From Fragilariopsis cylindrus CCMP1102 (taxonomy: Eukaryota; Bacillariophyta; Bacillariophyceae; Bacillariales; Bacillariaceae): a stretch of 64,000 nt of DNA. The notes beneath the pieces were generated by a model. That model saw only the letters and a list, made by a program, of their open reading frames with translations, did no database searches and was not told the DNA's origin. The translations under genes were made by a program, and so were the position numbers. The DNA lies in assembly GCA_900095095.1 (NCBI GenBank), contig FMBT01000319.1:186001-250000 (forward strand). Direction: 5' to 3'. How positions within the stretch are numbered: the first letter of the stretch is position 1; every line of letters begins with the position of its first letter. Positions 1 to 64,000 of the stretch are shown here, one piece after another.

Positions 1-575
1 AAGGACCCCCCAATGGAAGTTGGTGTCTAGGTCTATCTTTGATGGCATTGAGATATGTAGTGCTTAGCTTTTTCTAGTCAACAATGCTGCTGATGTCACG
101 GTACATTTGCAATCTTTGAAAAGAAATTTGACTACTACAATAAGAATACAAAACCAAATATAATGTGTATTTTTTGTCAAGTTAATGTGTGTGCAATGGT
201 CGTCAAGCTAGTACATGTAGATTGTTTATTGAGGCTTCTTTGTCATATCTAGTCATGAGAACCAGTTATAAATCATACCTAATTTACTGTATGGAGACAC
301 ACATAATATGGTCAATTATATTATTGGTCTCAAATGATAGAGTTGAACAAAATTATGCGTGCAGAAATTCTCTAAGATATTTAGAATTGAATGGATCATT
401 TCTGTATTCTTTCTGAACTCTCTATATATGTACTCTATTTGGAATTATACTGGTAATACTTCTATATTTCTATCCTTATGATGGACACATTCGATGCTAC
501 AATCTGCTTCGCCATTTACATAAGAATCAGCAGTAGTCGCAAGAGAACCAGCATTTGAATCCTCTACTTCTCTCG
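1..575. other. Gene-free left edge
   Basis: AT-rich sequence downstream of the minus-strand PH-domain gene. The longest open frame is 75 codons, begins from weak context and has no recognisable composition or domain. It probably holds the 3' UTR of the neighbouring gene and intergenic DNA. I see no RNA gene or repeat here. Confidence 0.4.
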
Positions 576-2921
576 TCATGGGGATCTTCCGTCTGAAGTA
601 TCTACTTGCAGTCCACTTGATTTTTCTGATAGGAGCTCGACACAATCCAGAATATTGCGTATCCAATCTTCTCGTTCCTCTGGAGATTTTGCTGAAAAAC
701 AATATGGTCCACTTTCCGTCAGTCTCGTGTGGATTTGAAAGGCATTCCTTTTTGCCATGCCTGTATCTTCACAAACGCTCTTGATATCTATTAGGGCAAT
801 TTTAACTTGATTCTTGTTTGCTTCGTCTAGGGAGTAGATAATCTCATGAGGAGTCAGTACAAACCAACGTTTTTGCCACTGCAAACCCAACGGAAAGCGC
901 ATTTTTCTCTTCAAAAAGCCTGTCTTGACAATCATACTTGATCGGCGCTGACGAACGGAGGCCTTAGATGCTTCGTCTCCGTGGAGTACATCAAAGCAGA
1001 CAATAATCTCATTATTGGCCTTGCTATCGTACTCATCCTTAGATATTTGCCAGTACTCTCTATCTTCCTCTTCTTCGTTGAATTTCACCGAACTATCATC
1101 GCTCTCATTCATACGATATGCTTCTACTCGACATCGACGAACATTCCCAATAAGATTATTGCGAAAACTAACTTTGAAATTCCAGCTTTCGTCACGATTC
1201 GTATAGACAATTTTACCATCTATACCTGAAGTGGGGAACCATGCTCCACCGCTACGTGCAGCAACCAATACTTCCGTTTTTGGTGGAAGCTCCGTGCCTG
1301 GATATAAGTGGTAATTGATATTGTTCCCTTGAGGATCACTAGCATTAAGGGTTTTGATATACCTGCCCTCGTTAAGCTGAGATCCACTCTTTAGTCTCAA
1401 TGGCTGATTGGTTCTATTCCTCAGTCTAAGTAACGTTGTGTGAGAAATCTCACCAAGTTTCTTGCGCAATTGACATAATGATACGGGTATTCTTTGTGCA
1501 TCGATAGGCTTCAGTGGTTTTGACTCATCTCGAATATGTGTCAGGTAACGATTCTGAAGTCGAGAGAAATTCGTGGTACTTTGACTATTCTGTACCTGGC
1601 TTTCATTCTTCTCAGAATGTGCTGTGACTAGATCAGCAGTACGTGTATCACATTCGTCAATTAGATGTAGTAATTTGTTTGTACGTGATGTTAACTCTTC
1701 TGGCAAGGCATCTAATTCCTCGGTTGCGGTGGTCAATAGTTGGAGTAGTTCTTTGCGTATCCTTGTTCTACTTTTTGATTCTTTCTGGAGACATTCCATT
1801 CGATTATGTAATGTTTGAGTCTTAGCACATAAATCTATCTCTTTTCGTTCTAGACGACCAAAATTTTCCATGCGTTCAGTGCTTCCTAGACCTGCTGCTG
1901 TGCTACTGAACAATTCTTCCGCTAGTTTACTGATTTTGGCAAACGGGCCCATACTATTCTGATCTTGCCAAGAGACATCGTATACACCTTCCTTCTTTTT
2001 CTCTTTTCTATCCTCGGAATATTTCATGTATAGCATCGTTGTACACGTAGATACAACGATGGACCAGAATATTAGACTAGCACTAAACGTATCGTATTCA
2101 ATACGGTATACATTATGGACTAAAAGACCAGAGGTAATGAACATAGCGACGACACCGATAGAAAGCATGTCGATAGACATTTTCCCAATTGGATCGATAA
2201 ATTCCGAAACCCATTTTTCGTAGGACTGGTGTACTAAGTATACCTCTTGCGGTCCGGTGGGTGTACTCTTGTCTAATTGTTTTTGCCACGCTATCTGCAA
2301 GTCTTCGCTTAGCGCAAAAAGTTTACGTTCCAATCTCGCCGCAGTATTATCGTGAAGTCTTCTGACTACGACAATCGATCCCCAAAGACTGATCGAAAAA
2401 AGCATAATGCTTATACCTAAACAAAATACATAAGCATTGAGCATCACTGGAGGTGTATCGATCGGCGGAGACCCATCTGCAATAAGGGTGAAGACACATC
2501 CTAAACAGACCGTATCACACAGCATAATGATATTGAATCGATTATTTTGATTTCCAAGTTCATCTCGTAATGACTCTCTTACTTCTGCACGCCAGGCCAT
2601 CTCGTATGATCTTGAATCTTGATCTCGAGCAAGCTTAATACTTTGACTGGCTAATTTTTCTGCCTGGTAAAAAGTCGCTGTTGACATTGCCTGTGACTCA
2701 GCATGATGTTCGGCTGCTTGCATTATTTGTTCACCGTGTCGAGCGCTACTTTCAGCCCAATCTGCCGTCCATAATCGTTTCGTCTGCCTCATCTGCAATT
2801 TGAAGATATCTCGACTCAAATCTAAATCCGATTTTCCCATGCCGATGCCCAACGCGGTAGCTCCAGCGGAACCCGCCACACCGACTGCTTGTGCAGCAGC
2901 AGTAGCAATGGGTATAACCAT
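576..2921 (-). CDS. Four-TM membrane protein with C-terminal PH domain
   Basis: A single-exon gene of 781 residues starting at an ATG. The N-terminus (1-25) is Ala/Gly rich, followed by a helical region (35-120). Four hydrophobic segments lie at about 130-150, 162-186, 250-271 and 280-299, with a charged loop between the second and third pairs. Residues 325-440 look coiled-coil and 480-600 are a mixed beta region. A PH domain occupies about 663-765, with the typical start (GFLKRK), the central KRWFVL strand and the closing Trp of the last helix (EEREDWIRNIL). The four-helix layout with a basic helix just before TM1 recalls Orai-like calcium channel proteins, but I see no diagnostic Orai selectivity motif, so that is only a suggestion. 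The PH domain implies binding to phosphoinositide membranes. Probable role: a signalling or trafficking membrane protein of unknown substrate. Confidence 0.8.
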   Translation of the reverse strand: MVIPIATAAAQAVGVAGSAGATALGIGMGKSDLDLSRDIFKLQMRQTKRLWTADWAESSARHGEQIMQAAEHHAESQAMSTATFYQAEKLASQSIKLARDQDSRSYEMAWRAEVRESLRDELGNQNNRFNIIMLCDTVCLGCVFTLIADGSPPIDTPPVMLNAYVFCLGISIMLFSISLWGSIVVVRRLHDNTAARLERKLFALSEDLQIAWQKQLDKSTPTGPQEVYLVHQSYEKWVSEFIDPIGKMSIDMLSIGVVAMFITSGLLVHNVYRIEYDTFSASLIFWSIVVSTCTTMLYMKYSEDRKEKKKEGVYDVSWQDQNSMGPFAKISKLAEELFSSTAAGLGSTERMENFGRLERKEIDLCAKTQTLHNRMECLQKESKSRTRIRKELLQLLTTATEELDALPEELTSRTNKLLHLIDECDTRTADLVTAHSEKNESQVQNSQSTTNFSRLQNRYLTHIRDESKPLKPIDAQRIPVSLCQLRKKLGEISHTTLLRLRNRTNQPLRLKSGSQLNEGRYIKTLNASDPQGNNINYHLYPGTELPPKTEVLVAARSGGAWFPTSGIDGKIVYTNRDESWNFKVSFRNNLIGNVRRCRVEAYRMNESDDSSVKFNEEEEDREYWQISKDEYDSKANNEIIVCFDVLHGDEASKASVRQRRSSMIVKTGFLKRKMRFPLGLQWQKRWFVLTPHEIIYSLDEANKNQVKIALIDIKSVCEDTGMAKRNAFQIHTRLTESGPYCFSAKSPEEREDWIRNILDCVELLSEKSSGLQVDTSDGRSP

Positions 2922-4161
2922 GATTTTTCTGTCATAAATTTTTGATTCAACCTCTTTTTCTTTTCATCCACGAAGAAGTTGGCTATAATAATTGAGTCAA
3001 ATCGAAACTTTGAGGAACCAAATCTAAAAATACTTTCGAACCTTGTAGTATTGTTGCAATAAGTTTAGGGTAGGTACGTCGTAGGTCCTACTGGTATGTT
3101 ACGGCTGTAAAAAATTTAAAATTCGAAAAATGTGAAATTTTGTAATCCACGACTGCCGATCGCCAGAACCGTTAAATCAGTCAATAGCATAAGTCGTGAG
3201 TTGTAAAATATTTTGTCAAAGATGATGATGATTTGTGTTTGTAAATCACCACCATGACAAAACCGCCCTATGATTACTCTATCAGTAAACTAAAGATCAG
3301 TCAACCATCAAATACATGTGTACTATTGGTGGATCACTAACAATTTATGATAATGTTTTGTAGGAATTATGTGGGATTCTCTCGAGAAGAAGGGAGGTTT
3401 TATTTGCTCCACGCATACTCAAAAGGCAAAACATAGAGATTACTCCATTGTCAATTGCAATGGTACCTCCTCTAACACTTTAGTAGTAGCAAATACAGCT
3501 ACTACTACAGGAAAATTTTACTATACAGCTACAGAGTGGCTAAAAGACAGAAAAAATAATGCTTCGGTATTGCACCTAGACTACTATCACAGTCATTGTA
3601 CCATGTTATTATTGTTAGGGTTGATCTACTCGGATACTCTGACAGGGCACCCCTACCAGAACTTTGACCTGGTCTGTTGTGGGTAGTAGAAATGATTATT
3701 GTACCATACAAGTGCTCAATTTGCCAGAACTAGCCGCTTCGAATACTACACCACAGTCCCAGACATTATTTTGAAAAATTCAAATGGTGCAATCTCGTCG
3801 TCATAAAGTATAAAGAGCAATTGACAAAGCCCCCACCCCTCTTACCAGTAGAACGCAAACCATGGTCGGATGCCATTGATTTGTGCCAAAACAAACCCAC
3901 ACCATTAAATGTACCATACGATAGGATTAGAAACGATCATGATTTGGTTTGCAGTAGTATAGTTGAGGAAAGACATGTGGTACATAAATTCGAATATTCG
4001 CACACGTGCGTAAAGCTAGCACCAATCCCAAAATAACATGGTGCATAAATAATAATATTATTGTTCAGGAATTTCATCTGCGGTAGTAACTGGTGCCGTA
4101 AAATAAGGATCTTTTCAACTAACTAGACTGTTCCATCACCTTTTCCATCGGAAATGTGGCG
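2922..4161. other. Intergenic, no gene recognised
   Basis: About 1.2 kb between two minus-strand genes. It contains one ATG-started 105-codon frame on the plus strand (3369-3686) with no domain, no low-complexity or targeting signature and no sensible neighbour relation; I treat it as chance. The part next to 2921 should hold the promoter of the PH-domain gene. Confidence 0.35.
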
Positions 4162-5121
4162 TTATTTTTTTGAGATTTCAAAGTCGATCGTCTCTGCTGT
4201 GCTTGGATACATCGCCGAAAGATCAACAATTTTGTGAGTGTTTTCCATGACGATGGATACCTTTACCTCGGTCAATTCGGGCGATCGTCTGCAAAAGGAT
4301 ATCAAAGGCATAAAGTCTGTAACTTCTTGGGAAAGTACGAGTTCCAACTTTTGAAGACGAGACTTTCGATCTCCGCCAAAAGGTTGTAGATTATTCAGCT
4401 GAGAAATTTCGCCATGTCGACCACCAAAAGAATAATTTCCAACTCGAACATTGTGCAAAGAATACACAGGTATAGCAGATGAATCATCTTCATAAAGGAT
4501 AATATCCAGTAACTGCGCTGGTACTATCCCTACCGCAACTTTTTTTTGCACATTCTTATTGTTCGGAACTTTATCGACAGTGGTGGTGGTGACCATGGGC
4601 ACACATATCGATTCCGATCGCATTGCCATTGCTGCAACTAGATAAGATAAATCATTGACATTGTTTCCAATTTCTAGACAAATCCGATAGAAGTGGATGG
4701 ATTGAAAGCGCAATCTCTTGATCGCTTGTGTCAACTCGGTTAACGCGGGTGCACTAGAAATTTGAAGGCTGGCTCCTGTGCACCAAGGTATTAGATTGTA
4801 CGTGTGTGTCGTCGTTTCATGAGTGGATGCTTTTAGAGCCTGGAGAAGTGTTGTAACATGAATATCTTTCCAATGTCCATGAAAGACAATAGTTTTCAGG
4901 TTAATCAATCTGCTACTGAGCGCGGTAAGATACGAATCCAAAGCTTCTCTAGATTCGAGTTGTGCTTCCAAGTCAGCAGAAGATGACACAAACTTGAGAA
5001 TTTGGACTGAGGTATTCGCTGTCACTGCTTCCAGAAATTCGTGGAGTGTCGTCGGAAATAGACGCCTCGCCGTTATCGTTAACTTATCCAACTTATTGTT
5101 CCGCAAACGATCCAGTCGGCC
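4162..5121 (-). CDS. LRR/RNI-like protein, 5' exon missing
   Basis: An open frame of about 319 codons with leucine-rich, irregular repeats: the start reads as a typical LRR strand (RLRNNKLDKLTI) and LxxLxI-like patterns recur (for example around LTELTQAIKRL and LQKLELVL). It has no ATG near its start. Immediately upstream in frame is TAG, and that TAG is also a good splice acceptor (a TCTATC-rich stretch then TATTAG, at about 5122-5150). The frame is therefore probably the last exon of a larger LRR gene whose first exon I could not identify, or a 5'-truncated copy. Function unknown; LRR proteins of this loose type form large families in diatoms (general knowledge, not tested here). Confidence 0.5.
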   Translation of the reverse strand, partial: GRLDRLRNNKLDKLTITARRLFPTTLHEFLEAVTANTSVQILKFVSSSADLEAQLESREALDSYLTALSSRLINLKTIVFHGHWKDIHVTTLLQALKASTHETTTHTYNLIPWCTGASLQISSAPALTELTQAIKRLRFQSIHFYRICLEIGNNVNDLSYLVAAMAMRSESICVPMVTTTTVDKVPNNKNVQKKVAVGIVPAQLLDIILYEDDSSAIPVYSLHNVRVGNYSFGGRHGEISQLNNLQPFGGDRKSRLQKLELVLSQEVTDFMPLISFCRRSPELTEVKVSIVMENTHKIVDLSAMYPSTAETIDFEISKK

Positions 5122-5974
5122 CTAATAGATCAAGCTAGATAGATAGATGGCACCAAAAGTAGACTATGGTGACAACCTACTGCGAGGCTACCATCTTCCG
5201 AAGAAAAAATTGGTATTGTTTTTGGTTAGCCCTGACATTCTACTACCTAGCACCTCGCAGCTGGAGACGTTTTTTTTCAGAACGCGCGAAATGGATGGAT
5301 TTGGATGGAAAATTAATTTCACCTCGCACCATTTTATTGACAATGGCACTGTGTAAGAAGAGTGGTGTCCCCCCGTGAATGAATTATTCATGTGTAAGCT
5401 GGGCCTGTACAAGTACAGTACAATACTCGAAGGCAGGTGCGCGACCAATAAAGAGAGGTAGGCTTATTTCTTTTCGGAATCGTGCTTTAAACGGATTCTT
5501 TAAGTAAAATTGTACGACCTCTTTTTAAGTCTGCCTTAACCGTTGTTTGTTTGGGAAGAAAAAAAAAACGTTATCGGCATGCACACGACCCCAAAACAAC
5601 TTTTATTTCAAAAGCGAAAGTCAAAAAGCAAAAAGCAAAAGCAAAGCGCACAAAACAAAAACACACAACAACTTAAAATCGCTATCACTTTTCTTGTTGT
5701 GAATGTGGTTTGAATTGTGAATTGTGAATGAGAAACTGTGTGTACCATACTACTCATCAGCAAGAATAGACACATATAACGGATATATGCAATACATCGC
5801 GTCGTGTTAGTCTTCTTTTTTTGATCCAATCAGTAATCAAATAGACAGTATACAGTATTACAAAACATCTCTTATTAAATCATTAAAATCATATAAATTC
5901 ATCGCAACTATGGGTATAACTACTCAACAGAAGGAAAGATTCGGCATATTAAAAGATGCGGTAATAAGACCAAA
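5122..5974. other. Intergenic, probable divergent promoter
   Basis: Region between the LRR-like fragment (-) and the PTS/PDZ gene (+). It contains an A/C-rich stretch with many AAAAGC repeats at 5605-5665 and no convincing coding frame. An upstream exon of the LRR-like gene could be hidden here, but none of the frames carries an LRR-like start with a GT donor that I can defend. Confidence 0.35.
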
Positions 5975-8900
5975 ATGCGTCGACAGAAGATGTCTCATAA
6001 TAGATCATCGACTGGATCAATATTGATCTCGTCATCATCATCGTCATCGTCGCTGCTTAGCTTCCGTTCAATGTTATCAGTTGTTATGGTGGTGATAATA
6101 TACCTCAATGTACTGTTAGTAAGAGATGCGGAAGCAATGTCAATCCAATCGACAAGACGAGAGGAGGAAAGAAGCAGCGCGTCGCCGCCGTCGTCGTCGT
6201 CGATGAGAATTATCAGCAATTATAATCATGTCAGTATAAAGAGTCTACTTTTAGAAGATGATGATTTACTTAGTAGCCTTTCACCAACCATCACTATGAG
6301 TCCAACTGCAACTCCATATCCGACTAGCGAATCAACTCCGGGACCATCACAAGAGCAGACAGAGGCATCGTTTAATTCTACTGATAACGACAACGACGAT
6401 GACGACTATGTTGATGAGGTACCTACTATATCGCCTACGGAAGGCAATCAAGATGATGCACCGAGTCCAGAACCTAAACCTAAAATTATATCAGGTCCTA
6501 CAACTTCGCCTTCGGAAGAAGAAGTTGACGACGACGATGATAAGGTACCTACTACATCGCCGACAGAAGGCAACGAAGATGATGAAGCGAGTCAAGAACC
6601 TACAAATACAATTACATCAGATCCTACAACTGCTGCTGTAGTTAAGCCGTCGGATTCTCCAACAAATCCCCGTGGATTGCAAGAGTTACGGGATGGAGAT
6701 ACGATGAACGGTACCGATGACGACGACGACGATTTTAGTTCTGTGTATATGCTACCCTCCGATACTCCCTCCTTCAGTTCTAATTCTTCCGAATTTCCGA
6801 GTATATCACCATCACCATCAACTCAACAACCGACGAGTAATGGGGATGGTGGTGGTGATGGTGATGATGGTGATGAAAAGCTTACGGAAGAGCCTGCGAA
6901 CTTTCCATCTATGCCAGACCTGACAAATCTTCCTACTCTTCCTTTGCCCACGAATTTACCAACACGTATTCCCACTATTATTCCAACCAAAGATCCTACA
7001 GATAATAATCCTAGTGATTTTATCAATCCCCTGACCCTGATACCAAATGGTATTGACGATAACGATGATATCTTCTTTCAGCCAGGACCCATAGATGATT
7101 TGACTGATCGGCTGGATTTTACCTCATCACCAACTGAGACAGGGACGAATTTTACGAATTCTAGTATACCAACATCTGCACCATCTGAAATACCGATAAT
7201 TCAACCAACAGAAGTACCAACACCACGGCCCACAAGCTTTCCAACAACACCACCGGTGCCAATTCCTACAGCACCACCAACAGCCTTGCCAACTCGTCGA
7301 CCTACATCTCCGCCAACTCTGTTTCCCACAACTAAGCCAACAGAAACACCAACACCACGGCCCACAAGGTTTCCCACAAGGTTTCCCACGAGGTTTCCGA
7401 CAACACCGCCGACTCCCTCACCGACTCGTTCACCGACTGGACGACCTAGCGTAGACCCTACTGCTGCACCGATTCCCAACACTCTGTCACCCTCACTAAG
7501 ACCTTCAGCGCGTCCCACGCCTCAACCAACACCAGAACGTAAGTCAATAGGTTGTTGTTGTTCTAATGCACGAATAAAATCAACCGAATAGTACAGAATC
7601 GAATCCAATTAATCATGTGTTTACATTAATTCCTTCCTCTTATTATCTTACACAATATTTATTTATGTTCATCGCTTTTCTTCTCTTTTCATTTATTTGT
7701 TTATTTTGTCTTTCTAGCCACCATTGAACCATCTAATTGGCCATCTTCTAGACCCACTTTGGTAAAGAGTCAAGACCCAACTCCTTCGGGAACTCTTGAA
7801 CCATCGATATCACCATATCCATCTACGTCGCCAACCGTCTCATATCAACCAACCGATTTACCTACAAAGAGACCCAGTGATGCACCATCTGTGCCACCAT
7901 CTCAAGGTATGTCAGAAGCAACAGTGACAAACACAAATTGTCACCACTAGAAATAATAATAAAATATATACTGTGCATGCACTTTTTTAAACTTTAATAT
8001 CACTCACTAAATTTTCTTCGATCATCAGAACCATCGCCATCTCCATCCTTTGCTCCCACTTTAGCACTACAGACAGAAACGGTCAAAAAAGCCCAGATGG
8101 AATTATACCCGTTTCCCGACGAAACGTTGGACGGAGAAGACGTCATTGTGTGGAAATCTGCGACTGAAGCACACATAACGCAATACCTTCTCTCTGAGGC
8201 AGACCCACCTATGATGGAGGTTGTGGCGCTTACAGTAAATATCATCGAACAATCGAAGGAGAAGGATCGACGATCCTTGCAAAGACTTGGTGGAGGCGAT
8301 TCACTGTGGATTTATTTCAATGTATCCATGGCTTATCGTTCGAATAGTGATGATTACGATACAGACGAATTGGTATGGTCTGCATTTGCTTCACAAGTAG
8401 ATGGGCTAGAATATATCATTGCACTAAGGAAAAAATCGGAGACGTTTGATCCAGTCCGATTAGCACAAGTTAACGTGCAAGGATATAACGCACCTCCAAC
8501 GCAAGCTCCTCAACCAGCAAAAGAAAAAAGAGATAGGACTGAAATAGCAGTCATCGTGGGTGCTTCGATTGGTGGTGCTGCCTTGATTATTCTTATCATA
8601 CTCTTATTTTTGCGATGTAGCAGTGGAAAGACTGTTTCGGAAAAACACAAAGAAGAAATTGCAGAGACAGGAGCTTCACCCTCTACCAACAGTAGAAACG
8701 TTAAGGTTTCAACAGAAATATTAGTCGAGCCGCAGGATGATGTCAGCACTCTAGGTGATCCAATGTGGGGACAGGGAGGGATGATTATGGGTGGAATGGA
8801 CAAAGATGAAGTGACTGCAAGTGTTGGAGATGACTACGACTACACAAAACAATATCGGAATATACGAGATCCACTTTCAATTGCAGGTACAACAAACACT

Positions 8901-9305
8901 CGTGATCGTAACTTTTCAGAAGACATGTCTAAAATGTCGTCAGTTCAATCCACGTCGATGAGCAAACTTGAAAAAATGGGGGGAAATTTGTTCGCAGATG
9001 ATGCCTCATTTGAGGAACAATTTTCAGATCCTGAAGAACGATTCGATGTGGTTGCTCCGGCTGGAAAGCTTGGTATGGTGATAGACACTCCTAATGGGGG
9101 TATTCCTGTTGTGCATGCAATCAAGGATACGAGTGTCTTATCCGATCAGGTTCGTGTGGGTGACCGACTGTTAAGTGTAGATGGAGAAGACTGTATGGGA
9201 ATGACAGCGATGCAGGTTTCCAAACTCATCAGTCTGAAGTCCGAAAAACCAGTGCGTGTTCTAGTTTTTACCAGATCTGCTGCCAATAATAATCAACCTC
9301 AGTAA
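5975..9305 (+). CDS. Pro-Thr-Ser-rich single-pass receptor-like protein with cytoplasmic PDZ domain
   Basis: Three exons: 5975-7538, 7718-7906 and 8029-9305, joined by GTAAGT...TAG and GTATGT...CAG introns of 179 and 122 nt. Both junctions keep the frame and the product is 1009 residues. A hydrophobic signal peptide or anchor lies at about 32-54. Residues 100-600 are dominated by P-T-S/P-T-x-x-P repeats with acidic patches, a mucin-like region likely to be heavily O-glycosylated. A non-repetitive domain of about 130 residues follows (about 608-740). A transmembrane helix spans about 757-779 and ends in RC. The C-terminus (about 922-1000) is a PDZ domain with the carboxylate loop GKLGMVI and RVGDRLLSVDG. 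The extracellular stalk suggests cell-wall contact or adhesion and the PDZ an intracellular partner; both are inferences. The minus strand carries a Gly-Val-rich shadow frame. Confidence 0.85.
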
Positions 9306-9788
9306 TATTTTTATGCTATTATCTAGTGGAAGTTATTAAACCGCCTTTGTAGATAATTACGAATACTGTGTAGTTCCTTATAGTATGAATAGCCGGGTAA
9401 TTTTTTTCCTTTTGATTAGTTTCATCATCATCACCACCACCGCCCCCATCTTAAAAGCTAACCAAAATGTTGATTCAAAGTTCTAAATGCATGCACGATG
9501 AAAAGTAAGAGGAACTATTTGCCCAAACCAATAAATGACAGAATATAATACAAGTATAAAGAGTTGGTCTTGCTGAAGAGTTCCTTCAATTGGAATAGCA
9601 ATAGCGTTGTCACAACGTAGTCTAAATAAGTTATCACAATTATCGAAGATATATAGGAATACTATAGAAAATAATAGATGCAAGTTACTTTAGGAAATAT
9701 GATAAGAAAAATCTACACAGCTATCTATAACTAATTATCTTGTGGTTAACCTTGGTAATCACATTTTATTGTAATTCTAACCTTATTC
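9306..9788. other. Convergent intergenic region
   Basis: Between the 3' end of the PTS/PDZ gene (+) and the 3' end of the lipoyl-domain gene (-). It is AT-rich with only short chance frames and should hold both 3' UTRs. Nothing else is recognisable. Confidence 0.4.
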
Positions 9789-10766
9789 TCAAAGAGGTAC
9801 TTGCCCAGTCGTTCCATATTTTTCGATATAATCATTTTGTTGTCGAGACAAGGTTTTAAGGATTGGAGAATTGATTTTCGCGAATTCTCCCCAGCCAATT
9901 GAAAGGACAGGTGCCACAATTTCGGCCATGACTTCCATAGCGGGTGGAGATACCTCGACTGGAATAGGTACAGCTGCTGCAACAGCTACAACTGGCGTAG
10001 GAGGAGGTGCTGGAGTGGCAGCAACAACTGGCTCTGGTTCCGCAACTGGTTCTGCTGCTGCTGCTGCTGCTACAGGTGGCGCTTCCGCAACGAAATTAGC
10101 AAAGGCAGCGACATCGTCGGCCTCTTCGACTGTGACCATGATAGGTACACCGCACTCGATGTCATCTCCACTCCCCCCAGGGATCAGAATTTTTGCTGCG
10201 GAAATATAATACAATACAATACAATACAATACAATACAGTACAGTACAAAATAAACGGATGAATGAATGAATCAAGGACGATAACAGATATAGTAAGGAA
10301 TAGCAAGATATAAGTTGTTTGCTCAGGGTATGTACGTAAAGAAAGGAATATGACATCAGGAATATGCTTTATCGTCGGTACGAGTGACGTCGCGAATAAA
10401 GTATATGATGAATACAGTTGCAACGAAATTCTGTCCTCCCATCCCTTGGCCAATTTAATCTCGCCTCGATTTTTGTGTACTGTGTTTTATCAGTAGTAAT
10501 TATTGCAAGTTTAACTTACCAATAAATCCATCGTCTTGTGCTTCGAAATCAATTGAGGCCTTATCGGTTTCAATCTTCGCTAAAGATTGTCCGGCAGAGA
10601 ATTCGGAACCTTCTTCAACAAACCACTCACTCAACACACCAGTTTCCATGGTTGGACTCAACGCTGGCATACCCACAACAATGTGATATGGAAGATCGTC
10701 AGCAGAAGAAACTGAAAAAGATGGAGTAAAGTTACGGCTGGGGGGCATCGGCAGTACAACATACAT
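9789..10766 (-). CDS. Lipoyl-domain protein (PDH E2/E3BP-like), no catalytic domain
   Basis: Two exons are certain: one ending at 10520 (donor GTAAGT) and one at 10195-9789 (acceptor CCGCAG). The join turns FIG|AKILIP into one frame. Together they encode a complete biotinyl/lipoyl domain very like that of pyruvate dehydrogenase E2: MPALSPTMETG near its start, the lipoyl-lysine context ETDKAS, and IPGGSGD. An Ala/Pro-rich hinge follows, then a short tail with WGEFAKINSPILKTLSRQQ ending YGTTGQVPL. The E2 acyltransferase domain (HxxxDG motif) is absent, and no clear E3-binding domain is seen. It could be an E3BP/protein X-like PDH component. The ATG at 10766 is possible, but a CAG acceptor at about 10712 suggests that a separate upstream exon encodes an organelle-targeting peptide. 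An (AATAC)n microsatellite lies in the intron. Confidence 0.75.
10208..10249. repeat. (AATAC)n pentanucleotide microsatellite
   Basis: About eight copies of a five-base unit, degenerating into GTACA copies at the right end. It lies inside the intron of the lipoyl-domain gene, close to the acceptor, which sits just left of it on the minus strand. No coding role. Confidence 0.85.
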
Positions 10767-11511
10767 AGTGAAAGATAAAGTAGGATGAAAATCACAAAGT
10801 ATCCGAAATTGTGGTGGGAATTAATAACTATTTGAGAGAAATAAATACAATTACAGCAGTCGAAATTCCAGATAATCTCTCGTCAAGAATATCTTCATCG
10901 TCCCCACATTCATATTATGTCGTGGAAAGATGGTCCGTCGTTTTTTTTTTTCCTTCTTACATTATTTGTGATGATCTCGCTGTCGCCGGTTTCATAACAA
11001 AGCGAGAACATTTTTTGAGAACAGTAGAAGCTAGCATGATGATTACCTTCTGTGATTGCAAAAAGAGAAGATAAATGTGCAGTAAGTATTCGGTAGGCAC
11101 AAGAAAAAAATGTTGTTCTCGATTTGTAATTCTCTCTCCTATGATTACAAATTACCAATTACCGGTACAACACATTGTACATACAGTAGCAGAATATCAA
11201 ATATCAAATACGTTGTTTACGGTAGCAGAATATTCAAATATTAGTACCGGTAGCAGCGATAAAAGCACTAATTCTGTTCTATTCTAGAATGGTCCTGTAA
11301 ATTTTCAATTTCAAAATCTCACGCATGATCACTTTTTTTTCATTCATTCTTTTCATCAATCATTAAAATCATTTAATATTCAATATATATATTCAATCAA
11401 TCATCAACTACAAAGACAAACATCACGAAAAGCATATCATTAATGTACTTCCTGATTTCTACCATTTTCTCCTAGTTCTTTGTGTTGACTGATGCAACAC
11501 GAAACACAACG
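10767..11511. other. Divergent promoter region, possible hidden first exon
   Basis: Lies between the lipoyl-domain gene (-) and the RF2 gene (+). A minus-strand ATG at about 11011, followed by a GTAAGA donor at about 10962, could be the missing first exon of the lipoyl gene, but its peptide does not look like a targeting sequence. Two inexact GGTAGCAGAATAT(C)AAATA copies lie at about 11187-11245. Otherwise no gene is seen. Confidence 0.35.
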
Positions 11512-13050
11512 ATGAACATCTGTAGTAACAGGCGGATATTCAATATTAACTTCATCATTCTGACGACGACGATGTTGTGTCGAATTGTCAAATCATTCCA
11601 ATGTAATTCAAGAAAAAGTTATCACACTCAAATCGTTGAGAGGGTAACTAGTAAGCGAACAATTAGCGGGTCTATACTTAGACTTGATATTTGCTCTTCC
11701 GTTCAACATGATCAGCAACGACGGCAGCAACGACGACGACAACAACAAACACGACTTTTCGCGAGTACGACGACGATGACAAAATCATCATCATCATCAT
11801 CATCTCCCGATATTAATTTAGCTGATATACAGCGACAGTTCCAAGTAGCCGTAGACTTAATGCTTACGAACGTCAAAGCAACTCCTGATAATTTGGATAT
11901 AATCGTTGAAGAGCTTGAAAAGGAATCATCTGATCCATCATTTTGGGATGCCGAAAATAAAGATCGAAATAGTCGTGTTACGGCACAGCTAAGTAAGTAT
12001 GGTCGTATTCAAAATAGATTAAAGGAATGGAACAGATGGAAAGAAGACGGGGAGGTTGCAATGGAAATGTTATCGCAGGCTGATGAAATGAAAGACGACG
12101 AGGAATGGGGAGACGACGAATCACTCTTCACCGATGCTGAATATAATTCAATTATAGAAGACATACAGACATCGGCTAATGAATTATTGAAAGACGGAGA
12201 ACGATACCAGCTTGAACTATTATTAAGTGGTCCGTACGACGAACAACCCTGTCGGATTCTGTTGACAGCAGGGGCGGGTGGTACTGAAAGTAACGATTGG
12301 GTAGCCGATTTGAAACGTATGTACGAACGTCATGCTCAAAAGATGGGATATATTTTGAAAATTGAAGATGAGCAAAAAGGTGATGTAGTGGGATATAAGA
12401 GCGTGGAAATGATCGTGTCGTCTTCTACTTCAGGTGATGGAGCGGCGCATCCCTACGGTTGGTTCAAAGGAGAAAAGGGCACCCATCGACTTGTTCGGCT
12501 TTCGCCTTTCAATGCCAATAACAAACGCCAAACGACATTTGCTGGGGTGGACGTTGCTCCTATATTTTTAGATGAGGATCAACTCCGGGATATTATAATT
12601 CCCGACAAGGATTTAGAAATAACTACTATGCGTAGCGGTGGTGCTGGTGGTCAGAATGTTAATAAAGTAAATTCTGCCGTACGTATAAAACATCTACCGA
12701 GTGGTCTGAATATTAAATGTACACAAGAACGAAGTCAACTGTTAAATAAAGACATAGCTATGAAACGACTGAAGGCACAATTATTGGCCATAGCGGCTGA
12801 GCAACGAGTTGCTGAAATTAAAGAAATTCGGGGTGATCAGGTTGAGGCTAGTTGGGGTATGCAAATTAGAAATTATGTCATGCATCCATACAAAATGATC
12901 AAGGATCAACGAACAGGGTGGGAGACGAGTAACGTTCAAAATTTTATCGATGGTGATCTCGAGGATTGCATTGCTGAGTTGTTAAAGACTCAAGCCAAGG
13001 ATGAGCAGAAAGCTTCCCTTCGAGAAACTGATGATGAAATAGTAACCTGA
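11512..13050 (+). CDS. prfB: Organellar peptide chain release factor 2
   Basis: A single-exon gene of 512 residues from the first ATG; codons just upstream are open but lack an ATG. Class I release factor: the stop-codon-reading tripeptide SPF, diagnostic of RF2 (UAA/UGA), is at about 331-333, and the universal GGQ peptidyl-hydrolysis motif is at about 379-381 in [13 protein letters not shown]. The helical N-terminal domain (about 105-230) and the closing [14 protein letters not shown] segment are also typical of RF2. The N-terminal extension of about 95 residues begins with a hydrophobic stretch (about 10-28) followed by KSF and a basic Gln/Arg/Ser-rich part, as in a bipartite plastid pre-sequence. 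Plastid location is likely and a mitochondrial one cannot be excluded. It terminates translation of organelle genes ending in UGA or UAA. Confidence 0.93.
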
Positions 13051-14950
13051 TAACTGATATAATGTAAAATATGAAATAATAATTACTAGTACAAACATTT
13101 ATACAGTCATTGTTTTGGAGTAATTACGTTGTAGTAGTATAGTAGATATAGAAACTTAATTGGATAAAATCACAGGAGTAGGAACATAACTAGTTCTGAA
13201 ATACAGCTATAGATAATTGTTGTCAAATGCAGCAGTGCTGTTTAGATGCATCAAATAATGTGATAAATATTTATATGATAATAATATGAATATTTAGTTT
13301 AAACACTTCTGGCAAGCAACGGATGTATATGGCCCACCACTGGACACAAAGTTGCAACACCCCATTAGGAGCACGACTACTGTCTCATAAGAGATAGCAT
13401 CTATAACTATAAATCCACCACTCAGTAGTTAATGATCATCTCATCTCAGGGATGTAGCAGAAAAAAACCCACCTAAAGGGGGAATATCCCATGATCAATG
13501 TTGGGGCTTAGAGAATCCAATATTTGTGCAAAAGTACTGATTGATTATGAATAGTTATTAACTAGCAATACTCAAACCCCGCGATGTCATTGCAATGCAC
13601 TAGTTATAGAGCTAATTAAATCAGGAGCATCAATCCTCTATGACAATATACAAAATATGTGTGGTCCATTCTCCTTTCAATGGAGGCTCCGCAGATCAAC
13701 AGGCTGACAGCATCATACTTACCAGGTATCTTGCTACTAATTCTGTTCCTACACTATTTGAAAGGATAATCAAAAGTGGCTCACCTAGATTGCATATGGT
13801 CTCCTTTTAACTACCATTTTCACTGAGCGCATGTGTGCAATCTGGAGGAGTGACCTATAAGTACAGACTTAGTCCCAAGCTGGCTGTTTCCTTAGTCTTG
13901 TGTGTAATTAATATCGGTTTCACTGCGCACATGTGCGTAATCTGGAGGAGTGGTACAAACAGACCTTGGAAATGATGTCACCACTTCAGTTTCACTGCGC
14001 CCATGTGCGCAATTCCGGGAGTGACCTAGAAGTACTGACCAACTGGATGTGATAGTGGAAAAATCCCATGGTTGTCGATCAACCAACCTCCTTGTCGTTA
14101 CCCCTGCTTAGCTCTGTTTAGCTTGTAAGACGCACCTCACCAGAGTGAGTATACAGGTCGCTGTTACAGGCTAACAATCAGCATTTTTCTCCTGTTCTTT
14201 CTATCACCTATCCTATTAGTTGATATCAAGACACACTGAGTTCACCGGTCAAAACAAGGGTCTGGAGATGGTGTACGAACACCGTGATCTTTATTTGTCG
14301 CATCATAAAACAACATGTGTAAACCTCATTGTCACGAAGCGGCGAGGACAACCCCTCTTCAATTTTCCGCTCGCGGATCATTATTAGTTCAAACTAAGAG
14401 TGTTCCTGGTTCTGATTCTAGTGATGATGATTTGTTCCATGTCGCTAGTGCTTTAGTATACCTTGAGATAGTGACATAGTATATGATGCAGCGCTGGGTC
14501 TATTTGAGATGATGGGTGATCATATTATATATTGTTGGTGGTTCATTTCAGGAGTTCTGGAAGGATTCAGGTCTTGACTCTTTACCAAGCTAGGTCTAGA
14601 ATATGGTGAGTCATGGTAATGGTGCAATGTTTCTGTTATTGTGCATGTGGAGTGGCTAATAATAAGAGAATTAATCAAATAAATATTATGTTACAGTAGC
14701 AAAAACTTGCACAAAATCGTTCCCGTCCAAAGTGAAGCGCATGTGTTGGCTCATAACCTTATTTCCAGCCAATAAAAAAGAGAACGCTATTTTACGTGTT
14801 TTAATTACGGTGTGTAGATTCGTTCATTCGCTCCAAGATGAGCAATGATACACGACACTACGGTTCCCATTTAAACTTCCCAAGGTAGTTCGCAAGCGTA
14901 CTAGTTACAATATAACATACAAAACAAAGTCATAAAAGTAGCTATCAATC
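13051..14950. other. 1.9 kb gene-free block with degenerate repeats
   Basis: No open frame shows a domain. Three related copies of a short hairpin-like unit lie at 13817-14040 (listed separately). The stretch 14100-14330 contains TTGATATCAA preceded by a pyrimidine-rich run, faintly recalling the end of a diatom copia LTR, but I see no partner LTR, gag or pol. The last few hundred bases before 14951 should be the promoter of the zuotin gene. Confidence 0.4.
13817..14040. repeat. Three degenerate copies of a palindromic repeat unit
   Basis: Copies begin near 13817, 13917 and 13989, each with TTTCACTG, then an ACATGTG-centred palindrome, then a CTGGAGGAGTG-like tail. In the middle copy the core CGCACATGTGCG is a perfect 12-bp palindrome; in the others it is partly broken. 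Copies 1 and 3 share the longer tail GTGACCTA-AAGTAC. Spacing is irregular (about 100 and 72 bp). No coding sequence. Confidence 0.65.
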
Positions 14951-16807
14951 ATGCCCTCCATTACTAAAGTAGCCGACGTCTTAGATTGGCCAGATGACAA
15001 TGTCGGAAAAGTTACTGTTGAATGTGCCGGTCAAGGCTTCATGGAGTTTTACCGAATATTGAAATCAGCTGGAGATGAAGAAAAGGTCTGGGCTACGCAA
15101 CTGGCTAAAGACGAGGTAGATGTAACGCAAGACGGAGAAGAAAGTAGTAACGATGATGATAAAAATACCTCTGCTTCCACCGTTGACTTGTTCTCTTTGT
15201 CTGAAATAGATTTAAAGGAAATTGACTATTACACGGTCCTTTCTCTCGCGTGCCGACCAACCATCACTCCTGATGATGTCAAAAAGGCCTATCGCAAAGC
15301 TTGTTTGAAGTACCATCCAGATAAGTCCGGTCGAGGGGAGGAAGATGCCGTTTTCCTCAAGGTCAAGACAGCCTTCGAGACATTGACAACCCAGAAAAAA
15401 GCTTACGACTCGACTGAAATGCCTTTTGATGAATCGATTCCATCAGACAAAACGAAATCAACTGTTGATTTCTTTGAATTGTGGGAACCGGTATTCCAAC
15501 GCAATTTACACTTTGACTCTCGACTGTTGGCATCATCGAACAATTCGAAACAAAGCAAAAAAAACAGGCGCAGCGGTGGCTCTTCGCGAAATTTGAAGAA
15601 CAACAAGAATAAACAAGGACCCCCTTCGTTAGGAGATGATTCCACTCCCGTTGAAGAGGTCCACGAATATTACGAGTACTGGATTCATTTTGAAAGTTGG
15701 AGAGACTTCAGTCTACAGGCAGCCCGAGAATTAGAAACGCAGGAGCATTTGGATAATGCTGAATCACGATACGAGAAGCGATGGTTTCAAAAGGAGATTG
15801 ATCGTGCTGCGAAGAAACTCAAGGCACAGGAGGTTTCCCGGATGACACTGCTTGTGGAACGGGCGATGGCGGCCGATCCTCGATTGATTCAAGAAAGAAA
15901 AAGATTGATTGACGAAAAAGGTAGGAAGCAACGGGAGCGGATACAGGAAGCTCTTGATAAGAAGCAGAAAGAGGAGGATGCGATAGTAGCCGAGCAAAAT
16001 CGTGTGGAAGATGAAAAGAAACAAAAGGCGGAAGAAAAGGTGTTGAGAGAAAAAGGAAAGAAGTTGCTCAGAAAGGCTAAGCAAGCATTCAAACGACATG
16101 TCAGCGCTGCACTCGAGAAATTGGAACTGAAGGAATATGCCTTGGAGGATGAAGTAGACTTGATTTGTATTGAGCTGAATCATCTCAAGTTAACGAAGTT
16201 CAACAGCCAGCTCGACTCGAAAGCGGCAACTGAAGTTGTTGCTATTGTGAAGACGAGGGTGAAGAATATTCAAGATGGGGTGGAAGAGGACGACGCAGAG
16301 GATGAACAGCCCGAACCGTCTAGCGTGGCTTCGAATGGATCTGATAGTAAAACGATTGTAAGTAACGGCGAGACTACAAATATATCATCTAGTTCTACCA
16401 CTAAAAAGTTACCTTTTACTAAGGAAGAAATGTCTGCCTTGTCTAAAGGTGTAAAAAAGTTTCCAGCAGGCGGTGGAAATCGATGGGATCAAATTTCCCA
16501 CTACATCAACAATGTTTGTCGACCAGATGATCCAAGGACGAAAGAGGAATGTATTGAGATCTTCAACAAAGTCAATAAAGCTGGAAAGCAACTTCCGAAT
16601 GGTAACACGAGTCATGCTGTAGACGATTCCGATGTATGGAACTCAGAACAAGACCAACAACTACAAAAGGGTCTAACAATGTTCCCATCGAGCATAGAAA
16701 AAAACGAACGTTGGAGCAGTATTTCAGATGAAGTAACGGGAAAGTCAAAGAAGGAATGCGTTGAACGGTTCAAAGCAATCCGAGATGCGTTAAAGGCCAA
16801 GAAATGA
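14951..16807 (+). CDS. ZUO1: Zuotin/DNAJC2 (MPP11) ribosome-associated J-protein
   Basis: A single-exon gene of 618 residues, ATG start. A J domain lies at about 92-153 with the HPD tripeptide at 122-124, needed to stimulate Hsp70 ATPase. The zuotin homology region follows with a long, very charged Lys/Glu/Arg/Gln helix (about 270-400) that in the family contacts the ribosome. Two SANT/Myb-like repeats close the protein (about 486-550 and 561-615; KLPFTKEEM... and DVWNSEQDQQL...). The J-ZUO-SANT-SANT order is that of animal and plant DNAJC2/ZRF1; yeast Zuo1 lacks SANT domains. Expected role: partner of an atypical Hsp70 in the ribosome-associated complex at the tunnel exit, and possibly chromatin binding as reported for ZRF1. 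The gene is intact. Confidence 0.95.
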   Translation: MPSITKVADVLDWPDDNVGKVTVECAGQGFMEFYRILKSAGDEEKVWATQLAKDEVDVTQDGEESSNDDDKNTSASTVDLFSLSEIDLKEIDYYTVLSLACRPTITPDDVKKAYRKACLKYHPDKSGRGEEDAVFLKVKTAFETLTTQKKAYDSTEMPFDESIPSDKTKSTVDFFELWEPVFQRNLHFDSRLLASSNNSKQSKKNRRSGGSSRNLKNNKNKQGPPSLGDDSTPVEEVHEYYEYWIHFESWRDFSLQAARELETQEHLDNAESRYEKRWFQKEIDRAAKKLKAQEVSRMTLLVERAMAADPRLIQERKRLIDEKGRKQRERIQEALDKKQKEEDAIVAEQNRVEDEKKQKAEEKVLREKGKKLLRKAKQAFKRHVSAALEKLELKEYALEDEVDLICIELNHLKLTKFNSQLDSKAATEVVAIVKTRVKNIQDGVEEDDAEDEQPEPSSVASNGSDSKTIVSNGETTNISSSSTTKKLPFTKEEMSALSKGVKKFPAGGGNRWDQISHYINNVCRPDDPRTKEECIEIFNKVNKAGKQLPNGNTSHAVDDSDVWNSEQDQQLQKGLTMFPSSIEKNERWSSISDEVTGKSKKECVERFKAIRDALKAKK

Positions 16808-17314
16808 TGATAAAATAGAAATTATGCAAAATTTTATAACAAGATTGATTGTAGTATATAATCTGTAGTTCACTATCTTCACATATATTTTTAGTGCAAA
16901 TTCTTTTCAAATATTTCCGTATGGAAAGATGACTGACTCGTTCCTTTGTAATACAGTACGAAGATGGTATCTCTATTTCTACTCCAACACTACCTACAGT
17001 TGCTGCAATATTCCGAAAGAAAATGTCATACTACACTAGTAGTTTTTAAAATCACTACCGGGTGCCATGCCCTCCCCCATTCTCATACTCACCCCCAAAT
17101 TTATGATTGATACCTTTTGTCAGCCAACCCATTCACTTATCACATTGAACATAGCTCTATTCAATATTGAATATCATCACACTTCAAACATCATCGTCCG
17201 ATCAATGAAATCAAAAATCGATCAATGAAGTATCTCATTTTTTTCAATCAACACCCCGCCAAATGAAAGTTGAAAGACAATCAATGTGGTAATCAGATCA
17301 ATCCTTCCACAACA
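16808..17314. other. Tandem intergenic region
   Basis: About 500 bp between two plus-strand genes. The left half should be the zuotin 3' UTR. The right half is AT-rich, with two copies of a GATCAATGAA(A/G) word around 17200-17230, and should be the promoter of the fusion gene. No gene or RNA is recognisable. Confidence 0.4.
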
Positions 17315-20300
17315 ATGCAAGTTATGTGCCAAGTTACTCAATTGACAACAATTATATTCGGTGTCGTCGCCTTTCTGCTGCCTTCATTCACCACACCGAC
17401 CCACATCATCATCATCATCATCATCATCATCAAGGGCGAGTATTCCTAGTAGCTCTCGGTTGGTCTTACTGGATGTCGACAACACCGTCTATCAAGAATG
17501 TCATGCTGGTATTGAATCTCAGATCGTTCGTGGAACGCATTCATACTGTAAAGATATTTTGGGGATGGAAAAAGAGATGGCGGATGATCTATATACCCAG
17601 TTTGGATCCACAATTGAGGGTATACGGCAAACCATGTGGAAGGGCTTATCAAACGACAAACTTCAGGAGAATCTAAGGGAGTTCTATCATGCAGTGTACG
17701 ATAATGTTGATCCTTCCATATTGTTATCTGATACGAGTGGTGGGAGTAGCAGTAGCAGCAGCAGCCAGCAGTACGGGATACTCACATGCTTCCAACGAAG
17801 AAATCAAACTAGCACGTCAACTTTTAAAGTCGAGTCCCATACCCCTTGCCTTGGCATCCAACTCTCCATCTTGGCATGTCGGCAAGGTTCTAAGAGCATT
17901 GGGATTAGCAACAGTACTTAGGAAATCTGAAATATTTACCCCCGACCGACTAGCATCGTACCCTACTAAGCATCAGCCCAAAGATTTTTTTTCTACCGTA
18001 ACCGACGACGACGATGGGGGAAATCATCTTAGCAAATATAATTCCATCAGCTTTCTCGACGACTCTAGTCATAATTTAAGAAGTGTACAAGATTATTTCC
18101 CTGGTGTTCTAGACAGGATCCATCATATCAACCGTAGATTAGAAAAAGATGACGATGATGACGACGACAACAACCTCAGCAATGATCATAACGGCGAGAA
18201 AAATCTCGTCCAAGCTCTGCTCCAAGACTTTGGAATGATTGATCCTAATTTTCACTTCTCTCAAACTCAATATCTTGAATCCAAAAACAATGTCGATCGT
18301 CGATCTATACATGCTGATACTTGGAACAAAGTTGTGAAAGAATTGAAAGTACGTGCAGCAAGTGAAGGCGATCATTACAATGGGAATAATCGAGGAGATT
18401 CTTCAATAGTGAGTAATACTTTATCGTCACTTTGGATTGTTGATCTTGGAGCTGGTCTCTTGTCGATATTAGATCTACTTCTTCATGGAGATGACAAGCA
18501 TGGATTAATGGCACTCATTTCAACGACTGATTCTACGAATAATTCATCATCATCTTCCCAAAAATATTTAGAAGTAAAAACAATTCACTACACGGCATAT
18601 GAGTCAAATCAAGAACTATACATATCGTGTCATACGCGTTTACTTTCTTGGGGCTTCAATGAGATTGCGGTAAAGGTATCAAATGATGATGATGGTGAGC
18701 CAGAAATTGCAGACTATTACAAGGATCAGAAAGGGGTCCGAATTCGGGTAAAACTGATTCTCCGAAACTTTGCAGATACAGATGACGATACAATTATCAT
18801 GCCCGAAATACCAGAAAGTGTTACACCCGATTTGATTGTAGGATGTTGTTTCGCTGACTTAATAGATCCCGAAAAATTGGTTCCAGACTTGATACGCTCA
18901 TTTGGTCTGCTTAATACATCCATATCTGATTCTTCCCTGAAAGGAACATTAATTTACTTCCCTATTACCTTTACTGGGACCACTCAGTTTCTTCCACCAC
19001 AGCCCTTTGAATGTCAAACTGGAGGGAGCATCAACGAGAACACAATACCATCCGATACCATGGCTTTTAGATCCTATTCCAGGGCGCTTGAATCAGTCCT
19101 TTATCACAACCTAGATCCTTATCGTCTGCAAGATGTTATGGAAGACTATGGTTATCATTTGGTAGGTTTTGGTTCTTCGGATTGGAAAATTGACCCAGAG
19201 CATGATTCCTATTTGTACGAGACAATGCTATATTTTTTCGGGAGTACTGGAGGGCCTCAGCTTTTGAAAGAAGGTTGGGACGCAGCAGGATGGATCGAAC
19301 GGGCCCGCAACAAGCGTCCTGCCATACAAGTGTCGAATCAAGACTTGCTCTTTCAAATGGTACCGATGACAGGACTAGGGGAGCTTAAGGAGAATCTCAA
19401 TGATGAAAATAACAACCAAATGGTATCAAAAAAACATTCTAGAGAAATTTTGTTTACTGAGCCATATAAAGTGACAACGAAACAGAAAGATCTCTCGTCT
19501 AAATTGGGACCACGGCAAGTTCTCAGTAAGTTTATTTTCATCAATGGAATTCAAAAAAAGATCGAATCGAAGTTTCTTTAGATATGCCAGAAATTGCTAA
19601 CTTTATTTCTACCCTATCCGCTTAGTTCGTGCATCTTACTCATTAATAAGTTCAGGAACTGAATTAAAGATTTTTAAGGGGAAGTTTGACGATGACGCGG
19701 CCCTTGATATCAACATCAAGAATATGGAAGACGAACGCATGTCCTACCCTTTGTCGTATGGCTACTGCCTTGTGGGAGTTGTTGTTGACTGTGGAAGTGA
19801 GGTTTTACGTGAGAAGTATATGGGTAAAACAGTTTTTACATTTTCTCCACACGCCACTCATATCATTACAGACGTTGATGCAACACAAATAGTACCCGAT
19901 GGAATTAACGCTCAAGACGCAATCTTCATGCCATCTATAGAAACGGCTCTGTCAATAGTTCACGACGCTAATGTAAGAGTAGGAGAGAATGTGGCAGTGT
20001 ACGGTCAAGGCTTGATAGGTCTACTCGTCACAGCTCTATTAAGCCGTGGTAAAAGCACTTTCGATCATGATGTTACGAGCGGAAAATTCGATAGTATTAC
20101 GGCCTTTGATATGATTCCTGACCGTCTCGCTGCGGCGTCTAAAATGGGAGCTTCTCAAGCACTCGTTCCAGGTACAGAATCTCAAGGAGGGCCCTTTGAC
20201 GTTTCGATAGAAGTGAGTGGGAATGCCCGAGCTTTACAATCTGCAATTGATAACACCTCGCACGGTGGAAAAATAATAATAGCGAGTTGGTACGGCAACA

Positions 20301-20557
20301 ATGATGTCTCGCTTAAACTGGGTATCGAATTTCACCGAAGCCATAAAACAATTCAAACATCACAGGTTAGCGAGATCCCGGCAAGCATGTCGCGATTGTG
20401 GAGCAAGGAAAGAAGATTTGCCTTTACCTGGGAATTAGTGAAGCAGATACGACCTTCTAGACTATTGAGCAAGATTCTAACTCTAGAACATGCCCAAGAA
20501 GCATACGAAGCGTTGGATAATGGGACTGAGATTGCTATTGCATTTGACTATTCATAA
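17315..20557 (+). CDS. HAD phosphatase - SAM methyltransferase - medium-chain dehydrogenase fusion (two frameshifts)
   Basis: ATG at 17315 opens a signal-peptide-like N-terminus (VTQLTTIIFGVVAFLLPSF). The frame then changes in an (ATC)n tract at about 17404-17431 and again at one extra C in an (AGC)n tract at 17755-17768. A 100-nt GTAAGT...TAG intron lies at 19526-19625. Corrected length is about 1046 residues. Domain 1 is a pyrimidine-nucleotidase-like HAD: nucleophile DVDNT, motif II ALASNS, Lys in PTKHQPK, acidic pair FLDDS. Domain 2 is a class I methyltransferase: VDLGAG, acidic residue in YTAYESN. Domain 3 is a medium-chain dehydrogenase related to the BchC-type branch: SLISSGTEL, Rossmann GQGLIG, IIIASWYG, then KTIQTSQVSEIP. 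The catalytic-zinc Cys and structural-zinc Cys cluster are not visible. Substrate unknown; three linked activities on one small molecule is my inference. Confidence 0.8.
17404..17431. repeat. (ATC)n microsatellite at a frame change
   Basis: About nine ATC units. Upstream of it the signal-peptide frame is open; downstream of it the HAD frame is open, offset by one base. The tract reads as Ile, Ser or His runs depending on frame, so length errors here are easily hidden. Confidence 0.8.
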
Positions 20558-20820
20558 TACACACATAGTATACTTCATGATTTCAATTTCTTAGATCTTG
20601 ATAATTTCCCCAAGAACTGATAATCTTTTTTTGTGTAGTTGTAAGAAGAATCTAGTAGAGGAGAATGATACCTCATCAGTCTCATAATGTAAGGTCCGTA
20701 CAAAACAATATCGAGAAATTGACAACTTGATTCAACTTACGCGCCACTATACGGCTGGATGATCGACAAGTAGTGTATGACACTAGTTACATTATTATCT
20801 CGTGCCAATCTAATTTCATA
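20558..20820. other. Convergent intergenic region
   Basis: A 263-bp gap between the 3' ends of the fusion gene (+) and the ubiquitin protease (-). No gene is recognisable. Confidence 0.4.
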
Positions 20821-23800
20821 TTAGATAAGTACTCGCCGTTGATAAAAAAGAATGTAGGCCGCAGATGACGGAATTTCATTAGAAGGAATGGGACTCACAA
20901 TCGAGTCGTCATAGACATTCCATTTGCCATAATCATTATAATCGTCATCATTTTCCATGGCAAATGCCGTATAATGACCAAATCCCATTCGACCGTAGTG
21001 GTTGACGACTGCAAATAAATCATAATCAGCTGGTATGTTGTTGTCAACAAATCCATTATTGCCTTCGTCGGACTTCCGACCAGCACAGTGGGGATCCATG
21101 TTCAATCCTGTCAGTGGAAATCGACAAAGGTACCAGTTTGTCTCGCCGGAGAGCGTGTTTAAATTCAAAACGCTTGAGATGGACAACCAGGATGTTAGGC
21201 AACTTCCACAATTTCATGGTTTTCAATGCTTGAACATGTTCGCTGCATTTGGAGCAGTACCACATATTGTTTACATCAAGGCGCTCTGGCTTGGAGAAAG
21301 ATTGAAAGCATTGGTGTAATGTGACTCCCTCCTTTGTACTTGAAGATTTCTTTTGCTGACGTATGGATTCGATAAAGCTTGGGTGATCATCACATTCAAG
21401 AAATCTATTGGGGTTGATTACTATTCCCTCTTTCTTGTTGCATACAGTCGGAGATGTCCAAACAAGATTTAAGAACAAGAAACTTTCGGCATAGTCTTCA
21501 CCCAAAACATCTGACAGCAGTATCTTGGATTTTTTTGGAATAACTGAAGTTTTTCGGTCGTCCTCTTCTGTCTGAAAGACATGTCGCGGCCGACCTTTAG
21601 GGTCCACAACGTGGATAGTCAAGGCTTCTTCTAGTCTACAATGGTGCGCGGCGTCATCACAAGCTCCCTCTACCCCCTCTATTTCGACCACTCCTGTCCC
21701 ATCCTCGGTTCCTTCTACCATTCGTCGCACATTATTCCATATTAATTGCCATATATCATGACAATTACCGTTATTGGCGTCCATTGAGGTCATAAAGGGC
21801 AACCCAATTGGTATTCGCTTAAGACTATCGCCGTTTTCAATACTGCCGTCATTCATAGTCGCATCATTGCTCGTACTGTTACCTCCTTCATTCGCACTGT
21901 TGCTGCTACTTATTCTCATCTGCAGGGATTGCGAGACGATGATGTGTACAGTATTTGTTACCGTATACGGTGTCACTTCGTAAGCAACAATGAAATCTTC
22001 ATTGGGTCGAATGATCGATATATGTTTGTTGTCTTCCAGTAGTTTATGAATACTATTCTCATAAACATCAGTCAAAACAAGTTTCGTCACGGGAATTTGT
22101 GCCAATTTGGAAACAGCTAGTTTCAGTTCCGAAATGGTAGATTGGTTTCGAAGATTTATTCCATATCGAACAGGCTTTCGTGTACCATCATAAAAATGGA
22201 CCAAGACAGGAATAGTCACCATAGACCAGGCAAGATTGTTAGTAGGAATTTCCAATGAAACATGATTAAAGGTATCAAAGGACATGGATACTCGATTACA
22301 TCGTGGACAGACACAAGTCGATTGAAATTGTCCATAGAAAGTGTCCAACACAAGTGAATCGTTTCGCCGTTTATGGGCATCCCAGGCCCTGGCTGCAGCT
22401 ATGGCCATGTTTTGCCCATCCGTCACATCAGGCATTTCAACATATGGAGCTCGGCGAATACGATTTAGATCCTCATGGAGACCATCTAAAAGATAAGCTA
22501 AAAATTCTTGAGCATCATGTTGATGACAACCTGCGAAGCGTGGTGCAAAAAGGACGATTGAACGTTTCAATGCAACAGGTGATATTGACTTATTCATCCC
22601 CGATTTCATCCAAACATCTTTAAGGAATACTTCATACGCCGAAGCCAGTTTTCCACCTGTCCCGAGTGGATTAGAAGTGTTCAGATCCGATTTGAATCGG
22701 TTGGAAAGAAAATATCGCGTCAGGGGTGTGCATTTCTGAAGTGACTGTAAAGCTGAATTCATAAAGCACGTATTGCCCAAATTATTAAGTCCAACGCGAC
22801 CATTGGAATCTGGTGGAAGGGATATGTGCAACACCGATTGCTCAGTATTCCCTTCAGCTGTTAATTTCACTCGCTGAGATTTACAATGAGTCCTGTGAAA
22901 AAACCAATGAGATTCTTGACAATTCTTATCGCAATATTGAACCGACATACATTGACTACATCTTGAACTTGCTCCCGGTGCTCGGCATGCATTGCAACGA
23001 GACGACTCTCCTCCAGGCAGTTGTACAGTGGTGCTATTATGATGAATATCTTTTCCATTTGACGTAGGAGGGGGGTAAAGGAATATGTTATAATCTTTTG
23101 TAACTCGCCGACACAAACTAGGAGATCTCTCTCCATACCATGACCTTAACGCGTTATATACTTCTCGCGGCAAGATTTCATAATGATACCCCCGAATAAG
23201 ATTTGTTTTTAGGGATACAACATCTATATTACTATCAACAGGAATTGGTTGAAACCATTGATTGGGAAAAGCATTATTGGATGTTACCAAGAGATCAGTA
23301 TTATCGATTTCCCCCGGAGATTCTACTATGATGTCGTCATCATCATCATCACTATCATCATCATCTGTCATGTCATCGTAACGATCTTTACGATAATTTA
23401 GGGAAACAGTAGCATCCGGTGGTAAATAGTCCAATACACGTTGTGTGCGCTCTGATGAATGTATGTTACTTGCAGAAACAGAACTGGCAGTAGTAGTATC
23501 ATTTCTAGTATAAAAGAAATCAACATATCGACACCACTTTACCCACCAGTTCCATTCCAATAGGTACATTGCCTCTCCCGTTAATGCTTTATGTTGTTGC
23601 TGTGACAGATTTTGTTGACGCGCAAGTAGCAGTCGTAGAACGCTCTGTTTTTGTTGTGATTTCGATGCAGTAGCGAAATGTAGTTGTTGTTGTTGTTGTT
23701 GTGGCTGCGAAAGTCCATTGAAATTGTTTATGCTGTGATCCACTTGCGGTTCTTGTTGGGGTATAGTAGTGTGAACTGGATATGAATTTGTGTGTGTGTT

Positions 23801-24810
23801 TGTATTTCTTTCTATTGGCGATAAACTTACGTTTTCATTAGTATTCTGTTCGTGCTTCCATTTCCCAATGTATTCCTTTTCGAGTCGATCCAAATTTTTT
23901 TGACATTGCCGAATGGTACTACTTGTGATCCCATTTTTAGTACTATTATAACTGTTATTTTCGGATGATGATGATTCTGGTTGTTGTTGTTGTTGTTGAC
24001 GTTCTTCTCTGTGAAGAAATTCTAAAGCCCGTTGAAGATCATTTATGGCCGCACTCAAAAGATCTTTCTTCGTCGACCTTTCGATGTTATTACAATTTGT
24101 GTTATCATTTTCGGTATGGTTGTTGAGTGAAAAGTATAGACCCTCTTTGGAGCTTGCTCTTCGATAAAGTGCTGGTGGAATGAACATACATACATAAAAG
24201 TTAGAACAATTGAGATCAATCAAAGTCTAGAACAGGACAAATCAATCAATCTAGGAAAATTATTAAGGTACGTACCTTTGCTATTCGATGGAGAAATCGA
24301 TAGTATTTGGCTACATTCTTCTTCGGCGAGTTGATAATGACGTAATTTCAAATGGACGAAAGCTATGTTCGATCTCAGTGCAACTTCCAAGGATGTAACT
24401 GTAGCTGTACTTGTATCACGAGATAAAGTGGAAGATATGCTTGATTTATCATTTTCATCATTCAATATATTCGATGTTTGTAGTAGTAAAGCTGATAGAC
24501 CCGATCGATACGCATGTAAAGCATTTTCCCATTCTTTTTTATTTACAAAGTCATTCCCCTCGTTTTTCCAATCTAAAGAAGTTGTCGACCTGGCAATTGT
24601 TGTGTCTTCTCCTTCGTCCTTCCTTTCATCTTCATTTTGATCATGACCAGCATTAGATGATGTTGTAGTACTTGCTGTTGTCACAACGGTAGTCGTATCC
24701 GCCATCGGGATGTCGAAATCATTAGCACGATTATTGTTACCTGAGTCGACATAGTCTGTTTTTTCTTCTACTTTTTGTGCCTTAGTATCAATTTCCATAT
24801 CCATATCCAT
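20821..24810 (-). CDS. Ubiquitin-specific protease with TPR, DUSP and MYND domains (one frameshift)
   Basis: Exon 1 is 24810-24276 (donor GTACGT) and exon 2 is 24171-20821 (acceptor CCAG), giving about 1294 residues. In order: TPR-like helices (about 75-250; the intron falls inside SNSK|ALYRRA), poly-Gln linkers, a DUSP domain split by an acidic insert (about 370-550; WWVKWCRY ... [20 protein letters not shown]), a MYND zinc finger (about 571-608), then the C19 peptidase. The Cys box is [16 protein letters not shown] (catalytic Cys about 647), followed by [10 protein letters not shown], a ubiquitin-like insert, two Cys-x2-Cys zinc pairs and the His box [16 protein letters not shown]. The frame changes near 21110-21135, between RRDKL and FPLTG, in the most conserved part of the fold. 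All catalytic residues are present, so it should be active. It removes ubiquitin from targets chosen by the TPR/MYND modules. Confidence 0.9.
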
Positions 24811-25477
24811 TATTGTGCCAGTCCTGTCTTGTCTTTTGTTTGCTTTTTTTAATTAGATTGAATGAATCCAATCTAGCTCAACAAGCAGCAGATGATCGGT
24901 GTGGTATGTTCGAGCTTTTCCTCTCAACAGGAAAATGTTGGTGTCCTAGCGATGTTGGTTATCACCTATGATAGCAATGATGGCAGCTGTTGATTCTGAT
25001 AGATAGATAGCTATGACAAAATGAAGATTGATAATGCATGTCGAAACGAATAACTAGAGACAATAGACTTTTAAAAAACTAAATAAATTGAAAATGAATG
25101 AATCGAATCACGCATCAAATCACGCATCAAATCACGCATCAAATCACGCATCAAATCACGAATCAAATCACGCATCAAATCACGCATCAAATCACGCATC
25201 AAATCACGCATCAAATCAACGCACAACAAGAATAAAAATTGGGCGGGCGTGGCGCGCTAAATTTCGGAGTGTTTCTCAGTGCAAAATTAAAATTATTGAT
25301 AAAACGGGAAAGAAGCAATCCAATGCTTCATGAAACAAACAGAGAAACACAACACAACAGCAGCTAAAGTTCACATAAAAAATACTTGCATCGGCATATC
25401 AACAGGATTGTTAATAACGTAGATCCTAGCAAGTTTTTCCTCATCGCCGGTTGTTATCTTCATTTCATTTCTTTATA
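24811..25477. other. Bidirectional promoter region with a minisatellite
   Basis: Shared upstream region of the ubiquitin protease (-) and the SNF2 gene (+). The only distinct structure is the 12-bp minisatellite at 25106-25219. The frame running through it (25094-25333) is a by-product of the repeat and not a credible gene. Confidence 0.5.
25106..25219 (+). repeat. 12-bp minisatellite, about 9.5 copies
   Basis: Unit AATCACGCATCA repeated head to tail with almost no divergence; the fifth copy has CGAATC for CGCATC. It lies 260-370 bp upstream of the SNF2 start codon, in the 5' region shared with the divergently transcribed ubiquitin protease. Near-identity of units indicates recent expansion or ongoing homogenisation. 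Confidence 0.9.
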
Positions 25478-28400
25478 ATGACACCAACAAGTAGTTTACA
25501 AAGCGTCGAAGCGGCTGTGGACAATACGAAGATGACAAAAGATACTCAATCGGGTACTGTATCTCCCGTTTCCGCTACAAGTACCAATGAATGTTCCCTT
25601 TCCACTACAAATTCAACTGAATCTTCCATTTTCCTATCTCGGCGATCCGGTCGTCAGACGAAGTCGACTATTACGTACATCAACGGGCAAGCAGTTTTGA
25701 AATCGAATAATTATGCTGTGAAGGGGACAGTCTACAAGTTTGAGGAAGAGGGCGATGACGTCAATCCTGTTGTTAAAAAACGTGCTTTGGACATTATTAG
25801 GAACGGTAACAAAAAGTACAAGGTAACAGCTTCAATTCCGCGTATCACCCCACCTCATGAAATCCAACGCAAGGCCCACAATAATGGTATTCGTGCATCT
25901 AAGGAGATCAAACAAAATTTGCGTCAATCATTTTTGAAGGATCACGTTGAAATCCTCAAACCCTTTCTAGAAGAGCATGTATACGAGAACCTCGTTCATT
26001 TTCAACCGGCAGAGGAAAATTCTGTTGTCGCTGCTGAAGTATCTCAGCCGAAACTCATTACTGGAGGAAAATTAAGAGATTATCAAATCGATGGACTTAA
26101 ATTCATGGTTGAACATTATCGTCAAAATTTAGGAACAATTCTGGGTGACGAAATGGGATTAGGTAAATAACTCGACCTCTCACTACTTTATTCTGATTTT
26201 ACTTCCGATTTTTCAGTAAGGATGCTAATATTTTGCGCCCTTCCTTTTTCTGCTTTCTTTCTCATAAAAAGGTAAAACTGTTCAAACAATATCTTTATTT
26301 TGCTACTTAAAGGAAAAAGAAGGAAAACGTGGACCCAGTCTTGTTGTTTGTCCACTCAGTGTTTTATCATCGTGGACAAAGGAGCTTGCATTTTGGGCAC
26401 CCTCTCTGAAAGTTTTACGTCTTCACAACTCTGGTAGATCAGAAAAAGATAAAAAGATCCTCGCGGAGAATGGAACGAACTATGATGTCATTTTGACTAC
26501 CTACGAAATGCTCAAGGTGCCATACCTGGCAAGTTTCTTCTCTCGAACTTTTTTCCATTATATGGTTCTTGACGAAGGTCACAAAGTAAAAGGCCACGAA
26601 ACGTTGATCGCGGCGGCCGCTCGTCGGATACATTGTGAAAATCGGCTACTATTAACGGGTACACCGCTTCAGAATAATTTGGTTGAACTATGGAGCTTGT
26701 TGGAGCTGCTTTATCCCGATGTTTTCACGACACTCAAGCCATTTGAGGAAAGTTTCAACCTGAACGAAAATCATATTGATTCAAACATGCTATTCCAAGC
26801 GCAGAAACTCTTGGATCTGTTTATGTTGCGACGGCTCAAGTCGCGTGTGGAAGCCTTACTTCCAGAGAAACTTGAAACTCGGGTGTATTGCCCACTATCC
26901 AAAATGCAGGTGTTCTGGTATCGTGCCTTACTCATGAAGGATTCTGCCCTGCTCGAGAAATTAGATAGAGACAATGAAGACGACGACGACGATGACGAAG
27001 GCATTTCAAAATCTAGTCGCAACGTATTGTCGAATTTGTTCATGCAACTCCGTAAATGCAGCCAACATCCGTATTTGTTCCCGGGTGCAGAAGGATCTAA
27101 TCCAGAGGAAACTACTGTTTCTGATTTGGTTGGTGCGTCAGGAAAATTTTCTGTTTTAGACTCGTTACTTAGAACCCTCTGCCAGAAAGGTCACAGGGTT
27201 GTCCTCTTCTCTCAATTTACAATGGTACGTAAACAATGTTTGTGAATCAAATATTCATACAACACAACCAAAAAAAACTCTAGCAAAATCTCAATGTATT
27301 CCACTGTCTGTTGTATCAATTTAAGGTTCTTAATTTGCTGGAGGATTATTGTGACATGCGGGGATGGAAATTTGCACGATTCGACGGTGGGACTTCTAGA
27401 GCCAAGCGCAGCTATTTGGTCAATCAGTTCAATGTCGAACATTCACCCTTCTTCCTCTTTCTCATGTCAACAAAGAGTGGTGGAATGGGTTTAAATCTCC
27501 AAAGTGCCGATACTTGTATCTTGTTTGATTCTGACTGGAATCCACAAAATGATCTGCAAGCTATGGCTCGCGTTCATCGCATTGGGCAGAAGAAAAAAGT
27601 ACATGTGTACAGACTAATTAGCGCTCACACTGTGGAGGAGAGGATTGTAGAACGCGCAGCAAAGAAGTTGTTATTAGATAAGGCTGTCAATCATGACAGT
27701 AATGAGACAGACGCTTCTACCGACAAAAACAGTTTGACTGGTACTGGTACTGGTATGGGTGTCAAGGATATGCTAAAGGACATAAAATTTGGCGCCCAAG
27801 CGATCTTTGGAGGAAATACTTCATTTGAGTTACCTACATTGGAGGAGATCGATCAAATTACTAATCGCGAACGAAAAGAGGATGATTGCGTGGGAAAACT
27901 CAAAGGTGGGACGGAAGAAAATGGAGCCGATTTCGATATTGAAAAGTCGTTTTCAGCCACGCAAATTTTTGGAGGGAAGGATTACAAACAAGCTCGAAAA
28001 GAACAAGAACGCAAGACTCTTCAAGAGGTACCGAAAAGTTTGAGGGGAATCGAACGACTATGGCGCGAAATTGAACAGATAAAAGGGATCAAGCGTGAAG
28101 TAAGGAACAGAATTGTCATGACTGATGGATACGGTTCTGGTTATGGCGGCAAAGGCGGACAAGTTCCAGTCCTGGCTTCGAATAATTACGACCTTCAGTC
28201 AGGAGAGTCTTCTGTCTTTGGTCGAGAATTGAGTCACAATCAGAAAAAGAAAGCTGCTATCCCAACCAAGAGTGTAAAATCTTTTGAGAATTCGGACGTT
28301 TGTCAGATTTGCCACGATGGGGGTAGAATTATGGTCTGTCCCCTTTGTCCTGTTTCTCTTCATCTTGACTGCTGTTATGGGCTAGATCGCGAAAATGATT

Positions 28401-29020
28401 TTTCGAGATGTTCTCATCATGGCTGCACAAAATGCAACAAAACAGGATCTGAGGCAGGTGGGATGCTATATCGCTGCTCCGTTTGTCCACAATCATTCTG
28501 CGAAGACTGTGTTCCCTCCAAAGCTCGGCTTTTAGGAAAATACGAAAGGTTTGAAAAACTAGGCTATAATACGACAAAGCATTCAGCTTATATTCATTGC
28601 GGCGTAGAATGTGAACGCTTTGCCAAAAAAGAATATGGCTGGAAGCTAGAAAGCCAATTACAGGTTGTTCCAGATGAGCTAGATTTATCTTCAAACTTTG
28701 GAGCTATTGAGACTGATATGGAAGGCATAGCAACAAACAAAAGTGATCAACTAGGGCATCGTGGCGCTTCAGTTGCCGCTAAGAATAAGATCAAAAAAAT
28801 TGCCGGAATAAATTCAAACAAAAAACAAACCGCAAAAGTTGCTGCTGTCTCACCAGAGGTTGGGCATGATGAAATGATCATGGAGCCCCACAATGCAAAT
28901 GCTCGTGCACAAGTTGGAGAACTTATTGATCTTACTGCGAACTCTTCGAAGATTGTTTTAGGTAAACCTAGTTCTTCTCGAGAATGTATTTCCCAAGATG
29001 TCATCTATATTTGCACTTGA
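25478..29020 (+). CDS. SNF2-family chromatin remodelling ATPase with PHD-type zinc fingers
   Basis: Three exons: 25478-26162, 26272-27224 and 27326-29020 (introns of 109 and 101 nt, GTAAAT...AAG and GTACGT...AAG), 1110 residues, intact. The ATG at 25478 is the first in frame. The SNF2 N-lobe (about 200-500) begins LRDYQIDGLKFM and carries the ATP-binding DEMGLGKT split by intron 1, motif II DEGH (about 329-332) and LLTGTPLQNN. The helicase C-lobe (about 535-670) has STKSGGMGLNLQ, DSDWNPQND and RVHRIGQ. A Cys-rich module at about 871-943 (CQICHDGG..CPLC..HLDCC, then CTKCNKTG..CSVC..CEDC) is a tandem PHD-like unit that would read histone tails. I see no chromodomain, SANT-SLIDE or bromodomain, so it is not a canonical CHD, ISWI or SWI2 member. 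Expected role: ATP-driven nucleosome sliding or eviction in the nucleus. Confidence 0.92.
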
Positions 29021-29502
29021 TGATATCTTTGTAAGGAAAGAGGAAGGCATACTCTATAGGTTTTCCCCTTCAAATACTCTCCACCAAGGAGCTTAAAATA
29101 GTTCGTCGAATGGCTCTAGTATATGACCATATTTATCCGATATCGAACTTTCACAATCTTCGTGTAAACTCGATGCCTACTCGACAAATGTTAACAAAGT
29201 AGTATAAAGAACGATTTTTACTATAAATCAAGAATTATTGTATTTTGTTTGCTGCAGAAAGAAATTTAAAACTAAAAAATGTTGTAGAAAAATCAAATAT
29301 TCAGGCATCGTGAATACACAAGCTTTGGTTTGTCATCTTTCTTTTGCTGTAATTTTGTTCCATTTTTGCCTCAACCCACCACTTGAATGAGACTACTAGC
29401 TAGAATATAGACGTGGTAGCAATCACCGGGAATTAGCTGCGCACCAACTGATATCTTGTGACGGATAAAAAGATAAGAAACAAATTTAAAAAAATCCAAT
29501 TT
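29021..29502. other. Convergent intergenic region
   Basis: Contains the 3' UTRs of the SNF2 gene (+) and DDX47 (-). AT-rich, with no gene or repeat recognised. Confidence 0.4.
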
Positions 29503-31158
29503 CTAATATTTTCGTTTCTTTTGACTACCACTTCCTCTTTGATTGGGAAGTGCACCTCCCCGTCCACCACTTCCACCGGCATAATATCCTTTCTTGATCT
29601 CCTTTCGCATATCTCCCTCCATTCCACCACCACCACCACCACCTGTGCCTCTTCTCTTCCGAATTCCACCTGATCCCTTGCATCCTGCCAATTGCTCCTT
29701 AAGTTCTCTCGTTGCTAGTCGTTGAGCCTCGTTCACACGCTCTAACAGAATCAAAACTGTCTCTTCGTCGAGTTTGCATTCGGGTAGTTTCTTCCCAAGT
29801 AAACCCTCCAGTCGTTGATAAATTTCCACATCGTACTGGGTGACCATAGCAATAGCCTTACCAGAACGACCCGCTCGAGCTGTCCGTCCGACACGATGGA
29901 TATAATCTTTTCCGTGACCGGGCAAATCAAAATTGATGACCACATCGACTGATGGTATATCAAGTCCACGAGCTGCAATATCTGTGCAGATTAAAACAGA
30001 ACGCGATCCGCTGGTAAATTTGTGCAATGCTCCCAAACGTTTGGGCTGGGACATCTGTCCGTGCAAACAAATAGCAGGAAAACCCAAATTACGCAACATG
30101 AGTGCAAGACGTTGTACATTGTTACAGGTAGCACCAAAGACTAGTATAGATTGACCGGCATATGCATTGATTAGATAGGTCAGGTAACAATCTTTGTACT
30201 TAGCGGGAACAAATAGGTATGACTGTAATAATTTCTTGGGGGTTTGAAATTTAGTAGAAACTTCAACCTTGACAGGATCCTTAAGACATGCACGTTGTAG
30301 TTTCTGGACTTTCGAGGTCATTGTTGCAGAAAAAAGCAATGTTTTACGCTTTTCAGGAATTACCTGTAATAACTCATTAAGCTCTGCTTCGAAATCCAAA
30401 CTGAGCATCCGATCGGCTTCATCTAAAACAAGATATTGAAGATTACTCAAATTAAAACCTTTCGTGTTTGTTAGGTGATCGATGAGACGTCCAGGTGTGG
30501 CTACTAGAATATGTGGATTTCGACCTAATGCGATCGATTGTTGCGTAACGGGAACACCCCCCACAATGCATAAACTGGTTGCACCCATAGTTGTTCCTAA
30601 CCCTTCGACAACGGTATGGATTTGAAATGCCAATTCTCGAGTGGGTGCTAAAACAACACCGAAAACAGCACCTCTAATTGGATTTTCTAACAATGCTTGT
30701 AACATAGGGATACAAAATGCACCTGTCTTACCCGACCCGGTTTCAGCCAATCCAATAATATCTCGACCTTTCAGAGCATCTGGTAGAACCTTTTCTTGAA
30801 TTCGCGTTGCAGAACTCCAACCCAAATTATCACATGCTTCGACAAGTGCATCGCAAACACCCAATGACTTAAATGATGTTTTAGTAACAATATCAGGCTC
30901 GTCGTCGTCGGCAACGGCAACGGCGGATGTATCAGTCGTTGCTTGCGCCTCATTCGACGTCGACGACGACGTCGTTGTCTTTACTGTCGAATTATTTTTT
31001 TCGTCTACTTCTTCCGAGTTATCCTCTTCTTTACTTCCTATTTCTTCTCTATGCTGATCTCCATTATTTTCTATTTCTGTCATCTCTTCTTTTTTCTTTC
31101 TTTGCTTTTTGAGCTTTTTCTTCTTATTCAAAGAAGAATTATTCGAAGGTTTCACCAT
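29503..31158 (-). CDS. RRP3: DEAD-box RNA helicase DDX47/Rrp3
   Basis: A single-exon intact gene of 551 residues. It shows all helicase motifs: the Q motif (FKSLGV ... [10 protein letters not shown]), motif I AETGSGKT (138-145), PTRELA (172-177), TPGRL, DEAD (246-249), SAT (277-279), and the C-lobe [13 protein letters not shown] and [13 protein letters not shown]. Similarity is greatest to the DDX47/Rrp3 branch ([12 protein letters not shown], with LDFE after DEAD), which acts in early pre-rRNA cleavage for the small ribosomal subunit in the nucleolus. The N-terminus (1-95) is Lys/Glu-rich and low complexity. The C-terminus is an unusual Gly/Arg-rich tail with a run of Gly ending KKRKY, which could add RNA or nucleolar binding. 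Confidence 0.93.
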
Positions 31159-31685
31159 GATCGATCTAGTAGAAACTTGAGACTGACGGAAGAATTATGA
31201 GGCTTGGTCAAAATTTACAAACGGAACGATGATGATTATGATGATGAGTACTGTATGTAAGACGTTTTGTATAAAATCACCAGTCGGACTTGTTTGACTG
31301 ATTCTCTTATTATATTTTCCTCCTTTCTTTCTAAAAAATCATTGTTGTAGATTTGTTCTAAAGAAAACAATTGAGCACAAAATTTAATCAAATGTGGAGT
31401 TTTTCGATGGCTGTAGGTGTGCTACTTAAACAAAAGGGCGGACAGACACGTATTTGACCTATTCGAGTAACTTTGATTTTATGATCATTGATGATGAAGA
31501 TTTTTTTCTTTTTCAAATTCTTTTTAAGTTACTACAATCCATCTCCCATCACCCATCACCCATCACCCATCCAGCATTCAACATTCAACATTCACAAGAA
31601 CGCTTTTTTCAACAGAGCTTAAATCGACAAAAAGTTCTCATAATATTCTGTAATATCCACAGCACGATATCAAATCTGACAGCGA
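31159..31685. other. Divergent promoter region
   Basis: Shared upstream DNA of DDX47 (-) and the predicted plastid protein (+). A short heptanucleotide run (CCCATCA, about four units) sits at 31545-31572, followed by three ACATTCA words, in the likely 5' UTR of the plus-strand gene. Confidence 0.45.
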
Positions 31686-32860
31686 ATGAACTTTGCGATG
31701 ATTCACACATTATTATCAACTACGATGTTCGTGGTAGCAGCAGTTTTTTTAATAAGCTCATACCACACAAGTACTGCCTGGACGACTATACAAACATCAA
31801 AAGTTGTTATTGGACTCAGATCTATTCCATCACATCAACATCAACAACTGTCATCATCTGTAGTAAAATCCAGATCATGGAGGAGGACGTTGTCTAGTAC
31901 AAGTATCATGTTCGGGATGGATACTGATAATGACAATAATAACGACGTGGGTGCATCAGTAGATGATGTCGTGGGCGAATCAGTCGTTGAATCAGTTGGT
32001 GATGTTGTTGTTATTGAATCAGTTGATGATGTTGTTGTTGAATCAGTTGTTGAACCAGGTGTTGAATCAGTTGATGAGTCAGTAGGTAATGTCGAGGATA
32101 TTCCGTCGACTACGACAAAACGAAAACGTAAGCGAAAGAAAAAAAAGCAAGTGATTGATACGACGGCTACGAACAACGCTTTAACAGAGAATGACGAAGT
32201 CGAAGAAGGAGAAAAGGAAGAGGAGACTCCTCTAGAAGAAAAGTCTGTGGTAGTGGTATCAGAACCAACCTCCGTCTTAGAGCTAAAACCTCGTGAAGAT
32301 GCACCGGTACAGATGGAAATGGCAAATCTCTATCCTACCAGTGATGGAAAATCAGATTCCGAATTCGATCTTGTTTCATCCGCTACATCTGTGTTATCAT
32401 CGATAATAAAAAAGATAGGAAAAGATAAAGAAACTTCCGCGGATAAAAGAAAATCTTTCGAGATGAAAAATAAAATGCCCGATGGAATGACGGATGGTGG
32501 TATCAGTCGCCCTTTAAACGATTCGTTGGATCAGCTATTGGAAGACGCAGCTCTAATGAAAGTAGCGGAGGACGAAGATGATGAATCTAAGGGTGGTTTT
32601 TTTCCGACTCAGATGGAACTGGTATCAGGTCAGTAGTTGGTAACGCCTTGTCGACAATCGTTACGGTTGATTTCTTTATTGTTATTGGATTTTTAGTATG
32701 GTTCATAGCGGGAATCTTTTGTAGTTCTATCCTAAAGGATGATACAGTACAAATTCTTTTCAATAACCAATTTGAAACACTGGTACAACCATCGTTAGGA
32801 CTTCTCATGGTCGCAGCTGTTGGTGGAAGTTTCTTTAATAAGGAAGAACAAGATATGTAG
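31686..32860 (+). CDS. Predicted plastid membrane protein with Val-Asp/Glu-Ser repeats (one frameshift)
   Basis: ATG start, then a hydrophobic signal peptide (about 5-26) ending STAW, which resembles the diatom signal cleavage site before an aromatic residue and suggests plastid import. Residues 80-140 are imperfect repeats of VDDVVVESV type, encoded by repeated GTTGATGATGTTGTTGTTGA-like DNA. A very basic patch (TKRKRKRKKKKQ) and acidic linkers follow. The frame breaks in a run of seven T at 32597-32603; eight T would continue as GGFFSDSDGTGIRSVVG into a helix (FFIVIGFLVWFIAGIFC) and a second hydrophobic segment (GLLMVAAVGGSFF) ending at 32860. Corrected length is about 391 residues. I do not recognise the family; the compact two-helix C-terminus is the likely conserved part. 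Confidence 0.65.
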
Positions 32861-33971
32861 TAATTTATTCCTTATAGATCACAGATAAATTAGTACTAGC
32901 TAGTATTATTATTACAGTATGTAGTGCTCACTTCTGACAATAATACGCGTACCCCCTTAATCATATTGTTATGTTACGCGAGTCTCTCCTTGTAATTGCT
33001 CTTTGGTTTTACCTGTCATATGTGTAATACAATTTTTTGCTTATATTCATAATAATATATGTTTTGTGCTTGATTGTACATCATGGAATCTTATATGCTT
33101 AATAAAATCTAATCACAATTTTCATTCAATTGCAATACCAATGTATATGATCACTACTTAGCACATGTACCCTATCCTACTACATGGAGGCATGGCAAAC
33201 ATGAAACGTGCTTTTAACATTACAAAATATATCATAAGTTTATAGCCAACAAAACACTTCACACAGAAAATTTTGTTTCATTTTCTCTGGGTTTGATTAT
33301 TCCCACAGCCCCAGGGACAAACCAAATTATTTCCTACTAAGAAATCGGATCCAAGCACTAAGGACCAGAGCTGTGAAGGTTCTTGCTTCGAGAAAAATGC
33401 ATTTTTGTAATGTACAGAACCAATGGAAGCATTATCATAACAAGCAAATTAGCATTATTGTTTTCATTGCATTGCATACGATACTTGATACATATATATT
33501 GTTGAAATCTTTTTGGACATACACCCCTCTCTACCAATTACTATCACCTCATCTTTTATGATCTCATCAAACAACCAATTAGTTCTTGGGATACAGCAGA
33601 ATGCATCACATTACATCTGGCTAGCTAGCTAACATGGGTTTTCTGTTTATCTTGAATGGAAGACATATTTCTATAATTTGAAGAATCAACTAAATTACTG
33701 TAGCTAGAATATGTTGATACTGTAGATAACTTCCAAGTGCAGTGAGGTGTGGAAATTCGCTAGGTGCACGGTATATAATTCGATCAGATGATTGATGAAT
33801 GCAGCTGTTGTAAATCTACGAATTTTGAATCAATCCTTCCTAAGGTACGATATAATATAATTGTAATGAAAATAAGACTAGTTGTATGTAAAGAAGAGGA
33901 TATTAGTAGTGTATGTTATTATTTTATAATAGCTTCTTCTAATTATGATGGGAGTAGAAAAGTATACATGT
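32861..33971. other. Convergent intergenic region, nothing recognised
   Basis: About 1.1 kb of AT-rich DNA with only short chance frames (longest about 90 codons, without domain). It should contain the 3' UTRs of the plastid protein gene and RPL12. I see no repeat, RNA gene or element. Confidence 0.4.
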
Positions 33972-34466
33972 TTATTCTGCAGGAATTTCAATTTCTCCGT
34001 CATCAATACTCTGTTGGATATCACGAGGTGATTCTCCATTTACGGTACATCCGATGGAATTAGCTGTACCCAAAATTTCTTTGACAGTTCCGGTAAGTGT
34101 TCTTGAACCTGATCGTTCTCTCATTTCCTTGGCGATATCAATGATTGTGTCTAATGTAAGGTTTCCGTCATGTTTAACATTCTTGATCTTTTTACGATCA
34201 CGGTATGGCTCGTTAAGGGCCTTCATGATAAGAGAACTAGACGAAGGAATCATGGAAACGGTGGCTTGACGATTGACAACAGTTAATTTGACAGTTACGC
34301 TAAGACCTTTCCAGTCCTTGGTACCCTTTTGGATATCCTCACCGACCTTCTTTGGTGATAAACCAAGAGGACCGATCTTAGGCGCAAGAGCGGAGGCAGG
34401 AGCAATTTCACCACCAACGGTACGCATAATTACGATTTTAACATCATCACTTGGAGGAGGGCCCAT
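33972..34466 (-). CDS. RPL12: Cytosolic large-subunit ribosomal protein uL11 (L12)
   Basis: 164 residues from the ATG at 34466, matching the usual length of eukaryotic RPL12 (about 165). Landmarks are the N-terminal [21 protein letters not shown], the central [20 protein letters not shown], and the C-terminal rRNA-binding domain around [18 protein letters not shown] and [17 protein letters not shown]. It binds the GTPase-associated centre rRNA and forms the base of the P-stalk. Frame is open upstream of the ATG, but uL11 family alignments support the ATG as start. Single exon, intact. It shares a promoter region with the divergent esterase gene. Confidence 0.96.
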
Positions 34467-34949
34467 GTTGTTTACAGACGATGACAGCAATTAAGCGTTT
34501 AATTAAAGAATTAGCTTTGATGAATCTGTCTACGACGACCCTTAAAAATAATATTGTGTGGAACTTATTTGATTGAAAAGCGGTATTAGTTCAACAGAGA
34601 TGCTTTATTGTCACTCGCAACGCCAACAAACACAACAACAATATTCGTGGTTGGTTTTTACGCGTACCGCTTTACTAAAAATCGAATCATATGTTTATAC
34701 ATTCTTAGGTACAAATAATACATATGAATTATCCTACTATAATTAATACTATTTATATCCACGACTGCAAATTATAGAAAGATCCCTCCAAGAACGATTG
34801 AAAGATGTGATCTTCTGTCATCTCAAAATTCTAATCGACAGACTGAAGACAAAAGAAAATTGATCATCACAATACTGTTGACGATTACTTCGAAGGACTT
34901 AGAACTAACTAATTGTATAGTACCACAGAGAAGAAGAGAAGTCCAAACG
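34467..34949. other. Divergent promoter of RPL12 and the esterase gene
   Basis: About 480 bp, AT-rich, between two divergent genes. No coding frame with a recognisable domain. The RPL12 promoter should lie in the left part. Confidence 0.45.
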
Positions 34950-36398
34950 ATGACGGTCGAGCCGCAAAAAAAGACCATCAAAGTTTTTATACTTTTAGGG
35001 CAAAGCAATATGGTTGGTACGTTCTTTTTTCCTTTGCGAATACCACGTTACGTTACGTAACTGCCTGTTCTCGTTCTCCTCGTCCTGTTTGTCTCGTTCC
35101 ATTGATTCTAAACAAACTTTCAAAATAAATGAATAAACAATCAATCAAATAAATACAGGAATGGGAAAGGTCCAAGGAGAAAATACAGATGGAACTCTTG
35201 AATATGCTGTAAAAACAAAAAAACGGTATCCATTCTTAGTAGAAGAGAATGGTGGATGGAAAAAAGTAGTCGACAATCGTGTTCGGAATGTCTTTACCAT
35301 GGGAAGTGGCTAGATGTTAATGATAGAAACATTAAGAAGAATGAATGGCTGACAGTTGAACATAGTCAAACTATAGGTCCAGAGATTGGAATCGGTTATA
35401 TATTGGGAAAGTCATTGAAATTACCGGATAGTTGTCATCATGATAACGACGATGATATAATGGTATTGAAATCTTGTATCGGGAATCGCAGTTTGGCTTG
35501 GGATCTGTTACCACCAGGAAGTCCATCGTTTGAATGTATCGATGTTAAGGTATGGTGATCTTGTTCCTTGTTTCTTGTTGTTAATGTCATTCACATCTAG
35601 CTTTACGAAAAAAATATGACATACTGTACTTATACTACCAGCACCATTACATTTATTATCATCATCATTGTCCTCTAACTTATCTTTCCTTTCCTGCTAC
35701 AATTAGGATAAAAAAAAGTACCACTACGCAGCATACAAAGAAGTGAGTTTTGATGTTGGTAGAGGAGTTTATGTTTGATGTGTGCCTGGTGACCGTACTT
35801 TGTACCTATTCAATAGTTGTGAAGACAATATTCTAACCTTTTCTTTTTTAAATTGCAGTCTCCCAGTAGATGGGAGGTAGGAAAGCAGCCTAAACCAGAT
35901 CCTAAATGGTACGCCGGAGAGCAATATGATGGAGACATTAATCGAATCAAAGAAGTTCTATCAGATCTATCAAAATACATCCCAGATGCATCGACGACAA
36001 CTACATGTGAAATAGCTGGATTTTTTTGGTGGCAGGGTGATAAAGACCGATATGATATCAACTATGCTAATCATTATAAGGAAAATCTGATTAGATTGAT
36101 TCGTCAATTACGGGTTGAATTCGCGTCACCAGATGCAAAATTCGTCCTTGCTACCTTAGGTCAAACTTCAAAAGAATCCGAAGAATCCAAGGGGGCTGAT
36201 CGACTTATTTTTAATGCACAAATGGAAGTTCCAGAATTAAATGAGTTTGTTGGGAATACTTCGTGTGTTTATTCAAAACCATTCTGCCATGGGGGTGCCT
36301 CCAATTCTCATTATAATCACAATGCTGAAACATATATGGACGTTGGCCTAGAAATGGGGAGGGTTATGACCAACCTTATCGATGCAAGCGATAAGTAG
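34950..36398 (+). CDS. SASA-domain carbohydrate acetylesterase-like protein (one frameshift)
   Basis: Four exons: 34950-35016, 35159-35549, 35707-35742 (36 nt) and 35859-36398, with donors GTACGT, GTATGG and GTGAGT. Corrected length is about 344 residues. The nucleophile Ser sits in the block KVFILLGQSNMVG, split by intron 1, and is followed by GKVQGEN. The second block has IGPEIGIGYILG and LKSCIGNRSLAWDL, the third FFWWQGDKDR, and the final block SNSHYNHNAETYMDVGLEMG carries the expected catalytic Asp/His region. This is the SGNH/SASA (former DUF303) family of sialate O-acetylesterases and related carbohydrate esterases. The frame breaks around 35300-35304 (ATGGGAAGTGG); one more G restores MGKWLDVND. 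No signal peptide is visible, so it may be cytosolic. It probably deacetylates a sugar or polysaccharide; the substrate cannot be read from the sequence. Confidence 0.85.
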
Positions 36399-36645
36399 TT
36401 GGTATGATAAAACAGATTAGTAGGATTTTTTACAGCCAGTTTACTGTTTGTAGTTGCTCATCATAGAACTTATAGTTTTTATTGTTTCCTTCATTCATTC
36501 ACGAGATGTTTGAATATATTTATCTCAGCTTGTACGTGTAATGGATGTCACCTGCGTTGAAAAGAATTAATTCTATTAAGGGTATCCAGTACAATGTAAG
36601 AAGAAGAAGAATAAGACATAGTCTGCTAGTTTGACTTCCTACTGT
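36399..36645. other. Convergent intergenic region
   Basis: Short gap between the esterase and the chorein-type gene. AT-rich, nothing recognised. Confidence 0.4.
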
Positions 36646-39600
36646 TTAATCATTATCTACCTGGCGTTTCTCGTACAAAGTCCTCCAGTGAGCTGCTTCC
36701 GTACACATCTTGACGTTTTTGTTTCGCTCGATTTCAAGAAGTTCTTTAACACGCCTTAGTTCATCTTCCATTGATTTCTTCTCGGTAGCTTGTGTCCCTT
36801 TTTCCGTTTCTCCAATCTGCTTCATACGCTCAATTTCTAATGCATGCGAAGTTTTCGTTGAAATCTCACCTGCGAGCTGACTGCATAATTGAACCATTTC
36901 TGCATCACCGTCATCGTTTCTAATTATATGACGAACTTTATCGATTTCTAGGAAGATTTGATTGCGCATCCTTTCAATCTTGTCATCGGGTTTGCCGAAG
37001 AAGGTTGCAATATTTGGATTCTGCAAATTTTCCTGCAGTTGCACTCGAGCAATTCCTTGCCTGAGTGTTGCGTCAACTTCCAGTCTTTCGTTTTTCTTTC
37101 GCTCCAGTTGAAGTGAATGGGTATGCATTACACTCGTACTTAAAAGCTGGGCATGCGCCTCATCGCGTTCAGTCATTACTTTTGCCAGCGCTTCGTGCAT
37201 CGATTTATGGATACGATCAGTCAGCGAAGGTGGATGTAAGGGCTCGTAAAATATCGGTTGGGTTTGGAAGGAATGGGGAACCTCTGCGTTCGTTACTTCG
37301 CCGGTTTGGATTCCTTCGATGGCAAATCGTCGAAGTTCTGCTTCGCACGCCGAAAGTAGATTCATAATAGCCCCAGGACGTTTCGATAAGGTCGATTTTT
37401 TCTCTTTTTTGGGTGTCACGTCCTTCTTATGCTCATTTTCAATACCCTCTTGTACCCCTCCATAACACGAGCCATCTAATCTAGTAGGCTTCACGTCTCC
37501 TAACGAATCATCGATACCAAGAGCATCGGATAGTAATGCGAGAGCATCAATGGGAAGAGGACAGAGGATCAGGCTGTTGAAAAAACTCTCGATACATTCA
37601 CATTGATAAAGCCGAAGACCTTCAATCCAATCCGAAGATTCTTTATAATCGAGAAGGCCTCCTAATAACCGCCCGCAAACAATCATTTTCTCAGATAAAT
37701 CTAAACTAGACGGCCTTTTTAGAGATGATATAGATGCTTCTTTCCAAACACTGGAATCTTTACCAACAAGCTGCGGCAAAACAGGTTCTAATTCTTCTGA
37801 CAGTTCTGAATATAGCTTTAATACGTCCCCTAAGCTCCATTGCTTCTCAACTAGTGATTCGGTTTGTGTAGATCGCGCACGTAAAACCTTAACAAGAAAT
37901 AGGGGTGTATCTTTCCTAGCTTCTGGACGATGGATTTCGTCAGCTTCTTTCACATCATTTGTCTCTTGTTGCGTTGATTTTTCAGAGAATTGTATCTCTC
38001 CTTCGACTTGTTCCTGCGACGCAGAGACATCGTTGTCTTTAATGTAATGCTGTGTTCCAAGGACTTGGTGCGTATTTCTATTTTCTAACATCGTAGATGT
38101 AATGAATGAATCCTCTTCAATCTTTCTGGAAGACGCGATCGGAATTGTTTTTTCTAATTCATTTTCGGTCAAATTATCTGGACCACTACCAGCTTTGGTT
38201 GTGTATGGAGCGCTTCCGTTTTTAGCTGCCAGATCCATACTACAATCTGATGACTCGATTTGAGCATTTGTGGAAGAAATCTCGCTAACCTTCACAAACC
38301 ATTTCCCTGTCAGCATCTTCAGTGGTATTGCTCCCTGATCAAATGCGCTGGGTAAAAGTGCAGTCTCGTGACTGACAAAGATGTTCTTCAGTGTCAACGG
38401 TTCACCACCTCCAAATGCGGAATCATCTAGTGACGCTTCTTGACGCTTTCGGAAACTGAATCGTGAACTGCGTTGATTCTTCTCCTCTTGCTTACCGATA
38501 TCTTCACTCCCGATGCTTGTTTTTAAGGAAATAACAGCCTCTTGGACTTCACCTTTATGAGCAGAAACTTGTGATTGTGATTCGTCAATTGACATAGTGT
38601 CGACTGAATTGGACATTGAAGAATGGGTGGAATTTCGTTCATTTCCACACATACCGCATTTACCACCTTGACTTTGTTTGCTTTCTATTTTGTTAATAAA
38701 GGTGCACGCAGCGCATGTCCAGGGGTAATCTTGGTTATATTCAGTGCTGTTATCATTGAAAGGAGAGGAAACGGGTACACATATAGCCTCTTGCGTATCA
38801 TCACCACGGGTTTGGGATGACCCACTGAGTTTACCTCTTAGACCAGATAGACGCTCCTGCTTTTCGATGTTTTCTTTTGCCTTCGTTCTTGCGTTCTGTA
38901 TTGCTGAACCTAATTTGTTACCAAATTGAAGTCCCGCGTCTAGGCCCTGGTTGGCGAGGTTTTCTTGCAAACTAGATTCAGAAGTATCTGGCAAGATGTA
39001 ATCTCGCTTCCGCCTATTAGAGATTTCATCTCGTTTTTGACGGGCACTTTCAAGGGCAGACCCAAGTCGACTTTTTGTTACCTGTCCAACTCCCGAAAAC
39101 TTTTTCCTGATCTCATCTCTCCTCGACAACGCCGTTGAGTTCGCTAAGGTTAGATCCTGGCTAGATGCACTGTGACTGCTATCGTTTGTTTCTGGACTTT
39201 CATCCTCAACATTTGTTGAGAATCGAAGTGAGTAATCATCTTTGAGTTCTGACGAACGGAGGTAACCAGAAGACTCAGCCTGTCTACTTTCGGATATGTC
39301 TCTACCTATTGATCTTGCAGATTGAAAAGCTGATGCCAATCTATTTCCGATTCTTCTACCTCTTTGATCACCCCCAACAGTGTCATTCACGTTACTAGTT
39401 TCAGTAATCATGGATTCTGACGATGTCCCATCAATCACTTCCTCTAAATTTGACAAAGCTTTCGAGTCACTAAACATCATTATCGTAGAAGAAATTTCTT
39501 TTATCCAGAGTTCAAACTCCTGAGCATTACTTGTTACAAAGTAGCGTGTCAGACCAGAGCTCTCAACAATAGCAAATCCTCTCTTAATATCCTGCTTGCT

Positions 39601-42600
39601 GTTGCCACCGGCGATTTTTTGTATCTTAGCATTGACTAAAGAGACAATATCTGACGGCTTTGGCTAAACGTAACAAAAGAACGAGATAGTTAGTAAATGT
39701 TCCTTCGAAAATTATATACTACGACAGGAACGATTAAAAACTTACACATCCAGGGCGTGAATAAAAAATAAGAAGTTCCTTCCTAAGGATTATCCAACGA
39801 GGCCAAAGAAAGGATTTCTTCACGACTCTCTGCCCTGAGCGGTGCTGCCCTCCCACCCTTATCCACCCAGCAACACGTGATGCCATCAACGACAATGCTC
39901 CGAACCGTTCCCTCTCTTTAACGAACAGACTAATCTTCAGTGATTCCAGCTCATTATCCCTAACTAGTAAACTGTTATGAATACTCTTTTCATAAAGACT
40001 AAACTCCTCGTTTATTTTCTGAAGAATCTTCTGGGTATTCGAGAAACCGGAACAATTTATCTGGTGTGCCGTGTTTACGTTCGATTTCTTCTCCTCCGCG
40101 AAACTTAAGGGTGCATTTGGTGCATTTAATTCAGTCGCAGTGCGATACTTCATGGCTCTCACAACATTAAAAATCTCGGAAAGACATTCTGAAGAAAGTT
40201 TAGCAGCAGACTTTAATTTTGATTGGAAATTTTCGATCAGCCTTATGTCGTCAATCAAAAGCCCTTCATTCATTGAAAGGTTCACCTCTGCACCTGAATA
40301 TGTAAGACTGATTTCAAAAGGATGCACCACCGTTTCTAGTTTGATAACATCTTTTCCTTGTATGGTAGAAAGCAAGCTTTGCCTAGAAATAATGCTTTGG
40401 TAGAAGCCTCCTTTGTTGGTGTTAATCAGCGTTGACCAATCTGTTCCTTTGCAAGCTAATACCTGCTCAATATCACTCGGTGCCGAACCTGGAATGGGAT
40501 AGAATCTAGTTATTATATCTGACCGATTCAAGAGGAAGCTGAGCTTCTTTATTTGTTCATCTTCGTCATTTGCGTCGAATGGTATGGTGATCAAGATATT
40601 CGCAAGCTCACATCGCAGTAGAATAACTTGCAAATCAGATGGAAGGAGCCGTTTGCATATCGATCGAAGCGCACGCTCCAAAATCGGATCACGGAGATTT
40701 GCATTTGCATTTGCATTTGCATCTGTATTAAGTTTAAGAGCATTTAAATCCAGCTGAATTAAATTCTCGTTTCCCAGTAGTTCCCCTCCAACTGAATATA
40801 ACATAGCTCCGATTGTCTTAGGAGGAAATGGATTCGAATCGCTTGGAGTCGTTTGATGCTTCGACCACGTGGGGAGAAGCAAAGCTTCAATGATCAAAAG
40901 AGTTGTGTTTTTTACGGCTTCCACATCGAGATTTATTGTTGAGGGCGCTGTAATGTCAGCTGACATCGACCAAGACTGGGAATTATTTTTATGCTGCCCT
41001 TCCAATCGAAAGGCCAATTGCTGCGATGAACCAGATGGATTCAATCCACAAGGCATACTTTCATTTCCGAAGGAGCACAACTCAACAAGATCCCATTGCC
41101 TAATGGTAGTTTCTCCTTGTCTGGTCGTTTGTGCTGACGGATCTTGCCCATATAATATATGGTGTTTTCCTGTTTCTTTAGCTAGGTCGACAGTTTTCAA
41201 ATTTACATTCTGAACAAAAGACTTTAGAACAGTCCGATGATCTGAGTTTGAGTGAAAGTCAAAATCAATACCAATTTCTAGGTCTCTCATTTCACAGTCA
41301 ACAAGCTTAAGGAGGCCAATACACCGATCGTTGTTTGTTTGATAGTTAGAGCCATTAGATGACGCTAAGCCATCACGTACACGGCTACTGTTAGGGACAT
41401 TTTGCCTCCAGATTCGCAGACGAAAGTCTTTTTGTTGCAAGCAAAATATTATGGCTAGACCACCAGTTTCTCTACTCTGAGATATGTGCTTTCGTACCAA
41501 AAATTTCCGCCCCTGCATATTCTGCTTGATCATAGTCGGTTCTATTACTTTTGGTACCTCTTTCAAGGACGAAGGTCCAGTAGTATCATTCGATTGCGCA
41601 AATTTATCAATCAATGCATCCACAATATCAACAACATTTTTTCTATGATATAAGACTGTACATATTGCTCCAGCCAAGATATCAAAATCGATATTCAGTA
41701 TGAGTTCATGGACCAAAATCGAAACGAATACCGTGATCTTTATCTTATTGCTATTACCCATTGGAGGCTCGCCTTCAAAGCAGAGTATCGTGGTGGAATT
41801 ACTTATAGAGATGAAATTTTGCGCTTCTTCTGCCATACAAAAGGCGATGATGGGAACTATGTTCATTTCGAATCCACGAGTTGTCAATTGCAACCGAAAC
41901 GTTGACACCGCTCCCCCTGCTGCTGATCCTTGCTCACATCTATAGCAGATATCTGACGGGTCGTTTGGGAAATCAATTATTCCTTTTTCTTTATCCCGCC
42001 GTGCATCACCACTAATAGAATTACCAATTCGGCCAGTCAAAAAAGTACGAGGAAGAGCCGAAGATACGACAAAGGTTGTTTCCTTCCACTTCAATACTAT
42101 ATCACACGATCGCAAACTGTCTTGAATCGCAGCTGGTATACGCATTTCTACGTTGCTTAATCGAGCTGTCACGTTAAACAAGTCGGATGATATCATGGAG
42201 TTCTCATCTAGGAAGATTTGTTTCTGCTCTTGAAGGTATTCGTCCAACTGTAATGTCTCAGACGGATGGCGCAACATATCTGGTGATAGGCTATCAGACC
42301 AATCTCCTGTGTTCCATCTCGGATCAAACCCCTTTCCATCCATGTCCAAAACAAATTTAACAACTCTTTGAATAACATCTGTATCGAAAACAAAATCAAT
42401 TCCATCCACTCCTACCTCATGGAGGACCATAAAACTGTTGTGATTTTCGTCATCTTCGGATATCTTCAAGATATCAATTGTCGTTTTAAGACCTAAAGCT
42501 TGGGTAGGGAATAAATGGCGTAGATCAAGGGGATCATCTCGAATACCTCGTCGTTCGAACAAAGGGAAGGACTCGTCGGCACCAATTTCGTGTGGCTTGC

Positions 42601-44156
42601 GAGATGGAAGATGAAGTGAGAGATGATCATCACGCTGCATCCCACCCAATAAAAGTGTCCGCTTTTGATTACTAAACCGTTCTTGTAATGATATGAAAGA
42701 GGTTGAAAGTTGTGCATATATACCATGTTCGCTATTGGATTTCGGCCACATAACTTCGGCTATGCATCCTTTAGCAACGAATTCAATACACCCTTTTTCG
42801 TCATCACCTGGGTAAATACCCCATAAAAAAAGTTCTGTTATCGAACAAGTCAACGAAAGCTTCGATATATAATGAGACCATTGGGCAGTAAAATAACTGG
42901 GCGTCCATTGGTAGATCGAGGTTTCGGTAATTTATTTGTTTTACTATCATGAGTGGAGCTATCTTTGGTCACAGAGGGATCTTCACCTATTGCGATTCCG
43001 TCGTCGCTTTGCCACGAGCATACAGACCCCCATCATTAGTAGAGCGCCATCATTTGTAGAAACGCAATCAAAATCATCAGTAGCTGGATCCTTCCTGTCA
43101 CTGATTGTGCTGTTAACACTTTTATCCCCTCCATCTTCTAACTCAATCGATTCCCCTTGCGGTAGCATTTCAAATTCGGGATCCTTAACCGGTATACCAG
43201 TAGAAGATGGAAGCATTATATCACCTCTGCTCTAGACTTGAGGGATCTTCAAACGATCTGTCCTTTGCAAGACAATACTGCATTCCAATTGCCAAATGTG
43301 TCAATAGACGAATACTTCTGGAATCAATATCGACGTCAACTTTCGGTATCATCACGTCAACTTGCACAGCCAGTATTGCCCCATCTCTAAGTCGACGTTT
43401 AACGGCCATTTGAATTTCCATCTTCATTTTTGCTAGCTCACAAGGTTGCGACTCGGTCGAAGAGTTGTTTTCTGGATCAAAATGCTGCGGCACTAGTCGT
43501 ACCTGACACTCTCCGTAAACCTTTTTATATATATTAATCGAGTCGCGGCGACCCCCATTATGATGCCATACTTCATTAGGATTTCCTTCGTTGCCTTCAG
43601 CATCGACCATGCATATCTTTAAATTCTTGCATTCAACTTGTAATAGAGGCGGAGTCCATGGCCCGGGTCGTCTCGTTTTAAATTTACCCCAGGTTTGAAA
43701 TTCTAATCGGAATGATTTAACATCAATCATCAAGTTGTCGACGATACGATCCACTAGACCATATGCTCCCGTTCGAAATGGTTTTAAACCTTCAGCGATT
43801 TTTCGTATTAGTTCTCCTTCTGTAATCAATTCAATTAGTCGACGCTGATTTCGAGGTAAGAGAGAAAGAGGTTCTTGGATTTTAGCAGATACGATACCAA
43901 TATCAACGATGATCGGAGCTTTGCGCAAATTCGTCCATGATGTGACATGAAAACCGATTCTACTGACATGGATTTCCTCAAGTCGTATATATGGACATAA
44001 TCGAGCGATAGAATCATTTATTACGTCACAATTGAGAGAAACATCACAAATTTCACCCTTTCCATTTAGTAAATTAGCGTTGACTTGCTCCTTTCGAAAG
44101 CCTACAATTATCTTTGCCAATTGCTCTTGGAAGATTCCCAGAACTAACTGCTCCAT
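36646..44156 (-). CDS. Chorein/BLTP3-like bridge lipid-transfer protein with PH and RanBP2 zinc finger (three frameshifts)
   Basis: Two exons, 44156-39746 and 39663-36646, separated by an 82-nt GTAAGT...TAG intron; corrected length is about 2475 residues. The N-terminus (MEQLVLGIFQEQLAKIIVGF, then VNANLLNGKGEICDVSLNCD) is a chorein domain closest to the UHRF1BP1/BLTP3 branch of the VPS13-like bridges. A long beta-rich body with repeating-beta-groove character continues to about residue 1400. A PH domain spans the intron (GWIRVGG ... WPRWIILRKELLIFYSRPGC|PKP ... ELWIKEI). After it come Ser-rich segments with a RanBP2-type zinc finger (WTCAACTF ... CGMC), then a coiled-coil C-terminus. Three single-base frame changes lie at about 43220, 43027-43031 and 42926-42944, within an acidic linker. 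Expected role: channelling lipids between membranes at contact sites, with the PH domain and zinc finger giving targeting. Confidence 0.8.
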
Positions 44157-44655
44157 CGGATGTAGATAAGTAGATTAATTCGTGTAATACTGGTATATAA
44201 ATTGAAAAATACTGAAGATAACAGGGATCATGGAAGACAAACCATCGTACTTCGTACTTGATATGCAAAATAATAACAATGGGAAGCTTTAGAAAAATGT
44301 GAGATTTCAAGATACAGCTACAAGTCGTACATAAGTCGAGGAGGGAGTCTTGTGTCTTGTTTGTAGGAATCACTAGTGATCCGAACTAAACTTGAAAATT
44401 GAAACTCGCGGAGATTTATCCACGTATGAAACGGAGATGGTCCAGAGGGGTTAAAGATCAAAGAGTTAAAGAACAAGAGAACAACAACAAAAACAACAAA
44501 AGAACAAAGACAACAACAACGACGTCGACATTAAACATCAGACAGCACAACGCAAACCACAACAAAAACAAACTCAAACTGATAATTGTGTTGTTGAACC
44601 TTCCAAACTACTAAACTAAAGACACCAGAATCCCTCATATTCTGCACCTAAAACA
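44157..44655. other. Divergent promoter region
   Basis: About 500 bp between the chorein-type gene (-) and the C2 protein gene (+). The right half is rich in AACAACAA-like runs and probably includes the 5' UTR of the C2 gene; the 71-codon Lys/Asn-rich frame there is chance. Confidence 0.45.
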
Positions 44656-46085
44656 ATGAGCTACTCCACATATGAGTTCGCCAAAGCTCAAGAATGCAAT
44701 GCCTCTAATCCTGATAAAATCCATTACGACAAGGGAGCAGCATTTAGAAAAGAAAATTATCGACAGATTTTTCATCAGGATAATAAAATTGGACATTTCT
44801 CTGTTCGCCTTTTGGAAGCGGCTGATTTGGATAGACGATATTGGAGTGCCCTAGCGTTAGGGCCGATGAAACATCTTGGGCTGAGCAAGGCACACGGAGA
44901 AATATCAAGCTTTGTTAGTTTTTGTCTGGACACAACTGCAACATCGACAAATAATACACGTACCTCATCATCTGCTGCTGATGATTACGATAAAAAGATT
45001 CCCGCCGCCACAAAAGTGAATATTGGTGACGCTACTGTACAATGAATATGATGCTTCAACAATTACCGACCTATGTGTCACCCGTTGTACCCAAGACAAA
45101 CAATCCTGTTTGGGCAGATTGTCAATTTGAATTACCATTGCACAAAGGTGCATTCCAAGACGGAGAACCAGTACGGATATTTCTGAGAGTAGAAGAAGAT
45201 TCAACGCCGTTGGAAAATATGATTCCTGGAATTGCGTCCGCGGGAGGAGTTGCTCGATTACTTGGTGTAGGTCATTTAGATGTTACGAAATTGTGTTTAG
45301 GGCAACACCCGATTACAGGTCTTCCCGTTACTGAAGAAGTTATGGATGCGTGGGTGCCGATCAAACTTCCTGATGAACAGGAACAAAAACCTTTCATTGC
45401 TTTGGGTGCTCCCGATGATGAACTAAAGAAGCCTTCTTATCCAATCAAAGGAGACAAAGCCAACGGTATGGGTGGCAGAGTAAGAGTCTTAATCACATAT
45501 CATCCCCATGGAATGAATCCTCAACGTAATGACATTGTTGCATTAGAGGCATTTGCTCGACAAAATTTGCGAACCGCCACATGTCACTCCATTATACCAC
45601 CGTTTTTGCCACTACATGTCATAGACGTGAAAGAGCCGTGGCTATTGGTGAAATATAGACTCCCTTTTGAAACTGATAATAATGTGTATAACCATGGTAT
45701 GAACGAAAACGACAACGATAGAAAGGCCTGTATGCGGATACATCGGAATGCTGCCTTTGTCATTGAAAGAAAAAATCTTATGGACGCAGCAATGAACATT
45801 GTTCTCCAGCCAGCCGAATTTGTTCTATCGACACCGTTGGGTCGAAGTGCGCAAGATATAATGGGACCACTAATAATTGCCAGCAAGCAGTTAATGATGC
45901 CCGCTATCCTTTCTTCAAAATTATTGTGGATGGCCGTCCGAGCGACGGCCCTCGCAAGTTTTACGGGAATGACAGCAGCAGGAACAGCATTTGTTTCCGA
46001 AGGAACGAGTTCTCTAACTAAAGATGGGAGACGGCAAATGCAACACAAAAGACCTGACGATAATGGTATGGTTAGATATGTTTAG
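44656..46085 (+). CDS. C2-domain protein with hydrophobic C-terminus (one frameshift)
   Basis: Two abutting open frames, 44656-45045 and 45042-46085, overlap by ATGA and are together one gene of about 476 residues if one base is missing at about 45041. The join gives NIGDATVQ-x-NMMLQQLPTYVSP and completes a C2 domain (about 50-200): GHFSVRLLEAADL in the first frame, and PKTNNPVWADCQFELPL plus FLRVEEDS and LLGVGHLDVTKL in the second. The Ser/Asn/Asp-rich loop between is low complexity. After the C2 comes a region containing PWLLVKYRLPFE, and near the C-terminus a hydrophobic segment (PLIIASKQLMMPAILSSKLL, then ATALASFTGMTAAGTAF) that could embed in or lie on a membrane. Expected role: calcium- or phospholipid-dependent membrane binding. 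The family is not otherwise recognised. Confidence 0.75.
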
Positions 46086-46688
46086 TATGATAAAAATAAT
46101 GTATACATAAAATAAATATTGTATCTATAATAAAACTTCAACAATGTGATATTATTCGATGACAAATGTATAATGTATTCTACTTGCTTTTGTAACTACT
46201 GTCTGTTTGCATTATAGGGCATTTATGTGCATTATTTGTCTTTGCGTATAAATTTGAACTTAAAATATCATTTAAGAGATAAAAGTACAACATATGCAAA
46301 TAAGTACCCTCTAGCTAGCAGTAAGAAGATGATTTCATATAAAAGGAAATACCTTCATTAGTATTCAATAATAGTACAATATATATCTTTTAATAATACT
46401 AGCCATCGCATTCATTAATCACGCGGCAGGATGGTACATTCGGTAATAATAATCCTCGTCATATATCAAAACTAGAATAATTCAATTCCATAATATTATA
46501 ATCGCATTCAACACAACAGTAAAAAAACAGTCAATACACTATATTACTCTGTCCCATGTCTTTCCTCCTCCTTCTCTCTCTGAAAAAAAAAGAGCGAGAG
46601 ATGTAGAAATAGGGGAGATGGATGCTACCCACAAACAAAAACTGCTTTGCCATCCAATTTTTTTTCTTCTTTTTGATGTCGTTTTCTA
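46086..46688. other. Convergent intergenic region
   Basis: About 600 bp of AT-rich DNA containing the 3' UTRs of the C2 gene (+) and YKT6 (-). No gene, RNA or clear repeat. Confidence 0.4.
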
Positions 46689-47661
46689 TTAACTAATTAC
46701 ACAACAGCTATTGGTCTTTTTCGCCTGTTTGTAAAACATTTTGGACTGTGCCGAAAGATCATTAGAGCGCTCAACTAAGTTGTCTAGCTTGACACCACGT
46801 TCTAAGACGCTATCGATGGTTTTATGCAAAATTTGTGTCGTCTCATCCAATCATTTTGAATTTTAGTGATCTTATCAGCCGCCGATGGGTCTTGATATTT
46901 GGTTAGGTATTCCTTCAATGCAGGGAATGTCATTGATTCGTGGACCGTACATGTCTTCCATGTGTCACCAACTGAGGTCGTAAATTCATCCAAAATTTGC
47001 GATAACAAGACAAATGCAACCCGAGCGGGATATTCCTCATCGGTAATAACCGTTCCTCCTAATCCATCCGATCGGATGTAACAGTGAACGACATAACCCT
47101 CATGAGTGATAGATTGGCGTTGTCCTGGCTCTGTTCTCTTCATGAAAGTTTTTGTTAGAAATGATAACATTTCCTTTATCGTCTACTCATAATAATTGCA
47201 TTTTCATTTGTGATGTGTAAAGGGAAAGAAAAAAAGAAAAGTAGGAATGAGGAATTCGTTCGAAAAATAATAGATTTTACTTTATTGTTAACAAGAAAGC
47301 AAATCAAGAACAAATGTTTCGCAACTAAATGTTCGATACAGCAGCCATTTATTTTTGTTATTTTTCTGATTCATTCCTTCTATTCAACCATTTGGGCAAC
47401 GATGGGATCCCAAAAGCCGTGATGTGTTTCTTGTGACCAGCTTCTTTTTTCATCTGACTGGTGACAAATGAAGATGGATACCGCGTACAAAAAAGTCGGA
47501 ATACAAGAGAGAAGAAGAAAATAATAATTAAAACTACTTGTACATATACTTACCGGTCTTTGAAAGAATCCGAATGAGGAAAGCTCCGCTTCGAAGCAAG
47601 CGATTATAGGGTCAGGAAGTTCATTTCCAGTTCGCACAGTTGACAACGCAAGAAGTTTCAT
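46689..47661 (-). CDS. YKT6: R-SNARE YKT6 (one frameshift)
   Basis: Exon 1 is 47661-47554 (36 codons, donor GTAAGT) and exon 2 is 47182-46689 (acceptor GAGTAG); corrected length is 200 residues, equal to yeast Ykt6. The longin domain is clear: MKLLALSTV start, FGFFQR, TKPGQRQS-like [20 protein letters not shown] and [17 protein letters not shown]. The SNARE helix is in another frame after a break at about 46848-46853 (GATTGGATG; one more T gives QNDLDETTQ). It reads [26 protein letters not shown] with the zero-layer Arg, and ends in CCVIS. The last four residues (CVIS) are a CaaX farnesylation box and the preceding Cys a palmitoylation site, as in all YKT6. It works in ER-Golgi and vacuolar membrane fusion. 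As an essential single SNARE it is unlikely to be dead, so the frameshift is probably a sequence error. Confidence 0.95.
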
Positions 47662-48127
47662 TGTATTATTTGATTTTTCTAAAATATAGATTCCAAATAA
47701 AAAGTAAACGAATTAAGAATAGTATGTCTACGGTAAGTTAGGTAACCTCATTGATGTTTAAAATTGCCGTTGTTTTATTCTAATATTACTTCTGAAGTAC
47801 TCATACACGTTAAGAGCTGGTTTCGGCAGGTCACGCTCCACTTTAATTCTTACGTTGTATCGTGCGAAGAATGTGCAGTACTTCTTACAGTAGAAAGTAA
47901 TGCACGTAAAAATGAAAAAAATGATAGCTGAGTCGAATGAGTCGAGTCGATTTCCTAAACTATCGACCATCGACTACTGTATCTCGAAATTCGAAGTCGA
48001 CGATAACAACACAACAATAACAACAATTTGTACTTTAAGTAGCCGTTAGATCTAGTCAGTTACGGTTTGTTACTTTCACTTACTTCTCCGCAATATCTGA
48101 GACAGCCGACCGATAGCTATCCTCACG
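47662..48127. other. Divergent promoter of YKT6 and SRP receptor alpha
   Basis: 466 bp shared by two divergent secretory-pathway genes. The 70-codon minus-strand frame here has no domain. There is a GAGTCGAATGAGTCGAGTCGA stretch at about 47931-47951, formed by four GAGTCGA-like words. Nothing else is recognised. Confidence 0.45.
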
Positions 48128-50001
48128 ATGCTGGTTTCCTTTGCTATATTCCATAAAGGTGGACTTATTCTCTATCAGCACATAGAGGAAGCCTCAGAAA
48201 CTTCGGAAGAGTCATTGGCCCTATCAATAAATACTTGGTTGTCCGAAATATATTTCAATCCAACTCTTTCTAAAACGGTACACAAAAACCAAATTTTAGT
48301 GGATTCAACACGGATGGTGATAGAATGGGAAGAAACATCGGAATTGATCGCTTTGGCTATCTATCCCGACCTTCGACACGAAGACAGTCCTTGGATTCGT
48401 ACGTTGTTGGTGGCAAGCTTACAGGAATATCAAGTCTTTGCTCAAGCCTCTGCGTCAGCTGCTGCTGCTGCTGTGGGTGTGCGAGATCAACAAGAAGTAA
48501 GTATTGCGGCTGCTGCTACATCTGAAAACCAAGCATTGTTCGGTAAGACATTTCAGATAATTTTCCGACAGCATCGCAAAGAATCCAAAAATAATTCTGG
48601 ACCAGCAGTAACAACAACCGCCAATAGTAATGATAACAAAAATAGTAATAATAATAATAATAATAACAACAACAACAATAAAGGTGGAAAAGAGAAACGG
48701 CAATGGCATGATGGTAAAGCAAAGGTGACGAAGAAGGCTATGGAAGAACTGGACAAAAGTAAAGCTACCACTGAAGAAGATCTTGTAAAAAATGAGGAGC
48801 AAGCCCTGGCTGAAGCTCGAGCAGCCTACCTGCCGACTGACGCGGACTTGGAGGACTTTGATGTTGAAGATACAACACAACTAGTGGACGACGAAAACGA
48901 CAATGATGGCGACGACAATGCGAATTCTACATGGGGAAAATCCTTACAGGGACTCTTCGCTCAAATGACGGGACAAAAGGTTTTGACAAAACAGGACTTA
49001 GAGGCTCCGCTTAAGGAAATGCATAAACTATTAACTAGTAAAAACGTTGCAGGTGACATTGCACAGCAAATATGTCAAAAGGTACAAGAATCACTTATAA
49101 AGAAAAAGCTGAATTCAATGTACCGTGTAAAGACAGCCGTCCGACAGGCACTCGAACAAGTTATCAACGAATTACTTTTACCCAGCACGCAGCTAAATAT
49201 CTTGCGACAAGTAGTTTCTAAACGAGACCAGGCCTCGTCATTATTTGCACGTAGTAAGACACAGCGACCGTTTGTCATTGTGGTTGTTGGATAAATGGTG
49301 TCGGTATGTGTTTACATGCTGTTTTTTCCAATTCCATTTAAGCTACCAATATTTCTATTATTGCTTGTCATGGTCAACTTTTTTAAACTCACTCTTTTGT
49401 TCGTTTGCTTGCTTCGTCTCTAGGAAAATCAACGTCGTTGGCGAAATTAGCATACTACCTCAAAAGCAATGGATGTCATCCCCTCTTGGCGGCATGTGAT
49501 ACTTTTCGAAGTGGTGCAGTTGAACAATTGAGTGTCCATGCAAAATGTTTAGGATTGCCGATCTACAGTAAAGGGTATTCGAAAGATCCAAGTCTTGTGG
49601 CTAAGGCGGCCATCGAGCAAGCAACAAAAGAGGGCAATGATGTTGTACTGGTCGATACGGCGGGAAGAATGCAAAATAATTTACCCCTCATGAAGGCTCT
49701 TGGAAAATTGGCAGCAGAAAATCAACCCGACATGATTATTTTTGTTGGAGAAGCATTGGTTGGTAATGACGGTATCGATCAAGTTAAAATGTTCGATAAG
49801 GCTGTTTCGTTTCAAAACAAATATCAGAAGGTTAATGCAATTTTGTTGACAAAATTCGATACGGTTTCTGACAAGGTCGGAGCTGCTTTGACAATGACTC
49901 ACGTAACTAATGCGCCGATTTTGTTCGTGGGGACAGGGCAAAAGTACCATCATCTCCAAAAACTATCTACAAATGGAGTTATCCGTTCACTATTTGCTTA
50001 A
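48128..50001 (+). CDS. SRPRA: Signal recognition particle receptor alpha subunit (one frameshift)
   Basis: Exons 48128-49303 and 49424-50001 (120-nt GTATGT...TAG intron); corrected length is about 584 residues. An N-terminal longin-like SRX domain (1-145; MLVSFAIFHKGGLILYQ) docks on SRP receptor beta. It is followed by a Lys/Asn-rich linker with an Asn run, the helical N domain and the SRP GTPase domain. G-domain motifs: P-loop GINGVGKST, DTFRSGAVEQL (the I-box region), DTAGRMQNN and TKFDT with the closing GTGQKYHHLQKL. The P-loop is broken: GTTGGATAAATGGTGTCG needs one extra A after GG to read VVGINGVGK, so the frame change is at about 49290. All other catalytic residues are present. It targets ribosome-SRP complexes to the ER. 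It is divergent from YKT6. Confidence 0.94.
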
Positions 50002-50531
50002 AAGCTACTTATTTATAATTACACAACAAACTGTACTGTACTGTACTGTAGTTCTACGACCATCTAGAAGAGTTTAATTGTATAATCGAATATAGTTCTC
50101 ATAATTATGTACGATTATTCGTTTTTATTATTTTTGTATAGCGTAAACTTTAATAATTGAACAGGAAATCAAATGGACATGATAATTTTTCTCCTCGTAT
50201 TCTTTGTTGAAGTTCTACTGCCGATATTGAAGAATGAAAAGTGAAGGGAGGAAATTTGGGTGTTTCTTCCAAAGATGAGAGTGCAAGATTATCACGTGCC
50301 ACGACTTTTTATTCGTAGAAGGAATGACCGGTTGTTGCTGCTTGTAGTTGTGACCCTTCACCCCGAAGACGGTCTGTCTTTTCTTCTTTTTGCTATTTAT
50401 ATCGACAACTAATTCTTCCACGGAGATTAAAACATCTTCTTCTGTGTAGTTACTTTGGCAGTCACCATCAACGTTATTTTTCTTTCTTTTCGAAGTGGAC
50501 TATCAGGTACGGTAATATCGAATTAGGTATT
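50002..50531. other. Convergent intergenic region
   Basis: Between SRP receptor alpha (+) and the seryl-tRNA synthetase-like gene (-). A short CTGTA repeat is at 50031-50050. A minus-strand frame of 68 codons (50421-50215), Lys-rich, could be a 3' exon of the synthetase-like gene but has no recognisable match; I leave it unassigned. Confidence 0.4.
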
Positions 50532-52176
50532 TTAACAATCATTTCTGTCTTGATAAGTCAGTTGAACAGTTAGCAAATAAAATCTTATCCATGTTGACGA
50601 GTCAACAATAGAAGCTTGAACCACATGGACGTATTCCTTCGTTGTACTCTTGGATGATTTGCTGTTCTTTCCGCCAACCTGAGTAGCGACACCACCTCCA
50701 GCAAAGGCCATATCACATGCACGACTGGTGGCATCCCCCCAGTTGGAGACCGACCCAAGACAGAGAGTTTCTATACTGTACTATTATTTTCATTTTCATT
50801 TTATTATCACTATGAGGAGTCGATGATAATGCAGATTTCTTCGATTCGATTATTTGTAGATGTATTTCAACACGACTCCATTCATGACTATTCAAGTCAG
50901 GAGCCGGAATCACTCGTCGTCGTAATGATAATTGATTTTTGTCTTGACAACCAGACAGTTGATCATCATTCATCATCAAGAGACTCTCGTAGTAATTTGA
51001 TATTTCTTCCACTATATTGTGCTGGATTTCACGTGCATCAACTACACTGGAAGCTGTGATTGCCACTAATTCTAAGGAAAAAGCCTCGGACGACGACGGT
51101 GGTAGAAAATCACAGCAAGAATTATCATCATCTCCACCTGATTCGTATTTCTCGGAACGACCACCCAACCAGCAAATATTTTTGTTACTTGTTGCAACAT
51201 AATTGCTACTACTCCAAAGAGCTGTGTACTTAGGAAGTTCTTTATCTCCCCATATAGATTTATTAGGTAATGATTCACATAGTAGACGAATCCAGGTGGG
51301 TAACATAACAATTGGTTGACAGTCGTCTGTCAAAGATGATGATGATGATGATGATGATACTGTTGCAGCAACGTTACAGATCAGACAATTACTTTTATTA
51401 TTCTTTGAATCGTTGTTGTAATCACAACACCCCCAAAGAGCATGAGCCCTATCTGGATCTATAGAAAACGAAACATCCTCCACTGCTTCTTGTTGTTGCC
51501 GTCGACGGATTACAGGAACTCCTTGAGGTAATTCCACCCATGGATAGGAAGCAAAATAACGAAGTGTATATTGTTTCCAGGCTTGTTCTAAATCCATTCC
51601 AAGACGACTCCTCATGTAGGCACTTTGTCGCAATGACGACGATGAAGATGACGATGACGAGAAAAATGATGGCATCACAATCTCTGTATAAACATCCTCT
51701 ACTATGTTGTCTGTGACGTCTTCTACGGCTGTGACTGCGACTCCCCCCAATGGACTTGCGAGTTTGTAAAGTGCCTCTTGTGTATCTTTGAATGAACCTT
51801 TCCATAATAAATTGGCTTCTTTGATTTTTTCTTCTAGCAATTTCTTTTCTTCTATCAGATCTTGTCTATTGGACGAAGATAATGGAGATAATGGTGATTG
51901 CTCATCCGGCTTGTTGGGTGCATTCTTCTTCTCCTTCTTATTCTTCGTATTGTTGCATCTAATCGGTTTTAATTTCTTTTGCAACTGATTAAGACTTCTT
52001 TTATATTCTTCAAGTTTTTGTAGCTTATTACGACATAATTCATCCTTTTGGATTACGACATCGACAAGATCAACGGAATCCCCGCTATCTTCATCAAAGA
52101 AACGACGACGACGTTGTGTTTGCCATTCTCGTACTTGATGAGGATCCGTACGAACCCATTTCAAATCAATGGGCAT
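50532..52176 (-). CDS. Seryl-tRNA synthetase-like protein, degenerate active site (one frameshift)
   Basis: ATG at 52176; corrected length is about 547 residues. The N-terminal 145 residues are the antiparallel coiled-coil tRNA arm of SerRS: MPIDLKWVRTDPHQVREWQ, then DLVDVVIQKDELCRNKLQKL and the second helix LIEEKKLLEEKIKEANLLW. The following region aligns in outline with the class II catalytic domain (LEQAWKQYTLRYF, ALPT-like LPTWIRLLCESL) but the motif 2 Arg-Glu loop is not visible and is replaced by Ser/Asn/Asp-rich stretches. The C-terminus is in another frame after about 50768-50785: CLGSVSNWGDATSRACDMAF corresponds to the family's VSN-TDFQSRR block, and EYVHVVQASIVDSS to the motif 3 region. 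It is probably a SerRS paralogue that has lost aminoacylation; a role in tRNA binding or as a partner of the real SerRS is conjecture. Confidence 0.65.
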
Positions 52177-52798
52177 CGATACAACAGCACCAACACAGTA
52201 GATAAATATAAGGGATGTGTTATGACGGATGAACTACATCAAAGTTTGTTGGTTACAATTGTCTTGTTTGGGTTGACATCATATATTAATTCTTCCTTCG
52301 CTATGGGATCGGTCGTTTGCAGATTAATTGAGCGAAGGGGGATTATTGAAAATTTCCTCCTTCTTCACTCGATCAAATCAATCTGTTTGCATCAATCACA
52401 TATTGATTGGTTGGGAGAGCTATCGAAGAGATTCCACGACGTATGATACCCGGATATTCTTTTCTGAAAAGAAAATGTCAGTCATTGACAGAAGCGAACT
52501 GGAGCGTGTGCCCACCGCGCCGTCGACTGTTCTGCAGCTTTTATTCGAATTGTTTGTATCGTGTGCAATTGCCGTACAAAATGTACGTGGAAAAAATGTT
52601 TCCTTTACAAAGCAATCTTTTTTGCTTTTCTACAAAGAAAATAACACAAAACGGGTCTTGATCTCAAAAAAACGACACATGCGCCTGACATACTGTACCT
52701 CCTTCAACATATCGACTTCTTCTATTACAATTAATTGTGTTGCGTACCGTATGGATTGTTTTGTATTACCATAACAGCACATAGCCTTACTGGTAACA
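52177..52798. other. Divergent promoter region
   Basis: About 620 bp between the SerRS-like gene (-) and the AT-hook gene (+). A 148-codon frame (52328-52774) starts at a non-ATG codon and has no domain; I regard it as chance. No other structure is seen. Confidence 0.4.
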
Positions 52799-55700
52799 AT
52801 GACATCATATAATAATCTCCTTAATGGAGCGGGAACAGCAATGAGTCGAAGACGACCAAAGAGGCAACGTACTCCGACTACTATTTATTCGGATGACAAA
52901 CCTTCCACATTTACGACGAAAAAGAAAAAGGGGGACAAAAATAATAATGATGATAATGCGCATCATGACAAGAGCAGGAGCGGCGGTAGCAATCATGAAG
53001 ACGACGATGACGACGATGCTGACGATGATGATCTGTCATACTCCAAGCAATCACCGGTCGCCGGTAATAATGGAAATGGAAATGGGAACGGATGGTCATC
53101 GACGGCATTGGAAGAAACTTCCAGTAGTATGCCACCACCAGCGCCAGTAGTAACAACGACGAAACGCGGACCAGGAAGACCGCCGAGAAAGAGGTCTTCT
53201 GGGGGTACAAAACGACTTTTACGACGATGGCAGCAGCAACAGCAGCAGCCAAGACTGTTGTATCAGATTCTTCCGCTAGTTTGATTGCTACTACTAGTAC
53301 ACCGGTGACGTTGGTGACGTCCGAGGACTCCTCGTCAACATATACTACTACCACTACCACTACTTCTATGACAGTCCAAACCACCCAACTAGCAGGAGGC
53401 GGTGCGGTTGTCAAGCGGAAAAGAGGCCGTCCAAAAAAGAACCGATCAAGGGAGTTGTCGGTTATGTCAGACGAAAGTTGTAGTACTAGTACCGATGACC
53501 ACTACCAAAATAATCAGGATTTAAATGGGGATATTAGTGTCGACGTCGACGGTGACGGTGACGACGATGATGAAACTGTTGCGACGGCGACTGATAATGA
53601 TAATAATTGTCCTACTCCTACGAAAAGTCATCCTCGACGACACTCGCATAGTTCTTCGGGGACTTTAACAACGAAAACTAATCACAATAGTCGGTACTCT
53701 AAATCGATATCGCCGTCGTCATTGAAATTGAAGTTAAAATCTAATTCGAAATCAAGTTCAAAATCGATCCATTTACACAAAGATAAAAATCGGAACACTA
53801 CTATTACTTCCTCTCGAAAAAAATCTAGTAGTAATAAAAGTAGTATTCAACGGACGACGACGAAGACGGCAGCAGGATCAGGAAGGAGTGACTCGTGGAC
53901 GTCTCCTCAAGAGGACATTGAAGGGACTTTTATCAATCATTCTGTCACATTGGCGCCGATACTTCCACCCAGTGTTTTACACAATAACGACAATAATAAC
54001 GGCGGTGGTAATTCATCATCTAGTAGTCGTGATTTAAAGTCGAGATATCCTGCCGTCTTTGATAGTGGTGTTCCGAAGGTGTGTTCTGGTATCGCATCTT
54101 TATTTCCTTCCTTGAATCAAACATCGTCTGGGACATCCTCGTTGTCATCTTCTAAACATAACCAATCTCAGCAACCTCAGCTACCGACATGGACTCCTCT
54201 TTACGATCCTCCCGTTTACTTTGAAGATGATTATGACCAAGAAACGGGAAAGTTAGATGTTGGAAATACAAGGCCTGTTACTCGTCACATTACTGCAATT
54301 ACAGTTCGGAAACCAGATCATGATTACTTAGTTCTTGGAGACTCGGTTGGATTTGTTACGATATACAATCTTGCCAAGGACAACATTAATATTCCCATTG
54401 CGCAATTAGAAAGCGTAGCGTGTCAACAACGGGGGAAGATGGAACAAGAACGGCTTCGTGCTGAATTGCGGAAACGGAGAGAAAAAAAGAGAAGTGGCAA
54501 GGGTAACAGCAACGGCAAATCGTCGTCGGTATTTAATAACGGAAAGAATGGAATTGGAGGAAACAATGGTCATTCGATGGGAAGAGCGCTCTTTTCTTCT
54601 AGCGCCGGTACTCGACCGGGTACACCCAATCAATTTTCAGTCACTGGATCACAACAGAGTAGTAGTATTCTAATGGATACGTCGGAAACGACAATTCATG
54701 CTTTGGGGATGATCGAAAATCGAGTTGTTCTCGCAACTAGCGAGGAATTAGAATGTATGGATGTTCCGTCCGGTACTTCATTATGGGTATGTCCACTTTC
54801 TTCCAATCGATTTGTAACCTCATTGGATATGCATCTGCGTACTTTTGATGTATTAGTGAGTTGTTCGAAGACAACAGGTGGAAGTAGTGTCGCAAGTGAT
54901 GATTCTACCGAAGCTGCAGCTGCCCCCATTTCACCTCTCATGTTGCTCCAACACTCTAAAAACAATGTCGAGATTTGCGATGCTAATTCTCCCATGCTGG
55001 TGCGATCACCATCGTGTTCTGCTATTTGGGATATTGGGGCCCAAAACCGACTGCTGTTCATTGCTCTTTCATCTAATCGTCAAGAACTGGAACTTGTTTT
55101 GGTCTCAGGTGGTAGTATTGATAGCTGGAAGGTTGCTTGCAAGACTAAAATCCCCACAAAGGCGGCAACTAGCGTTTCCGCCGTGACGAAGCTGTCGCAG
55201 TCTCCAGGAGGTATATACACACTCGTTGCATCGTCCCGAGGAATCCGACTCTATCAGACGGAATCTCTCCAACTGATACACGTGTACGGGGATCAATTAG
55301 CATTGCATGGACAAGCTGTTATGTGGAAAGATTGCTGGCTAGCGGGGAGCTACTTTTCGGAAACCAATGGTGTTAGGAAGGCGTCTAGGGGATTGCCATC
55401 CCAATGGCTGGAATGCGATGATTGGCTGGGACAATCATCGACGGTGGATAAAAATGCTAATATTAGCAGTAGCAAGGAAGCTGATATAAATAACATGGAT
55501 CAAGAAAAGGCCGACAATTCGTTAGCTGCATCATCATCGACACCGGATCTAGCGCCATATATTATTGGAGTGCCACATACGAAAGGACCGATAGAACTAT
55601 GTGATAGCTTACATGTTTGGAAAGTGGAACACCCGAGTGTGGTTCCTACCTTGAGCATCCCATTGCCACCCAAGGGAAATGGTGCCCTGGGATTGGTAGG

Positions 55701-58365
55701 TGGCGGAAATCGTAATAACACAAGAAATGATTGCAACACCGGTGTTAGCGAGGATCGTATTGTATTAGTAACGAATAATGGACGTGGTCATATGCTCTTG
55801 CCGGAGATGGAATCAAATTTTGCTGGAATCATGTATCCGCCAGGTTATCAAGTGATTACGGACAACATCGAGTACATTGAAGAAGAGGATGCGATGGACC
55901 ATGTGGTTACCTATGAGTGTCCAAACAACGACGAAGAGGAAGATGTAGATGTGCTGGGCCATGGCGAGGATGACAACGACGATGACGATGACGATTTAAT
56001 GGATGAAGAACTGAAAGAAGCTATGCGTCAATCACTACTGGAACACAAGAGACAGGAGATAACAAGAGAAGCGATGAAACATGACCAAGATGTTGATATA
56101 TTACCTGCGGATTCGGAAAAGGCAAAACATTACTTACCATGTCGTCCAGAGCCGTATTTGCGTCAAATGGTAAATACCATTGTTGAAGGAGATGGGGAAC
56201 CGGGAAATGATGAGCAAGATGAAAAATCTGATGGCAGAAATAGCGGGGAGTCACTGAATATCGATATGGGGAATATAGATTCATCGTCCGAGACTTTGAA
56301 GCCACAAATATCTGGTGCTACTTTTATTTCGAATGTCTTGGATATCATGCCAAATATGCAGAAGCCTAAACCTCTCGAGGAGGATTGTTTATCCTTTACA
56401 ACAACCAAGGTTGTTGTCGCCGTAAATCCGGTTTTGTCTGCACGACAGGGACGGGGCAGAAAATCTCGTGCAGCAAACTTAGACACCATGTTGAAGTCAT
56501 CGATAAATCCATACTTGCAATCAATGATGTTGTCGAAACAGGGTGTTGCGGTCGATGGTATGGGTAGTCGACTTCGACCTATAAAAGTTATCGGAAATAG
56601 GTATGAAACAAATAAATCCACTGTACTCGGTGCAAACGTAAAACAAATGACACCCTCTTCTGGAAGTTTAGCCGATGCCGCAGAAAGCCAATCGAATGGC
56701 CAAGTGAGAAGAGATAATGGGGGATCGTTCTCCAGTGGGTCTAGTCGCGCTGGACCGAATTACAACAGTGATATAGGGTTAGGCACGTCACTTCGACTTG
56801 ATCGTCAACCTAATATCAGTCCAAGACAGGCAACAAATGCTGATGAAGCAGCCGTAGTCATGGGGTTGTTAGGTTTGAGTCCGTGCAACACAGCGATACC
56901 GATAATCAACAATGCCGTATCAGCCGTCTCAAGAGAAATGGGAACTGGAGCCAATGCAAATGTCTTCACGAAATTCCGACGTAACGGTAATAATGAATCT
57001 GCGTATTTAAGTGCTTCCTCCCTTTCATCATTGGTTGAAAAAACCGCAGTCAATCAAGTTGCTACAGGTACTGCAGATTCTTTATCATCAGATCGTGAGA
57101 GCTCCGATGGTACCGAAGAAGAAGTAGTCGAGAAACCAATATTAGGAATAATTGATAAGTCATGCAGTGCCTGTCGTGGAAGGAATGTCATTCATTCGTG
57201 TGGAAAACGTTCTTTGCCTATTGATTATGAAGAAGTTGCGAGGGCTGAACGAGAATCGAAAGCTAAAGAAGAGGAAGAAAAGAAACGCATACGATCAGAA
57301 AAACGTCGTTTGGCAGATCAGAAAAGAAGAGAAAAGAAGCAAAGGCAACGCGAACTGGAAGAGCAGAGACTTCGTGAAGTAGAAACAAGTAGATCTGAAA
57401 CTGAACAACATGTAGGTTTGCAAGATGATTTTGCCTCCAGTGATCTGAATCGACAACGACGGGAGCAAATCGTAGCATCGTATGCGAATCATATTTCGAT
57501 AGATCAGTTGGAACATCAACCGCAGGTAATGGTTGGAACGAACTCCGTCGATTATGCCTATGGGCAACAAATAAGTAGAATAAGCAACCTCGAAGGACGT
57601 CCTAAACCGCAAACTATGAATCTTGAACATAATCCAAGTCAACAAGGATTTTGCAATGTTAACCAGATTTCAGGACTGCCAGTCGCTACTAATTTTGATC
57701 GATCTCCTCAACCGCAACCACAAATACACAACAAACGTGATGAAGTTCCTCAACCCAATATATTCGAACAAGCTGCCCAGCTCATTCAACATACTGCTTC
57801 TGATAATCGAGTTGAAAGTAGCGTCTCTGTCCTTAGTACATCTCACGTTCCTCTCACGATACCAGCGCAATCACCACTGGTACAGGCTGCTTTACCATCT
57901 GTCTCTGCAACATTGGCGTCTGCGGATGCTTTGTTAGGTTTAGCTAATCTAGCGGATCTAGCGGAAAACACCTTGAAAGCGAATACACTGCCTTCCACAG
58001 TAAGCCATACTGGTGCAGATACATCAAACACGGAGTGGCCAGCTTACAATTTTGGGCTTGCTTCGTCGTCTACTACGAGAGAACCAGCAACTGACAAATC
58101 TCGCGGCTTCGGTGCAAGTGAAGATAAACTAGGAATCCCATCATATGCAACTATTCGATGCCAGCTCAATAGTGGAAATTCTAATGATTCCAGTACAACC
58201 GCTACACCGGCGATTACTACTACAGCTGCGAATCCTACCTTTTCTAATGGAAATGGTTTTCGGTCAGGGAATCGCATCCGTGGTCCTCTCGTTCTGAAGA
58301 GCACAACCAAAGGTAATCTCGTTGTGCTAGCCTTTTTCATCAAGCATAACATTCCGAAACAGTGA
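52799..58365 (+). CDS. Large AT-hook nuclear protein with a UIM and propeller-like region (one frameshift)
   Basis: Frames 52799-53284 and 53227-58365 are one gene of about 1855 residues if one A is missing in the AAAA run at about 53209-53212; the join reads SSGGTKTTFTTMAAAT. The N-terminus has two AT hooks (KRGPGRPPRKR and VKRKRGRPKK), acidic stretches and Ser/Lys-rich low complexity. Residues about 490-1010 look like beta-propeller (WD40-like) blades: ITAITVRKPDHDYLVLGDSVGFVTIYNL, then SLWVCPLSSNRFVTSLDMH and IYTLVASSRGIRLY. Then VITDNIEYIEEEDAMDHV faintly recalls the RBBP5 linker. A ubiquitin-interacting motif follows (DEELKEAMRQSLLEHK). The C-terminal third has a small Cys cluster (CSACRGRNVIHSC) and a long Lys/Arg/Glu coiled coil. 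A chromatin role is likely; identity with RBBP5 is unproven. The stop at 58365 follows a possible donor (AAAGGTAATC), so a further exon is conceivable. Confidence 0.7.
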
Positions 58366-58778
58366 AAATGATGTTTTGTATAATATGGAATGGGTTCTTA
58401 TCTCAACTTTATCATAATGTAATTGGAGCGGAAAAGGTTCAAAAAAATGATTTTAACCTTGAATGTTGGAACGCTTACCTCGCATTAGAGAAGTGTTGAA
58501 TCAGGGGATGTAGTAACTTGCCTACCAAAAATCATACCAATTTATTCATTGCTCTCTCTATGATAGATTTTTGTTACTACTATTTAAAGAATCAATTTTC
58601 TATCTATTTTAATATACCATTAAGTTATCAGCTACCGTATCAATACCATCGTGAGATTTCAACACATTGTACGTTCCAATAGAATCATAAGGGTGATAAA
58701 GAAACGAAATGAAAAAATGGTTACGGCATAAATATTATCTAGATTGTTGTAGCAGTTATGATGGATTCATTCATCATC
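58366..58778. other. Convergent intergenic region
   Basis: AT-rich gap between the AT-hook gene (+) and the PDZ-ferredoxin gene (-). No gene or repeat is recognised. Confidence 0.4.
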
Positions 58779-59753
58779 TCATCTAGTCCAATTATCAGCG
58801 TTCACAGGAGGAAATGTTTCTACAGTTATATCACCATGCGCGAAAGTAACACAGGACAGTCGATAACTATCTGGGTTTGACCGTAGCGTACTCGCTTCGT
58901 CCATTGATTTCCAGTTGGTGTTTGGTATTCCGTCAGCAACGTTGACAATGCATGTTCCACAGAGCTGCTTTCCTTCGCAATTGGTCCATCTAGTGATACT
59001 CTGATAGACATTGATCCCGTTGTCTACTAGATACTGCCGTACATTAACTCCTACGGGAGCTTGCAACCTTTTCAATTCTTCTAGCGGTGAACCTTTATTT
59101 TGAATCACAGTAATTGTAACAGTTTCTACTTCCGACTTAACTGCCTCTCCATTGCATAGTGCTTTCAATTCTTGTTTATTGCCCCGAAAAAAGACTAAAT
59201 CCATTTCAGAAACCGTTCGATCCAAACTAGCAAAAGATGTCATCACAAAATCAAAGGAAGCTCCCAATAAATTAATAGGCTTTGCATTTGCGGCATCATC
59301 TTTGGGTTTTGTTGTCACGGGGGTCATCTCACAAAGTTGATCGCCTTTGTTGATCATACCTAAGAGGGATGCTTGCCCTGCTGGTTCCATATCACGGACA
59401 TATACAAAGGAAAAACTTAAATCTGTTCCCCAGTCGATCCCAGGCGCTCTTGATATACGAACGCGATATAGTCTTTCGTCGACTGAAACATCGATACGAG
59501 TTGCATCGTCGCCTTCGACTTTGTTGCTCTCTTCTTCCACTGGATCATTTTGGGAAGAAAGAAAGTTACGAGTCGTCTGTGTATGGGGACTCGTACATTT
59601 AGTGGAACCGGTACGAGAATCATGGTGATGGGGAACTTTCATCGACTGAAAACCATCACAAAATCTCGTCACCGTTATTTCACTCGCCAGCAGCAGTAAT
59701 CCGAATAAAACGTAGATCGACAACGTCGATATCTTAATAGGTATTATATCCAT
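58779..59753 (-). CDS. PDZ-like plus plant-type 2Fe-2S ferredoxin domain protein, probably plastidial
   Basis: 324 residues from the first ATG at 59753. A hydrophobic N-terminal segment (about 9-28) and a following RFCDGFQS stretch suit a signal peptide with an aromatic residue after the cleavage site, which points to plastid import. Residues about 95-195 resemble a PDZ fold (GIDWGTDLSFSFVYVRDMEPAG ... GMINKGDQLCEM). The C-terminal 100 residues form a 2Fe-2S beta-grasp domain with ligands Cys259, Cys265, Cys268 (CEGKQLCGTC) and Cys301 (RLSCVTF). The first spacing, C-x5-C-x2-C, differs from the C-x4-C-x2-C of photosynthetic ferredoxins and is closer to ferredoxin-like NDH/PSI accessory subunits or adrenodoxin types. 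It probably carries electrons or assembles a photosynthetic complex, but the partner is unknown. Single exon, intact. Confidence 0.8.
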   Translation of the reverse strand: MDIIPIKISTLSIYVLFGLLLLASEITVTRFCDGFQSMKVPHHHDSRTGSTKCTSPHTQTTRNFLSSQNDPVEEESNKVEGDDATRIDVSVDERLYRVRISRAPGIDWGTDLSFSFVYVRDMEPAGQASLLGMINKGDQLCEMTPVTTKPKDDAANAKPINLLGASFDFVMTSFASLDRTVSEMDLVFFRGNKQELKALCNGEAVKSEVETVTITVIQNKGSPLEELKRLQAPVGVNVRQYLVDNGINVYQSITRWTNCEGKQLCGTCIVNVADGIPNTNWKSMDEASTLRSNPDSYRLSCVTFAHGDITVETFPPVNADNWTR

Positions 59754-60346
59754 GTTTGTTGATAATACGCGATACAAAAATTCTTTTTCAAGAGAGATAA
59801 AATTAGGTGATCAATCATGTGTCCTACAGTTAGAGAGGTACTACTAGTAGCGCTAAATCGATTGTGCGTTGTCTTCGCGTCTTGAATAAAGAAGCTAGTA
59901 TTGTTAAAAGTGTTGTGTCAAGAGAATTGAAATCTCTCTTACCGTACAGTACACTTTACTGTGACTCATGAGCGAGCTCCTTAGTTTACATCGTATTACA
60001 CGTAGAACTATTTTTAAGGTTTATCTTTGCAAGTGCAGGGGTAATACTAGTAATCTTCCTTGTTTTTTATTCTCCTGTAACAAATACTGTTCTATCACAA
60101 CATGATGTTCTTGGTAAACTAATCATTGCCACAATCATTGCCTCACTGTTCCATCCACACATCGCGGATGCATCTTGTACAAATTGGAGTGTGAGGGAGT
60201 ATGTATGTGATGATGTGATGCAATCATATCCTCCACTTGTAATGCAATTGCTTGCACATTATTACTATTGTATCGATAAATAAATACAAATGATGATTGT
60301 TTATTATTTTTATTACTATTACTATCATTATTACTATGATGTTTTC

Positions 60347-60434
60347 ATTTAAAAAGCCATTTTTGTTCATTGATTTGACATGATATATGAATTTAAAAAG
60401 CCATTTTTGTTGATTGATTTGACATGATATATGA
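60347..60434. repeat. 44-bp tandem duplication
   Basis: Two adjacent 44-bp copies (60347-60390 and 60391-60434), starting ATTTAAAAAGCCATTTTTGT and ending GACATGATATATGA. They differ at one position (C versus G after TTTTTGTT). A recent local duplication with no coding potential. Confidence 0.9.
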
Positions 60435-60604
60435 TGTCTTCCTATTGTATAGTTTTGTTGTATTCTAACTCACTTGCCCTTGGCCTTCCGTTAGTTTAAA
60501 AAACACTAAATTAGCTCTAAAATCAGTCTTGTTTAATTTTTGAGTCAAAATAAAACGTTTAAAAACGGTTATCGGATAAAATGAGATATATTAAGGGGTA
60601 AAAA

Positions 60605-60629
60605 ACAAGGGAACAATGAGTTCCCTTGT
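60605..60629. repeat. Perfect 10-bp inverted repeat (hairpin)
   Basis: ACAAGGGAAC, loop AATGA, then GTTCCCTTGT. The stem is perfect and a third GGGAACTTCC copy follows a few bases on. It may be a transcript hairpin or the end of a small element; it sits just upstream of the FAD-monooxygenase remnant. Confidence 0.8.
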
Positions 60630-60689
60630 CTGAGAAACCAGGGAACTTCCGTTCTAATTTTCCACCACAAATTTCCTTATAGCTTGAAA

Positions 60690-61275
60690 GCTGCGCAATT
60701 GAACGAGAAATGGTTCTCTATTCGATTCCAAAGGAAGCAGATTGGGTGGCCTTGAAAAAGACTACTTTACCCAAAGAAAAGTGGAACATTGAGATTCAAG
60801 ATATTGATGAAGCCATCAAACCGTTTGAAGACTTCCAGTACGACTTCATTGATGTTCCAAAAAGAATGCAAGATGCGGACAAAGGCTACCAGTTTCCAAT
60901 GATTGATTGCCACTACTGAAAACATGGGTTTATGGAAATATTACACTGTTGGGCAATGCTGCTCATCCAATGATTCCTATCGTTGCCAATAGAGCCACCC
61001 AAGCAATAATCGATGGTTGAATCTTAGCAATGGAACTAGACAGTCAGCCTTATTTTTTGCGGCCATCTAGGCCTACAATAAGCAGCGTAGGGATGCAGTG
61101 AACATGATGGTGAAAGCCAACCGTGAAGAGAGTGTAACTAGATTTTTGGAGATAATCCACAATCTCTATCATCATGTAGTGTTGACCATGAATAAGCTTT
61201 CGATGATGTCATTTTAAAAGAAGATATTGCCAATATCTCAAACACTTACAAGGACTATAGATCTTGAACAATAGA
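60690..61275 (+). pseudogene. FAD-dependent monooxygenase (salicylate-hydroxylase-like) remnant
   Basis: Pieces of the C-terminal half of a UbiH/salicylate-hydroxylase-type flavoprotein lie in order but in different frames with stops between them. They are: VLYSIPKEADWVALKK with FEDFQYDFIDVPKRM and YQFPMID (60710-60916); then ITLLGNAAHPMIPI with ANRATQAI (about 60937-61020), which is the FAD-binding GDAAHPM motif with Asp changed to Asn; then AYNKQRRDAVNMMVKANREE (about 61073-61132); then FDDVILKEDIANISNTYKDY (about 61200-61260). The N-terminal FAD Rossmann part is absent. Several frameshifts, stops and the loss of half the gene show real decay, unlike the single-base breaks in neighbouring genes. 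Confidence 0.7.
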
Positions 61276-61959
61276 GAAAGTTATTCCGTGAAATCTAAGT
61301 AAACTATTTTCAATATAATAATGTACCCTCTTCAGAGGAGAGTGAAAGCTAGCCTAGTAATGCTTCAAAACAGCATATTTTTTCCCACACCCAGTATCGA
61401 ACTCCCTCCTGTCCTTTACCTTCAAGATATGGATGTCCATCATTTCGGAACACATGTCAAATTTGTTTCCGTTAAGATAATAGTAAGTGTTTTAGGCTTT
61501 TAGTCTAGTAATATGGAGATTTGTACACGAGCAAATTTGACTGAAAATAGGAATGACAATGAAAGTCTGAATAGATACAGATAGTCTATCTGATCCCCAT
61601 TAAATAGAGGTAGTCAGTAGCACTACCGGTATTTCTTTTTATTTCCGCATGATACCTCATATGACAACAGATTTGTGTTTGCATTCCATCTATTGTCTTG
61701 ACTGTATTACAAAGCCAAACATCAGTACCCTTCTCCATACTGCACTCCTCACATCAATATTTTGATGGGTTTGAACACACTACCTACAAGGATTTGGACA
61801 CTTTCTTAGCTGTGTAGAATAATGTGCCTAGACTGTTGCTGTTGCGCTGCTGATTTATGATTAGACTAGACCAATTCATGTATTACAACCAGTTATTTTG
61901 GGAACTTGATATGTTACAAAGTGAGTTAGTGAGTCAGATGAATTGTGCTGCGCGTAACA

Positions 61960-62058
61960 ATGGCTCGCCTGGTTGCAACTGTTACTACTATGCTGTTCTC
62001 TTTTGTGCTGGCTAGTAATGTCTTTGCTTGTATTAGTGTTGGTGGCGTGGGCAGCTAG
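61960..62058 (+). CDS. Small ORF encoding a signal-peptide-like sequence
   Basis: A 32-codon frame from ATG to TAG: MARLVATVTTMLFSFVLASN followed by VFACISVGGVGS. It has the n-h-c layout of a signal peptide with an Ala-x-Ala-like site (NVFA|C). It could be the first exon or the decayed 5' end of a secreted protein gene, or chance. No downstream exon is recognisable. Low confidence. Confidence 0.25.
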   Translation: MARLVATVTTMLFSFVLASNVFACISVGGVGS

Positions 62059-62192
62059 AGATCCAGAATTCTGTCAGTATTTTACTATCTCTTTTAGTGA
62101 GAGTAATTGACATAATTGCTAGTCCCAGAGAGGATGGTATAAAGTATAGGCTCCTTGCGATATGTAATATTAAATCATACAGTATAATATAG

Positions 62193-62335
62193 TACAATCA
62201 TTCGCCCTGCAACGTATCATTACAACAGGCCCAACTTGTAGGATACAGCATCACAAATTAATACAATCATTCGCCCTACAAAACGTGTCGTTACGGCTAG
62301 CACGACTTATAAGATATTACAAATCAATACAATTA
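62193..62335 (+). repeat. Diverged tandem repeat of about 70 bp, two copies
   Basis: Copies at about 62193-62261 and 62262-62335 both start TACAATCATTCGCCCT and share AACGT-TC-TTAC, ACTT-TA and ACAAAT words. They differ by many substitutions and small gaps, so the duplication is old. Non-coding. Confidence 0.75.
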
Positions 62336-62987
62336 TATAACAAAGAAGAATTTTAGAAAAATATATTGTAACTAGCTGTTTGTCTTCAACTGTTTAATTT
62401 TGATGGCATTACGATGTTGATGTATAACAAATGAATCTCACTCTACCGATTTAGGGCATTCTCATCCTCCAATATTTCAAATGATGACTAGTTTCAAATG
62501 CCCTACTAAACCCTGACAAAAATAATTTTGATTGGTCTAAAAAAAGTATAGAATAATCCCTGTAGTTTATTTGAGTATCTTAGGATTCGAAAGAAACAAG
62601 ATAGTATCTTACTCACTGCACACACAAAAGTTTAAGGTACACGTTAGTGTCGCACACATTAGTAATAAGTAACATTATAAAGTAAGCTCGTATCAAATTT
62701 AGTAGTATGTATCATCTAATATAGAGTTATATCTACAGTAATCCTTGTTGAGAAATAATCCAATAGTTGTTGATAAGACAACGAAAACCTATAGAATCAC
62801 CTAACTCAGTATAATCAACTGCAATAGCAATACTTCCACTCGACGAAATCTTGCTGATCGGATGTACAATATATTCCTGAGTGATTGTTCTACATAAACC
62901 TCGACTATTCAGTATGGAAAACATTACACGGACGAAGACATTGAATACGATTCGTCGATTGAGTCGAGCCTCTCGATGACGAGGAGT

Positions 62988-63995
62988 TTAATTGATGGAG
63001 GGAGAAAGAAGAGGATCGGTAGATTTTCTCTTTGAAAATGATTTCTTTGTGTTGCGTTTTTTAGTTACAGAGGAAGACACTGAGGGGGGCTTGATGTTGC
63101 TTTTGCTCGATTCGAAGCTGTTCTCTTGATAAGGAGATAATTCCCAATCAGACGTCAAAATGATTTCAGATGGAATTTTTCCTCTCTTGCTACCACTTTT
63201 ACGATCATTTTTACGATCAGCTTGCTCGACCTTCGCTTTACGATCGGTTGTTGTTGCTACTATTGGCACGACTGCTGTTACTTTTGCACTCGATGGTGAA
63301 TCTGTTCGATCCGAAGCTTGTTTCTTTGTTGCTGGTGCAATTGCAACCTTCACTTTTTGATTTCCTCCCTTCTTTTTACGACGAGATCGAAATTTCGATG
63401 CGGGAGGCGTAACCATCGTCTTCTTCTTTTTCTTCTTATTTTGGGTGTGTGAGGGACAATCTTTCTTATCCTTCGTCTCATTCTTGGATACTTTCTTCAC
63501 GCGCTTCGCCTTGGTCACCGGATGGTTATTCTCAACAGCACCGTTGTCGTCCTTTCGCTCACGCTTCGACCTTCGCGATCGAACCGAAGCCTTATCCACT
63601 CCACTTTGGCGAGATCCTTGAGTGAGACTCACTGCGCCTTCGAAAATAGTAGAAGAGGAAGAATTCGCAACCGTATCTTTTTTCTGAGAACGACCTGAGG
63701 ATTCTCTACTCGTAGATGTGTCCTCTAAGCGTCCTCTATCCAGAGATGCGTCCTCGAAGCGCCGCTTCTTTCGACGTTGTTGTTCACCTACGACCGGATC
63801 TATCGCAGCATCTCTCTTTTTTGGAGTTTCTTTTTCAGACGACGACGACGATGAAAAGTGCAACGATGACAACGATGCATTCAGGATGGGCTTGATGCTG
63901 TTGATCAATGTTCCTGTAAAGTTGGAAATCTTGGCACAACCTTCCTCTATAGAGACTTCCAATTTTTCTAAAAGGGTAGAAGCAGTCGCCGTCAT
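62988..63995 (-). CDS. Lys/Arg/Ser-rich basic protein, probably nuclear
   Basis: 335 residues from the ATG at 63995, near the right edge. A short amphipathic N-terminus (LLEKLEVSIEEGCAKISNF) is followed by very basic low complexity with many candidate nuclear localisation signals (QQRRKKRRFE, RSRRSKRERK, KAKRVKKVSK, NKKKKKKTM, RSRRKKKGG). Near the end is one less biased segment, IILTSDWELSPYQENSFESS. No domain is recognised. The TAA stop is followed in the same frame by about 87 further open codons, and a +1 frame gives KLLVIERLDSIDESYSMSSS before a stop, so the true C-terminus is uncertain. Function unknown. Confidence 0.6.
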   Translation of the reverse strand: MTATASTLLEKLEVSIEEGCAKISNFTGTLINSIKPILNASLSSLHFSSSSSSEKETPKKRDAAIDPVVGEQQRRKKRRFEDASLDRGRLEDTSTSRESSGRSQKKDTVANSSSSTIFEGAVSLTQGSRQSGVDKASVRSRRSKRERKDDNGAVENNHPVTKAKRVKKVSKNETKDKKDCPSHTQNKKKKKKTMVTPPASKFRSRRKKKGGNQKVKVAIAPATKKQASDRTDSPSSAKVTAVVPIVATTTDRKAKVEQADRKNDRKSGSKRGKIPSEIILTSDWELSPYQENSFESSKSNIKPPSVSSSVTKKRNTKKSFSKRKSTDPLLSPSIN

Positions 63996-64000
63996 TTTCT

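Follow-up and report, generated by a model that had tools for sequence, protein, structure and literature searches.

A putative trifunctional enzyme gene of the diatom Fragilariopsis cylindrus with relatives in an orphan prokaryotic gene cluster

Introduction

It is known that a methyltransferase (MTase) and an NAD+ oxidoreductase can be joined, in this order, in one protein. The available part of one study describes such an enzyme of gadusol formation, the two-domain MT-Ox, which contains no HAD phosphatase, was shown to act on 2-epi-5-epi-valiolone (EEV), and in the stramenopile Aureococcus is encoded beside EEVS (PMC4426668). Another described relative concerns a partner gene rather than the fusion treated here: the AGeNNT study reported PF00925 and PF01872 domains in the neighbourhood of PTPS-IV genes and the signature FGPAQ for this group, the accessible portion of that paper naming no product (PMC5445326). 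Finally, prokaryotic records contain genes of a dehydrogenase (ADH), annotated as "zinc-binding alcohol dehydrogenase", and of a class I MTase that adjoin a "6-carboxytetrahydropterin synthase" gene (for example, loci L021, L101, L204 and L206).

Here we describe a gene of F. cylindrus, found in a window of 64,000 nucleotides (the whole stretch of DNA that was analysed), in which domains of the latter two families are fused to each other and to a HAD phosphatase. A preliminary description of the locus knew of no pathway using such a fusion, and this stands insofar as open-licence PMC papers yielded no description of the triple fusion, of the whole prokaryotic cluster or of its product; the gene set itself, however, turned out to be that of a widespread prokaryotic cluster.

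Results

Gene structure and reading frames

All features lie on the forward strand. The N-terminal half of the HAD domain (17433..17744, recognized by the NCBIfam model TIGR01993) carries motif I, DVDNT, at 17472, and the C-terminal half (17774..18160, identified by motifs and NCBIfam) carries motifs II–IV, read by eye as SNS (in the segment starting at 17845), KHQPKDFF (17968) and FLDDS (18049). The class I SAM-dependent MTase domain of the cluster MTase family (18262..19368) follows, with VDLGAG at 18439, and then a zinc-less, BchC-like MDR dehydrogenase with GQGLIG at 20003 and QTSQVSEIP at 20354. The first approximately 30 residues of the latter (19438..19525) share an ORF with the MTase; a 100 bp intron (19526..19625, GTAAGT...GCTTAG), which keeps the phase, separates them from the remainder (19626..20557), which ends at the stop codon TAA. 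As the full-length alignment of the algal ADH with the prokaryotic ADH L021 (38% over 341 columns) includes the part before the intron, MTase and ADH constitute one gene.

The triple fusion proposed earlier is real, and the motifs DVDNT, SNS, FLDDS, VDLGAG and GQGLIG were all found in the domains to which they had been assigned. A single ORF (17689–19581) comprises the C-terminal half of HAD, the MTase and the beginning of the ADH, but the HAD domain is split over two frames: its first half is in frame with 17361, the remainder is one base off, and the frame changes at or before an AGC/AGTAGC repeat (17745..17773). At this break 97 GT-AG pairs spanning 16–343 bp (e.g. 17696–17771, 76 bp) keep the frame open, none of the 97 having a GTAAGT donor. 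The signal-peptide-like N-terminus noted previously, MQVMCQVTQLTTIIFGVVAFLLPSFTTPT (17315..17403), is indeed seen by eye from the ATG at 17315, but it is one base off the first half of HAD, the shift falling at a (CAT)9.7 microsatellite (17404..17432); here no GT-AG pair restores the frame, and the HAD frame has no ATG upstream of motif I.

Both breaks are also present in a near-identical redundant contig (C348), which differs from the contig of the window gene (C293) by nine gap openings and three mismatches over about 26 kb. Since the redundant contigs differ mostly by indels, indel errors are a plausible cause of both breaks, situated as they are at microsatellites; for the AGC break, an intron ending there is a possible alternative.

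The three domains

The read-through HAD domain contains all four motifs, and its best model is the pyrimidine 5'-nucleotidase TIGR01993 (E 2.2e-10; 3.2e-6 for the N-terminal half alone), although its 40.6 bits are far under the 142.9 bits set as the equivalog cut-off. Pfam and PDB yielded no match.

For the MTase, a profile built from the prokaryotic cluster MTases had only one match in a set of 1288 ORFs, taken from the window and from 11 other stretches of the same genome, namely the fusion ORF (E 5.4e-15), with a score of 52.8 bits against at most 3.1 bits in 1000 shuffles, which upholds the earlier assignment of the middle region. In the alignment, the algal domain keeps the family features D, PITF.G and SDW, and 14 of 21 near-invariant positions; two of the three glycines of the SAM loop are retained, the third being Leu, and the acidic D is replaced by E. 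The domain is thus a diverged member of the family. The region had no MTase match in Pfam, NCBIfam or PHROGs, and its GCS2 match (0.12) and PDB phmmer matches were dismissed as chance. When nine MTases, one of them the algal domain, were combined into a profile, this matched in PDB a citrinin polyketide synthase (5mpt, 3.4e-7), followed from about 1e-4 by proteins named methyltransferases or Hen1. Among plasmids the region matched one protein, a Haladaptatus MTase, whose operon includes an ADH 33% identical to the algal one.

The algal ADH has an E-value of 1.3e-82 with a profile of cluster ADHs built without it, shows 33–41% identity with 27 prokaryotic rows, has retained 61 of the 74 near-invariant positions, and in a quick tree is nested among the cluster ADHs (L041, L053, L071 and L089, probably translated in a wrong frame, sit outside). 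It has neither Cys nor His at the zinc-ligand positions: in the columns, placed by motif, the 28 ADH rows have Ser (n = 27) or Asn (n = 1), and Tyr (n = 28), in place of these residues. Hence the suggestion of a zinc-independent, BchC-like dehydrogenase is retained, whereas identity with BchC itself is ruled out, TIGR01202 being only the second NCBIfam model for the algal domain, at 35.4 bits, where the cut-off demands 291.25 bits; the same model is the best one for the cluster ADH L021, at 78.4 bits, also far under the cut-off. Viral contigs contained no relative of the MTase region or, by the ADH alignment, of the ADH; phage ADH matches were distant (26–36%).

The prokaryotic gene cluster

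The ADH and MTase of the fusion are homologues of neighbouring genes in a conserved cluster of haloarchaea, Chloroflexota, proteobacteria and Streptomyces, where both families are encoded side by side. Their partners are GTP cyclohydrolase II or III (GCHII, GCHIII), a RibD-type reductase and a PTPS-type protein (partly PTPS-IV), often together with a GT4 glycosyltransferase and a CDP-alcohol phosphatidyltransferase (CDP-alcohol transferase). Genes lying no more than 9 kb from the ADH were counted in 79 loci (the best 80 of at least 373 relatives in genome contigs, one duplicate dropped): we observed PTPS in 68, GT4 in 62, the MTase in 51, RibD_C in 47, CDP-alcohol transferase in 41, GCHII in 28, LPG_TM in 25 and GCHIII in seven. 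Two alphaproteobacteria have an ADH-PTPS-MTase-RibD run without GT4, one of them with GCHII. Methylosinus trichosporium OB3b (L203) is among the bacteria with an ADH-PTPS-MTase-RibD set. The cluster probably makes a compound from GTP.

The check suggested earlier, for the fused domains as neighbouring bacterial genes, is thus positive for the MTase and ADH, but not for the HAD, as phmmer found no relative of the latter in 1432 cluster-region ORFs or in a wider six-frame set.

Partner genes in the algal genome

The alga encodes a PTPS-IV-type protein (L119) with the motifs FGPAG...HGATY, which in the tree (57 of 76 rows, leaving out 18 second copies of cluster PTPS and the QueD-type row L150) forms one clade with the cluster PTPS of Peteryoungia and Streptomyces (100/99) and among the 76 rows shares the HGA motif only with these. 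Its sole PDB match is SCO6650 (3d7j). The S. coelicolor genes SCO6650–6655 have reportedly been studied by Spoonamore and Bandarian. L119 resembles this protein and the PTPS-IV group in its HGA and its FGPAG, the group signature in the available text being FGPAQ (PMC5445326).

In a tblastn search L119 retrieved 23 records of the same clusters; the ADH is adjacent in at least 15, and in two none is annotated within 8 kb. Two observations count against assigning the fusion and L119 to one pathway: two Streptomyces records have a PTPS-IV-type gene without the ADH, and most cluster PTPS found via the ADH have HSH or HAH rather than HGA, hence the algal ADH and PTPS differ in their nearest relatives.

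A RibD_C protein (L117) groups, on a long branch, with 13 cluster RibDs (97/98), while the cluster-linked L008, L014, L015 and L185 fall outside this clade; it has no match among plasmids. Judging by this placement, it may be the third pathway gene, a RibD-type reductase. GCHII is represented in the genome only by a contig-end fragment (0.0034 to the cluster GCHII profile), and a search of the genome found no creatininase. The only GT4 found with the cluster GT4 query (L120) matches the profile (E 4.3e-29), yet its best match is another GT4 type; neither CDP-alcohol transferase nor LPG_TM was found in the window and the 11 other stretches.

Overall, the alga resembles the prokaryotic cluster in its ADH identity, the zinc-less motifs, the MTase match and a PTPS-IV partner in the genome, and differs in that ADH and MTase, separate genes in prokaryotes, are fused, with a HAD added, the partners unlinked (window gene on C293, L119 on C182, L117 on C265) and the cluster-specific GT4 not found.

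Proposed function and alternatives

We suggest that the fusion is a trifunctional enzyme, catalyzing dephosphorylation, methylation and NAD(P)-dependent redox conversion in an uncharacterised GTP-derived pyrimidine or pterin pathway, and estimate the probability of this reading at roughly 0.65. We infer the substrates and the order of steps as follows. GTP cyclohydrolase and the RibD-type reductase would yield a ribosyl- or ribitylamino-pyrimidinone 5'-phosphate; its phosphate would be taken off by the HAD, proposed for this role because its best model is a pyrimidine 5'-nucleotidase; the PTPS-IV protein might remodel the ring or the side chain, the MTase would attach a methyl group, and the zinc-less ADH would perform an NAD(P)-dependent oxidation or reduction. 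The earlier proposal that the three steps act in sequence on one metabolite holds in outline insofar as the MTase and ADH belong to one pathway; in the clusters, phmmer found no relative of the HAD.

Signal-like N-termini were seen by eye in the fusion gene, the PTPS-IV protein and the RibD_C protein, which suggests that the steps share a compartment, either the secretory route or the plastid. In its broadest form, to which we would give slightly less than even odds, the proposal is that a photosynthetic eukaryote runs the GTP pathway of the orphan cluster in the plastid or secretory route, with three steps fused, one of them catalyzed by a phosphatase for which the prokaryotic clusters showed no counterpart. 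The pathway would then lead to a novel pterin or pyrimidine compound, probably membrane- or light-related and common to all three domains of life. The fusion connects an unexplained algal protein with a large orphan biosynthetic cluster, and GTP cyclohydrolase, RibD_C reductase, PTPS-IV, MTase, ADH and the phosphatase are predicted to act together, the fused steps being likely consecutive or co-localised; this link thereby opens the unsettled function of PTPS-IV to experiment.

Alternatively, MTase and ADH could have been acquired from prokaryotes and now serve another lineage-specific reaction, such as nucleotide salvage set by the HAD, since a common origin tells little about function. The likeness of the HAD to pyrimidine 5'-nucleotidases, its lack of a cluster relative by phmmer, the diverged MTase, the absence of creatininase from the genome and the failure to find the cluster-specific GT4 are in line with this reading, but the conservation of the near-invariant ADH positions argues against a changed function and the genome independently encodes a PTPS-IV protein, so we consider it unlikely.

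The main competing reading, of marginally lower probability still, sees in the fusion an MT-Ox-like enzyme that serves the formation of gadusol or mycosporines; its MTase-ADH part would oxidise and methylate EEV, with the HAD added. Such an enzyme would fit the presence of MT-Ox in another stramenopile and the common domain order, although the fusion is not beside EEVS; because EEV carries no phosphate, the phosphatase would have no evident role (PMC4426668, in the part available). A search of the genome found no cluster-type ADH besides that of the window gene and its contig copy, which would also fit. The genome further encodes an EEVS-like sugar phosphate cyclase with the best PDB matches 4p53 ("Cyclase", 9.3e-72) and 5tpr (1e-51). 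The former is presumably ValA. However, the 20 kb around the cyclase, on C265, contain no cluster-type MTase or ADH; inspection by eye revealed no further MTase there, but did show an ORF resembling hydroxyisobutyrate dehydrogenase. The cyclase shows nothing like a signal in its visible first exon, though another exon may precede this one, and the 13,309 ORFs from the cluster loci include no relative of the cyclase. The MTase of MT-Ox we take to be of the Methyltransf_3 kind, which Pfam does not detect in the fusion MTase, and nowhere in the genome are Methyltransf_3 and ADH_zinc_N matches neighbours.

A decaying pseudogene or assembly artefact, with real breaks and no full protein made, would agree with two breaks recurring in both contigs, the 5' one mended by neither a GT-AG intron nor an ATG before motif I, and with the diverged MTase, but is improbable given that the reading frame through HAD motifs II–IV, the MTase and the ADH is uninterrupted for about 2.7 kb apart from one clean intron, that the breaks lie at microsatellites, one of them possibly an intron, and that the contigs differ mostly by indels.

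Genomic surroundings

Of the 21 other ORFs of at least 200 aa in the window, 20 were scanned and none belongs to the pathway of the trifunctional enzyme proposed here; therefore we see no gene cluster in the alga. The neighbouring ORFs encode, among others, DnaJ/Myb, UCH, SNF2, DEAD helicase and RF-1 proteins.

Structure of the three-enzyme gene

The gene occupies positions 17315-20557 on the forward strand, in an assembly of 67.9 Mb and 818 contigs. A single ORF (17689-19581) comprises the second half of the HAD phosphatase, the methyltransferase (MTase) and the start of the dehydrogenase (ADH), and a 100-base intron, GTAAGT...GCTTAG (19526-19625), restores the frame into the remaining dehydrogenase. 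Prokaryotic ADHs align at their N-terminus with the pre-intron residues SREILFTEP...GPRQVL, and L021, an ADH of the prokaryotic cluster, aligns with the complete algal ADH at 38% over 341 columns. Thus, as the ADH alignment includes pre-intron residues of the MTase ORF, the MTase and the ADH form one gene. The HAD-MTase-ADH fusion proposed in the preliminary description is observed for the part contained in this ORF, whereas the first half of the HAD lies in another frame.

The DVDNT motif of this first half (17472) is out of frame with the second half, the change being located at or 5' of an AGC repeat (17745-17773). A further shift of one base, at a CAT repeat (17404-17432), separates this first half from the signal-like start at 17315. 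At the AGC break the open frame is kept by 97 GT-AG pairs, e.g. 17696-17771 (76 bp), none with a GTAAGT donor, hence both an intron and an indel remain for this break. At the 5' break no GT-AG pair restores the frame. Both breaks recur in the redundant contig C348, which shows six differences from the window over 16285-21284, of which one falls where the aligned stretch ends and another, a substitution at 18698, within the gene. Over approximately 26 kb the two contigs differ by nine gap openings versus three mismatches, making indel errors plausible. C348 is a near-identical copy of window positions 1-26283 in which indels outnumber substitutions, and two copies of an algal RibD_C gene (L115 and L116) are set apart by a frame break; as these differences indicate, the assembly contains indel errors.

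For profile searches the HAD frame change was bridged by one four-letter word. The bridged HAD matched TIGR01993 (2.2e-10; 40.6 bits, below the cut-off of 142.9), and had no match in Pfam or PDB.

The methyltransferase and the dehydrogenase belong to cluster families

A profile of cluster MTases only retrieved the algal ORF as the sole match among 1288 ORFs (5.4e-15; 52.8 bits versus at most 3.1 for 1000 shuffles), confirming that the middle region is a methyltransferase. In a tblastn search of 72,556 plasmid records this region had a single match (E 5e-3), the MTase of a Haladaptatus operon with the order ADH, 6-carboxytetrahydropterin synthase, GT4, MTase, whose ADH shares 33% identity with the algal one. 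The algal MTase keeps 14 of 21 near-invariant positions; those lost include the SAM loop's third Gly and the D at position 114, replaced by E. Judging from its sequence, it is likely, though not certain, to be active.

The ADH is near several NCBIfam MDR models including BchC, all far under their cut-offs, and its best plasmid matches are haloarchaeal ADHs (32-37%). Scanning of genome contigs with an alignment (A3) confirmed at least 373 relatives, the best 80 of which were analyzed. The algal ADH is 33-41% identical to 27 prokaryotic rows, and a quick tree places it nested within the cluster ADHs. The absence of zinc Cys ligands, suggested earlier, was upheld: in all 28 rows, with columns placed by motif, the catalytic Cys/His positions are S/N and Y. 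Both modules are hence members of the cluster families.

Composition of the prokaryotic cluster

Among 79 loci (the best 80 of at least 373 ADH relatives, minus one duplicate), we observed within 9 kb of the ADH genes for PTPS (68), GT4 (62), MTase (51), RibD_C (47), CDP-alcohol transferase (41), GCHII (28), LPG_TM (25), GCHIII (7) and creatininase (0), these counts not being unbiased frequencies, as the loci were picked on ADH similarity and several are short. In the subset of 38 loci with a length of 18 kb or more, the numbers were 37 for PTPS, 35 for GT4 and 34 for MTase. Of the three domains to be looked for as neighbouring genes in bacteria, the MTase and the ADH are such in 51 of the 79 loci; phmmer found no HAD relative in the clusters, so a phosphatase of another kind may act there.

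Annotated plasmids carry ADH, PTPS and MTase in Halomicrococcus, Natronorubrum, Haloarcula pelagica, Peteryoungia, Thiodictyon and Rhizobium SL42, with creatininase and GCHII added in Streptomyces fungicidicus, and RibD in Rhodobacteraceae SC52. Palleronia has GCHII, ADH, PTPS, MTase and RibD, with an inositol-monophosphatase-family gene and GT4 about 2-4 kb upstream. Haloarcula marismortui has ADH, GT4 and an MTase-like gene, with no PTPS entry in the (incomplete) PLSDB table. There are two exceptions: the Natrarchaeobaculum ADH adjoins GCHIIa with other cluster genes missing, and the Rhodococcus ADH sits in a different gene setting. Two further regions were without annotation. Near reduced clusters on plasmids we observed an inositol-monophosphatase-family gene and a PfkB kinase (L206:4177-4980, 10003-10893) and a ribokinase (L204:5831-6751), none with relatives in other cluster loci. 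Twelve of 17 cluster genomes have a lower-scoring QueD-like PTPS besides the cluster-type one; the other five have a single PTPS match or were not classed.

Candidate partners in the algal genome

The PTPS search yielded three places in the algal genome, two of which share one score and are probably copies. The genome encodes a PTPS-IV partner, L119 (contig C182, L119:1797-2327), a eukaryotic protein of the SCO6650 type with HGA instead of the usual HGH and an N-terminus (MWIKKCWILVAILLLSLPINATA) that is signal-like by eye. Its motif FGPAG...HGATY is shared with the cluster PTPS of Peteryoungia and Streptomyces, with which it forms one group (support 100/99), and SCO6650 is its only PDB match at 0.01. 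Other cluster PTPS mostly have HSH or HAH at the HGA position, so the cluster has at least two PTPS types. According to the AGeNNT study, PTPS-IV proteins carry the signature FGPAQ, and PF00925 and PF01872 occur in their neighbourhood (PMC5445326); another paper, citing unpublished data, assigns PTPS-IV to F420 synthesis (PMC5041015).

With tblastn, L119 matched 23 plasmid records. In 15 of the 17 checked, an ADH is adjacent to the PTPS (nine by annotation, six by coordinates); in two, none is annotated within 8 kb. On two Streptomyces plasmids (L202, L205), PTPS-IV-type genes with no ADH annotated nearby have MEKHLA-domain and cupin genes in their vicinity, which gives this PTPS type a second context. 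In the tree, the other algal PTPS (L118) has a long branch and lies on the side of QueD.

The RibD_C search found L115 (with copies) and L117. The latter groups with 13 cluster RibDs (97/98) on a long branch, other cluster-linked RibDs (L008, L014, L015, L185) being placed elsewhere; as it has no match among plasmids and its PDB matches are pyrimidinone phosphate reductases, L117 may be a riboflavin enzyme. GCHII was seen only at a contig end, creatininase was not found in the algal genome, and the algal GT4 (L120) is present but resembles other GT4 types.

Possible function

The HAD type, together with the GTP cyclohydrolase and RibD_C of the cluster, suggests that the phosphatase would act on a GTP-derived pyrimidine nucleotide; methylation and then NAD(P) redox would follow.

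Alternatively, the fusion could be an MT-Ox-like enzyme of the gadusol pathway, since the algal genome encodes a sugar phosphate cyclase (contig C265, L123:3-1657; also L113) closest in the PDB to 4p53, the EEVS ValA (9.3e-72), and the MT-Ox domain order is that of the MTase-ADH pair. However, the cyclase gene is unlinked to the fusion gene and has no cluster-type MTase or ADH within a 20-kb stretch around it, its relatives are absent from the cluster loci, and the phosphatase domain would be left idle, so we consider this improbable compared with action on a pyrimidine nucleotide. The visible first exon of the cyclase lacks a signal-like stretch; the enzyme may belong to a gadusol or cyclitol pathway.

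Other features of the window

Three long ORFs, 36646-39480 (944 aa), 39734-42853 (1039 aa) and 53227-58365 (1712 aa), had no Pfam match at 0.001. Directly ahead of an SNF2-helicase ORF there is a near-identical (94%) tandem or overlapping repeat (25102-25226).
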